DNA of 64,000 nucleotides from the NCBI RefSeq assembly GCF_008831285.2, contig NC_045149.1, forward strand, positions 14,782,578 through 14,846,577, read 5' to 3'. A program made the position numbers and the translations under genes. A model generated the notes under the pieces. The model saw nothing but the letters and a program-made list of their open reading frames with translations. It made no database searches and was not told the DNA's origin. The first letter of the stretch is position 1. Every line of letters starts with the position of its first letter. The stretch is from Nymphaea colorata (Eukaryota; Streptophyta; Magnoliopsida; Nymphaeales; Nymphaeaceae). Of this stretch, positions 1 to 64,000 are shown piece after piece.

Positions 1-61
1 CTAATAATAGTCTTCCTATAATTACTAATGGCAGCATTGAGTTTCCAGTATTGAAACAAAG

Positions 62-474
62 CAGCGGCGGAGCCACATATAGGTTGGTGTGGGCAGTTGC
101 CCACACCAGCTTCTCAATTTTCTTTCATCGTTACATTAAAATCGTTTACTATTTACTTGGTTATACATGTAAGTGCCTCTTCAAGTATAAAAACATGTGA
201 ATCAATGTCACTAGAACAAAAAACAAATATAAGAAATATTAAACGTCTTTAACGTAGAGCTCAGGGCGGTAATAAGTGGCGGAGTCAGGATTTTTTTGTC
301 TAAAGTCATCGGCTCAGGTCTGGTGTGGGCAATCCGTTGTAATTTATGAATCATTATAGTGTAATTTCAAGTGCTTTAAAAGAAATTTATTGATAGGCTG
401 TGCGGGCTACTGCCCACACCAACCTCCATGTATGTGCGGGCTACTGCCCACACCAACCTCCATGTATCTCCGCT
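62..474. mobile_element. hAT-like non-autonomous element (MITE) with imperfect terminal inverted repeats
   Basis: The left end starts CAGCGGCGGAGCC and runs into GGTTGGTGTGGGCAGT. The reverse complement of the right end reads TAGCGGAGATACATG and then the same GGTTGGTGTGGGCAGT, so the two ends form inverted repeats of about 45 bp. A CAG-GGCGGAGCC type terminus is typical of plant hAT-superfamily elements. There is no coding capacity inside. A third terminus-like stretch (about 275-335, GTGGCGGAGTCAGGA followed by GGTGTGGGCAAT) suggests a nested or composite insertion. I could not find a clean 8-bp target-site duplication. A short related scrap lies at 3716-3750. Confidence 0.6.
399..466. repeat. 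34-bp tandem duplication at the right end of the hAT-like element
   Basis: Two adjacent identical 34-bp copies (399-432 and 433-466), each beginning TGTGCGGGCTACTGCC, duplicate the inner part of the right terminal inverted repeat. Confidence 0.85.
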
Positions 475-1186
475 AATGAATTGGGCTGGGGCTTCACGTT
501 CCAATTCCAAATGTGAAAAAGATGCTCATTTCGTTCACTTGAACCTATATACATTTCTTTATAATGAGAGAAGAGAAGCATCGAAGAAGATTAGTTAGTT
601 GGGACGCTAATTTTTTGAGAGGTTAATGGAAATTGCACATGTACGCTTCAGAGAAAGTGATGAGAAAGAGAGTGGGTGCGTTCTAGAAAGCTCAAGTGCT
701 TCTAGACCTCTCGTTTTTTGCGGTGAGTGGAAAGGACACGACTTCAAGATCCTTTTTTAATTTCTCTTGTCTCTTCTTGTTTGTTTGATTTTTTTTTTTT
801 TTTTTTTTGTTAATAAACTGCATCTGACGCCTGCCCTGCCGTCTATCCTTTTCATTTCAAAACTCCAGTGGCGTGTGACTGCAAAGTTTGCGTTGAATTT
901 AATGATTGAGTTTCTAATCTGGAAAACGAGTTCGTAAGAAGGTGCCAACTTGAAAATTAGGTTTCATTTTCCAATTCCAGAAGTGTGAAAATGATCGAGA
1001 AAAGATGGGGGCAAACAAGAAAGTCAAAACTTTTCCCCAATTTTCTAAACCGAAGATAACTTTTGCTGGGAAATTTTTTCCAAAACCGGCCTTTTTTTTT
1101 TTTTTTTTTTTTGCTTAGAAAGGTCATCCGGTTCCTGAGAAAGCCGCCGTTTTCCTAATACAACTATGTGCGATATATTCTTTGTT

Positions 1187-1257
<71 letters not shown>

Positions 1258-1717
1258 GTAGGCCTGACAATGGATCGTGCATGTACCCAACCTATTGACA
1301 TCTAGGTGTACGTGGTTCTCATGTGCCCACTCAATATACATTAAGAATCCAAAGATGATAATGTTTCTAAAAGTTATTATAAACATGAACCAACTGTGTA
1401 ATGGGAACATGGTAAGTACCAAACCATTTTCCCATTAGCTATACACATACAACATGCATTATAGCTGTAAAATAATTGCTGATTGCTGTTTATACTTTAA
1501 TTGAATCACTTTTGTAAATTTAGGGAGAAGGTTATATGTTAACTTCATTAGGAAAAACCGCGAAAGCTCAACCTCCCTTCTTTCTATGGCACGCAATAGA
1601 GCTCTTCCTGACTCATATTGACGCGTGTTAATAAGTGGGTGAGCTTTCACGCTTTACCCTTTGATAGACATAAGACCTATATAGGTTTCATCGGACAATT
1701 CAACTTGTTTGATGGAT
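475..1717. other. Intergenic DNA, no gene seen
   Basis: AT-rich sequence with long T runs (about 790-810 and 1091-1112) and one compound microsatellite. Short open frames exist, but none has recognisable protein features or splice structure. Confidence 0.6.
1190..1251. repeat. Compound microsatellite (TA)n(GA)n
   Basis: About 18 TA units pass directly into about 13 GA units. Confidence 0.95.
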
Positions 1718-1960
1718 GAGCTCGAGTTATTTTTGAGTGAGCGAGAGGTTCATCCCACTACCTGAAACGAGACCCGAAGGCCCCCCATTCCCCCTGCCTT
1801 CAAGGTCTTGTGTTGTGTTGGTGTCAACGATAACAACGATACATATTTTAACTTTGATGTCGCGTCCTACCACTTTAAGACACATGAACATAATGCCCAC
1901 AAGGATCGAACTACAGAATTGCTTTTGTACATGCCCCTTGAGGCTGAGTTCGAGTTATTT
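1718..1960 (-). mobile_element. tRNA-derived SINE with target-site duplications
   Basis: The body (1733-1945) is flanked by direct repeats, GAGCTCGAGTTATTT at 1718-1732 and GAGTTCGAGTTATTT at 1946-1960, which match at 14 of 15 bases. Read on the minus strand, it begins with an A-box-like AGCCTCAAGGGG, followed about 33 nt later by a B-box-like AGTTCGATCCT, the internal RNA polymerase III promoter layout of tRNA-derived SINEs. The minus-strand 3' end runs into a short A stretch next to the target duplication. The 3' half recurs at 43693-43819, in a second insertion with its own perfect 15-bp duplication. Together these make a SINE by far the best explanation. I do not recognise a named family. 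Confidence 0.75.
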
Positions 1961-4900
1961 ATATCTGTGATGGTAATGGTAGAATTTTGTGGTTGAGAGT
2001 GTTAGTATAAGAAATCTTAGACTTACGGGGTGCCAATATGTAACAAGCTAAATTATGTGCAGGAACTGATATGTAAATAAAAGAAAACTTCCACCTAGCC
2101 CTTAGCACGTGTACTTCGCTACACTGGTGGAATATTTTGGAGTTGACTGACTGCATTTAAAGAAGGCCGAAGCCTCCATCCAATCCCTCGTCTTCTATTT
2201 ATTATTATTGCAGCTTGCTTCTTCGATCCAATTCTCAAACTTTCTCGACGCTAATTGAAGGGAAAAGTTTCTAAAAGGTGTATTGGAAAAATCATTATGC
2301 TTTCCAAACATATATTTCAAAAATATTGTGTTTTCGCATCAAGAGAAATGGTATGTCTGTCCGTCATTTGACAGTTGGATCTAAAATCAACATCTATTTA
2401 TAATTACATTATGTTTTTTGAAGCAGAATTGTACTTCAGAAACACTGTATTATTCTTCCGATTCTTATAATACGCGTACAGTTTTAAGATTCGAATCTTT
2501 TGAAGAGTGGGTGGGCCAGTACCGGACCCGGCTATGAGGTCCCACAACACACGATACAAGTACCTGCTTCATTTATTATTCCAATAGTATCGGTTGTTCT
2601 GATGCCCCATATCAAACCGGCATGCAGTCAGCCTCAGTACGGGTTGGGTCGGACAACAGCCAATCTACCCGGATCAGCATGAAGATGGTAGCTGAGGAAG
2701 GGATGAACCATCGCCGGGGTTGAGCACAAGATGGTAATGGCCGGTGCATGGCCGGAGGTAGGTGTGGGCTGCTGGGGCATATGTCTCACGAAGTTCATTC
2801 TAAAACCTTGTTTTTATTGATCGAATCTCCATAAAAAATTTGTTATCTATATATTTAGTGCTTCATACTATATATTTAGTGCTTCATAAACAAAAATTTC
2901 TGACTTTACTCCTCGGCCAGGGCACGTGAAACACTTGCCGGGATCACTGTGTAACCTGCAAAAAAAAGTGAAACTATTGAGGTTGACGACCTTCTTAATG
3001 CTGCTACGTCCCATAGACTGGTTGATTATATATATATAATATGGTTTTTCTAAAAAATAGTAATATTTTTGTTTGTTGCGTTGATTGAAAAAAAAAAATT
3101 AGCTGAGAGACACACATACTTTAAAATTGCAAGTCTTAAAAGACAACCAAAATATGAATAAATAAGTGGACCGGCATTGACACAGAAAAAAATATTTTCC
3201 ATTGGGTGTTGACAAGTAATTGCCAAGCTCGGTATGCCCTGCTTAGAGAGCTCATGCATGCTATGGTTGACATAGAATATACAGCATACACTTAACCTAC
3301 CCAACTAAGAGGAAGAATGGGTTTAAAAAGTGACAAAGAGCAAGAAAAACTATTATGAAAGTATGTCGGCATGTGGAAAGAAGTCAAGAACTATTAATGC
3401 AAAATCTCTTTCGCTTTTTTAAGTCCATCTTTCATAAATGTTGGGACCTAGCATTTACTGAATCCTATTTAGACAGGTTTCTTAGAACTCAAGTTTGAAT
3501 TTTTTTTTTTTTTAAGTTGAGGTCAGCCCTAAAAACTCTCATATCGAATCATTACGATCTTATTCTTTCCTGGATATGACTAAATGGATTTCAATTTAGG
3601 CCTATACTCAGGTGATTCCAGCCCAGTTCATTGTTTTTTTTCTTTTTCAGCGTGAGATGTAAAGATCGTCAATGACATTTTCTGAACGAGCCACGTGTTG
3701 TTATTTCTAATAGTTACTTGTGTGGACAATTGCCCACACAGATCTACACCCATTATTTTTTTATTTATATATTGACTGTCCCTTAAAAGTCAAAATTAAT
3801 ATGAAGTATTAGTGCCCCCACAACCAGAAACTTGTGATTCCATTAATGTTACCAATGTAAGCCTAGATACATGGGAGAGTATGGGCCATTGCACCCCATT
3901 ATTGAAAAAGAAAAAATGAATAAAATTAGACTCTGGAATAGATATTAATCCTACTAATATCTCCAATTTAATATCTTGTAAGAAATAAAGTTGGAAGAGA
4001 CCGAAGTTCTTCTCTCTTTTTCAGTGCCCCTGAGGTTTATGGTCGCAGCTTCGAAAGCTGAGGATTTAAAGTGAGTGCACCCTGGAACGAATGCCTTTAT
4101 CTATGGATTGTTAACCGATAAGGGTGTGCCCCTAATGGGAAGAAGGAGCAGGCCTTTACCACATTATAATGTCGTGGGCAGCAATGGTCAGAGGGCACTT
4201 GCTACGTAACAGGATTTCAAGATCCCCATCATGAGTTGCCTGAATTTGGGCAACCTTGCTGGTGCCAAGCAATTGGCTCCATGGCCGTTTATCTTCCTCT
4301 GCCCACTGAGTCACCCCCACGTCATATTTGCATATTTGATAGCTTCTGGATTCAGTTTCGAAGCTGTATTAAAATGTGTGCTTTCAATGATCCTCAGTAA
4401 GTAACAAGGATTTATTAGACCTTAAATCCATGGTGATCTTAAATTACAATGGATCTCATACCTATGGTGAAACAAACATACTCTAAGTTTAAGTTTGGAT
4501 TCAGATCAGTATTTTAAAAATTTAATTGCGATCTAACTGCCATAAGATCTGACATTTATGTGAAGGGCTATTGTACTCCAATTCGAACGTGAACCAGCAT
4601 GAATAACTAGAACACAATTCGCTACTCCCATTCATCCGCTCTTGCAAATAATGAGATGAGAGTAATTGGTTTATAGAAATCTTTTGAAATTTAAGCACGT
4701 TGACAATCCGCTCTTCTCTTCTGACAGATAAAGCTTCTGAACACGTAGGGACAGCGACAGCCAAAGGAAGAAATTCTCTTTTCTTCTACGAATGATAAAG
4801 CGGAAAGCGTCCACCAAATCTTTTTCCTCTAATTGATGTACATTGTGCAGTCAGGCAGCCATTGTCGCTGGCCCTTCTGCTGCAGTGTCTGGGCCTCTCC

Positions 4901-5879
4901 ATTTTTCTCTTTTGTCCAAGTACAGGACGATTTCCAGTAGGGTCCTGTCAGCCTTTTTAAAATGGGAGCAGACAAATGAAATTCCATAATTAGATCAAAG
5001 CTAAGGGCTAGTGGATGTACAGTACAGATCTGGTAAAAATTATGAATGCGCCCCAAAGAAGTAGCAGAGACGCCGCTCATTTGATTTCCTTTTATTCTGT
5101 CTTCCTTTTTTATGGAGAAGAGTGCAACGCTCAAGATAGCATTTTCCAGCCAGCGTTTGGACATGGACCAGAATTCAACACGATTTCATCCCTGAGAAAA
5201 ACTGGTCTACCAACTACAACTTTTCTTTTCTTTTAATGGCGATGACTCTTCTTACAGAAGCAGGTCATTTGATGTGCCACTTTAAGAGAGAGAGAGAAGC
5301 GTCTCCACAATTCCTGGTTCTGGACATGCACCAAGCTGTTCTCATAGTGTCACCATAAGAAGTAAACCGCAGGTGGAATTGAAGAGATGACACTCGAGCC
5401 TTAACTGGATCCACTCCTCCTAGCAGAACATCTATGCCGTCAGTAAAAATGAAATATGTGACGGGAGACGCTTTTCATTTGATTCCCAGCTAAAGACCGT
5501 CATTGGGCATGATGGAGAAGTACTAGGAACTGCTAAATCTGTCACGTTGTAGCGTTCTTCGAGTCGGAGGACTTCAAGATTTCAAGAAGGACAAGGTGCT
5601 TAGAATTAAAGCTAATAAAAATGGGAAAAAAAAATGTGCATTCTTCTCGATTATACAAAATTGATTATAGGAAGACCTCCTTTTGATGGTGACCCAGAAT
5701 TTTTTTCAGGTCCGGTTTCGTTGTCGGCCTCAAAAATGTGCTCCAGCGTTCAGTGCAAAAATGCTTCGATGATTCTTTATTCTCATGTTCAGTACGCAAA
5801 AAACATACAACTAACATCAACATGCAACCGCAGTACCGCTACCAAGTTACCAACCGGTCCATTTCTTTAACCCTCGTGT
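1961..5879. other. Intergenic DNA, no gene seen
   Basis: Mostly AT-rich sequence. 2500-2780 is locally GC-rich without coding signs. 3716-3750 holds a scrap of the hAT-like terminus (TGTGTGGACAATTGCCCACA). 4400-4460 contains the words TTAAATCCATGG and GGATCTCA, which recur near 48470 and 52720 and may mark another degraded element. No exon, tRNA or rRNA was recognised. Confidence 0.5.
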
Positions 5880-5935
5880 AAGATTCTTGTCTTTTTGTAT
5901 CTTCTTCTTTTTTTTTGTTTGCTTCTTGACAGTGG

Positions 5936-6330
5936 GGAAAGCTTGAAGTTGACAGACCTCACAAGCTCTGCGACGCAGCCGCACACGCCCCAGGTCTTCA
6001 TGTCCTTCAAATTTAACGGTCATAATGCCATGCCCCTCATCTTATCATGGTAAATTTTTCTTGGCGGTTAGCCTGGTGAAGCCACCCTTTTTCTCCCTAT
6101 CGGTTTGCATGAGGCAAAACCACCTCTCTTTCCTTCATCTCTGGGGCTCACAGAGCAACATCTGTAAAAATAAAGCCACATTCAGGATCATCGTTCAAAT
6201 TTAACGGTCTGTCACACCCATTCAGGTGGACGTAGCTCATCTTATCATGATAAATCCCTTTTTTGTTACCGGATATCAGAATACTACATCTGGTACTCGA
6301 CAACATATGGGGAAGAGTACATCGATTCAT
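5936..6330. repeat. Diverged duplicate, copy 1 (pairs with 7867-8170)
   Basis: Shares ordered words with 7867-8170: ACAGTGGGGAA, GCACACG, CAAATTTAA-GGTC, CCCATTCAGGT, CTGGTA-TCGACAA and GAGTACAT. Order and orientation are the same. The end of this copy (about 6285-6330) also resembles 44730-44770, so it may belong to a low-copy dispersed family. Confidence 0.6.
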
Positions 6331-6565
6331 TAACGAATGTGAATGGATATTCACATGTGGGCGTCTACCAAAGTAATATGAATAATCAGACGAACACAAA
6401 TAAACAAGCAATAGTAGCACAGGAAAAAGTTTCTTTAAATAATTGAATTGTGAACAAAGCAATAGTAGCACATGAAAAAGCTTCTTTAAATAATTGAATT
6501 GTGCACATGCCTCTGAATGCTTTGACATGTCGCGACGCAAGATCAGCGGTTATATACACCGACGA
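6326..6565. repeat. Stretch homologous to the downstream flank of both DnaJ genes
   Basis: TTCATTAACGAAT at 6326-6338 is also at 36420-36432, each followed by an AATGGATA-like word. Then, in the same order, come a CACAAA-rich segment, GCAT or GCAC with GGAAAAAG, TTTAAAT--TTGAATTG, a CATGCCTC/CATATGCTCC word and GCGACGCA-GA-CAGC. The same series occurs downstream of the second DnaJ gene at about 44840-44960. No DnaJ coding sequence accompanies it here. It is either a relic of a third DnaJ duplication unit or a dispersed repeat that sits in all three places. Confidence 0.6.
6408..6503. repeat. 51-bp tandem duplication
   Basis: GCAATAGTAGCAC begins both copies, at 6408 and 6459. Each copy continues through an A-rich word to TTCTTTAAATAATTGAATTG, with few mismatches. 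Confidence 0.85.
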
Positions 6566-7866
6566 AAGGGTTTTCTCTGTTTCTAAAAAAAGGCAAAATG
6601 CACAACAAAAGTTGGAAAAGGCGTCATTCATTAGCCCCGCACCATGATGTCGAATCTCAGCCCTTGAACCGCACCATTATATCGAATCTCAGTCCTTGAA
6701 CTATTTCAGATCGACGATATTTGAGAGAAAAATTAAAAAAAAAACATTAAATATTGTCATCATCTATTATTAATTCATACATTTTTCTCTTTTCTTTTCT
6801 GAAAAAATTTTATTCTTTAATAATTTAGCATCATAAATATTGTATATATGATGAGTGAATGAACCAAAGTCATTAAGAAAAACATAACTAAGAAAAATAT
6901 AAAAACTAATAATAAATGATAAAAATATCTAAAATAATTTTTTTTCTTTTCCTCTTAATTATCCATTATAATGGATGAAACAACCCCAGTTAAATAACTA
7001 TAAGATTCCAATATATATATATATACCGGATCCCAACTGTTTTTTGTTTTAAATTGCTAGGAGATGTTGTGTTTTTAACCTTACGTTTTGAATTGCTGAA
7101 ACCAGCATGTACCAAGATTCCTTTACTGATCTTAAATCATGACTGAGAGTTGGTCGATGTTTTTAAAATTGGAAAAACATATTTATCGTACACACCCCTA
7201 TGCATGTAAGCATTTTAGGTAGATTTGGGTATGTGATTCCCAACTCTGTTACCTGGTTAGGTTAAAGCCTGTGCATCAGGCCGGACCATAGCATTGGCCC
7301 AACACCCAAAACCTGAGCACTGGCCTGACCTGGTTAAAATCAAAATATATTTTTAAATATAAAATAAGATATAAATATAATTAATCATAATAAAATATAT
7401 ATCATTATAAAAATAAAAATAATATTAAAAAAAACACATCAGATCAGATCGGGCCCTGTTGGGCCAACCCAGGCTGGGCCGGGACGTTATCGGGCCAACT
7501 CACACCGGCACGTTAGGCTTTCGCGCGCACCATTATGTCGAAACTGCCCTTGAACCCCACCATTATATCAAAAGCACTACTGTCTAATTGATGATTGAAA
7601 GAAAAATATTGACAAAATTGTATAAATTAATAATAAATGATAAAAATATCTACCATTTTTTTTGTTTTTCTGTTAATTGTTCATTATAAGGGATCTAAAA
7701 ACACCAAAATCATCATTCACTATATATATATATATATACTGCTAAGCATGCCCTTGGAGATTCTAACCTTTTTTTATCGGCCTCTCGCATGTTTAGTAAA
7801 GAAGAGGCATCCGTTGACATCAACATGTCATCTGTAGCCGACGCGGAGAACACTGTCGTATCTCGT
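6566..7866. other. AT-rich intergenic DNA with repeated short phrases
   Basis: The phrase GCACCAT-ATGTCGAA with CCCTTGAACC occurs at about 6640-6700 and again at about 7528-7570, bracketing an AT-rich interior and a GC-rich block (7240-7520) with several GGCCAAC/GGCC words. This looks like the remains of an inserted element with similar ends, but I could not define its termini. No gene was seen. Confidence 0.45.
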
Positions 7867-8170
7867 TCTTTATGCTTTTCAACAGTGGGGAATGCTAGAG
7901 TTGATCTCACTAGGTGTATGTCAGCAGAGTCGCACACGTCCTGCCACTCATGACCTAATTCAAATTTAAAGGTCTAAATGTCATTCCCATTCAGGTAGAC
8001 ATAGCTACACACCCAGGTACTCGTGACCTTCTTCGGGGTTGAGGGTCTTATTGTACACATACCTTATGTTGCGCCTCAACATCCAATCCTATCATACTAA
8101 ATGTTCTGGTGAAACCAGATAAGAGATCATCTGGTAGTCGACAATATACAATGAGGAGTACATGGGTGAC
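7867..8170. repeat. Diverged duplicate, copy 2 (pairs with 5936-6330)
   Basis: See the copy at 5936-6330. Here the shared words are ACAGTGGGGAATG, GCACACGTCC, CAAATTTAAAGGTC, CCCATTCAGGTAGAC, CTGGTAGTCGACAA and GAGTACATGG. Confidence 0.6.
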
Positions 8171-8877
8171 TTTTGAAGCAAAGGTAGCGCAAACATTACC
8201 TACAATACTCTAAACATTGAACATCAAGATGAATAGTTTGCCAGACTGATGCTTTTTTTTTTAAATGTGGATGAACATTTCTTGTTGCAGGTGATAAAAG
8301 GGCAACCCTATTGCACAATGTTATCGATTACAAAGCAATGAGGAGACCCGGTGCATATATATATATATAAAGAATAAAAACAAGGATTTAAAATATTTTT
8401 TTTGCAACCTTTACTGATATGATCTGAAAAGTACATTCATGCCAAACATATATAACGTTAATCATTTGTTAGAATTTAATAGTGTTGTTACAATAAAAAA
8501 ATGAACGGCACCCGTAGCATCAACATTTCAATAGCAAAAAAATCCACATCCTTTATAAAAACAATTTGGAACAAAGTTGTATATCAAAATAGATTTCGAA
8601 AATATATTAAGATATTTACATTTTTTTAAATAGTCTTTTTGGTAAAAAATTAAAGGATTAAAGGGTATATATATATATATCCACCCTTGGTCCTTTATTT
8701 CATTCTCAATTAAGCTCCCATCAGAGACGTTTACGCATAATCAGCGGTTGCATTTAGCTTGTGCGCCCTTGTAATGCCCATATTCTAAATCGTGTGCGTG
8801 AAGCGGCTGTTAGTAACTCAACTAGTGGTCGTGCTATAAAACAAGATAAACTAGAGATTACTGATCCATAGTTGCAC

Positions 8878-8994
8878 GAGGCGTACGCCTCACACCATGA
8901 AAAGGAGGCTTCAAAGCATTTTTCTCAAAAATGCTAAGAATGAGACGCAAAAGTCATTAAAGCTTGCACCTCATCGGGTTGAGGCATATGCCTC
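8878..8994. other. Pair of related perfect 14-bp palindromes
   Basis: GAGGCGTACGCCTC at 8878-8891 and GAGGCATATGCCTC at 8981-8994 are both perfect palindromes. They differ from each other at two symmetric positions. The interval has further GAGGC/GCCTC words and a TTTTTCTCAAAAATGC hairpin-like stretch, so it is probably a small degraded element. Confidence 0.6.
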
Positions 8995-9396
8995 GAACGA
9001 AGGCACACCCCTTTGCCTAAGGCCTATTCCTCAACGACTAAGCCATTTTTTATTCTTTTTATTAAAAAAATAAAAAGAATGGTCCGGTAACGTCCTGCTT
9101 TCGGTGAATTACTACTATTCACCATTTTCTCCTCATCCATCGGTGAAGGCTCAGACCTGTTGTCGCTGGTGGTAGAGTTACCGCCGAATCAGCCACTCCA
9201 ACAACAGCTGCAAGGTCCTTCTCTTCTTCTCAATCAGTTTTGTCACTCTCTCTCTATCACTCTGTGTGTGGAGGGCCATGACCAGCACCAAGGGTGGTGC
9301 CATATAATTTTTTCTATGTGACACTAAATATACAGTCAACCAAAAGAACCCAAGTCCATAGAAAAGTGAACCGAGTCTCATGCAGCTGCCCTTGGT

Positions 9397-9469
9397 AACT
9401 CCGTAAAACACATGCCCCACAAAATTTAAAGCTTCAAAATAACTCCGTAAAACACATGCCCCACAAAAT
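9397..9469. repeat. 43-bp period tandem duplication
   Basis: TAACTCCGTAAAACACATGC is present at 9397 and 9440. The two copies match over about 30 bp. Confidence 0.85.
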
Positions 9470-9743
9470 CCCAAACTATCTCCACCCCTGACCGTGGCTA
9501 GCGCTTGGCCTTCTCTCTCTCTGTCTCTCAAGTGCTCAATCCCTTGAATGAGAGAAAGAGAGAAAGCAGCGGTTCAAAAAAAAAAAAGAAAGAGAGAGCG
9601 GCTGCGCCAGCACACACTTATTAATTTTTAAAAACAATCCAAATGTCACAGGCTGACTGTTGAGGTCCTTGCCGTGCCGCACGGCCTGAAAGAGTCAGCC
9701 CGTGACACCAAATGTGACCTTATAAAGTGTTCACACGAACCGA

Positions 9744-10385
9744 GCGCAATAGAAATTTAATTGAATGCATTATGTGTGGCACTGATTACCTGTAAAAATT
9801 TTCATAGCCGCAAAAAATGCAGCTTTGAGCCTTCTTTTGCCCGCGTTCCCTTGTCATTCATTTGTTTCAAATATCGATACTGTTACCTGCGTGCTATGCA
9901 GTTTATGAATGTCAGAAATTCATATTATGCAAAAAAGTTCATGCTAGCAACTTTAATGAAAGCGTATATATTTTACAATTGGTTTATTTTGTAGGTCATG
10001 AACATAACTACCATATAACGCAGAGAGAGTAAACTAGAAGCTGTACACATCACATTTTAATTATGCGCAATAGAAATTAATTGAATGCTTTATGTGTGGC
10101 ACTCACTGATTACTTATAAAAGTTTCATGCCGCAAAAAATGCCGCTTTGAGCCTTCTTTTGTCTGTGTTCCCTCGTCATTCATTTGTTTCAAATATCGAT
10201 CCTGTAACCTGCGTGCTACGTAGTTTATGAATGTTTAAAATTCAAATTATTCAAAAAGTTAATGCTAGAAACTTTAATAAAAGGGTATATATTTTACAAT
10301 TGGTTTATTTTTTAGGTCATGAACATAACTACCATATAACGCAGAGATAGTAAAATAGAAGCTGTACACATCACGTTTTAATTAT
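9744..10385. repeat. 321-bp tandem duplication, two copies
   Basis: GCGCAATAGAAATT starts copy 1 at 9744 and copy 2 at 10065. The copies stay co-linear to their ends (CTGTACACATCAC-TTTTAATTAT), differing by point changes and small indels, roughly 90% alike by eye. Copy 1 contains a 77-codon open frame that copy 2 breaks, so it is probably not a gene. Confidence 0.85.
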
Positions 10386-10448
10386 CATTAATGCAATCAC
10401 AAACATCATCAATATTGATATTTTCCATTAGATCACATTTATTATATT

Positions 10449-10850
10449 TATAAACTTGTTCCAAGATTCTGTGAGTGCATATATTACGTTATTTAAGTCA
10501 TTCTAGTGTTCCAATATTCTTGTTATTTTAGTTTTTTCTTTTCTATTTTATTGACTATTTTGATAAATATTATATAACTATCGATGACTGAAGCTTTCGC
10601 TTCAATCGTCTCCCCCCTGGCCTCACCTCACAAGTAAGATCCCTTCTGTTATAATTTGTAAACTTGTTCAAAGATCCTATGGGTGCTAGCACAGATGTGT
10701 GTGTGTGTGTGTGTGTATAAAACCCAATATTTTAGTTATTTTAGTGTTCCAATATTTTTTTTTTTAGTTGGTTTGTACAATTTTTTGACTATTTTTATAA
10801 ATATAATATAACTAACAAATTTGACCATGAAGCTTTCGCTTCATCAGCCT
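10449..10850. repeat. Second local duplication, period about 208-239 bp
   Basis: TAAACTTGTT occurs at 10451 and 10659, and GAAGCTTTCGCTTCA occurs near 10590 and 10829. The growing offset comes from a TG microsatellite (10696-10717) and other indels in the second copy. Confidence 0.75.
10696..10717. repeat. (TG)n microsatellite
   Basis: About 11 uninterrupted TG units inside the second local duplication. Confidence 0.95.
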
Positions 10851-12417
10851 TACCTCAAACCATAGCAAGTAAGACCATCTTCCATACCAACCGCAAGAAG
10901 TCTTCAAAGTTGTCCTTAACAAATTGCAAACTGGTGACCAAGTGGGTTCCTAAGCAAGCCCATAAGATTCGCTGATGTGCTTCAACCTTTCCAACAAGCT
11001 TACGACCGACCTCATGTATCCCTGCAAATAACGTAGCACATATTATAGCGCCATGTCCTGACAAAACAAGAGAAACTAGAAAAGGTGTGCACCACCTCCT
11101 GCTATTGAGAAAACAGAAAAATCATGATCTCTTGAGAATACTAACAGGAAAGAGTCGTGTGGAGTGAATTCCATTTGCGTCACAGTCAAGCTGTGGGATC
11201 GTAAACATTAATACAGAGCCTACCATCATCCTACTCGCCATAGCCAGATTTCTGACTTTTGTAGGTGGTTTGAGAAAAAGATACTGGGAATTGCTGAATA
11301 AGGAGAAATTTACTTTTTATACAATAGCAGTTTGTACATCTAAAAATAAAATTTAGAAAGGTATGCGTACAGATGAAAAGGCTGCAGAGGCAAAATACGC
11401 ATCGAAGCTCAAAAGAAATGATATAACAAAGGCAAAAGTTTGGACGGTATCACCCTCATCATCCTTATCAAGTAGGATAAACTATAGCTTACAACCGCTC
11501 TAAAACTAACACATAACAGATTAACCCACCAAATGAACCAATAAGTTGGCATGAAAACTACAACAACCTTGTTTCTTAGGCTTCTTATGGAAGTTGAGGA
11601 GTCAGCTATGGCTGAAAACATGCTGCAGCAGAACATGTAGTCTAATGTACCTGATTCCTGCCCCAGGTGAAGCATTTAACATTGTTCATTCACATGAAGT
11701 CAACAGATCTAGTTAACTATTTGAAGGGCTGTGCCTCAGCTTTATATTTCCACAGAAAGATAGAGGAGCTCAATCGTCCCTACCTCCATTAGAGGTAAGC
11801 AAAAAAATTCAGGAAACATGGATCAACAACCCATAACATAGGCATCACAATTTCATGTCAAATACCAAACCAAACCAATACCACTAAGGTCTCTATCTCT
11901 CCCTCATGGCCAGTGCCCCTTTGACTTTCTGGTTACACACAAACCCACATCCATGGTACACTCTTAGCAGAGGCCCATTAGAAAACCGTGAAGACACTGA
12001 ACCACATATTTTAAGGGCCAACACGAAGTAGACACTGTTTTGAAGGTCATCAGATGATTATGTGATTGATATGCAAAGTGAAGAATGTTAACGGGTGTAA
12101 AGGTAAGGCATGCGTGGCAACAGCTATTGAACACAGCAAAGGCAAGGGATGCTCAAGTGTTGGACATGCACAGCAGATTTCTTCAATCAAAGATTCTATT
12201 GAAATGGAAAGCACCCATGTTAACGTTAAAGACAGTCATTGTAAATCAAGATCCATAAATCATGGTGAATGTAAAACAAAAATGGGATGGGAATCCTACT
12301 CAAAAACAAGATAGAAAGAGAGAGAGGTTTATTTCCATGGAATAGGACTGAACGACCAAACCACGTTAATTATTGTGCTCTTGTCTGTGGTTTCTCATTT
12401 TTTCATCAATTCTATTA
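10851..12417. other. Intergenic DNA; right part may be an eroded LTR
   Basis: No gene is supported. Because a Copia primer-binding site begins at 12418, the sequence just to its left (up to a few hundred bp) should be what remains of a 5' LTR, but I could not find a left LTR boundary or a second LTR. A minus-strand open frame at 10855-11064 is unassigned. Confidence 0.4.
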
Positions 12418-12758
12418 TGGTATCAGAGTGCTAAGGCAATGTTCAACCTTCGTTCAGCCATGGCGACACCGACCAAGAGCACAATATGCGAAAATCAGAC
12501 TAACGGTATGAATACTAGTATATTACCTCCTCTCCTTCAGCTTCCAAGCAATCTGCAGCACTTTCTCAGCATCAAATTGAATTCTGAAAATTATTTGTTT
12601 GGGAGTCGCAATTGACTGCTCAAAACAGGTCCATGTTTCGTGACCCAAGTTTATATCCAAGTACAATCGGAAGCACTTCAATATGCCACTATGACAAGGC
12701 CAGACATATCATTTGCTGTCAATAGAGTCTGTCAATATATGCACAATAGAGAGATATT
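12418..12758 (+). pseudogene. Internally deleted Ty1/Copia retrotransposon remnant
   Basis: TGGTATCAGAG at 12418-12428 matches the initiator-tRNA-Met primer-binding site of plant Copia elements. An open frame at 12460-12615 then ends with a peptide (LSIKLNSENYLFGSRN) resembling the conserved start of Copia gag, and stops. After only about 20 bases the sequence resumes with the end of the reverse transcriptase domain: [11 protein letters not shown] in one frame at about 12637-12670, then [17 protein letters not shown] and VCQYMH in the next frame, the switch being one extra base. Nearly all of gag, protease, integrase and most of RT is missing. A following A-rich run (from 12758) ends the recognisable part. 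Non-functional. Confidence 0.8.
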
Positions 12759-13090
12759 AAAAAAAAAACAAAAAAACAAACAATAGAGAAAGGGGTGCCC
12801 CTTCATGCATTAAGACAAAGGGCCTGTAGAGCCGCCCCCTCTTCGAGTGTGGAGGCGACGCACAAAGGTGGTTGCTCGGCAGTCCCTTGGAGAGAGTGAG
12901 AGAGACCCAAGTAATGAATCTAGTAAAGGACCATTTTGGAACTTATCAAATTCAAAGAATGAATTAGATTTCTGGCTGGTCTAAACCTATACTGGTTCTT
13001 CAAAACCTATACATTTATTGCATTTTACATAAAAACATAGTTCATCTTAAGACTTAAGCTAATCCAAGTCGCATTTGAAAAAAAAAACAA
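12759..13090. other. Unassigned DNA between Copia remnant and satellite
   Basis: An A-rich start, a GC-rich middle (12790-12900) and nothing recognisable. AAATTCTCGACTTCT occurs at 13091 and again at about 13150, where the satellite proper begins, so the left edge of the array is a small duplication. Confidence 0.4.
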
Positions 13091-13159
13091 ATTCTCGACT
13101 TCTCGTCCAGATGTCATACAAATCTATACCCAATGGGCTCAGATGTCATAAATTCTCGA

Positions 13160-15515
13160 CTTCTTGACAACATTGTCCAAAGAATAATTGAATATCAAAA
13201 ATCGTTACTACAGTATAGATCACTTTTTGTCAAATCGTCCACAATCAACTTCTCAAACCACCAATCATACAACCAACATTTATTTGAGGAGAAAGAGTAC
13301 CATACCAATGATACACAATGTCATATTGGGAATTTGGATCAGAGGTCTGATCTGACCCGGATAAGTTGTTGAACTCAGATTTAAAATCTCGATTTGAATC
13401 AGAGGTCTAATCTGATCCGTCTTCGATGTTGGATTTTGATTTGGGACCAATGATTTGGATTAGAGGCCGAATCTGCGATGTTGAATTTGGATTAGTGGTC
13501 TCATCTGATCCGGTATAGATGTTGAAATTTACATCATGGGTCCGGACCAGAGGTCTGATCTGTCCGGCTTTAGGTGTTTGCCACCAGACTCTAGATCACA
13601 TGTCTAACATGATCTTCTTTAGATGTTGTACTTGGGTTTGGATTTATGTCTATGGTTTACAATCTACTTTCCAGCATCATATGGGTGATCCCCTAAGCAT
13701 CCCAATAAACAAGTTGAAAGCTCAAATGTAATGAAAATGTAATTTGTCCAAAAGATAAGGATTTTAATTTCCATGTACAATTATTACATATCAAATATTG
13801 CATACAAAATCTTTGAATGGGGAACATTGAAGATAATTATCCAACGTTGGAATAGCCTAATCCAAGATTGAAATATTTATATCAATCTTCTTGGCAAAAC
13901 AATCCAAAGAATCATTGAAGATCACAAATTGTTCATATAGTATACATCTCTTATTCTAAAATAGTCCACAATGAACTACTTGAACTGTCAACCTTTACTC
14001 ATGTCTATGATCGTGATCTACAATCTACTTTTCAACATCATGTTGTCGATCTCCTAAGAATCCCAATAAACAAGTTTAAAGGCCATAAGTAATGAAAATG
14101 TACTTTGTCACAAAGATCATGATTTTAATTTTCCAAGTACAATTATTACATATCAAATATTGAACACAAAATCTTTGAATGGGGAACATCAAGGATAATT
14201 ATCCAACGTTGGAATATCATAACCCATGATTGAAACATTCATATCAATCTTATTGGCAAAACAATCCAAAGAATCGTTGAGGATCACAAATTGTTCGTAC
14301 AGTAAACATTTCTTTTTCTAAAATAGTCCACAATCCACTTCTTGAACCGTCAATCATACGTCCAACATTTATTTGACGGAAAAAAATATCAAAGAAATAA
14401 TAGAAGATACCATATGAGAATTTGGATCAGAGCTCTTATATTGACCCAAACAGGGTGTTCAACTCGAATTGAAGATTTCGGTTTGAATCAGAAGTCTAAT
14501 CTAATCCAGCTTAAGTGTTGGATTTTGGTTTGGGATCAATGATTTGAATAAGACGCTTTAACATGATTCGTATCTAGGGTCTAGACCAGACGTCTTATAT
14601 GTATGCCTTTAGGAGTTGGATTTGGATTTTGCAACAAGGGTGTAGATCACAACTGTAATATGATCATATCTAAATGTTGAACTTGGATTTGCATTTAAGT
14701 GTAGGATCGGGATCTACGGTACCCCTTTTGGCATCATGTGGGAGATCTCCTAAGCATCCCAATAAAGAAGTTGGAATCACATGAATAATCAAAATGATTT
14801 TGTCCAATGGATAAAGATTTCAATTTTCCATGTACAATTATGTGACGTATGAGGAATCATGGAAAGGGGGACAACAAAGATAATTATACAAGGTTGGAAT
14901 ATCCTAATCTTTTAACCAAATATTCATGTCAACCTTCTTGACAATATTGTCCAAAAAATAATTGAATATCATAAATTGTTCATACAGTATACATCTCTTT
15001 TTTTCAAATCGTCCACAATCAACTTCTCAAACCACCAATCATACATCCAACATTATTTGACGAGAAAGACTACCATACCAATGATGCACAATCTTATACT
15101 GGGAAATTGGATCAGAGGTCTAATCTGACCCGGATCAGCTGTTGAGCTCATATTTAAAATCTCGATTTGAATCAGAGGTCTAATCTGATTCGTCTTCATC
15201 TTCAGGGTTGTTGTAAATCACAAGTGTCAAACGATCATATTTAAATGTTGAACTTGGATTTGCATTTAAGTGTAGGATCGGGATCTACGATCTACCTTTC
15301 GGCATCATGTGGGTGATCCCCTAAGCATCTTAATATAAAAGTTGAAAGGACATGAGTAATGAAAATGATTTTGTCCAATGGATAAAGATTACAACTCTCC
15401 ATATATAATTATAACATATGAAATATTCAACATAAAACTCATGAGAGGGGGGACATCAAAGATAATTCTACAAGGTTGGAATATCCTAATCCTTTATTCA
15501 AATATTTATACCAAT
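13160..15515. repeat. Array unit 0: variant A, truncated B, full B, C
   Basis: A0 (13160, 727 bp) lacks the 60-bp internal duplication of later A monomers. It is followed by a B of only 362 bp (13887), a normal B (14249) and C (14934). This edge copy is irregular, as expected for the margin of an array kept uniform by unequal exchange. Confidence 0.85.
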
Positions 15516-17571
15516 CTTCTTGACAACATTGTTTAAAGAATAATTGAATATCATAAATTGTTCATATAGTATACATCTCTTCTTTTCAAGTCACCACAAT
15601 CAAATTTTTCAAACCACCAATCATACGTCCAAAATTTATTTGTTTTTCAAGTCTCCACAATCAAACTTCTCAAGCCACCAATCATACGTCCAAAATTTAT
15701 TTGACGAGAAAGAGTACCATGCCAATGATACACAATGTCATATTGGGAATTTGGATCAGAGGTCTGATCTGACCCGGATAAGTTGTTGAACTCAAATTTA
15801 AAATCTCGATTTGAATCAGAGGTCTAATCTGATCTGTCTTGGGTGTTGGATTTTGATTTGGGACCAATGATTTGGATTAGAGGCCGAATCTGCGATGTTG
15901 AATTTGGATCAGTGGTCTCATCTAATCCGGCATAGATGTTGAAATTTACATCATGGGTCCAGACCAGACGTCTGATCTGTCCGGCTTTAGATGTTTGCAA
16001 CTAGACTCTATATCACATCTCTAATATGATCTTATTTAGATGTTGTACTTGGGTTTCGATTTATGTCTATGATCGTGATCTTCAATCTACTTTTCAACAT
16101 CATGTAGTCGATCTCCTAAGAATCCCAATAAACAAGTTTAAAGGCCATAAGTAATGAAAAAGTACTTTGTCACAAAGATCATGATTCTAATTTTCCAAGT
16201 ACAATTATTACATATCAAATATTGAACACAAAATCTTTGAATGGGGAACATCAAGGATAATTATCCAACGTTCGAATATCCTAATCCATAATTGAAATAT
16301 TCATATCAATCTTATTGGCAAAACAATCCAAAGAAACGTTGAAGATCACAAATTGTTCGTATAGTATACATCTCTTTTTCTAAAATGGTCCACAATCAAC
16401 TTCTTGAACCGTCAATCATACGTCCAACATTTATTTCACGAAAAAAAATATCAAAGAAATAATGGAAGATACCATATGGGAATTTGGATCAGAGGTCTTA
16501 TCATGACCCAAACAGGGTTTTCAACTCGGATTGAAGATTTCGGTTTGAATCACTAGTCTAATCTAATCCAGCTTAAGTGTTGGATTTTGGTTTGGGATCA
16601 AAGATTTGAATAAGACGCATTAACATGATTCGTATCTTGGGTCTAGACCAGACGTCTTATATGTCTGCCTTTAGGACTAGGATTTGGATTTCGCAACAAG
16701 GGTGTAGATAACAAGTTTAATATGATCATATTTAAATGTTGAACTTGGATTTGCATTTAAGTGGAGGATCGGGATCTACAATACACCTTTTGAAATCATG
16801 TGGGAGATCTTCTAAGCATCCCAATAAACAAGTTGAAAGGACATGAATAATCAAAATTATTTTGTCCAATGGATAAAGATTTCAATTTTCCAAGTACAAT
16901 TATCTGACGTATGAGGAATCTTGGAAAGGGGGACAACAAAGATAATTATACAAGGTTGGAATATCCTAATCTTTTAATCAAATATTCATGTCAACCTTCT
17001 TGACAATATTGTCCAAAAAATATTTGAATATCATAAATTGTTCATACAGTATACATCTCTTTTTTTCAAATCGTCCACAATCAACTTCTCAAACCACCAA
17101 TCATACATCCAACATTATTTGACGAGAAAGACTACCATACCAGTGATGCACAATCTCATATTGGGAAATTGGATCAGAGGTCTGACGTGACCCGGATCAG
17201 CTGTTGAACTCATATTTAAAATCTCGATTTGAATCAGAGGTCCAATCTGATTCGTCTTCAGGGTTGTTGTAAATCACAAGTGTCATACGATCATATTTAA
17301 ATGTTGAACTTGGATTTGCATTTAAGTGTAGAATCGGGATCTACGATCTACCTTTCGGCATCATGTGGGTGATCCCCTAAGCATCTTAATAAAAAAGTTG
17401 AAAGGACATGAGTAATGAAAATGATTTTGTCCAATGGATAAAGATTACAACTCTCCATATATAATTACAACATATGAAATATTCAACACAAAACTCATGA
17501 GAGGGGGGACATCAAAGATAATTCTACAAGGATGGAATATCCTAATCCTTTATTCAAATATTTATAACAAT
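15516..17571. repeat. Array unit 1 (A-B-C, 2056 bp)
   Basis: Monomers start at 15516, 16311 and 16996. This is the first fully regular unit. Confidence 0.9.
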
Positions 17572-19625
17572 CTTCTTGACAACATTGTTTAAAGAATAAT
17601 TGAATATCATAAATTGTTCATATAGTATACATCTTTTCTTTTCAAGTCTCCACAATCAAATTTTTCAAACCACCAATCATACGTCCAAAATTTATTTGTT
17701 TTTCAAGTCTCCACAATCAAGCTTCTCAAGCCACCAATCATACGTCCAAAATTTATTTGACGAGAAAGAGTACCATGCCAATGATACACAATGTCATATT
17801 GGGAATTTGGATCAGAGGTCTGATCTGACCCGGATAAGTTGTGGAACTCAAATTTAAAATCTCGCTTTGAATCAGAGGTCTAATCTGATCTGTCTTGGGT
17901 GTTGGATTTTGATTTGGGACCAATGATTTGGATTAGAGGCCGAATCTGCGATGTTGAATTTGGATCAGTGGTCTCATCTAATCCGTCATAGATGTTGAAA
18001 TTTACATCATGGGTCCGAACCAGACGTCTGATCTGTCCAGCTTTAGGTGTTTGCAACTAGACTCTATATCGCATCTCTAATATGATCTTATTTAGATGTT
18101 GTACTTCGGTTTCGATTTATGTCTATGATCGTGATCTTCAATCTACTTTTCAACATCATGTAGTCGATCTCCTAAGAATCCCAATAAACAAGTTTAAAGG
18201 CCATAAGTAATGAAAATGTACTTTGTCACAAAGATCATGATTCTAATTTTCCAAGTACAATTATTACATATCAAATATTGAACACAAAATCTTTGAATGG
18301 GGAACATCAAGGATAATTATCCAACGTTCGAATATCCTAATCCATGATTGAAATATTCATATCAATCTTATTGGCAAAACAATCCAAAGAATCGATGAAG
18401 ATCACAAATTGTTCGTATAGTATACATCTCTTTTTCTAAAATAGTCCACAATCCACTTCTTGAACCATCAATCATACGTCCAACATTTATTTGACGGAAA
18501 AAAATATCAAAGAAATAATGGAAGATACCATATCGGAATTTGGATCAGAGGTCTTATCTTGACCCAAACAGGATGTTCAACTCGGATTGAAGATTTCGGT
18601 TTGAATCAGAAGTCTAATCTAATCCAGCTTAAGTGTTGGATTTTGGTTTGGGATCAAAGATTTGAATAAGACGCTTTAACATGATTTGTATCTTGGGTCT
18701 AGAACAGACCTCTTATATGTCTGCCTTTAGGAGTTGGTATAGGATTTTGCAACAAGGGTGTAGATCACAAGTGTAATATGATCATATCTAAATGTTGAAC
18801 TTGGATTTGCATTTAAGTGAAGGATCGGGATCTACGATACACCTTTTGGCATCATGTGGGAGATCTCCTAAGCATCCCAATAAACAGGTTGAAAGGACAT
18901 GAATAATCAAAATGATTTTGTCCAATAGATAAAGATTTCAATTTTCCATGTACAATTATCTGACGTATGAGGAATCTTGGAAAGGGGGACAACAAAGATA
19001 ATTATACAAAGTTGGAATATCCTAATCTTTTAACCAAATATTCATGTCAACCTTCTTGACAATATTGTCCAAAGAATAATTGCATATCAAAAATTGTTCA
19101 TACAGTATACATCTCTTTTTTTCAAATCGTCCACAATCAACTTCTCAAACCACCAATCATACATCCAACATTTATTTGACGAGAAAGACTACCATACCAA
19201 TGATGCACAATCTCATATTGGGAATTTGGATCAGAGGTCTGATCTGACCCGGATCAGCTGTTGAACTCATATTTAAAATCTCGATTTGAGTCAGAGGTCT
19301 AATCTGATTCGTCTTCAGGGTTGTTGTAAATCACAAGTGTCATACGATCATATTTAAATGTTGAACTTGGATTTGCATTTAAGTGTAGGATCGGGAACTA
19401 CGATCTACCTTTCGGCATCATGTGGGTGATCTCCTAAGCATCTTAATAAAAAAGTTGAAAGGACATCAGTAATGAAAATCATTTTGTCCAATGGATAAAG
19501 ATAACAATTTTCCATATATAATTAAAATATATGAAATATTCAACACAAAACTCATGAGAGGGGGGACATCAAAGATAATTCTACAAGGTTGGAATATCCT
19601 AATCTTTTATTCAAATATTTATACC
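17572..19625. repeat. Array unit 2 (A-B-C, about 2054 bp)
   Basis: Monomers start at 17572, 18367 and 19052. Closely similar to unit 1. Confidence 0.9.
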
Positions 19626-21417
19626 AATCACAACATTGTTCAAAGAATAATTGAATATCATAAATTGTTCATATAGTATACATCTCTTCTTTTCAAGTCT
19701 CCACAATCAAATTTCTCAAACCACCAATCATACGTCCAAAATTTATTTGTTTTTCAAGTCTCCACAATCAAACTTCTCAAGCCACCAATCATGCGTCCAA
19801 AATCTATTAGACAAGAAAAAGTATCATGCCAATGATACACAACGTCATATTGGGAATTTGGATCAGAGGTCTGATCTGACCCGGATAAGTTGTTGAACTC
19901 AAATTTAAAATCTCGATTTGAATCAGAGGTCTAATCCGATCCGTCTTGGGTGTTGGATTTTGATTTGGGACCAATGATTTGGACTAGAGGCCGAATCTGC
20001 GATGTTGAATTTGGATCAGTGGTCTCATCTAATCCGGCATAGATGTTGAAATCAACATCATGGGTCCGAACCAGAGGTTTGATTTGTCCGGCTTTAGATG
20101 TTTGCAACTAGACTCTATATCACATCTCTAATATGATATTATTTAGATGTTCTACTTGGGTTTCGATTTATGTCTATGATCGTGTTCTTCAATCTACTTT
20201 TCAACATCATGTGGTCGATCTCCTAAGAATCCCAATAAACAAGTTTAAAGGCCATAAGTAATGAAAATGTACTTTGTCACAAAGATTATGATTTTAACTT
20301 TCCAAGTACAATTATTACATATCAAATATTGAACACAAAATCTTTGAATGGAGAACATCAAGGATAATTATCCAACGTTGGAATACCCTAATCCAAGATT
20401 GAAATATTCATATCAATCTTATTGGCAAAACAATCCAAAGAATCGTTGAAGATCACAAATTGTTCGTATAGTATACATCTCTTTTTCTAAAATAGTCCAC
20501 AATCCACTTCTTGAACCGTCAATCATACGTCCAACATTTATTTGACGGAAAAAAATATCAAAGAAATAATGGAAGATACCATATGGGAATTTGGATCAGA
20601 GGTCTTATCTTGACCCAAACAGGGTGTTCAACTCGGATTGAAGATTTCGGTTTGAATCAGAAGTCTAATCTAATCCAGCTTAAGTGTTGGATTTTGGTAT
20701 GGGATCATCAATGATTTGAATAAGACGCATTAACATGATTCGTATCTTGGGTCTAAACCAGACGTCTTATATGTCTGCCTTTAGGAGTTTGATTTGGATT
20801 TTGCAACAAGGGTGTAGATCACAACTGTAATATGATCATATCTAAATGTTGAACTTGGATTTGCATTTAAGTGTAGGATCGGGATCTACGGTACCCCTTT
20901 TGGCATCATGTGGGAGATCTCCTAAGCATCCCAATAAAGAAGTTGGAATCACATGAATAATCAAAATGATTTTGTCCAATGGATAAAGATTTCAATTTTC
21001 CATGTACAATTATGTGACGTATGAGAAATCTTGGAAAGGGGGACAACAAAGATAATTATACAAGGTTGGAATATCCTAATCTTTTATCCAAATATTCATG
21101 TCAACCTTCTTGACAATATTATCCAAAGAATAATTGCATATTATAAATTGTTCATACAATATACATCTCTTTTTTTCAATTCGTCCACAATCAACTTCTC
21201 AAACCATCAATCATACATCCAACATTTATTTGACGAGAAAGACTACCATACTAATGATACACAATGTCATATTGGGAATTTGGATCAGAGGTCTGATCTG
21301 ACCCGGATCAGCTGTTGAACTCATATTTAAAATCTCGATTTGAATCAGAGGTCTAATCTGATTCGTCTTCAGGGTTGTTGTAAATCACAAGTGTCATACG
21401 ATCATATTTAAATGTTG
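19626..21417. repeat. Array unit 3 (A-B-truncated C)
   Basis: A starts at about 19626 without the usual CTTCTTGA anchor (a short deletion), B at 20418 and C at 21106. C breaks off near 21417, soon after AAATGTTG. Confidence 0.85.
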
Positions 21418-23390
21418 GAAAGACTACCATACCAATGATACACAACGTCCAAAATTTATTTGTTTTTCTAGTCTGCACAATCAAACTTCTCAAGCCACCA
21501 ACCACACGACCAAAATTTATTTGACGAGAAAGAGTACCATGCCAATGATACACAATGTCATATTGGGAATTTGGATCAGAGGTCTGATCTGACCCGGATA
21601 AGCTGTTGAACTCAAATTTAAAATCTCGATTTGAATCAGAGGTCTACTCTGATCCGTCTTGGGTGTTGGATTTTGATTTGGGACCAATGATTTGGACTAG
21701 AGGACGAATCTGCGATGTTGAATTTGGATCAGTGGTCTCATCTAATCCGGCATAGATGTTGAAATTTACATCAAGGGTCCGAACCAGAAGTCTGATCTGT
21801 CCGGCTTTAGGTGTTTGCAACTAGACTCTATATCACATCATTAATATGATCTTATTTAGATGTTGTACTTGGATTTCGATTTAGGTCTATGATCGTGATC
21901 TTCAATCTACTCTTCAACATCATGTGGTCGATCTCCTAAGAATACCAATAAACAAGTTAAAAGGCCATAAGTAATGAAAATGTACTTTGTCACAAAGATC
22001 ATGCTTTTAATTTTCCAAGTACAATTATTACATATCAAATATTGAACACAAAATCTTTGAATGGGGAACACCAAGGATAATTATCCAACGTTGGAATATC
22101 CTAATCCATGATTGAAATATTCATATCAATCTTATTGGCAAAACAATGCAAAGAATCGCTGAAGATCACAAATTGTTCGTATAGTATACATCTCTTTTTC
22201 TAAAATAGTCCACAATCCACTTCTTAAACCGTCAATCAAACGTCCAACATTTATTTGACGAAAAAAAATATCAAAGAAATAATGGAAGATACCATATGGG
22301 AATTTGGATCAGAGGTCTTATATTGACCCAAACAGGGTGTTCAACTCGGATTGAAGATTTCGGTTTGAATCAGAAGTCTAATCTAATCCAGCTTACTTGT
22401 TGGATTTTGGTTTGGGATCAAAGATTTGAATAAGACGCTTTAACATGATTCGTATCTTGGGTCTAGACCAGACGTCTTATATGTCTGCCTTTAGGAGTAG
22501 GATTTGGATTTTGCAACAAGGGTGTTGTAGATCACAAGTGTAATACGATCGTATCTAAATGTTGAACTTGGATTAGCATTTAACTTTAGGATCGGGATCT
22601 ACAATACACCTTTTGGCATCATGTGGGAGATCTCCTAAGCATCCCAATAAACAAGTTGAAAGGACATGAATAATCAAAATGATTTTGTCCAATGGATAAA
22701 GATTTCAATTTTCCATGTACAATTATGTGACGAATGAGGAATCTCGGAAAGGACAACAAAGATAATTATACAAGGTTGGAATATCCTAATCTTTTATCCA
22801 AATATTCATGTCAACCATCTTGACAATATTGTCCAAATAATAATTGCATATAATAAATTGTTCATACAGTATACATCTCTTTTTCAAATCGTCCACAATC
22901 AACTTCTCAAACCACCAATGATACATCCAACAATTATTTGACGACAAAGATTACCATACCAATGAAGCACAATCTCACATTGGGAATTTCGATCAGAGGT
23001 CTGATCTGACCCGGATCAGCTGTTGAACTCATATTTAAAATCGCGATTTGAATCAGAGGTCTAATCTGATTCGTCTTCAGGGTTGTTGTAAATCACAAGT
23101 GTCATACGATCATATTTAAATGTTGGACTTGGATTTACATTTAAGTGTACGATCGGGATCTACGATCTACCTTTCGTCATCATGTGGGTGATCTCCTAAG
23201 CATCTTAATAAAAAAGTTGAAAGGACATGAGTAATGAAAATCATTTTGTCCAATGGATAAAGAGTACAATTTTCCATATATAATTATAACATATGAAATA
23301 ATCAACACAAAACTCATGAGAGAGGGGACATCAAAGATAATTCTGCAAGGTTGGAATATCCTAATCTTTTATTCAAATATTTATATCAAT
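21418..23390. repeat. Array unit 4 (5'-truncated A, B, C)
   Basis: Begins with a C-like scrap (GAAAGACTACCATACC) joined to the middle of an A monomer (CGTCCAAAATTTATTTG). B follows at 22131 and C at 22816. The B-to-B spacing across this junction is 1713 bp instead of about 2055, so about 340 bp were lost. Confidence 0.85.
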
Positions 23391-25444
23391 CTTCTTGACA
23401 ACATTGTTCAAAGAATAATTGCATATCATTAATTGTTCATATAGTATACATCTCTTCTTTTCAAGTCTCCACAATCAAATTTCTCAAACCACCAAACATA
23501 CGTCCAAAATTTATTTGTTTTTCAAGTCTGCACAATCAAACTTCTCAAGCCACCAATCACACGTCCAAAATTTATTTGACGAGAAAGAGTACCATGCCAA
23601 TGATACACAATGTCATATTGGGAATTTGGATCAGAGGTCTGATCTGACCCGGATAAGCTGTTGAACTCAAATTTAACATCTCGATTTGAATCAGAGGTCT
23701 AATCCGATCCGTCTTGGGTGTTGGATTTTGAATTGGGACCAATGATTTGGACTAGAGGACGAATCTGCGATGTTGAATTTGGATCAGTGGTCTCATCTAA
23801 TCCGGCATAGATGTTGAAATTTACATCAAGGGTCCGAACCAGAAGTCTGATCTGTCCGGCTTTAGGTGTTTGCAACTAGACTCTATATCACATCATTAAT
23901 ATGATCTTATTTAGATGTTGTACTTGGATTTCGATTTAGGTCTATGATCGTGATCTTCAATCTACTCTTCAACATCATGTGGTCGATCTCCTAAGAATAC
24001 CAATAAACAAGTTAAAAGGCCATAAGTAATGAAAATGTACTTTGTCACAAAGATCATGCTTTTAATTTTCCAAGTACAATTATTACATATCAAATATTGA
24101 ACACAAAATCTTTGAATGGGGAACACCAAGGATAATTATCCAACGTTGGAATATCCTAATCCATGATTGAAATATTCATATCAATCTTATTGGCAAAACA
24201 ATGCAAAGAATCGCTGAAGATCACAAATTGTTCGTATAGTATACATCTCTTTTTCTAAAATAGTCCACAATCCACTTCTTAAACCGTCAATCAAACGTCC
24301 AACATTTATTTGACGAAAAAAAATATCAAAGAAATAATGGAAGATACCATATGGGAATTTGGATCAGAGGTCTTATATTGACCCAAACAGGGTGTTCAAC
24401 TCGGATTGAAGATTTCGGTTTGAATCAGAAGTCTAATCTAATCCAGCTTACTTGTTGGATTTTGGTTTGGGATCAAAGATTTGAATAAGACGCTTTAACA
24501 TGATTCGTATCTTGGGTCTAGACCAGACGTCTTATATGTCTGCCTTTAGGAGTAGGATTTGGATTTTGCAACAAGGGTGTAGATCACAAGTGTAATACGA
24601 TCGTATCTAAATGTTGAACTTGGATTAGCATTTAACTTTAGGATCGGGATCTACAATACACCTTTTGGCATCATGTGGGAGATCTCCTAAGCATCCCAAT
24701 AAACAAGTTGAAAGGACATGAATAATCAAAATGATTTTGTCCAATGGATAAAGATTTCAATTTTCCATGTACAATTATGTGACGAATGAGGAATCTCGGA
24801 AAGGACAACAAAGATAATTATACAAGGTTGGAATATCCTAATCTTTTATCCAAATATTCATGTCAACCATCTTGACAATATTGTCCAAATAATAATTGCA
24901 TATCATAAATTGTTTATACAGTATACATCTCTTTTTTTCAAATCGTCCACAATCAACTTCTCAAACCACCAATCACACATCCAACATGTATTTGACGAGA
25001 AAGACTACCATACCAATGATGCACAATCTCATACTGGGAATTTGGATCAGAGGACTGATCTGACCCGGATCAGCTGTTGAACTCATATTTAAAATCTCGA
25101 TTTGAATCAGAGGTCTAATCTAATTCGTCTTCAAGGTTGTTGTAAATCACAAGTGTGATACGATCATATTTAAATGTTGAACTTGGATTTGCATTTAAGT
25201 GTAGGATCGGGATCTACGATCTACCTTTCGGCATCATGTGGGTGATACCCTAAGCATCTTAATAAAAAAGTTGAAAGGACATGAGTAATGAAAATCATTT
25301 TGTCCAATGGATAAAGATTACAATTTTCCATATATAATTATAACATATGAAATATTCAACACAAAAATCATGAGAGGGGGGACATCAAAGATAATTCTAC
25401 AAGGTTGGAATATCCGAATCTTTTATTCAAATATTTATACTCAT
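23391..25444. repeat. Array unit 5 (A-B-C, 2054 bp)
   Basis: Monomers start at 23391, 24186 and 24868. From about 23755 to 24890 it is almost identical to unit 4 (21705-22840); I saw only a 3-bp indel (GGTGTTGTAGATC against GGTGTAGATC). Confidence 0.9.
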
Positions 25445-27492
25445 CTTCTTGACAACATTGTTCAAAGAATAATTGAATATCATAAATTGTACATATAGTA
25501 TATATCTCTTCTTTTCAAGTCTCCACAATCAAATTTCTCAAACCACCAATCATACGTCCAAAATTTATTTGTTTTTCAAGTCTGCACAATCAAACTTCTC
25601 AAGCCACCAATCACACGTCCAAAATTTATTTGACGAGAAAGAGTACCATGCCAATGATACACAATGTCATATTGGGAATTTGGATCAGAGGTCTGATCTG
25701 ACCCGGATAAGCTGTTGAACTCAAATTTAAAATCTCGATTTGAATCAGAGGTCTAATCTGATCCGTCTTGGGTGTTGGATTTTGATTGGGGACCAATGAT
25801 TTGGATTAGAGGTCGAATCTGCGATGTTGAATTTGGATCAGAGGTCTCATCTAATCCGGCATAGATGTTGAAATTTACATCATGGGTCCGAACCAGAGGT
25901 CTGATCTGTCCGGCTTTAGGTGTTTGCAACTAGACTCTATATCACATCTCTAATATGATCTTATTTAGATGTTGTACTTCGGTTACGATTTATGTCTATG
26001 ATCGTGATCTTCAATCTACTTTTCAACATCATGTGGTCGATCTCCTAAGAATACCAATAAACAAGTTTAAAGGCCATATAAGTAATGAAAATGTACTTTG
26101 TCACAAAGATCATGATTTTAATTTTTCAAGTACAATTACTACATATCAATTATTGAACGCAAAATCTTTGAATGGAGAACATCAAGGATAATTATCCAAC
26201 GTTGGAATATATCCTAATCCATGATTGAAATATTCATATCAATCTTATTGGCAAAACAATAAAAAGAATTGTTGAAGATCACAAATTGTTCGTATAGTAT
26301 ACATTTCTTTTTCTAAAATAGTCCACAAGCCACTTCTTGAACCGTCAATCATACGTCCAACATTTATTTGACGAAAAAAAATATCAAAGAAATAATGGAA
26401 GATACCATATGGGAATTTGGATCAGAGGTCTTATATTGACCCAAACAGGGTGTTCAACTCGGATTGAAGATTTCGGTTTGAATCAGAAGTCCAATCTAAT
26501 CCAGCTTAATCGTTGGATTTTAGTTTGCGATCAAAGATTTGAATAAGACGCTTTAACATGACTCGTATCTTGGGTCTAGACCAGACGTCTTATATGTCGG
26601 CCTTTAGGAGTAGGATTTGGATTTTGCAACAAGGGTGTAGATCACAAGTGTAATATGATCGTATCTAAATGTTGAACTTGGATTAGCATTTAACTTTAGG
26701 ATCGGGATCTACAATACACCTTTTGGCATCATGTGGGAGATCTCCTAAGCATCCCAATAAGCAAGTTGAAAGGACATGAATAATCAAAAAGATTTCGTCC
26801 AATGGATAAAGATTTCAATTTTCCATGTACAATTATGTGACGAATGAGGAATCTCGGAAAGGAGGACAACAAAGATAATTATACAAGGTTGGAATATCCT
26901 AATCTTTTATCCAAATATTCATGTCAACCATCTTGACAATATTGTCCAAATAATAAATTGTTCATACAGTAAACATCTCTTTTTTTCAAATCGTCCACAA
27001 TCAACTTCTCAAACCACCAATCATACATCCAACATTTATTTGACGAGAAAGACTACCATACCAATGATGCACAATCTCATATTGGGAATTTGGATCAAAG
27101 GTCTGATCTGACCGGGATCAGCCATTGTACTCATATTTAAAATGTCGATTTGAATCAGAGGTCTAATCTGATTCGTCTTCAGGGTCGTTGTAAATCACAA
27201 GTGTCATATGATCATATTTAAATGTTGAACTTGGATTTGCATTTAAGTGTAGGATCGGGATCTACGATCTACCTTTCGGCATCATGTGGGTGATCTCCTA
27301 AGCATCTTAATAAAAAAGTTGAAAGGACATGAGTAATAAAAATGATTTTGTCCAATGGATAAAGATTACAATTTTCCATATATAATTATAACATATGAAA
27401 TATTCAACACAATACTCATGAGAGCGGGAACATCAAAGATAATTCTGCAAAGTTGGAATATACGAATCTTTTATTCAAATATTTATATCAAT
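25445..27492. repeat. Array unit 6 (A-B-C, 2048 bp)
   Basis: Monomers start at 25445, 26244 and 26929. Shares with units 4 and 5 the B variant CATTTAACTTTAGG and the C variant CATCTTGAC. Confidence 0.9.
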
Positions 27493-29600
27493 CTTCTTGA
27501 CAACATTGTTCAAAGAATAATTTAATATCATAAATTGTTCATATAGTATACATCTCTTCTTTTCAAGTCTCCACAATCAAATTTCTCAAACCACCAATCA
27601 TACGTCCAAAATTTATTTGTTTTTCAAGTCTCCACAATTAAACTTCTCAAGCCGCCAAGCACACGTCCAAAATTTATTTGACGAGAAAGAGTACAATGCC
27701 AATGATACACAATGTCATATTGAGAATTTGGATCAGAGGTCTGATCTGACCCGGATAAGTTGTTGAACTCAAATTTAAAATCTCGATTTGAATCAGAGGT
27801 CTAATCCGATTCGTCTTGGGTGTTGGATTTTGATTTGGGACCAAGTTGAAAGAATAATTGAATATCATAAATTTTCATAAAGTATACATCTCTTCTTTTC
27901 AAGTCTCCACAATCAAATTTCTCAAACCACCAATCACACGTCCAAAATTTATTTGTTTTTCAAGTCTCCATAATCAAACTTCTCAAGCCACCAATCATAC
28001 GTCCAAAATTCATTTGACGACAGAGAGTACCATGCCAATGATATACAATGTCATATTGGGAATTTGGATCAGAGGTCTGATCTGACCCGGATAAGCTGTT
28101 GAACTCAAATTTAAAATCTCGATTTGAATCAGAGGTCTAATCCGATCCGTCTTGGGTGTTGGATTTTGATTTGGGACCAATGATTTGGACTAGAGGTCGA
28201 ATCTCCGATGTTGAATTTGGATCAAAGGTCTCATCTAATCCGACATAGATGTTGAAATTTACATCATGGGTCCGAACCAGAGGTCTGATCTGTCCAGCTT
28301 TAGGTGTTTGCAACTAGACTCTATATCACATCTCTAATATGATCTTATTTAGATGTCCTTGGGTTTGGATTTATGTCTATGATCGTGATCTACAATCGAC
28401 TTTTCAGCATCATGTTGGCGATCTCCTAAGCATCCCAATACGTCGAACATTTATTTGACGAAAAAAATATCAAAGAAATAATAAAAGATGCCATATGGAA
28501 ACTTGGATCAAAGGTCTTATCTGACCCGAACAAGGAGTTGAACTCGGATTGAAAATCTCGATTTGCATCAGAAGTCTAATCTGGTCCAGCTTAAGTGTTG
28601 GATTTTGGTTTGGAATCAATGATTTGAATAAGACGCTTAACCTAATTCGTATCTTGGGTCTGGACCAAAGGTCTTATATGTTCGCCTTTAGGAGTTGGAT
28701 TTGGATTTTGCAACAAGGGTGTAGATCACAAGTGTAATATGATCATATCTAAATGTTGAACTTGGATTTGCATTTAAGTATAGGTTTGGCATCATGTGAG
28801 AGATCTCCTAAGCATCCTAATAAACAAGTTGAAAGGACATGAGTAATCAAAATGATTTTGTCCAATGGATAAAGATTTCAATTTTCCATGTACAATTATA
28901 TGACATATGAGGAATCTTGGAAAGGGGGACATCAAAGATAATTAGACAAGGTTCGAATATCATAATCTTTTATTCAAATATTTATATTAATCTTCTTGAC
29001 AATATTGTCCAAAGAATAATTGAATATCATAAATTGTTCATACAGTATACATCTCTTTTTTTCAAATCGTCCACAATCAACTTCTCAAACCGCCAATCAT
29101 ACATCCAACATTTATTTGACGAGAAAGATTACCATACCAATGATACACAATGTCATATTAAGAATTTGGATCAGAGGTCTGATCTGACCCGAATAAGCTG
29201 TGGAACTCAGATTAAAATCTCGATTTGAATCAGAGGTCTACTCTGATCCGTCTTCGGTGTTGGATTTTGATTTGGGACCAATGATTTGGATTAGAGGCTA
29301 AATCTGCAATGTTGAAGATCCGGTATAGATGTTGAAATTTAGATCATGGGTCCGGACTAGAGGTCTCATATGATCAGGTATAGATGTTGACTTGGATTTG
29401 GTTATGCGTTTAGATCAATGGTCTTATCTAATCCAAAAAATTCTTGGATTTAGATCTAGTTGTAGGTATCAATCAATGGTCTTATCTAATTTGTAAATTT
29501 TTGGATTTGGATATAGTTGTGTTTCTAGATCAATAGTCTTACTCTTACCTTTGTAGGTCTAGATTAATGATCTTATGTGATCCAAAAAATTGTTGGATTT
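27493..29600. repeat. Array unit 7 and degenerate right edge
   Basis: A7 starts at 27493, breaks at about 27845 inside GGGACCAA and restarts as another A near its own beginning (GAAAGAATAATTGAATATC). It then jumps at about 28440 into a shortened B, followed by a C/A-like monomer at 28992. From about 29320 only the short subrepeats remain (GATCAATGGTCTTATCTAATCC and relatives, spaced about 55-60 bp), fading out by about 29600. Confidence 0.8.
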
Positions 29601-31800
29601 GGATCAATATATTTTATTCTGAGTATAAAGGCCAAAGCGCAAAGTTACGAGTGGTGTGAACAAGACCAATACGTACAAACGACTCGTTTGGCCTTGTTTG
29701 CTCCACAAACATACCCAAATCTAATTTACTTATGGGCAGAGGAGAACCATGAGCAATAACAACAGTCAAACCATAAGCCTTGACAATTTGCAGCTTATAG
29801 TAGTCAATAGTCATCACCCAAATATACCACAAACACCTGAGTGTGGCAAATTTATTAGACATAGCATTCATTTTAAATATCCTAACTCAATGAAGTGCAA
29901 GCGTTTACATCTATAATAAATGTTTGCACATCATAATAAAGATACGCACTTGCAAAATGCCATGCAAAATTTCAAACATTCTTGTTACCATGTTTGACAT
30001 TCAGTTATTGAATTAGTATTTTTTCCTATGATGATGTACACGATCCATATCATCATTATCTTCAGAGAATTATTGAACAGAGATCAACCTTTTGGAAATA
30101 AGAGGCAATTTCAAGTATGCAATGATGTACACAACCCATATCATCATTATCTTTCAACCATGCATCCCAATACCCGCACCCAAATTTGCTACACTAGATC
30201 ATAGTACTTCAGTGAAATCGTGTGGACTACACTTATCATGACCATTGGGTTCTCACGTCATAGTAATCAACTCATGATATACATACAGCCTGACAAATCC
30301 AGAGTTCGTAGCACAAAGCAGTCATGGAGAAGGACGTTTACAATATTCTAATCTGAAAATGTAACACAAGACCAACTTGGTGGATATAACAGATTTAGGT
30401 TAATATTAACATTTTTGTACGGAAAAATATAATAAAATTCAAAAAGAAAGGAACGTTTTTGCAAACATTTGACATAAAAAGAAACAGCATGACAATTTGT
30501 TTTTTCAAGTTCCATTTAATTTTTTATGTTATTAAGAATCAGGAAATGTTTATTAAAAGCTTGATAAAAAACTATGAAATTTTTTGTTTAATTAAAATTT
30601 GACCACAAGTTTTGCAAATATATATGAGTTCAAAACATTATGAATGCCCACAAGTGTCAAATATTTAGAAAGGCTCGAAAAAGTTCAAAAAATTTTCAAC
30701 TATTGATTCAAATATCATGAAAATTTGAGAAATATAAACGTTAACCAAGTTCAAAAGTCATAAAAATCTGTGTCACTACTTAACACTTTGGTAGGACTAG
30801 AACAAAATAAAATTGGAAAAAACTAGGAAGGTTTATCAAACATTGTAGAAACTTTTTTCTTCAGATAGTTATAAACTTCAAATTACTTAGAAAAAAAATT
30901 AAGCAACATCTGAAAACAGATTTGTAAAGAGAATGTCAAAATATACAAAAGATGTGAACCCTTAAGATAATAAAAAACCTTTAAAATTTTACTTTTTGAA
31001 AAAAAGTTATTAGTTTATGTAGTTTCAAAAAAAATTACAACAATTATTAGCATATGAACTCAACAATGAGTTCATGAGAACAAACGAGAACTTAAAATCA
31101 TCCTATGAAAGTTAATTTGCTTCACAAAGTAAAGTTTTTCGAAAATATTTCATTTAAAAGAAATTTTTCCACAAATTTAGAAGAGTACAAGAGCATGTTG
31201 TTGAAAAAGTATGAAACTTTTCATCTAAGCTTACAAATATTTACAGGAAAAAAAAATTGGGGTGCTTATGAAAATAATTTCCTAAAGATGTTTATGCAAG
31301 TTTGAAAAAATATGTGAAAGATTGCACAAGTTGAAAGGATCATTGAACTTTTGTCAAAGTTAGTAATATGCTTATAAAAAGTACATAAAGATTTGATAAA
31401 TAGTATATAAAAATGTTGTCAAACGGTGATTTATTATTTGCCCGAAGTTAGTAGCTTTGTAATTTTTTTTTTTTTCAAATGTTTGCAAAAGCATTCAAAT
31501 TGAAAAACCAGCAAGCAAGAGGTCACTACTATTTAAAGAAGGCAAGAGAAAAGATTCAGTAAAACATGTTTTAGTGCCACACATCAGAAACACGTTGCAA
31601 TTCACAATTTAGACTTGTTGGTAAAGCAATGAACACAGAACCTGCGATATTTCATTTGCCTCTAGAATTTGTACTAATCAGCATATCATACAGCCAACAA
31701 AGCCTAGTTTCAAGCATCTATCACAGTATAAGTTAGCAAAACGAAAGAGCAAATGTTATATACACATTACACACATACTGAATCCACATGGTCAAATAAA
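29601..31800. other. Very AT-rich intergenic DNA, no gene seen
   Basis: Particularly from 30400 to 31500, made largely of A and T runs with recurrent GTTCAAAA, TGAAATTTTT and GTTTGCAAA words. No exon-like or RNA-gene signal. Confidence 0.5.
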
Positions 31801-31879
31801 TAATTCGACATCAGCAAAAATAACATGCCATCAATAATGAATAGAAAATGCAGGAACTTATAATTGTGTAGAAAGGAAA

Positions 31880-34700
31880 ATCATACAGATGGTTTGCTAG
31901 TCTTCCCCTCATACAAGCAGACGACCACATTAGCAGCAGCACCATAGAACACAGAAGTGCACCAGGATCCTCAACTGATTTCTGCAAGGAAAGCAAAAAA
32001 GAACAAGGGAACGCCATCAGTAGCAGGTCCTTCAATAAACTCACAACTAGAATTTTCATCAAAAAGGAAGAGATTGTGAAAAAAGGAAGATATCAAAAAT
32101 AAATATATAAGGATGTAATTTTTCATCATAAGTGACTGGAAAAAAAAAACAAAGATATTAAATGGTCTAAACACCAAATAAATTTTTGAGTAGCTAACTT
32201 TTTTTTTTTATGGGGTGGCGAGAGAGGGGGGTTCAAATTACATAGCTTCATATTTAACCTATAGTTTCATATTTAACCTAGCATTATTCCATAGATATAA
32301 CATATGAATTCTTGTCTGTTTATTTAATGGTAAAGAAAGTGTGACGGCACATGTCATACGTCACATCATGAATTTAACATAGAGGAGGTTCTATAGTTTT
32401 TTCTAGATGCTACAGATAACGAATTCTACTAATATCTCAGCCTAGCACATCATCTTGTTGAAGTTTGGATTACAACTAGGTGAGGCTAACCCTCCGCCTC
32501 AAGAAACCTGTGATTCTTCTACGGAAGGTTTACCAAAAAAAGTTGCAGAAAGGCCTTTGCAGTTGCAGATCCCATCCAAGTCAGGCAATAATCAGCTGAT
32601 ACTTAATAGGTTATACTGGAGAAGATATCACTAGTACAAATGTCTACAGTGGTGAATTATTTCGTAATTATAGATCCTATACTATTGTTTCTTCATTCTT
32701 GTCACCAGTGTACACAATTTATATCCCATGTCCTAATAATACTTTCTAAAACATGCAAATAATAATAAAATAAAAACATTACTTACCTAAAACAAGCATC
32801 TTCCTGTTCTTTTCATTGAAAAAATTCATACATCTTCATTAATAATACACTTGCAGTGCTGCACATTAACAACACAATTAAAAAAAAAAAAACTAAATTA
32901 TTAATTATCCAAGATAGGGGAAAATGCAAATAGCTAAAAAGCGTCTAACTGCCAAATGCAATTACAACAAAGAGGCATCTTATCTTGAGTAGCTTGCAGA
33001 TATGACGTACACAAACTGCTAAAATTTAATAACCACAATCCACACAAGTGCAGAGTCTATTCTTCTTTGGCCAAGCAGCAACTTGCCAATTGTCATGCTA
33101 AACTTTTGGTTACACACATAATTTTGAAAACTTTAATGCTCCCAATATCTTCTAGAATAAAATGCAATATATTCAAAACATACAACAAAGCCCAAGTTTG
33201 TTTCCTAATCATAAGTAGCAAACTTCAAAACTTCTTTCAAATATACGTATTATAGTGATATGAAACTTAGAATCTCATCAGAGCAAAAAGTTTAGAAAAA
33301 ATATGAAATACCCAATTCAATTCTTCTTGGAGATGATGAAAGCTTATGAGCCAATTTCTTGACTTGCACTGCAAGCATTCTTTTCAACTTTTCAAACCAT
33401 CATCCTTTTTCCAAAATGTTAACATTTATAACAATCAAAAACTTACTTTGATGTTGAAAGTAGATCGAGATTGGATCAATCTGCTGGCCCACGCCTTGCC
33501 TGAATTTGTACAGTCATGCAAATTTTATTTATTTCGTTCTCCACTTTTTAAACATTTAATATCCTCGTCAGTGCATAAAACTCCATGTTCCTTCTCTAGA
33601 AGAAGGACAAGACAGAAGGCGAATTCTTAACATCCACAATACACTGTTAACTCTTGCGTTCTGATCTAAGAAAATAGTTACAGAAACTGTGAATCTCTCT
33701 TTCCTCTTGACTTTTGACAAAGCGATTGCTTCAAACTTCAAATATCTAGATAATATCTATTGTCAATAGATATCAAGATACAAGACTATGTTTGCATATA
33801 GCCACTAAATCATAACTAGAAAAAGGAAATTTGGATGCACGGAAGAAATAAGAACATTATCTCATCTAACATCTATACAATCAAAATGCATGGCCGTGAG
33901 CAGTGAGGCCCAATCAAAGGGCAAATCGGAACCCAAGATGGGCCAAAATATAGATTCAAGGGAAATCAAACAAGTCGAACAATGAAAAGAAGGAGAAAGA
34001 GAGAGAGAATCAACGACGACATGGCTGCCGGATTTGAGACCCAAGCAACAAAGAACCAAGCAGAGGAATACAAGTCTGGAAAGTGGGGACGATTAGAAAA
34101 ATCAAGAACAAGAAGAAAGAGACCAGCTAAAATGGATGAAAAGAAGAAGACCAACAAGAAAGAGAGGGACAAACTCACGCAGTGATTCAATCGGCTTCTA
34201 TGGGCCTGTGGCTCTACCGATTAGTGGAAGGGGCGAGGCCTTAAGGGTCCGAATCACAAGGTTCTCCGGCTGCGGTGCTTCACGTGGCATGCTGGATCTC
34301 CATTGCAGTCCGTGGAGCTTCAAAATCGCTAGGGCTCCACTCGTGGGGTCGTGATTTCAGGAAATCAAAAGGGCGGCAAGGGTTTTCACATTTTTTAGTT
34401 TCAGAAAATCAAAGGGGCGGCAAAGGTTTCGTGCTCTAATGATTTCATCCAAGGGGTTGAGGCTTGGATGATCTCGAGGCGACTGGCTGGAATCCCCTGC
34501 GCTAAAGAAAAAACAAATTCTCATCCTCCTCCTCTTGATAGGGGTCTCTCGCCATCATGAAACAGAAACACACACACACACACAGACAGAGAGAGAGCTC
34601 ACCATCGCCATCGATCAGAGAATTCTCCGAAGCCCAGAGGTTGACAGTGGGGGTTAGAGGAGATGGAAAAGCGGGAAACGCCTAACCGCCGCCTTGGTTT
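31880..34700 (-). pseudogene. Possible eroded minus-strand gene (weak evidence)
   Basis: On the minus strand, 34660-34560 resembles the start of a transcript: ATGGCGATG followed at once by the donor-like GTGAGCTC in a CT- and GT-rich context. 34330-34210 is GC-rich with an open frame beginning MPREAPQPENLVIR. At 31985-31880 an acceptor-like CTTTCCTTGCAG is followed by codons KSVEDPGALLCSM; in a neighbouring frame the same DNA reads VFYGAAANVVVCLYEGKTS, which looks more protein-like, as if a frameshift had occurred. I could not join these into one reading frame or identify a family. It may be a decayed gene or chance. Confidence 0.25.
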
Positions 34701-36070
34701 TATCAGCCGCGAAATGACCACCTTGCTCCCGCGAGTTTCTTGGCTTTAATTCAAATCTTGAAATAGTAATTTTCAATAATGAATTTTTATTAAAAAGTAA
34801 ATCATCCGTACATTGCAGAAACGGTACCATAGTCCTGTGCAGCGACCTAATATAGAAAGAGGAAACGTTGTAATCTTTTGAAAAAGAGGTTAGTGAGAAC
34901 TCAAACCGTGTAGCACTTCCCAATTTGTTTTGAAGTGTTGAATTTATATAACCTTTATAATTCGCTTTTTTTTAATATTTACATATTTGGATTCAAACTC
35001 AGATTTGAATACACACAAAGCAAATTCATAAATGAATCTTAATACGAAATTAGTAGTATAAATCTGATCTTGTTATGATTTTTGTATTCATCTATGAATC
35101 CAACTCCATTTTTTCAATTGAATCTGGCTTATTTTTCAAAATATAAGAGCATTGAGTATAGACTATTTATTTAAAACTAAATAATGATACGAATACCACC
35201 AAAACTCAATTGGATTTCTTAATCACAAATTAAATATTTTTCTAGATCCGATTTTTTCAAAATGATTTAATTGGATATCCTTTACATTTTCTTTTAGATG
35301 TAAAAGCTGCTCAGAAGTGATATTATCATGCTACAGGAAATTTTGAACCGACTACAGAGAGAACAGCTTCGTTTCATCCATGTCATTTATATTGCTTTGT
35401 TTGGTATGTTCGTTTAATATCGTAAAAAATGAACAGGTTACAACTCATCACCTATACAAACAGTCATAAAATTTAAATGAACAGGTATGTTTGTTTGGTA
35501 TGCCATACAAACAGTCATAAAATTCCAAGACATGATTTCAAGTCCAAGTCATCTATATTGCTTTATTTTGTTATGTTGGTTTAATGTCGTGAAAAATGGA
35601 TACGTTACAAGTCATGAATATAGAATGCCTTACAAATAGTCACAACATTCTAAGACATGATTTTAACGGGTGAAAATAGTTAGTGAATCATATTTAACAA
35701 ATGTGAACGTTAGCTTGAATAATTTAAAATAAAAATGGAATCAGCAAGAGTCATTTCGGAATAGGTTTGAATTCCATAGTAAGTGATAGAGCTGTTGTAT
35801 AGCTTCCAGCATAAAAAAAAAAAAAAATTGAAATTTATTGGGGCCAAATGAATCGAGATAAAATATTACTTTGTCATGCCCCGTCTTTTTGCATTCGGTG
35901 GAAAACATAAGTTAATAGATAAGGATTTGACTAAGAAACCTATTATGTTGAGAAATTGTTTCATAGTATCCATTTGAATTTGTTCTACTTATGGACCACT
36001 TTCAATAACAATATCAAATAATTTAACTAGCTTTGATGTAGTATTTGTTTAGTGGTTATTTATTTTTTGT
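34701..36070. other. AT-rich intergenic DNA
   Basis: Contains only the local duplication listed at 35378-35680; no gene seen. Confidence 0.5.
35378..35680. repeat. Diverged tandem duplication, period about 166 bp
   Basis: TGTCATTTATATTGCTTTGT at 35381 is echoed by AGTCATCTATATTGCTTTAT at about 35547, each followed by TATGTT-GTTTAAT-TCGT and then CAAA-AGTCA. The word CAAACAGTCATAAAAT also occurs twice inside copy 1 (about 35459 and 35509). Confidence 0.7.
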
Positions 36071-36270
36071 ATGTTCAGGAGGTCATCAAATATGGATCGA
36101 AGTTTCATCCGTTTAGGTTCAACCTTGCCACGGAAGGTAGACATGGGTGCAAGTGCAGAGCAACGGCTAACTCCAAATGTTTCAACTGAACATCTACCGT
36201 CGATAGGAATGGAATTTAATAGTGATGATAAAGCGTATGAGTACTATAATACATACAAAAAGCTAGATGA
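36071..36270 (+). pseudogene. FAR1/FHY3-like (FRS) N-terminal fragment
   Basis: The open frame starting MFRRSSNMDR contains PSIGMEFNSDDKAYEYYNTY, which matches the start of the FAR1 DNA-binding domain of FAR1/FHY3/FRS proteins (P-GMEF-S-E-AY-FYN-YA). FRS proteins are Mutator-transposase-derived transcription factors. The homology stops after about 60 residues, before the cysteine and histidine zinc ligands, and the frame ends in unrelated sequence. No further FRS exon is visible. Probably a relic of an FRS gene or of a MULE transposon. Confidence 0.55.
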
Positions 36271-36329
36271 CTTCCATACACATACATATTTTGGAATATT
36301 CTTGATGTCAATTAATTAAGACTCAAAAC

Positions 36330-36865
36330 AAACACTTGGATAAGTTGAAACGCTTAATTATCTTCCACGTGCTTAATTATCAACCACGGCGCTTGAAAGT
36401 TTATGTTCATAAAAATCATTTCATTAACGAATATAAATGGATAACGAAGCGTACATAAATCTCAGGCAACACACACAAACTAAAAAACCACAAATAGCAT
36501 GGAAAAAGCTCGTTTAAATATCTAATTGCATATGCTCCAGCATACCTGGCATATATAGCGACGCAGGACCAGCAGTAAACAAATTACTACACACGCACGC
36601 ACACATGTATATAATGTATACACCGCACCAGAAGATCTGAAACAGTAAACTGAATAGGAGGACCTCCACACGATAAATTGATTGTCTAGATGTCATCCAT
36701 GTTCCAAGAGAATTTACCACCTCAAACTCAAAGTAGAAAATGAGAAAAGAGCGAAACGGAAAGCTAACAGAGATCAAGTATCCTCTGCAGAATATACTGG
36801 TACCAGTTATCGACCCACAAAAACTAAACGTTACCCTAATCACAAGGTAAGCTATTATTAACCAA
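36330..36865. other. 3' flank and probable 3' UTR of DnaJ gene 1
   Basis: Alignable by eye with the region after the stop codon of DnaJ gene 2 (44840-45230): CAGAAGATCTGAAACA, CTAGATG-CATC and TACTGGTACCAGTTATCG are shared. The start of the homology is near TTCATTAACGAAT at 36420. The transcript end was not located. Confidence 0.6.
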
Positions 36866-39800
36866 TCACTGTTGTGCACATTGGACCCGTGGAGCGGAGC
36901 CCTCATCATCTTCATCATATGCTTCTTGTTGCTGCTGCTGCTGCTTTCTTCTCATCTCCTCCTCAATGTTGACATCATGCAATGTGGTCTCTTCACACTC
37001 ATCTAACTCCATGTCTGTAAGCTGGTTGCCTGGCCTTGGCGGAAGAATCTTCTCCAGAGTCCGGCACTGGTCTGGTGACAGCATGTCTGGGAAGTCGACA
37101 TTAAAGTGGATGTACAACTTGCCTTTTATAAATGGCCTCTGATAGTGTGGCATTCCCTCATCATTGATGGCCTTGTATTGACCTACCGATTAAGAAAAAA
37201 ACAATAAAGGCATGCTCAGTATAATCAAATGAATAGTAGACTCGGTGTCCAAGTAAAAAAGAAACAAGAGAGCAATCAAACTGCATTCCAACCGCTGACA
37301 AATCCAAGAGTACATGCCTTCTCCGATAATAAATGAATCTTTACAGAAACCAAATTAAGTGCTGAAAAGAAAAATTATTTAATGATAACCATTTCACTTC
37401 TAAAAATAAATAAACCTTTATAATAAAATAAACTGCAATTTGTCTGGTGAATGAGAGTAGATTCTTAAATGCCTTGTTAATTTGTGGAACCAATCTGGAA
37501 ATGTATCGATACTTGGGCAAGAACCTGATCAACGTTTTAACCATTGCATTCTACCCCTGTTGTATGTTAATGCATTTCAAGTACAGTAAACCCTGAAGTT
37601 ATTTTCTGCTTTTACAGATAGATAATTAATCCCAGGCTATTTTTAATGCATATGAATCCGTGAGTAAATTCAGTAAAATATATTTAACCAAACATTGTCA
37701 ATCAACTGCCCTTTTCGACGATGAACGCCTTTCAGGAAGTAAACAGACCTATAGATGTATCACCAATAAATTGGACACAACAGTTAGCATTTCTTTTGAT
37801 ACTACTACGGTAGTATAAGACAGCTTCCCGTAAGAAAACATTTAAGGGGTTCCACATCAAAAAAAGCAGAGTGCCGAACTTGTTCCAGTGTGGAAGGCCA
37901 CAAACCCACTTTTACATGGAAGACATTTTCCTTTGCCCAGACCCCACTACTTTGGCTGGTCATTTCTGAGTAGGTGGAAGAAATGACCACTCGAACTCCA
38001 AAATTCCAAATAATAAGACTTTAAAGAAGAAAGCCATTATCTTTCCAACATAATCATACACGATACTTTTAACTGAAGCTAGGTGTCCAAACTTCATTTC
38101 AGATTTAAGATGTCATTTGTGTTTCCGTCAACCGGTCTAAGCATGCCAAGACTGGACAACCACAATTCTTACCAGGCTTGATGATCTCCCCTGGGTTTGA
38201 TTTAATAAGCAATTGCCTGCCATCAAGATGAGTGAGAGCAAACTGAAATCCACAAAGGGCTTCTGTCAAGCTGAGAGAGTGTTCCACAAAGAGATCATCA
38301 AACTTCCTCTTAAACTTTGAGTGATCCTTCAGTTGCAAGACAAACACAATGTCTCCAGTAACAGTGTCGGGCTGCAGAAGATAAATGATGTGTTAAAACC
38401 CCTACCAACAACAAAGAGAAAAACAGGTGAAAGCATGGTAATTTCTACAGCACCAACAAATTCTAGCCTATGAAAATCATCAACCAGCTTCACGTTCCAC
38501 ATATTAAGATTTGGTCAATCAGATTAACAAATTTTATGTCAAATTCTAAAATTACATGAGCACTGGCATCCTATGCTCCAGAGACATATTTAAAGTTTAA
38601 ACATGAAGTGTCTCATCTAAAGCATGCTGTCTCCCTGTTAATACATATCAGAATCTTCGGATTAAACACCAAATTGAGCATATGCCTTCTCTAACATTTA
38701 CGCTTTGAAAGACAAGCCTGTAAGGATTTACAACAACTATTCATATGTACCAAGTTTATTTGTTTGAACATGCTATTTTGATTTCACAATATCATGTAAA
38801 CAGAACCAAAAAAAGCATTAAGGTACAAAGGTTGAAGATCAACAGAAACAAGCAGGAAAATAAGCTCTTCAAACACCAAAGGGGAAAATTTTCATGGAAA
38901 TGGCACAAACAGGCTTACAGCTTCATCAGCTTCACCCTGGAATACAATTTTCTGACCATGTTGCATTCCTTTGTCAACATGCACCTCCAGCACCTTCTTC
39001 TCCTGAACGACTTTCTCTCCTTTGCATTGCCCGCATTTGTCTTTGTCACTTATAACTTCACCTGCAGAAACAACTCAAAAGGCGAAAACTTGATCACACA
39101 ATACGGAACTAAAAATTAGCAGCAGTAACTTAAACACATACCTGAGCCTCGGCATTCAGGACAAACATGCTGCATCTGTTGAATCATGCCTGGTCCAAGC
39201 TGTCTAATGGAGACCTTCATTCCAGAGCCCTGGCATCCAGAACATCTCCCTGATGCACCACTCTTTGAGCCTTTTCTGAAAAATTGACATTTATGTAAGT
39301 TGTAAGACAGAATGGCGAGCAAATCAGCCATAAGCAGAGAATAAGTATGGGGCAGGCATAAGATCTTGAAGCCATATATACTGTTGCAGCCGTGGTCTGA
39401 TAGAGCAGCTACAAGTGGTAAGCCATTTTCAAGCTGATGAATGATAAAAAGTAACAAGCAACATGACCACAAACTTAATAAAGCAGGCAATTTACTCAGG
39501 GAGATCTGTTTTATCTATGTGTATAACATAGATGTGGAGAGGAGCTATGGAGATAGAATTTGAAGAGTTTCATTAACAGAAAGCCAGATATACACTCCAT
39601 AGATATATGTACACTTTCATGTTTATCTTTCTCACACAATCATGCATATATAAATCTAAATCCAAGCTACAATAAACAGATGAGGTTTCAAGAGAGTCCA
39701 TGTCAGCTAGAATAGCTTCAGACACGAGAATAGTCATCAAATTAACTTAGCGGTGTGATTACTACATAAGTTGATCTGGAGAATCCATGAAAGCAGAACA

Positions 39801-41175
39801 AAAACAGAATAAAGAAAAGCATACCATACATATTTATTACAGCAATTTTCAGTGAGAAGAAAATCACAAACATTACAGATAAGGCCACAAGTGCATTGAG
39901 TGTAATTATTTCTGGATTCCTGGCAGCCAAGTTAACATGAGCTTTTGGACCCTAAGCAGCACATCCCTTCTAGACACTTGGATGCTCAGGGAGCGTCCAA
40001 TGACAGCAATAAACAGGGATTCTAAAATTCATGAACAAACAGCCATGCCATCAGGTTCTACACTTCCAGCATTGCCTTTGCCACGGTTTCTAGCGCACCA
40101 CCAACCAGGCAGAAAAAAATACATAAACACTGAATTTCTTATTTTAAACACATAAAAAAACTAACAGAAGTTCCACACTAGCACAACATCCTGTTGTTGC
40201 ATCATCATCAACCTGAAACATCAAGCGAATCGCGTAACTTGAATAGAACACATGGACAAAAAAAAAGCATCACATGTCCTGTACATGCAAAGCAGCGACT
40301 GATACTGGTATATTCAGGTTGGAGACCCCCAATACTAACCAACTAAATACCACCAAAACTCAATGATTTCCATGCTCTCAAACAAACTATCAATGCAAAA
40401 TGTGACAACAGAGTGCACACAACAGAAGCCTAAAAAGACCTACCCTTTACATTTTGGACATAAAACGTTCCTTGACAAGGACAGCTTCTTAGAAGTTCCA
40501 TTATACAAGTCTTCAAGAGAGACCTTCAAAGTGTGGACAACATCTTCACCACGTTTTTGCCTCCTTCCTCTTGAACTGCCACCTGTTCAATGCAATGTAA
40601 GTTGCAGAGAGACCTATTTCTCTAACGATAAGGAAGAAAAAAAAGCAGAAATATAACATAATCTCCAAGAGAGATCCTGACATAAAATTACTTACCACCA
40701 AAACCCCCACCAAAGAATGACTCAAAGATATCAAAGGGGCTATGGGAAGGGCCACCTCCTCCCATCCCTTCTTTGAGTGCATCTTCACCATACTGATCAT
40801 AGATTTCCCTCTTCTCAGGATCACTGAGGACTTCATATGCCTGAGCCAACTCCTTGAACTGAACAGAAAAGCAAACGTAAAAAAATTAAAGAGAATAGCT
40901 ACTTAACATTCATTAAAGGGAACTGAAGACGCTCAGAGATTCTCATTTATGCACTCATGTCATCCAAAGAGGCAAAACAAATGAGATTTTTCTCCACAAT
41001 GCATAATCTGGGTAAATTCATTCACCTTCTCCGGGTCTCCGCCTTTATCAGGATGATTCTTTATAGCAGCCTTTCTGTAGGCCTTCTTAAGCTCATCCTG
41101 GCTTGCACTTTTTGGAACCCCAAGAACCTCATAGTATCTGGTGTTATCGCTCTTCTTCGGTGCACGTCCGAACAT
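36866..41175 (-). CDS. Type I DnaJ/Hsp40 co-chaperone, gene 1 (414 aa, 7 coding exons, intact)
   Basis: Exons (minus): 41175-41026, 40858-40696, 40582-40444, 39275-39142, 39061-38919, 38371-38173 and 37182-36866. They total 1245 nt and all junctions are GT-AG with the frame carried through. The J-domain (about 1-76) has HPD at 41-43. A Gly/Phe-rich linker ([17 protein letters not shown]) follows. Four CxxCxGx-type zinc motifs have cysteines 146/149, 162/165, 189/192 and 205/208. The C-terminal substrate-binding domain ([19 protein letters not shown]), a six-Gln tract, an acidic stretch and CAQQ at the very end complete it. This is the DnaJ A-type layout and length of plant ATJ2/ATJ3/ANJ1 proteins, which stimulate Hsp70 ATPase and deliver unfolded clients. 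CAQQ is a farnesylation box, so a pool is probably membrane-attached. The start Met has the family's MFGR opening. A close paralogue is 8.4 kb upstream. Confidence 0.96.
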
Positions 41176-41243
41176 GGTGGGAGATTGTCAGAGAAAAAGC
41201 TCAACAGCACAATCCGCCTTAAGGAATTCCTGCAGCACCTGAA

Positions 41244-41286
<43 letters not shown>

Positions 41287-42240
41287 TAGGTAGATGAATA
41301 AACACTGAACTATTAAGAAGTGAAAAAAAAACTACAAAACGAAAAATCTCTCGAATAAAATAAAAGCCAAAACGTGTCAACGGAGTTAATTGCTGTACCC
41401 CACTGCCCAACTAAAATATAGACGGCAACCAACATAAGGAAAACTTCACTCGGAAACACTGTCCCCTCACCAGACACCTAAAAATAGACAAAGCCCAAGA
41501 AAATCAGCATTTAGAAAATTTTTCTACCCATGTCCCAAAAAAAAATAAAAATCAAAGTAAACCACAGTTAGAAACAGAGAATAAGGATAACATGAAACTA
41601 TGACAAGAAACGTCCAAAGTTCCTCTACAAGCCAGCCACCATAGAATGTTGGCAGCAGCGAGCGAACAAGAAGAATCCCGTTTTAGAATAGAGAACCCCC
41701 AAAAGGGAACAAAATTACAAGATGTAAGAATTCTTAAAAATGGAGGACAACCCACTAAGAGCAGCGACTCCACCATGACCAGCGACTACACCATGAGCAG
41801 ATCCATATAACATGAAACAGGTTCCTCCGCCCCGATCGCGTCAACAGTTAAGGGTTTGGCGCCACAATAAACAGCCCTTTCCTACCAAATTAAGACACAA
41901 GGCGAAGAAACTGAATAAAACCCCTAATGACCGTCTACCTCAACCAAAGCCTCTACCCTCGGAATAAGACCGTAAGTCCATTAATACCAAAAACGTAAAA
42001 CAAGACGACGAAAAAAAAAACAGGCAAAATCCCTATTCAGATCAGTCATGCACAAAACCTTCTTCTTCGCAAGTGTTGATCGATTCATACATAGATCCTA
42101 TCAAGAAGGACGAATCAGAAGACAAAAAGGCATCTGATAAATGTTACCTCTCGATCAGGGACTGAAGCTCCTCCTCTTCTTCCTCTTCTCGTTTCCGATC
42201 GCCTCACGAGAGAGAAAGAGAAAGAGAGAGAGAGGGTTTG
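41176..42240 (-). other. 5' UTR of DnaJ gene 1 with a 909-bp leader intron
   Basis: Minus strand: a leader exon ends GATCGAGAG at 42148 before GTAACATT. The acceptor TTTTTTTCAG lies before GTGCTGCAGGAATTCC at 41238, and the second leader exon runs 41238-41176 into the ATG. Gene 2 has the same leader exon, donor and acceptor words, which supports a real 5' UTR intron (41239-42147). The intron carries a (TA)n tract at 41250-41285. Confidence 0.8.
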
Positions 42241-42258
42241 CTCGGTGGGGCGTACGAA

Positions 42259-42268
42259 CCTTTTATAC
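42259..42268 (-). promoter_or_regulatory. TATA box of DnaJ gene 1
   Basis: TATAAAAGG on the minus strand. It lies about 30 bp before the CT-rich leader (CTCTCTCTCTCTTTCTC), a usual plant arrangement; gene 2 has GGATAAAAGG at the matching place. Confidence 0.7.
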
Positions 42269-42280
42269 TAGCAGCATGGT

Positions 42281-43514
42281 TTGGCGAAGTATTGATTGCT
42301 GAAATTTCATAAAATGGCCGAAGACTTTTGAAAATTCATTAAAACGATTACAACCTTAATTTATTCACTTAACTGCCAGACTTCTTGTAATATCGGGAGG
42401 AAATAAAACGTTCCGGTAAGTGCCCGTATAGGAACACAACTGCTTGACTAGCAGTTTCAGCATATCAGCGGAAGATTTCATTGATAACAAGGGCCTCTTA
42501 CATGGATATTAGGTTTATAAAATGTAATTTTTATTTTGGCATAATAGACAGGGACTCAGTAACGGAGCGAAGATTTTTCATTTGGGGGTAAAGTGACACA
42601 ATTTTGGTGTCTATAAATTTAGAGTTATAACAATGTGAAGTTAACACATTCTAATAAAATTTTTGATGGGCAGTGGCCCACCCCAGCCAACAAGTAGCTT
42701 CGCTATGGACGGGGGGATGCTGGTAAGTGGTCAACTTCTGTTTCGAATTTTGAATTGTTGTGGCATCAATTCCTTATATTATAAAAATGAGCACTAAACA
42801 CTGATATTAAGTTAAAACATAATAAGACATGACATCACTCCCAAGCACTAAAAGCAAAGGGATGACAGAAATGGTATAGGCTTCAGCTCTTAGCTGAGCA
42901 ATACGACGCAATACTCCTCTTATGGAAAATAAATCTATCTGCCTTGAAAAGTTAAAGCCGAATTTGATGATACTGGTAGCTCGACAGGAATAAAGTTGAG
43001 AAAATTAGAGTTCCACAATCCTAATCATGGAGAGAACCACCATGAAAGAGAACTGCAGGTAATCCTCTTGTTAAGATCCAAGTGGCCTAATCGTCTAATC
43101 GATCATGATTCATCTTCTACCTATAGGTTTGTGTTTGTGACATTTAAAAGAACTGTAACTACTATAAATGTAAAACAGGAAGATTCCAGAGCATTTGAAT
43201 TATTTAGTACATTTATTATGCAACTTAAAATTGAATCATATGGTTTTGGGGCATGTTTCTCTTTGGCTGCGAATGCTCATTGTCTGCCTTGGCATGGAAT
43301 AGAAAATTGGACTACAATGAGGAAATGAAACTGTGAACAGATATGCAGACAAAAAACTCTTTCACGTTCCACATTTAATGATTTAATCAGTTATCTTCTC
43401 ATTATCCTTTTCGTGAATTAGCATTAGCTGTTACTCCAGTATCGCTTTTGAGGTTCCTTGTGATTTGTGTAGTACCGGCTTTCATTTTTTCAATTTTTGA
43501 TCTCTTAACTCTCT
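42281..43514. other. Intergenic DNA between the two DnaJ units
   Basis: Contains the small hAT-like element at 42556-42709. 42710-43514 has an open frame (42996-43328) without recognisable features. No gene supported. Confidence 0.5.
42556..42709. mobile_element. Short hAT-like MITE
   Basis: The left end CAGTAACGGAGCGAAG and the reverse complement of the right end CCATAGCGAAGCTAC form imperfect inverted repeats. Inside, GGGCAGTGGCCCACCCCAG resembles the terminus of the 62-474 element (GGGCAGTTGCCCACACCAG). About 154 bp, non-coding; target duplication not clear. Confidence 0.5.
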
Positions 43515-43610
43515 TGATGAACATTCACATTAATAATATTTCCTGCCTTTTGATGAACATTCACATTAATAATATTTCCTGCATTCACATTAATAATATT
43601 TCCTGCCTTC
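43515..43610. repeat. Minisatellite, 36-bp period, about 2.7 copies
   Basis: TGATGAACATTCACATTAAT occurs at 43515 and 43551. A third, shorter copy starts at 43583 (ATTCACATTAATAATATTTC). Confidence 0.9.
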
Positions 43611-43677
43611 TGTACTTGATTATCAGGCCAAATTTCTTGTCTTTAGATGATAATCAGAATGGGAGCTCTTTTCTAGT

Positions 43678-43834
43678 GACTATTGCTTATTTTCGGGTAA
43701 GTGAGAGGTATTAATCCCACCGCCCAAAAAAGCCCCCCATTCTCCCTGCCTTCGGGGTCTTAAGCTGCGTCGGTGTCAGCGATAACAACGGTGCACCCTT
43801 CAGCTTGGATGCCGCGCCCGACTATTGCTTATTT
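43678..43834 (-). mobile_element. 5'-truncated SINE with perfect 15-bp target-site duplication
   Basis: GACTATTGCTTATTT at 43678-43692 is repeated exactly at 43820-43834. The 127 bp between them match the 3' part of the SINE at 1733-1945 (CCCCCCATTC-CCCTGCCTTC, GGTCTT, GTGTCA-CGATAACAACG, GATG-CGCG). The tRNA-like head is missing, as in insertions cut short during target-primed reverse transcription. Confidence 0.75.
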
Positions 43835-44679
43835 CATTCACCCAAGATTATTAAAAGATTATTTCCCTATGAATGAAACATATTAAACTCCAAAGGCCCG
43901 ATTAGTGACACTTAAATCAAGTTTGAAATTTAGTTTAGAGAAGAAGCAAGTCTTTTGGGAATGTTTTTAATGCTAAAATGAGTTTGTTTGCATGACCTGA
44001 GAAAGAAGTCGAACATGAGAAAGCATGTTCCCATGTTTTATCAAAGGCGTATTTTTATAATTTTATAGAAAGAAATTTTTTCAGGTTTCACTTTTGCCCG
44101 CCCTTACAGGGAAAGGTCTTCCATCTAACTAAAAGAGGTATTTTGATCATTTTGAGTACATAAAACATAATCCCTTATTAGGGTTCAAGACATATAACCG
44201 GTTCCTGTTTAGCATGTGTATACTAGAAACACAAAAAATAAAACAGAACGAACATCACAACTAAATTACCAAAACATTAGGTTCTTTTCTGCACATATGC
44301 CAAAGTAAGTGTGGCTTTCAGGGCACCGAGTAAAAGCGAAGGAAGCATGATTCCTTAAACAAATCTGAGCCGTTGGAATTGTTTTGGATCAGACGGATGG
44401 CGGGGCGCCCATAGAAATTTCGTTGGCCCAAAATCGGACGCCTGGCTCTGGGGTACGTAACACCTAATTACCAAGACACCCCCTATGCCAACGGAAAAAT
44501 AACGGAAGCACCACAATGTCCAACGGCGAAGTAGACGCGCGCGTTGGGAAGAGATCGTCTGTCAACATCGTCAAAATAATTTCGATGCAGTTAAGACTTT
44601 TAGAAATCAAAATTCTGATTTATTTTTTCATATTTTTGATAATTTATAACAAAAAAAACACTCATGGGTTGGCATTCGA
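43835..44679. other. Outer flank of unit 1 and junction with unit 2
   Basis: 43880-44580 matches the sequence upstream of DnaJ gene 2. The head-to-tail junction of the duplication lies at about 44600-44680, where similarity switches from the upstream flank to the downstream flank. No gene is seen. Confidence 0.6.
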
Positions 44680-45230
44680 CGTCTGCATCTTATGCATCTT
44701 ATCATAGTGACCTTCGGCAGCCACCAGAGAGCAGCATGTTCTACCTGGTAGTCCACAGTCCACGGGGAAGAATAGTTAAGCGGCGGATATTAATGGGTAT
44801 TAACATGCCCAAAACTGCAAGGAAATATAAATAAAGCCTTCAAGCAATACACACAAACTAACAAGCACAAACAGCATGGGAAAGAATGCTTAAAATTATT
44901 GAATTGTCCATGCCTCTTAGATGGCTGGATTTGTAGCACCGCAGGATCCGAAGTAGGGACGAACTATATATATATATATGTATATATGCATCAGAAGATC
45001 TGAAACACCGAAATGAAAAGGAAGACCCCAGTGATGCTTTAGAGGGATGAAATTGACTTCTAGATGCCATCAATATTACCCAACTTCAAACACTAGGTGG
45101 AAAGGGAGAAAAGAGAAGCTCAAAAAGAAAAGCGAACAGAGATCAACTACCTCTGCCGAATACGCTGGTACCAGTTATCGGCCCACAAAACCTAAACGTG
45201 ACGCTGACCACAAGATAAGCTATCAACCAA

Positions 45231-48200
45231 TCACTGCTGTGCACATTGGACACGTGGACCAGATGCCTCATCATCTTCATCATACGCTTCTTGTTGCTGC
45301 TGCTGCTGCTTTCTTCTCATCTCCTCCTCAATGTTGACATCATGCAATGTGGTCTCTTCACACTCATCTAACTCCATGTCTGTCAGCTGGTTGCCTGGCC
45401 TTGGTGGAAGAATCTTCTCTAGATTCCGGCACTGGTCAGGAGAAAGTGTCTCCGGGAAGTCGACATTAAAGTGGATGTACAACTTGCCCCTCATGAATGG
45501 CCTCTGATGGTGGGGCATCCCCTCATCATTGATGGCTTTATATTGACCTGCAAACGATGGAAAGGGAGTAAATGCATGTTGAGACTTGAGCGTACAAACC
45601 AAATAAACCATAGTAAGCCAAGCGAATAAAAATAATAATAATAATAAACTGCATAGCAAAACAAGTGTTCAAGGAAAACCACGTGCACAAATGCTTTTGC
45701 AATAATAGATGGATCTTTGTTGAAACTTGAAACCAAATCAAGTGCTGAAAAGAAGAATTATTCCATGAATATGAATACACATTCAGAAACAAATGAATAT
45801 TTATCATAAAATAAACAGCAGCTCGTTTGGTCAACGGGAGTAAATTCCTAAATGCCATGTGAATTTGTTGAACCTGACCACCTGGCAAACATAGACCTGA
45901 TCTCAACTATGGCATTTTATAGCCTGTGTTGCATTTCAAATAGCTATTTAATCTATGAAGTTATTTTTCTGCTCTACCGATAGATAATTAATCCTATGCT
46001 CTTTTTTACTGCACATGAAGCTTTGAGTAGATTCAATAAATTATATTTCATATGCATCGTCATAAGTGTACATATTTTCTTCATAAGTGACCTTCAGCTG
46101 CTCCTTCACCCTTCAACTACCTACTAATTTCCAAAATCAAATCATGAACTTCATTCTTGAGGACATCAATTTCAGTCCCGAAAGTACAAATGAACATCCC
46201 AAACAGTTACTGTTTCATTTACGACTAGTTATATAAGACAGCCAAACAAACATTTGTCTTATGCCCCACAACCAGCTAGAGTCTCGTAAAAGAGCAAGTG
46301 CCAGTGAAAAAAGCTAAATTATTTAATTTGTTAAGGGAAACTATCAAAAACACCAGTGCCGAATTTGTGCCACTTTGTCATTTCTCTTTGACCAGATCCC
46401 ACTTCTTTTTGCCAGTCATTTTTGAGCAGGCGGAAGAAATGACCACTTAAAGTTTCCAATATCCCATACTCCAAATAATTAGACTTCAAAGAAGAAAGTA
46501 ACTGTCACTTAAAGTCTCCAATGTCCCATACTCCAAATAATTAGACCTCAAAGAAGAAAGTAACTATCTTTCCAACACAATCACATAACACGATAACCTT
46601 AAGTAGGGTTAGGTGTTCAAACTTCATTTCAGCTTTAAGATGTCAACCATGTTCCGGTCAACTGGTCTAAGCATAACAAGACTGAACAAGCACAATGCTT
46701 ACCAGGTTTGACAATCTCTCCTGGGTTTGATTTAATAAGCAATTGCCTCCCATCAAGATGAGTGAGAGCAAACTGAAATCCACAAAGGGCCTCTGTCAAG
46801 CTGAGAGAGTGTTCCACATACAGATCATCATGCTTCCTTTTAAACTTAGAGTGATCCTTCAGTTGCAAGACAAATACGATGTCTCCAGTGATGGTGTCAG
46901 GCTGCAGAGGTAAAGGACGTGTTAAAACCACTACCAACAGAACAGAAGAACGGTGAAATCATAGAAATCCTACAATACTATTTTTTAACCCACACCAGCA
47001 AGTAGTTCACATTTCAGTACCGAGATCTCAACCAAGTTTGGTTGATGAGCCATTTTTAAGTAAAGATGCAATTTCAAAGAGAGAATACCACAAAATGCAA
47101 TAATAACAACCCACTCACAAAATCATAGACAGGAATACCAGTAACAACTGAAAACACAGTGATTTTATTTAGAGACAAAAAGTTGCTATAAATAAAGGCA
47201 TCCTGCAGCACCACAAAATTCTAGCCTCTAACTTACATCCATTAGCTGCCTGTTTCATGTATTAAGAATTTGAATCAATTAATTTATCAAAATTTTACAT
47301 CAAATTCTACAATTATATGAGCCCCACATTCTTCACTACAGAGACATTTTTAAACATGAGGTGCCTGATCAAAAGCATGTGGTATCGTTATTAAGCCATA
47401 TTCAGAATCTTCAGATTAAGCACCAATCATGCATATAACTTCCTAAAACATATATACAGTTATACTTTGAAAGTTATGTGTGTTAAAAATACATGCAACC
47501 TTATGTATCCATACATGCATTCACGAACACAGGAAAAGAGCCAAAAGCATTAAAGTACAATGGGTGAAGATCAATACAAAAAGCAAACAGGATAACCAGT
47601 TCTAACACGAGGGAAAAAAGTTCACATGAAATAGCATAAAAAATGAACTCTGCTTACAGCTTCATCGGCATCACCCTGGAATACAATTTTCTGACCATGT
47701 TGCATTCCTTTATCAACATGCACCTCCAAAACCTTCTTCTCCTGAACAACTTTCTCTCCTTTGCATTGCCCACACCTGTCTTTCTCACTTATAACTTCTC
47801 CTACAGGAACAACTCAAATAGTTAAAACATGATCATTGCACAAAACAAAAACTAAAATTAGCAGCAGGAAGTTGAACACATACCTGAGCCTCTGCACTCA
47901 GGACACATATGCTGCATCTGTTGAATCATGCCTGGTCCCAGCTGTCTAATGGAGACCTTCATCCCAGAGCCCTGGCACCCAGAACATCTCCCTGATGCAC
48001 CACTCTTTGAGCCCTTTCTGAAAGATTGACATTATATAAGTGGTAAGACATTTTGTGCAGTGAATGACAAACAAATTAACCATAAGTAGATAAGGAATGG
48101 GCCCGAGGCATACGAATTTGTAGCCATATATATTCTGTTGCAGAATTTTTCTGATAGAGTAGCTAATAGTGGTAAACCATTACAAACTATGCAATGACAT

Positions 48201-49593
48201 GAGTGACAAACAACATAACCCCAAAAAGAAGCATGAATGTTATCACTTATCAGAGAGAACTGCACACGAGCCTAACACAGATATCAGAGAGGAGCTGACA
48301 TACAGATTTGAAGAGTTTCATTAAGGTTCCATATGATAGCCTAAGATCTGAGGCCGCATTAAAAGGTGCATTTTGGTAGATCCTCTGTTTAACGTGGATT
48401 TTATAATCCACTTTACATGTTAAAAACTATGGATTTAAGGTCGGATTTTTTTTTTTTGGGTGGGGGGTGGGGGCACCCTTAAATCCATGGATATGAGATC
48501 CTAGTGATCTCAGATCACCGCACACAGTAAAACAAACACAACCTAACAGAAATCTAGAGACAGATCGGCTCCATACATATACATACACCTTCATGCTTAG
48601 CTTTTGCACACAAGCATGCACAAGTAAACCTAAATTCAAGCTACAACAAACAAATGAGATATTATTAGAATCAATGTCATCTAGAATAGCTTGAGACATG
48701 AGAATAGTGATTATCAACGAGCACTCATTATATGAGACAGCATAGTTTGGACGGACCCCAGTAATGCCCAAGCACGTACATGCCACAAGAACTCAATGAT
48801 TTCTGTGCTGTCAAGCAAACTATAGAACCCAAAATCTGAAAATGCACGCACATAGTAGAGGCCTGGAAGACATACCCTTTACATTTTGGACATAGTACAT
48901 TTCTTGACAAGGAAAGCTTCTTAGAAGTTCCATTATACAAGTCTTCAAGAGAGACCTTCAAAGTGTGCACAACGTCTTCACCACGTTTTTGCCTCCTTCC
49001 TCTTGAACTACCACCTGTTCAATGCACTGTAAGTTGTCGACAGCCCTATTCTATCTAAGTAGTAGAACAATAACATGATTTCTAAGAAAAATCCTGAGAT
49101 ATAATAACTTACCACCAAAGCCTCCACCAAAGAATGACTCAAATATTTCAAAGGGGTTATGGAAAGAGCCACCTCCTCCTCCCATTCCTTCTTTGAGTGC
49201 GTCTTCTCCATACTGATCGTAGATTTCCCTCTTCTCAGAATCACTGAGGACTTCATATGCCTGAGCCAACTCCTTGAACTGAACAAAAGAGTAAATGCAA
49301 CTGATTAAATGAACAGCTACATAACATTTGCCTGAAAGGAAATGCAAGCGCCTGGAGATTCTCGTTTATGCACTCGTTTTATCCAAAGACAAACGCAATG
49401 CAAAGTTTTCTTAGCGATGCATAATTTCAATGGGCTTGTTCACCTTCTCAGGGTCTCCACCTTTATCTGGGTGATTCTTTATAGCGGCCTTCCTATAGGC
49501 CTTCTTAAGCTCATCCTGGCTTGCACTTTTGGGAACGCCAAGGATCTCATAATATCTGGTGTTGTCGCTCTTCTTTGGTGCACGCCCGAACAT
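45231..49593 (-). CDS. Type I DnaJ/Hsp40 co-chaperone, gene 2 (415 aa, 7 coding exons, intact)
   Basis: Exons (minus): 49593-49444, 49278-49113, 49014-48876, 48017-47884, 47800-47658, 46901-46703 and 45547-45231. They total 1248 nt and every junction is GT-AG in frame. Exon lengths equal those of gene 1 except exon 2 (+3 nt, one extra Gly, [13 protein letters not shown]). All functional elements are kept: HPD at 41-43, four zinc-finger cysteine pairs (shifted by one residue), the client-binding domain, the six-Gln tract and CAQQ. Changes are mostly conservative (VLG to ILG, PDTVTGD to PDTITGD, FIKGK to FMRGK), which suggests both copies are under purifying selection. Same role as gene 1: an Hsp70 partner in cytosol and, if farnesylated, at membranes. 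Confidence 0.96.
46444..46567. repeat. 62-bp tandem duplication in intron 6 of DnaJ gene 2
   Basis: CACTTAAAGT-TCCAAT-TCCC starts at 46444 and 46506, and both copies run to GAAGAAAGTAACT. The matching intron of gene 1 (about 37985-38035) has one copy, so it arose after the gene duplication. Confidence 0.85.
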
Positions 49594-50700
49594 GATTGAA
49601 GATTTTCAAAGAAAAAGCTCAACGATAGAATCAGCCTTACGGAATTCCAGCAGCACCTAAAAATAGAAATATGGATCCGCAGATGAATAGAAAGCTAACT
49701 ATGAAAAAATGAAATAAAAAGGAATTATAAAACGAAAAAACTCTCCGATCTAACACCAAGACCAAAAATTGGCACGAAAGCATCAAGAAAGAAAACCACG
49801 ATATAAAGAAAAAAACAAGCCCTAAAAAAAAGGAGCTAATTGCTGTATATAACTGCGGAACTAAAATCTAGACCACAACCAACATTCTGGAAACTTCACT
49901 CGGAAGCACTGTCCCCCATGAACGGCTAAAAATAGAAAAGGGCCAAAACAATGAGCATTAAAATATTTTTCCATCCATGTCCCAAAAAAAGTTAGATGAG
50001 ACAGAGAATCGGAACTACACAGAACAGTAACAAGGCCGGCGGAAAATTGCTCCAAAAGCCAGCAACCATGGAATCTTGGCAGCAGTCAACGAACAACAAG
50101 AATCCCGAATCAGAGTAAAAAAAAATCCAAAAAGGTGGAAAAACTCGAAAAGGTTAGAACTAGGATTTCATGACATCATAAATAATTCTTAAAAGAGGAA
50201 GACAACCCACCATGAGCACCGCCTCGCCCATTCACAGATCAATATAACAGGGAACCGCTTCCTCCTCCCCTGATCGAACCAATGATTAGGGTTTGGAGCA
50301 CCCAATAAACCGTCATTTCCCACTAAGCCAAGACACAAACGACCATTTCCCACTAAGCCAAGAAACAAAGTGAATAAACTGAATAAACCCACAACGACAG
50401 CGTATGTCAACCAAATCCTCTATCCGCGGAATAAGAAAGTAAGTCCAGTAACACCAAAAACGAAAAAAGAGGACGACGGAAAAACACGCAAACAAAATTT
50501 CGATTCAAATCATTCATTCACAAAACTTTCTTCGCAAACAATCGATTTATTCACATATCGATTCGTATAATTCGATAGTAAGGAAACAGTAGACAAACGG
50601 GCATCGATCGCAGTTACCTCTCGATCGGGGCTGAAGCTCCCTCTCTTCTTCCTTTTCTCGTTTCTGCTAGTCAAACGAGAGAGAGAGAGAATGAAGAGGC
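49594..50700 (-). other. 5' UTR of DnaJ gene 2 with a 961-bp leader intron
   Basis: Leader exon 1 ends GATCGAGAG at 50618 before GTAACTGC. The acceptor CTATTTTTAG precedes GTGCTGCTGGAATTCC at 49656, then 49656-49594 leads into the ATG. Both boundaries match those of gene 1. Confidence 0.8.
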
Positions 50701-50730
50701 AAAGAGGGTTTGCGCGGTGGGCGAGCAAGC

Positions 50731-50740
50731 CCTTTTATCC
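50731..50740 (-). promoter_or_regulatory. TATA-like box of DnaJ gene 2
   Basis: GGATAAAAGG on the minus strand, positioned like TATAAAAGG of gene 1 relative to the CT-rich leader. It departs by one base from the stronger TATA of gene 1. Confidence 0.55.
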
Positions 50741-53700
50741 AAGCGTCCGCGCCAAACTACCGAGTGGGAAAGGAGAAAAAAAAAATTCAAAAATATCCAT
50801 CCAATTTAAGAAAAACGCAGAAAACCGCACTACCCTTTTCCGGTTTCGCTTTGCTGCGGGATTCTTTTATAGCGGCAGTACGTCGGTTTAATTAGCTAGC
50901 ATTGTGGGACGTTTTGTATTGCCCTGTTTTTGCTTTAATTGTTCGATTTTCGAATTAAAAAAACAATTTGAAATATCTAACTTAATTTTAAAATTTTAAA
51001 ACTTAAAAATATAAAACCCAGCATTAAAAGGCATTCGTGGTAGGAAGATTTCCAGGCCAACAAAAAGGATTGTGACGTTTTCAAAATTCAAGGTGACCAC
51101 GAATGCAAGAACGTAATGTTCATAATTGTTGATGTTAACTTGTGTGAGTCTCACTCCTTGCTCAATCAAATGCCAACTTATTAATGTCTCCCATTGGACG
51201 TTGGGATTACAAAATCTTAGTTCTTCAATGTTTTGGCTTATGCGTTTCAATTCATTAGCTCCAGCCAAGTTGATAGCATTCCCTTTCTATTTTATTAAAA
51301 GATGATTTCATAAACAACAAAACGAAACAGTTATTTTTAATATGAACTGCATGTCCTAAATTAAACATGTTTAAAACTCCAAAGGCCCATTTATTTACAC
51401 TAACATCAAGTTGGAGATTTGATTTTAGTTTTCAAACAAGTTTTCTGGAAACAATTTTAATGGTAAAACACGAGGTTCTTATCATGCTTTATAGCAAAAA
51501 TATGAAAATTAGACAGAAAGATAGTATCGGGAAAAGAAAAGGTCGTGATCTGTGAATTGTTAAAACATAGGTCTTTCTCTGTACATATGCTAAAGCTAAT
51601 GACTTTCAAGGTAAGCAGTAATGGCGAAGACAGCAGGAATTCTTGACCAATCTCAGCCGTTGGAATGGTTTTAGATCGGACGGATGGCACGGCGCTCTCA
51701 GAAATTTCGTGGCCCTAAAGCGGACGCTTCTTTGCGGGCCCCACGTTGATGCTGACGCCTTGCCGGTGCTACGACGTCGATTCCTGATTACCAAAACGCC
51801 CTCCACTTTGACATAAAATAACGGAGACACATGCTCAAGGGTGGGCAAGTGCCAAGCCAAAAGAACAAGCCGTCGGTCAAAGATGGTGGACTTGTTAACT
51901 TTCTTCTTTCTTTTCTAGGTCAACAATAATTTGGGTTGATCGTGTCACACATTTTTCGTTTGTAAGTTATAACAATATTATATTTTTATGCAAGTGTCAA
52001 CAATATGTTAGTTATGATTAAATTTATCAAATTGATAACCACCCTTTTATTGCTTCACAATGCAACCAACTATGCCAAATGATTATGTGTTATAAATCCA
52101 TAATGATCAAAATGCTCCTAATTGCTAAATAAAAATATTTTTCCCACATTGAAATAAATTTTTCGTGTAAAATGGCTAAAATACCTTCAAATTAAACGGT
52201 AGGAACATGATTTCAGGTGTTAGCGGCATAACACGGAAATCATACGACATAAATGAAATTGGCTATGATAGATTGTTCCATCTGATTTCGATCCTGTTTA
52301 ACTGCTGATTATCTGAATCCAATTTTCTATGATGTGTTTCATAAGACCAACTACACTTGGTTTTAGTACATGGTGAATTTAGTACTTGTTCATTTGAGTA
52401 AGATAGCTTCTAATTCAAGTTTAAGATTATTCAAGTAAATATAATATTTTTAAATAACACATAATTTTACTAACCAACAACACTGTTCACAACGAATGTA
52501 ACTTGTGCCCAATAGTCACAAATCATGCAAAACATGTTTATATAAGTTGAAAAATTGAATTATGCTAGATGCTAGATATTGCTTAATGAATAAATTTTAG
52601 GGTTTATTAACGTATTTATTATGAGCGCAAAATACAAATGTATCTTGTGCCCAATAGTCACAAATCGGTCATTTTACATTTGCTTAATGAAGACGGTTAT
52701 ACCAAATTATGGGTCTTAGATCCACGGATCTTAAATCCGACCCCGTTGCAAAATACAAGCGCGGGAACGGAACGGGGTGCGCGGGCTTTCTTCTCTCCCT
52801 AGCGTCGTTCGACCTCCGGCGGCTACTTCTTCCTCTTCCCAGGATATCCTTTCCCCGGCATTGTTCCTGTGGGTGATTCTTTCTCCGCTTCCCAGCGTCC
52901 GCCGTGCGTCTCAGATTTTGCTGCTTCACCCTGTCACCTGTTCCGACGGCCATTAGACCTACGTTATCCTTCTTTCCCCTGCTCGAGCGAGATGCCCCGT
53001 TGACGATGAGGTGAAAGGCGATCACCACTTCACCAGTTACAATCGTTTCGCTCTGTGTCCCATGAGGAGGTGGCCCTAAAAGCATGTTGTTCCAACTTAT
53101 CAATGTGATTAAGCCCTTACCACAGCATGAACATCCAGAGAGATTTGTTCAACTTCAAAAAAGATAGCAATCTCATGGACATGAATGTGCGTCTCCTTAT
53201 TTGTATGTATACCCGATATGCGTATCTGAGTCAATCCAGTACTCAAAAGTTTCACGCCTAATTTGGGAACCAGCTCATTTTGTTTTTCCCCTGATGCTTG
53301 TCTATTTCTTATTTTGTTCCTTCGGCAGTGGTATGCTCGCTGCAAGCCTTGTCCATTTAGTTTCAACTTCCTTTCGTAAACGTTTCATCCGGCTAATGTA
53401 GCAATTGGTTGGCTGCAATATTGCTGATTTCTTTCTGAACCATAAGTTATCTCCTGCACGAGATGCTTAATACTATTACACTTAAGATTTAATTTGTCCG
53501 GTATGAACTGTGCGTGTTTTTGGTATACCACCATAACTTCGATGTATTTTGCTAGAAAGTATCATATTTAAGTTTGGAGCAAAATTTAAATGCAACTAAT
53601 CCTAAACTTAGTATAAGATTTTCATGCTAAATCAATCAGCATCTGAACTACATCTAAGTGATTCAGACAGTTTTATCGATTAAACATCACAACTCAAGTA

Positions 53701-54049
53701 GGCAAGGTCAGATTGTTTTGAAGTGATCACAGATAGCTTCTAATGTTTAATGCAATTTCATTCGTCCACTTCCTAGCCGATATTTTCGATAAAACCGATA
53801 AACCTTCTTGAAACGGAATCCCACGTCATTCGTCAAGCGAGTATCTGTGAAAGTTTCCTCAGAACTCTTTGCGATTAATTTTACGGTGCACAGAAAACGA
53901 ACCCAAGAATTAAAACGAGACACGTCAATACTGGAGCACCCGCGTTCAGTGTTCTTCCAACCTGCCAAGTTGCAGAAGGAGCCGGGAGGACGACTCGCAG
54001 CCACTTCCTCCTCTTTCAGCCAGATTCGTGCAGAACTGGGAGAGAGGAA
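50741..54049. other. Intergenic DNA between DnaJ gene 2 and KAPA synthase
   Basis: 50741-51940 is the upstream flank shared with unit 1. 51940-52680 is AT-rich, with CTTGTGCCCAATAGTCACAA repeated at about 52504 and 52644. 52730-53100 is GC-rich, with a 139-codon minus-strand frame (52684-53103) and a second minus-strand frame at 53109-53366 (RISGIHTNKETHIHVHEIA), neither recognisable. 53400-54049 holds the promoter side of the next gene; no clear TATA box was picked out. Confidence 0.45.
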
Positions 54050-57000
54050 ATGGGTAGCTGTTGGGATTCATGGGTGGAGGAGGCCCTAAGGAGGCTGGAT
54101 TCGAGGAAGGTTCTTCGTTCGGTGAGACCCGTCTTCGTGTCGTCCCAAGAAGCGAGACCCGCAACCACCGGTTTTCTGTTTGACTCGGAGGAGGGACAGG
54201 AACTAGAGACGTTCGATGGACCAGGGATATGGGACAGATCGGCGGTGGAGGTAGAAATGTCGGAGCCTACATTCAAGAAATGGATGCAGGATACCTCTAG
54301 CTTGGGTGAGTTTGGACCTCTCTCTCCCCCCCTAGCCTTTCTTCTCTGGCCATGTTCTTCTTCTTCTTCTCTCTCTCTCTCTCTCTCTCATACACACACA
54401 CACACACACACACATATCAGTGTTATGAGCTCGTCTTAACAAGATGGCTTTTGCGGGCTATAGTTTTGGAAGCCGAACATCCATTGTCGTTTTCATCAGT
54501 TTTCGAATGGTTTGGATAGTAGCTCTCTCATTTTTAAGTTTGAATGGGTTTCTACATAGTAAATGTTGCTCTCTCTATAGCTTTTCATAGATTTCTTGAG
54601 TGTTTGTTTATTTCGTTCCTTGGTTTTTTCCTTCTTTTTTTTTTATTGATGGACAGTGGTCAATTGTCTGAAGGGAAGCAAAAAGAATGTTTAGAGTGGG
54701 CCTCTCTATAAAACTGCTTTCCAAGGACATGTTGGTTTCGTGCAACAATCTGCTTACCAAAGCTGGTGTTATGCGTATATTCTATATCCTGCACTTTTTT
54801 TATGGACTTGTTTGTTCAAGACAAAAACATGCGACTGTGGACGTTGAAGGTTTGTCCCAGTTGTTTCCAGTCAGAAAGGGAAGACCGATCCTTCCTAATT
54901 CCTAATCTAAAAATTCTTGCTTCGAAGGACAGCCCAATTGATTAAATGAATTTGCTGAATTGAAGGCAGAGCGTCATCATTACAGCTTGAAGTATCCACG
55001 AAATAACTAATTTTTCCAGACATGAAATTTTAATTTCCGTAGTTTCCGTTTTGGTCCTGCCATTGGATCTTGGCAGGAGCTTTCCGATTTCTTTCATTGG
55101 GGAAGCACAGTGAGTCTCTCTTGTTACCTTCATGCACATCTTTGATCTGTAATTCTGCAGGGGAGGAGGTTCTAGATGTGCCTGTGGCCGACAAATCATC
55201 CTCTACTTTTAAGAAGCTATTGCTTTTCTCAAGCAATGATTACTTAGGTTTGAGTTCTCATCCAACTGTTAGAAAGGCTGCTGCTAAGGTACTCAGAATG
55301 GTTCATTCTCTTGAGTGTGTACTAAATCGATTGCTTCTAGGTAAAATTTCATACATTCTTCATCTATTCAGGCTGCTCAAGAATATGGAATGGGGCCAAG
55401 AGGTTCTGCTTTAATATGTGGTTACACTTGCCACCATAGGTTGCTGGAATCATCATTGGCAGCCTTGAAGAAGAAAGAGGTATGTATTTGAGTGGAGATA
55501 TGGTAGTGAAAACTTGTTTCTTGTGTATGTACTTTTGAAGTCGATAGGTAGGCCTGTCTGCAACCATACCACTGTATATATATATATATATTGGCTGTCC
55601 GTCAGAAAATTGATGATTGCCAAGACATGCCGAACCCGGGTCTCTTTGTTAATCAGTGAAATCGATGGAAATGGGCTTGGTCGTACTATTTTGTTCCAAA
55701 AGGAGCATTATTTTACCCTCCTATATAAGAGCCAAGAAAAAATGAAAAATCTAGAGTTTGGGAACTGGTGCCCAAAAAAAAACCAATTCCTGTGTAAATT
55801 GGAATTTCTCACAAAGTCCTTTTTCTTATTTATGTCAAGGTTAAGCTTTTGTGCATTTAGAAAACTCATCTTATCTCAACTTTTGATGTATTATTTTGTG
55901 CTTGAAGGATGGTGAGGTATATTAGGGTATTATTTTGGGATTAGAGTATGCTTTCATACTTCTCTGATTTGGATATGAAACTTTAAGGCTTGCATAGATT
56001 TGTCTTTGTATGCCTGCTGATATCTTTCTTTACAAATGCTTTTCAGGAGTCCCTTCTTTGTCCTACAGGGTTTGCTGCCAACATGGTGGTCATGGCAACA
56101 GTGGGATGTATCAGCTCTCTTTTATCTAATAGTGGGAAGCCTTTGGACAATGAAAAAGTGGCAATTTTTTCTGATTCTCTGAACCATGCATCAATTATTG
56201 ATGGCATTCGACATGCTGAGCGGTTACAAGAAGTGAAAACATTTGTATACAGGCATTCAGATATGACCCACCTCAACTCATTATTGTAAGTATAGTTGGA
56301 TTTCTTTTGAAATTTTTTTAATGCTCTCATATTTACAACATTGAAATACCTTGTCAGATCAAGCTGCAAGTTGGAGAAGAAAGTAGTCGTGACAGATAGG
56401 TGAGCATGTCTTAGTTTTCTGTAACCTACCTTTCCTTTGGGTTATTAGTTCTTGAATTTGTAGATGGAGTCTTACTGGCATCATGAGATATTCATTTTAA
56501 GAAGTTCTGAAGTTTAGATGCTTGGCATTAGTTTTTGATAAAGACAGCTAGCCTAAGAGTTCTTACCTACTGATCAAACTGGCTGGAAGTGGTAAACTTG
56601 TTGCTATTAGGATTGGTCACCACTTCAGCCTGTTGAAAGAATAAGCCTGGTGATAGTGTGGGTGATATCTTGAGCTGCAAGCTTGATAGTCCATTATTGC
56701 CACAAAAGGGATTTTGTTGAGCGTTTTTTTCATTGTCAAAGGACGGAAGGAAATAATTCCTTTCTGTTACTTGGTAAAGTAATTTTCATGATATTGTTGG
56801 ATAAAAGGTTTTTTGCTGTTTCCACCATGCAGTTTGTTTAGTATGGATGGGGATTTTGCACCTATTGTGGAACTTGTCGAGCTCCGCAGGAAGCATGGTT
56901 TTCTGCTGGTAATTGATGATGTAAGTTACATCACTTTTGCTTCGTTTATCAAATAAGAAGCTGCTTTTCCATTGCAATCTGACTCTCAAACATCTGAATT

Positions 57001-58072
57001 TGTCTCAGGCTCATGGAACACTTGTTTGTGGTGAAAATGGTGGCGGAGTGGCAGAGATGTATGGCTGTGAAAAATATGTGGATATTTGTGTAGGCACGTT
57101 AAGTAAGGCTGTCGGTTGCTCAGGAGGATTCATTGCTTGCAGGTGAATGCCTGCATTTTTTTCTGTACATTGGGAAAACTTGTAAAAGTGATTAAATAAT
57201 CTAAAATGTTAAAATTTGCATTTTAATTTCCATTAATGTAATTTGTTATTGGTCCACCAAAATGAACTCTACGTGACCTAGTTTAGTCTTCCATTAATTC
57301 TCATTCTCTTAATATCAAGTTCTTTATTTATGTGATTGTGTTGTTGTTGTTGCTTGTGATTTATTTTATATGTTTGTGACGTAATTTCTTGAAAGTCGGA
57401 ATCTTCTATGTCTAGCAAACTGAGTTTTACATTTACTTCTTTTAAAATGAGCAACTCTGAGGAAGGGCATACTAGCAATACGTATGTATAGAAGAGAAAA
57501 TGGGGAAGCATAACTGGAAAGTGGGGGAAAGAATCTCTGCTTTGAGCATTTTTTTTGTTTTGCCTTATTTTGTCTTCACGCTTATTTATATCCTTACATG
57601 GTTGCATTAATTTGCATGAACAGCAAAAAATGGAAGCTGCTTATACAATCTAGAGGACGTCCTTTTATATTTTCAACAGCTCTTCCAGTCCCGGTTGTTG
57701 CTGCTGCTCATGGTAACATTACTACTTTGAAAGATGTAGCTAGTGAGAAGTTTTATGTTACTTATTATTGCTTGATTGAGGATCATGTCCACTTATATTT
57801 TAAAACTTGAAAAGATGCCAGTGACGTGGAAGTTGCTAAGAGCATCTCCAAATTGGTTATAGAACCCTTTATATATATATATACATTCTTCTTAAGTGTT
57901 TTCTGGATTTTCTTTAATTTTACAGCTGCCATTGCTGTGGCTAAAAAAGAGAAATGGCGCAGGAACCTGGTTTGGAGACGAGTAAGAGATTTTTTTTCCT
58001 TTTCCCAAATTGAGATATGGAGTCCCATTATTTCACTGGTTATAGGTGGTGAAGAAATGGCACTTCTTGCTA

Positions 58073-58103
<31 letters not shown>

Positions 58104-58876
58104 CCCCTCTCTCTCTCTCCCCCTCCTCCCCCCACCCTCCCCCTCTCTTGTATGAGCATGGTGGCCTTGAGGGCATTTTTTTGGGTGGGTCAACCTTTAT
58201 TCTACATTCTGGATGAAAAGGCTTGTTGAACACCATTTCTACATATTCAGGGAAATCAATAATAGGCAAAACATCAACAGTGTTGTGCATAATGCATATT
58301 GTGACCCATGAAAATGGTGCCACAGTGTCTACTTGCATCTGTTTTTCCTAGACAAAGTTCAGGCAGTGCAGGCAATGCACATAAATCACTTATTAATCCC
58401 AATCACAATTTGAGGCTCTTATATTGATACCATTGAGTGGTTCCATTTTTCTTGTCAGGCATCTGTTGAAGGCAGGCTTCCATGTCACTGCAATTAGACC
58501 ACCCACAGTGGCCCCTAATTCATGCAGGTAAGAATTTGTCTGTCTTTGACAAGGTTTACTTGTTGACCTTGCAATTTCCATTTAAATTTCTTTAGCTATG
58601 CATTTCAAACATCAAAAAGCATGAATGGTGAATCGTTGATTGAAGCAACTGGTAGGTCTTATTGCTCTTGTGTTTGCTTGTGTTTCTTTCAGGTTACGTA
58701 TTACTCTGAGTGCTGCTCATACCACTGCTGATGTGAAAAACCTTGTGAATTCCCTTGCCCAGCACATTATGTTACCACCTGGTGATAGCTTTGCCAAATT
58801 TTCACCTAAAGAGAAAAAAAGAAACGGATCTGAAGTCGACTCAAGCTACATGGTGATTAGTCAGTCAAAGCTGTGA
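54050..58876 (+). CDS. BIOF: 8-amino-7-oxononanoate (KAPA) synthase, 495 aa, 11 exons, ends in SKL
   Basis: Exons: 54050-54305, 55161-55288, 55372-55479, 56047-56285, 56358-56399, 56833-56920, 57009-57142, 57624-57712, 57926-58076, 58459-58527 and 58693-58876. They total 1488 nt in one frame. This is the PLP enzyme that condenses pimeloyl thioester with L-alanine to KAPA, the first committed biotin step. Motifs in order: [12 protein letters not shown] (109-120), [22 protein letters not shown] with PLP-stacking His211, [20 protein letters not shown] (Asp286, His289) and [11 protein letters not shown] with Schiff-base Lys320, then [13 protein letters not shown] near the end. The start opens with the plant-type WD-WVEEAL-RL-SRKVLRS. 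The last residues are QSKL, a type 1 peroxisomal signal, in line with plant KAPA synthase being peroxisomal. Intron 9 has a weak donor (AG|GTCTCT) inside a CT repeat. Confidence 0.96.
54361..54414. repeat. (TTC)n(CT)n(AC)n microsatellite in intron 1 of BIOF
   Basis: A short TTC tract passes into about nine CT units and then about twelve AC units. Confidence 0.95.
58077..58150. repeat. CT/CCCTCT-rich microsatellite abutting a BIOF splice donor
   Basis: The repeat starts at the first intron base after exon 9, so the donor GTCTCTCT is itself part of the tract. Confidence 0.9.
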
Positions 58877-60740
58877 GAGCTGTGGAGGCGGACTTCATAT
58901 TTCTGTTTCAGTGTTATCATGCTTTCCAATATTGGCAAGGCAAGGATCCAGAATAACAATTCTAGATCTCCTCAGATGTTTTCTAGGTCCATCGTTTGAC
59001 TAATTTTCAACAGCTTTTTTTTTTGCATGTCTTGGTTATCGGTTGACGATGATCATGATGTACGGTATATAGTTTGTTTTTTTTTCAAAATAATATCAAT
59101 GTAAAAGGTTTGGAAGCAGCACGTTATGCATGGTCACGTTTTAAACAAAAGACCAACTCTTGAGTTTGCGAGTGCAGCAAGATGAATATGATTTTTTTTA
59201 GCCAACGTGATAATAATAACAATCGGCCTTCTTGACCGTATAATCAGATGTTTTCTTCTTCTTGGTCTTCATGCCGATGCGTTCATTTGTCTCATATTGT
59301 TTTCAACAGGCATGCAGATGTTTTATATTGTCGCATGGATCTGACAAGATAATCATTTTAAGTTTGCAGATCTGTTAAAGTTGATTACAAAGTGTTGTAT
59401 ATGCCATCTTCTGAAAGTAGTCTGATCCTTTGACATGAAAATTTATTTAGGTAGCTTGTAAAAATAGTAAACGTTACCAATTTATTTTTTGTTCAAGAGA
59501 ATGGCTCTGTATGTAAAAGTCATTGTTTACCTCCTAAAAAATGATAAAGATACCAAACTGAGTGAGGATACAAGGTGAGTGTCGGTATGTACTTTTTCTT
59601 TTTGGCTTGTTTAAATACAAAACTCAAATTTAAGCAGCGTTCGGATGACACACTCAAAAATTGGTTTGATAAAAATTAATTTTTTAAAAATTGGTTATTA
59701 AATCAGCTTTGAAAAACTGGTTTGGTGTTGAGTAATAGGACCAAAAATACTTTTTTTTTTTTTGTAAATAACCTGGAAGATGCCATTCCCTTTGAAAAAC
59801 ACTTTTTGTATCATCCAAATGACGTTTCGAAAGCAAAATCATTTTTCACATCTAAAAATTGGTTTTGGGACGTCATCCAATCACCCCGGTAGTTTTCTTG
59901 TCATTGAAATACCAAAAGCCTGTTTCTTCCAAGTTCTGATTAAAAAGCTAAAAACTTGTTACAATACCCAAAACCAAAAGTGCAATTCAAAAACAAGGGA
60001 GTTTATATATCACCTCCGTCTGCGTGATGTGTCTTCCCCACTTGTGCTGTCTCTCTCTCTCAAATGAAAAATAAATTGTCAGAAGTTCAGTATGATAAAG
60101 CTCTCGCATCTTCAATTTTCTTTTGGTTAATGTGATCAAAACATTTGTGATATTTAACGCAAGAAAAGGTGCTGTAGTTGCTGTTGGGTTCCTTGGCTGC
60201 TAAAATCTATCATGTTTCTGTCGCAGTGGGCCCTTTGTAAGGCGTTGTAATAGTATTATTCTAATGTACCGTCGTAGTTTGATTTAGAGCAAGATTACAT
60301 GACGTATAGCCAAAACTTATTTTAGAATATGAGGCGACTGGTGATCAGCTCACTGGAGTCTCATTCCGTTCGCGATTCGTGAAGCGCTTCTATTGTTTGA
60401 TTTTTCTTCTCCTTGAGAATTGATTTTAATGAATGTTAATTGGTTAGATAGTATGCCAATATGGATCTAATTAGTTGGACAAAAGTACAAAAGCGGAAGT
60501 AGTTAGTGATCGAATTTGGTTTCAGATCTCGTTACCAAATCCGATCCAAAGTTGGGTGCAGGATTATGATGAAGATTTGGGGATCCCGCTTGCGCTTCGT
60601 TCTGGATGATTCTCACTTCGAACTGGATTTAAAGAGTAAAGCAGGTAGCCGTAGGTTCATCTGCCGCCTTGGTACAGTATTGGCTTTGACTTGGCCGACC
60701 CTAACAAAAAGTAAGAACTAGACGCTTAAGAGGCAGGGAA
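58877..60740. other. 3' flank of BIOF and upstream region of the QOR gene
   Basis: 58877-59110 is the likely BIOF 3' UTR, though its end was not located. A MITE-like element is at 59635-59886. 60240-60740 is the likely promoter side of the next gene. No other gene was seen. Confidence 0.5.
59635..59886. mobile_element. MITE-like element with inverted ends
   Basis: The left end CAGCGTTCGGATGAC is followed shortly by AAAAATTGGTTT. The reverse complement of the right end is GGGGTGATTGGATGAC, and AAAAATTGGTTTTGGGACG precedes that end on the plus strand. The GGATGAC words are in inverted orientation about 250 bp apart. No target duplication or coding sequence found. Confidence 0.4.
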
Positions 60741-63700
60741 ATGGGTGCGCTGAGGGGTGTTCTTCATAAAACGCCTTTCCTCGTGGGTGCTCATTCTACC
60801 AGGAAGAGCCCCAGCTCCTCCATCGCTTCCACTCGGTTGGTGGTGGTGCAATCGAGAGCATTTGCAAACATGGTCAAAGCTATTAAAATTTATGAACACG
60901 GGGGGCCTGAAGTACGTTCTCTCTCTTTCTTATCTCTGGTTTTGCTTGTGGGTTTGTTAGATTGACAATGTTTTGGGTAATTTTCGATTATGCATCTTTT
61001 GTTGATGTTATTGGGTCATTTCCATCAAGCATACAACGACTGCTATTATGTTGAAGAGAGTTGCTTGATGCGAGAATATTTTTTCCTTTCAAATTGTTAT
61101 TCTGTTGGTCTAGATTTTCTCCTTGTGTTATGGATGTTCGTATTTCGACTTGTTGGTTGGCTATCCTTTTTTTTTTTCTTCCCTTTTGTTTGTTTAAGGC
61201 AGGAAAATATTATCGTGATGTTATTTTATCCTCAAATGGTTTAAGCATGCCTGAGACCATTTTCATTAGGTCGCCGAATAATTTCATCATCAATCTCGAA
61301 TACAAGTTTCTATTTAGTTTAATAGACTTAATTGTAATAATTTCGAGCTTTACATCAGTCTGTGGTTTTCGGTATAAGGTGTTCATGAAAGAAATTTGCT
61401 TCCTGAACCATGTTGCCTTTGTGTTGTTTCGCTTAAATTGGACGAGTATGTGAGTCAGGAGATAGAGAAGCCAGAACTGCGGCAGCGAGGTCATTAACTC
61501 ATATAAAGGGAGCAAAGTCGTTGGCAAAGTTGATTAGTTTATTTTCTGAATGTTATGCAAGAAACATTTATCACCGACATGGTTGGTATTAGTTCAGCCC
61601 TTGGTGGTATTTTGGGTGTGGATAAGTAAGTGCTTTTGAAAGCGTCTTCCGGTAAGAACAATATGATTTTTAACCCTTGGTTCTTTTTTGGTTCTGCAAT
61701 TGCCTGGAGCTGCCTGAGAGATATGAACTTTGTTCATCTGCTGTTTAATTCAAGCGTCCACTCGTTAGCATGTTCATTTTACCCTTTATATCACGAATTT
61801 CTGGGGCCACATCAATCAACCAAACTTGCAGCGACCACCATCTCTGGAAAAAACATGTTTTTTGTACGTAAGTTTTAGACTGAGTACATATATGAAGATG
61901 AGATAGATTTTCTGCAGAAGGGACCTGCTTGCAGGCAAATGTGCTGTAGTACTATTACTGAAAAACTTGATCTTTTGGGATGTCTTCAATGGGCTACCAT
62001 TGGCCTGATTAGTTTTCTAGCCATGAATGTTTAACACAATTTTAAATGAAAATGTCGGAAGTGCTTCTCAGAAGGGTCAGCTGACTCAGCTTGACCACCT
62101 TCTGCTGAGAGGCACTGCTTTATAGTTTGATTTTAGATTCTGGTTTGAACATCTATCTGAATCTTTAATTTGCCAACATGTTCTTTGTGTTCATAACGCA
62201 TGTTAATTTCTGCCTGCCTGTTATGTATGTAAATTAGTTGTTTAGCAGTTATCTGAACCAGTTGTTGTAACTGAGACCGACACTCTAAGAATATTTGAAT
62301 TAAAGGACTCTTTAGGTCATTACAAATTAAATTAACTACTTGCAGGTGCATTTTTCTCTTTTCAATTTTCATAGGCTTTCACACGGGGAATTTAATGTTT
62401 GCGTACTTCCAGTTGAGCATTGATCCTTGCTTTTCCATTTTGCACTGTAGGTCTTAAAGTGGGAGGATGTGGAAATAGGATATCCCAAGGAAGGAGAGAT
62501 ACGAGTAAAACATAAAGCAATTGGAGTGAACTTTATTGACATCTATTACAGGAAAGGAGTTTACAAAACTGAGTTGCCTTTCATTCCAGGTGTGTATAGA
62601 GCTATTTACCTTTTCTTGACTGAAGTAGGAGAAAGCAAAAACTCTGAAAGTATCGTGTGAGTTTGTCTTTGGTGCCATCTATCCGCATCATGTCAATTGT
62701 TCTGTGTGAAATTACTGTTTCTTCAGTGTGTGTAGCTGCATACTTTAGGAAAAGGAGCCACTGGGCTACTATTATCCTGTTACATGATTTTGGGAGAGTT
62801 TACTTGTTCTCCTGTGTTTTGTCCCTAAAGAACTAAACCTCTTGCTCTGTTTGAATAATCATTCAAATGTGCTTTGTCATCTTTTATACTGCAATCGTTA
62901 ATATTGCAAGTGCTTTAATAACAATTCCACGTTCTTGTTGAAATGTTTTTTCAGCTGATAAGTGTGATTTATGAATGTGTGGCCATGTTGAAATTTTCAA
63001 GTCAGACCTACATGTTTGTCTTCTGTACTTTTCCTAAGCCACTGTTAGTTGACCTTCCAGGGCATGAGGCAGTAGGAGTAGTGACAGCAGTGGGCCCTGG
63101 ATTGACTGGTAGGAAAGTTGGGGATTTGGTAGCCTATGCTGGTAATCCCTTAGGTTCTTATACTGAGCAACAAATTCTTCCTGCTAAAGTTGCTGTTCCT
63201 GTTCCTCCTGCCATTGATCCTTTGGTAGCTGCATCTATCATGTTGAAGGGGATGACAGCCCATTTCCTTGTCCGCAGATGTTTCAAGGTATGATTTGTCA
63301 CCAAAAATTGCAATCACTTGACAATTTTCTTACAGCGGCGTTAGTCATGAACTGGTGTCCTGCAAGTCAATTATGTTCTAGTATTCAGCTTTCAAGGCAA
63401 CATAGTCAGTGTTCAGATGAAGTTGAGTGAAATTGCTGAATTGAATGGGTTATCAGCTGCTTGAATTTTATTTCATTGACCAAGTGGAGCAAATCACATG
63501 GTCAATGAAATTTAAGTAATTTCAGAAGATTATGAAGTCCCATTGAGAACAGCGTACCTCATATGATTATCCTGTGGTCTTACAAATATCAAAATGCTCC
63601 CCACAGCCTGTAACTGGTACTAAAGTGAAGAAACAGAATATCTTTGGCTGTTCATGTGTTACCTGGAATAATTCATAACATTAAGGAAAACTAACTGCGG

Positions 63701-64000
63701 GTGGTACAGGTAGAGCCTGGGCAGACGGTTCTTGTTCAAGCTGCAGCAGGAGGAGTTGGGTCACTTCTGTGCCAATGGGCAAGAGCTCTTGGTGCCACTG
63801 TGATTGGAACTGTATCAAGTGAGGCAAAAGCAGCTCAGGCTACTGAGGATGGCTGTCATCATGTGATAATCTACGGCAAAGAGGACTTTGTTGCCTGCGT
63901 TCAAAAGATAACAGATGGAAAGGGAGTAGATGTTGTTTATGATTCAGTTGGCAAGGATACATTCCAGGTAAAGCCTTCAAATTTACAATTGTTCATTAGT
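60741..64000 (+). CDS. Zeta-crystallin-like quinone oxidoreductase, 5' part (265 codons, runs off the window)
   Basis: Exons: 60741-60911, 62451-62589, 63061-63287 and 63710-63967. The next donor GTAAAG is at 63968, and the remaining exons lie beyond the edge. The family is the medium-chain dehydrogenase/reductase QOR group, which uses NADPH to reduce quinones and related electrophiles. Seen: MVKAIKIYEHGGPE (44-57), GEIRVKHKAIGVNFIDIYYR, GHEAVGVVTAVGPG, GNPLGSYTEQ, MLKGMTAHFLVRRCFKV and the Rossmann motif QAAAGGVGSLLCQWARALG, followed by DVVYDSVGKDTFQ. The catalytic-zinc ligands of alcohol dehydrogenases are not seen, as expected for QOR. Met44 is the usual QOR start; the 43 residues before it are rich in Arg, Ser and Ala with few acids (SRAFANM), typical of an organellar presequence, so the first Met is chosen. 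Intron 1 is 1.5 kb. Confidence 0.93.

What the first reader, a model, noticed from the sequence alone, without database searches (positions are those of the whole stretch)
13091..29600. Satellite array with three nested levels of periodicity
The block repeats at about 2.05 kb. Each unit contains three diverged monomers of different length (about 795, 685 and 577 bp) that share the same anchor, and each monomer contains imperfect repeats of roughly 50-60 bp centred on GATCAGAGGTCTGATC. Higher-order organisation of this kind is best known from centromeric and knob satellites, and monomers of 577-795 bp are unusually long. I recognise no named family. It is the most striking non-genic structure in the window.
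Basis: seen in the sequence. Interest (0 to 1): 0.75.

Follow-up and report, generated by a model that had tools for sequence, protein, structure and literature searches.

The report
Plant satellite with nested repeat units
This is a real block of satellite DNA in what looks like a water-lily genome, built much like human alpha satellite (old paired monomers grown into locus-specific larger units) but scattered near genes together with its flanking DNA, and one copy carries a scar that could mean it moved through a circular DNA molecule.

Summary
Window 13,160-29,434 is a head-to-tail array with a ~2,055 bp unit of three diverged monomers, each part ~340 bp body and part ~60 bp sub-repeats. 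Corrections: monomer lengths depend on the anchor (796/695/565 or 733/685/638 bp), and sub-repeats fill only part of each monomer. The core 16-mer occurs 197 times in the 408 Mb genome (0 in the reversed control), in arrays of different period on many chromosomes. The genome fits Nymphaea colorata (inferred, not proven).

A tree of 88 monomers from seven chromosomes and an unplaced contig shows two old types, alpha and beta, older than the dispersal and then homogenised within each locus; the window array is a beta-alpha-alpha trimer. Arrays share kilobases of flank, lie near genes, and several chromosomes carry more than one, so a centromeric role has no support here. Two flank blocks that lie 2 bp apart on C2 and C4 sit at the opposite ends of the window's 28.25 kb block: the circular permutation expected from a circular DNA intermediate. 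Against it, the 5.85 kb between array and right-hand block is not shared with those loci. A new satellite family of a known kind; the circular route is the interesting, unproven part.

The parts
8163..12832 (+). left flank block 'A'; found in the same place beside satellite on C4, C13 and C2:31.9 Mb; its left edge 8163 is a breakpoint
13160..29434 (+). satellite array, higher-order repeat of ~2,055 bp (beta-alpha-alpha monomers)
13337..15753 (+). first unit, 2,417 bp, with a 362 bp tandem duplication (13658-14353)
15754..17809 (+). canonical 2,056 bp unit
17810..19860 (+). canonical unit, 2,051 bp
19861..21573 (+). shortened unit, 1,713 bp
21574..27730 (+). three further units (2,055, 2,054 and 2,048 bp)
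27731..29434 (+). disordered right end: 336 bp partial duplication, then truncated monomers
29411..29541 (+). degenerate ~57 bp sub-repeats at the array edge
29435..35282 (+). 5.85 kb between array and block F; best outside matches on C11, C13:3.18 and C5:27.07 Mb at 78-81%, only 63-67% patches to the right flanks on C4, C13 and C2
   Evidence: queried 29,620-35,282
35283..36414 (+). block 'F'; lies directly upstream of block A on C2:31.9 and C4, and upstream of it on C13; both its edges are breakpoints here

Best explanation
The block is a locus of an interspersed satellite family whose monomers combine a ~340 bp body with ~60 bp sub-repeats carrying the motif GATCAGAGGTCTNATCTGATC. Shown by sequence: two monomer types, alpha and beta, existed before the family spread; arrays of the family sit on C1, C2, C3, C4, C10, C12 and C13 with shared flanks; within each locus the copies are much more alike than between loci; the window array has gained a second alpha type and repeats as beta-alpha-alpha. 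Inferred: the arrays spread as parts of duplicated chromosome blocks, then each grew, shrank and homogenised in place by unequal exchange or gene conversion (expected from general knowledge of satellites). No coding or RNA function was found, and I judge that the array has no locus-specific function beyond that of repetitive, probably heterochromatic DNA (inferred, untested).
For: Higher-order repeat in the window. 197 exact core copies in the genome, 0 in the reversed control; 129 copies of a 29-mer with up to 2 mismatches, 0 in the control. Tree of 104 bodies, 88 of them from the family proper: alpha clade 43 (support 0.971), beta clade 45 (support 0.727); mean identity 0.932 same clade and locus (327 pairs), 0.829 same clade and different locus (1,566 pairs), 0.76 alpha to beta whether in the same locus (337 pairs) or not (1,598 pairs); 12 of 13 clade-by-locus sets monophyletic, C92 being merged with C2. 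Shared flanks: window 8,163-12,832 with C4 (69-87%), C10 with C1 and C3 (~88%), C4 with C2 and C13 (81-88%); the C1 and C10 flanks align without a break across the end of the array. A prediction from the left flank was met in the 1 locus tested: C2:31.9 Mb carries one beta body and part of another.
Against: The same prediction from one right-flank type failed: 0 of 8 fetched copies (two of them 99.7% identical, so 7 independent) carried this satellite in the ~5.4 kb on the array side; two of them carried a different, ~307 bp repeat. Part of that flank is itself a dispersed repeat (40 of 44 candidates scored, 68-91% identity), so the duplicated-block reading is firmer for the left flank than for the right. 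Support of the beta clade is moderate (0.727); beta monomers of C1 are not monophyletic, and of 7 C1 bodies that entered the tree 6 are beta. C3 and C4 depart in places from strict alternation. All from one assembly of one species; array lengths may be collapsed.
Confidence: 0.83

Rival explanations
1. Centromeric or knob satellite: the arrays mark centromeres or heterochromatic knobs.
For: Higher-order repeats are well known from centromeres (passages of PMC4053949). A related 173 bp tandem array (26 copies in the 4.5 kb fetched, 96% match) lies on C9 at 13.8 of 25.2 Mb, and the C13 array at 8.92-8.95 of 18.0 Mb, both near mid-chromosome.
Against: Arrays are ~4-29 kb, several chromosomes have more than one locus, relative positions vary widely, and genes lie within kilobases.
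Confidence: 0.08
2. Tandem repeats born inside a transposable element (3' untranslated region of an LTR retrotransposon, or a DNA transposon end) and dispersed by transposition.
For: Such an origin is documented for most satellites of Lathyrus sativus (abstract of PMC7004042). Flanks are shared between chromosomes, and the right flank is next to different tandem repeats at different loci.
Against: No retroelement or transposase domain in the 30 open frames tested from the window and flanks (a sample). One right-flank type holds V-ATPase subunit D gene fragments (PF01813). The copia-like element found beside three arrays is a separate high-copy family: its 40 scored copies (of 2,653 candidates) are spread over the genome at 98-100% identity. 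No clean terminal repeats or target-site duplication were recognised; an inverted similarity between the outer flanks of C4 and C2 (69-76%) stays unexplained.
Confidence: 0.12
3. The permuted order in the window came from ordinary linear rearrangement (tandem duplication with later deletions, or separate relocation of block F) and no circle was involved.
For: The stretch 29,435-35,282 is not shared with C4, C13 or C2, so the rest of the supposed circle cannot be traced. Loci with blocks F and A have seen further change: on C13 the junction is eroded and part of A is inverted.
Against: Both outer ends of the window block fall on the same point of the F|A junction, 2 bp apart on C4 and on C2:31.9 Mb; a linear path needs two breaks there independently. 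Simple relocation of F predicts sequence U (upstream of F on C2, C4 and C13) to the left of 8,163; none is there.
Confidence: 0.5
4. Derived from the spacer of ribosomal DNA.
For: Spacers often hold sub-repeats of this size (recalled).
Against: No Rfam match in the window at gathering scores. The rRNA search of the genome failed and a recalled 5.8S pattern gave 0 matches, so the spacer itself could not be compared.
Confidence: 0.03

Closest known systems
Primate alpha satellite with higher-order repeats (named from general knowledge; higher-order structure as described in passages of PMC4053949)
   Same: Ancient monomer types, multimeric units homogenised locus by locus, monomers far less alike than units.
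   Different: Here the monomer is ~600-800 bp, itself built on ~60 bp sub-repeats; arrays are only ~4-29 kb, interspersed near genes, with no evidence of a centromeric role. No sequence comparison with alpha satellite was made.
Plant satellites with higher-order repeats (sorghum dimer, switchgrass units of 792-1,131 bp; passages of PMC4053949)
   Same: Higher-order repeats in plant satellite, some with truncated monomers.
   Different: Those are centromere repeats with short (~137-175 bp, partly recalled) monomers; here monomers are long and loci are scattered.
Satellites from tandem repeats of LTR retrotransposons in Lathyrus sativus (PMC7004042, abstract)
   Same: Short arrays with shared flanks scattered over the genome, expanding locally.
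   Different: No retrotransposon parent found here; one flank type holds fragments of a host gene.
Circular-DNA-mediated segmental duplications in human (PMC7450558, passages)
   Same: Change of block order with both ends of one copy joined inside the other, with a scar of 1 or 2 bp.
   Different: Here only one of the two expected junctions can be traced to the base on both copies, and the middle of the block is not shared.

Membership tests
Satellite DNA with higher-order repeats | head-to-tail tandem array | tested here: met
Satellite DNA with higher-order repeats | diverged monomers within a unit, near-identical units | tested here: met
   neighbours 0.74-0.88 (21 pairs); three apart 0.94-1.00 in 14 of 19 pairs
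Satellite DNA with higher-order repeats | several arrays in the genome, homogenised locally | tested here: met
   12 of 13 clade-by-locus sets monophyletic
Centromeric satellite | bound by CENH3 | not testable with these tools
   no ChIP data
Centromeric satellite | one major site per chromosome | tested here: not met
   more than one locus of the satellite superfamily on C1, C2, C3, C10 and C12; counts by the tool are lower bounds
Centromeric satellite | arrays of hundreds of kilobases or more | tested here: inconclusive
   ~4-29 kb seen, but the assembly may collapse or break long arrays
LTR-retrotransposon tandem repeat | polyprotein domains or LTRs around the array | tested here: inconclusive
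   none in 30 sampled frames; no flanking LTR pair in the window self-comparison; not every flank or frame was scanned
rDNA spacer repeat | adjacent to rRNA genes or similar to the spacer | tested here: inconclusive
   no rRNA in the window; genome rRNA search failed, pattern search empty
Circular-DNA-mediated duplication | outer ends of one copy joined inside the other | tested here: met
   window 36,414 and 8,163 are 2 bp apart on C4 and on C2:31.9
Circular-DNA-mediated duplication | outer ends of the other copy joined inside the first (second junction) | tested here: inconclusive
   F starts as a sharp edge at 35,283, but the stretch before it is not shared with C4, C13 or C2
Circular-DNA-mediated duplication | empty acceptor site in a relative | not testable with these tools
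   no related plant genome is held

The most novel reading that the evidence does not exclude
Satellite arrays of this family travel with kilobases of flank through extrachromosomal circular DNA: a circle holding block F, block A and an array was opened at (or closed by) the F|A junction, leaving a 28.25 kb circularly permuted copy with a 2 bp scar on C12 relative to C2 and C4. That would be base-level evidence of circle-mediated dispersal of a plant satellite locus, as opposed to the known presence of satellite circles.
Probability: 0.4. Interest if true: 0.72.

Novelty: new member of a known kind. Interest (0 to 1): 0.48.

Why it matters
The family is a compact natural series in an early-branching flowering plant (if the species is right): sub-repeat, monomer, ancestral pair, locus-specific unit and duplicated block can all be dated against each other, at loci small enough to be assembled through. 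Circles made of satellite DNA are common in plants (PMC2543021, abstract), but their role in spreading satellites is mostly inferred; a permuted locus with a base-level scar makes that testable. Four papers searches on Nymphaea repeats and centromeres listed no description of this satellite, and the N. colorata genome paper has no occurrence of 'satellite', 'tandem repeat' or 'centromer' in its main text.

Tried and rejected
Parent element of the array: the copia-like element beside the arrays on C92, C13 and C3 (RVT_2; places) first looked like a parent because the same sequence adjoins two satellite types; it is a separate high-copy family, so I rejected it. Right-flank prediction: failed in 8 of 8 fetched copies. 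Terminal inverted repeats: the outer flank of C4 is similar in inverted orientation to that of C2:19.27 and C2:31.9 (69-76%), but no clean ends were seen; left open. Conserved palindrome as a protein-binding box: in 32 units of the C1 array the 21 bp dyad is more conserved than the rest (mean major-base frequency 0.845 against 0.691, p = 0.003), and its arms pair slightly more than in column shuffles (0.737 against 0.690; 2 of 1,000 shuffles reach it), but the next 22 bp are conserved too (0.774), the 32 units are two near-copies of 16, and only one locus was used; I draw no conclusion. An earlier profile chose units by their core and so is biased. rDNA origin: not testable. A block X next to the right-flank type I on C3 also hints at permutation, but was not resolved to the base.
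Full report
What the sequence shows. The window is G000:C12:14,782,578-14,846,577 of a 407,766,735-base assembly in 783 contigs. Contigs 1 to 14 are 12.6-44.0 Mb, C15 is 7.3 Mb, and the others sampled are 1.3 Mb or less. The published N. colorata assembly has 409 Mb, 804 scaffolds and 14 pseudo-chromosomes (passages of PMC7015852), so that species fits; I have no direct proof. From 13,160 to 29,434 the window is a tandem array. The commonest 12-mer offsets are 2056, 2054 and 2055; ungapped self-match at 2056 is 0.372 against 0.275 on average and at most 0.287 in 20 shuffles. Monomers three apart are 0.94-1.00 identical in 14 of 19 pairs, the 5 exceptions lying at the ends and across a shortened unit, while neighbours are 0.74-0.88.

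The sub-repeat. The ~60 bp repeat carries GATCAGAGGTCTNATCTGATC. The 16-mer GATCAGAGGTCTGATC has 197 exact copies in the genome (32 plus 165), none in the reversed control; the tool listed the first 100 places, on C1, C2, C3, C4, C8, C9, C10 and C12, and a DNA query added C13, C92 and C589. The fetched loci form arrays of quite different period: C1:36.17 Mb 983 and 1,965 bp (16 and 32 units of 61 bp), C9:13.79 Mb 173 bp, C3:19.92 Mb ~1,256 bp, C10:17.11 Mb ~890 bp, C2:19.27 Mb 1,406 and 2,750 bp, C4:25.10 Mb 1,421 bp, C3:2.70 Mb 1,051 bp. Some share only the ~60 bp unit and have other bodies. So this is a superfamily of satellites joined by one short unit, of which the window belongs to one body type.

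Two old monomer types. I took 104 bodies of at least 280 model positions from 17 sampled records, 22 of them from the window; 88 belong to the family proper (C12, C10, C1, C2, C3, C4, C13, C92 and the single copy at C2:31.9 Mb). They split into an alpha clade of 43 (support 0.971) and a beta clade of 45 (support 0.727). Alpha to beta identity averages 0.76 whether the two are in one locus (337 pairs) or in different loci (1,598 pairs); within a clade it is 0.829 between loci (1,566 pairs) and 0.932 within a locus (327 pairs). Of 13 clade-by-locus sets 12 are monophyletic, with C92 counted as C2; the beta set of C1 is not. The simplest reading is that alpha and beta existed before dispersal and that each locus was homogenised afterwards. 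C10, C2, C13, C92 and one C4 sample alternate strictly; C3 and the other C4 sample do so with departures; in C1 6 of 7 bodies that passed the length filter are beta. The window reads b b a a b a a b a a b a b a a b a a b a a a from left to right, a beta-alpha-alpha trimer with two alpha sub-types.

Flanks are shared. Window 8,163-12,832 matches the corresponding flank of the C4 array (69-87% by piece), and parts of it lie beside the C13 array. As a query, window 10,933-12,417 had 9 first-look candidates, all scored: four loci with long matches (C12, C4, C13, C2:31.9 Mb) and two short ones (C2:3.96 and C5:15.34 Mb, not fetched). C2:31.9 Mb had not been fetched before; the prediction that satellite would follow the flank there was met: one complete beta body, part of another and five sub-repeats. 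On the other side, the right flanks of C10, C1 and C3 agree over up to 4.2 kb at ~88%, and those of C4, C2:19.27 and C13 at 81-88%; C1 and C10 align without a break across the end of the array. But when I fetched 8 more copies of the first right-flank type, none had this satellite on the array side, and two had a ~307 bp repeat like the one beside the C10 array. Two of the eight are 99.7% identical. That flank holds V-ATPase subunit D fragments (PF01813) and matches at least 40 places at 68-91%. I therefore see dispersal of array and left flank together as well supported, and the history of the right flanks as mixed.

A circular permutation. Block F (window 35,283-36,414) is low-copy: 9 candidates, all scored, with long matches at C12, C2:31.90, C4:25.12, C4:25.04 and C13:8.96 Mb, the rest 132 bp or less. 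On C2:31.9, C4 and C13 it lies upstream of block A, which is followed by the satellite. On C4 and C2 the join can be read to the base: window 36,414 is followed after 2 bp by window 8,163 in both. In the window the order is A, array, 5.85 kb, F, all on one strand, so that the outer ends of the 28,252 bp block are the two sides of that join. Upstream of F the three other loci share further sequence (85-90%), which the window leaves exactly at 35,283; this sequence is not found left of 8,163 either, so F did not simply move. Such a change of order with 1-2 bp scars is the published signature of duplication through a circle (passages of PMC7450558). By my rough reckoning two independent breaks would coincide within 2 bp in 28 kb about once in 10,000 trials.

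Limits of that reading. The stretch between array and F in the window has its best outside matches on C11, C13:3.18 and C5:27.07 Mb (78-81%; 40 of 658 candidates scored) and only 63-67% patches with the right flanks of C4, C13 and C2. So only one of the two junctions of the supposed circle can be traced, the direction (C12 as donor or receiver) is open, and C13 shows order but not the join. I give the circle 0.4.

Function. No open frame of 150 aa starting with ATG, GTG or TTG exists in the window, no Rfam family matches at gathering scores and no tRNA was found. The array lies between unidentified sequence and a pair of DnaJ gene copies whose similarity begins at 36,452. The most likely state is non-coding repetitive DNA maintained by recombination. 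A conserved dyad in the sub-repeat is suggestive but the test is weak. A centromeric role is not supported, and not excluded.

Noticed in passing
L030 (G000:C19:1-600): This 26 kb contig begins with about ten copies of CCCCAA, a telomere type known from ciliates (recalled), not the plant type; perhaps a contaminant contig.
   Followed up: no
L018 1-1878, L006 1239-6200, L035: A copia-like retrotransposon (RVT_2) sits beside or inside satellite on C92, C3:0.3 Mb and C13; its 40 scored copies elsewhere are 98-100% identical, so it was active recently.
   Followed up: partly
L003 (G000:C1:36168000-36174000): Pure 61 bp sub-repeats form a 16-unit repeat of 983 bp, itself doubled to 1,965 bp (99% match).
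   Followed up: partly
L013 (G000:C9:13793500-13798000): 173 bp tandem array, 26 copies in the slice, 96% match, near mid-chromosome; contains the same core; the best centromere candidate seen, untested.
   Followed up: no
window 36452-50721: Two tandem DnaJ gene copies on the minus strand, 73-85% identical by piece.
   Followed up: no
L057+L068 (C3:15.873-15.884 Mb) 8687-9468; L056/L067 (C3:2.68-2.69 Mb): V-ATPase subunit D gene fragments with broken frames, in duplicated blocks next to satellite on C3 (and aligned sequence on C10).
   Followed up: partly
C13:8.923-8.952 Mb: Exact 29-mer copies 2,845 bp apart alternate with a one-base variant: the C13 pair unit seems to have doubled into a four-monomer unit.
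   Followed up: no
C10:19.6093-19.6155 Mb (L049, L014): A ~307/617 bp satellite lies directly upstream of this family's array; the same repeat follows the right-flank block on C4:21.99 and C1:26.59 Mb.
   Followed up: partly
C4:25.114-25.124 Mb (L044, L047) against C2:19.266-19.272 and C2:31.911-31.912 Mb: Outer flanks resemble each other in inverted orientation (69-76%), like old terminal repeats or a shared small transposon.
   Followed up: partly
C589 with C2:19.29 Mb, C315 with C10:17.11 Mb: Unplaced contigs look like alternative copies of placed loci: C589 and C2 align at 98% over 4 kb; C315 and C10 gave matches of equal score and spacing to one query.
   Followed up: no
window 9744-10385: Tandem duplication of 321 bp inside left flank block A.
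   Followed up: no
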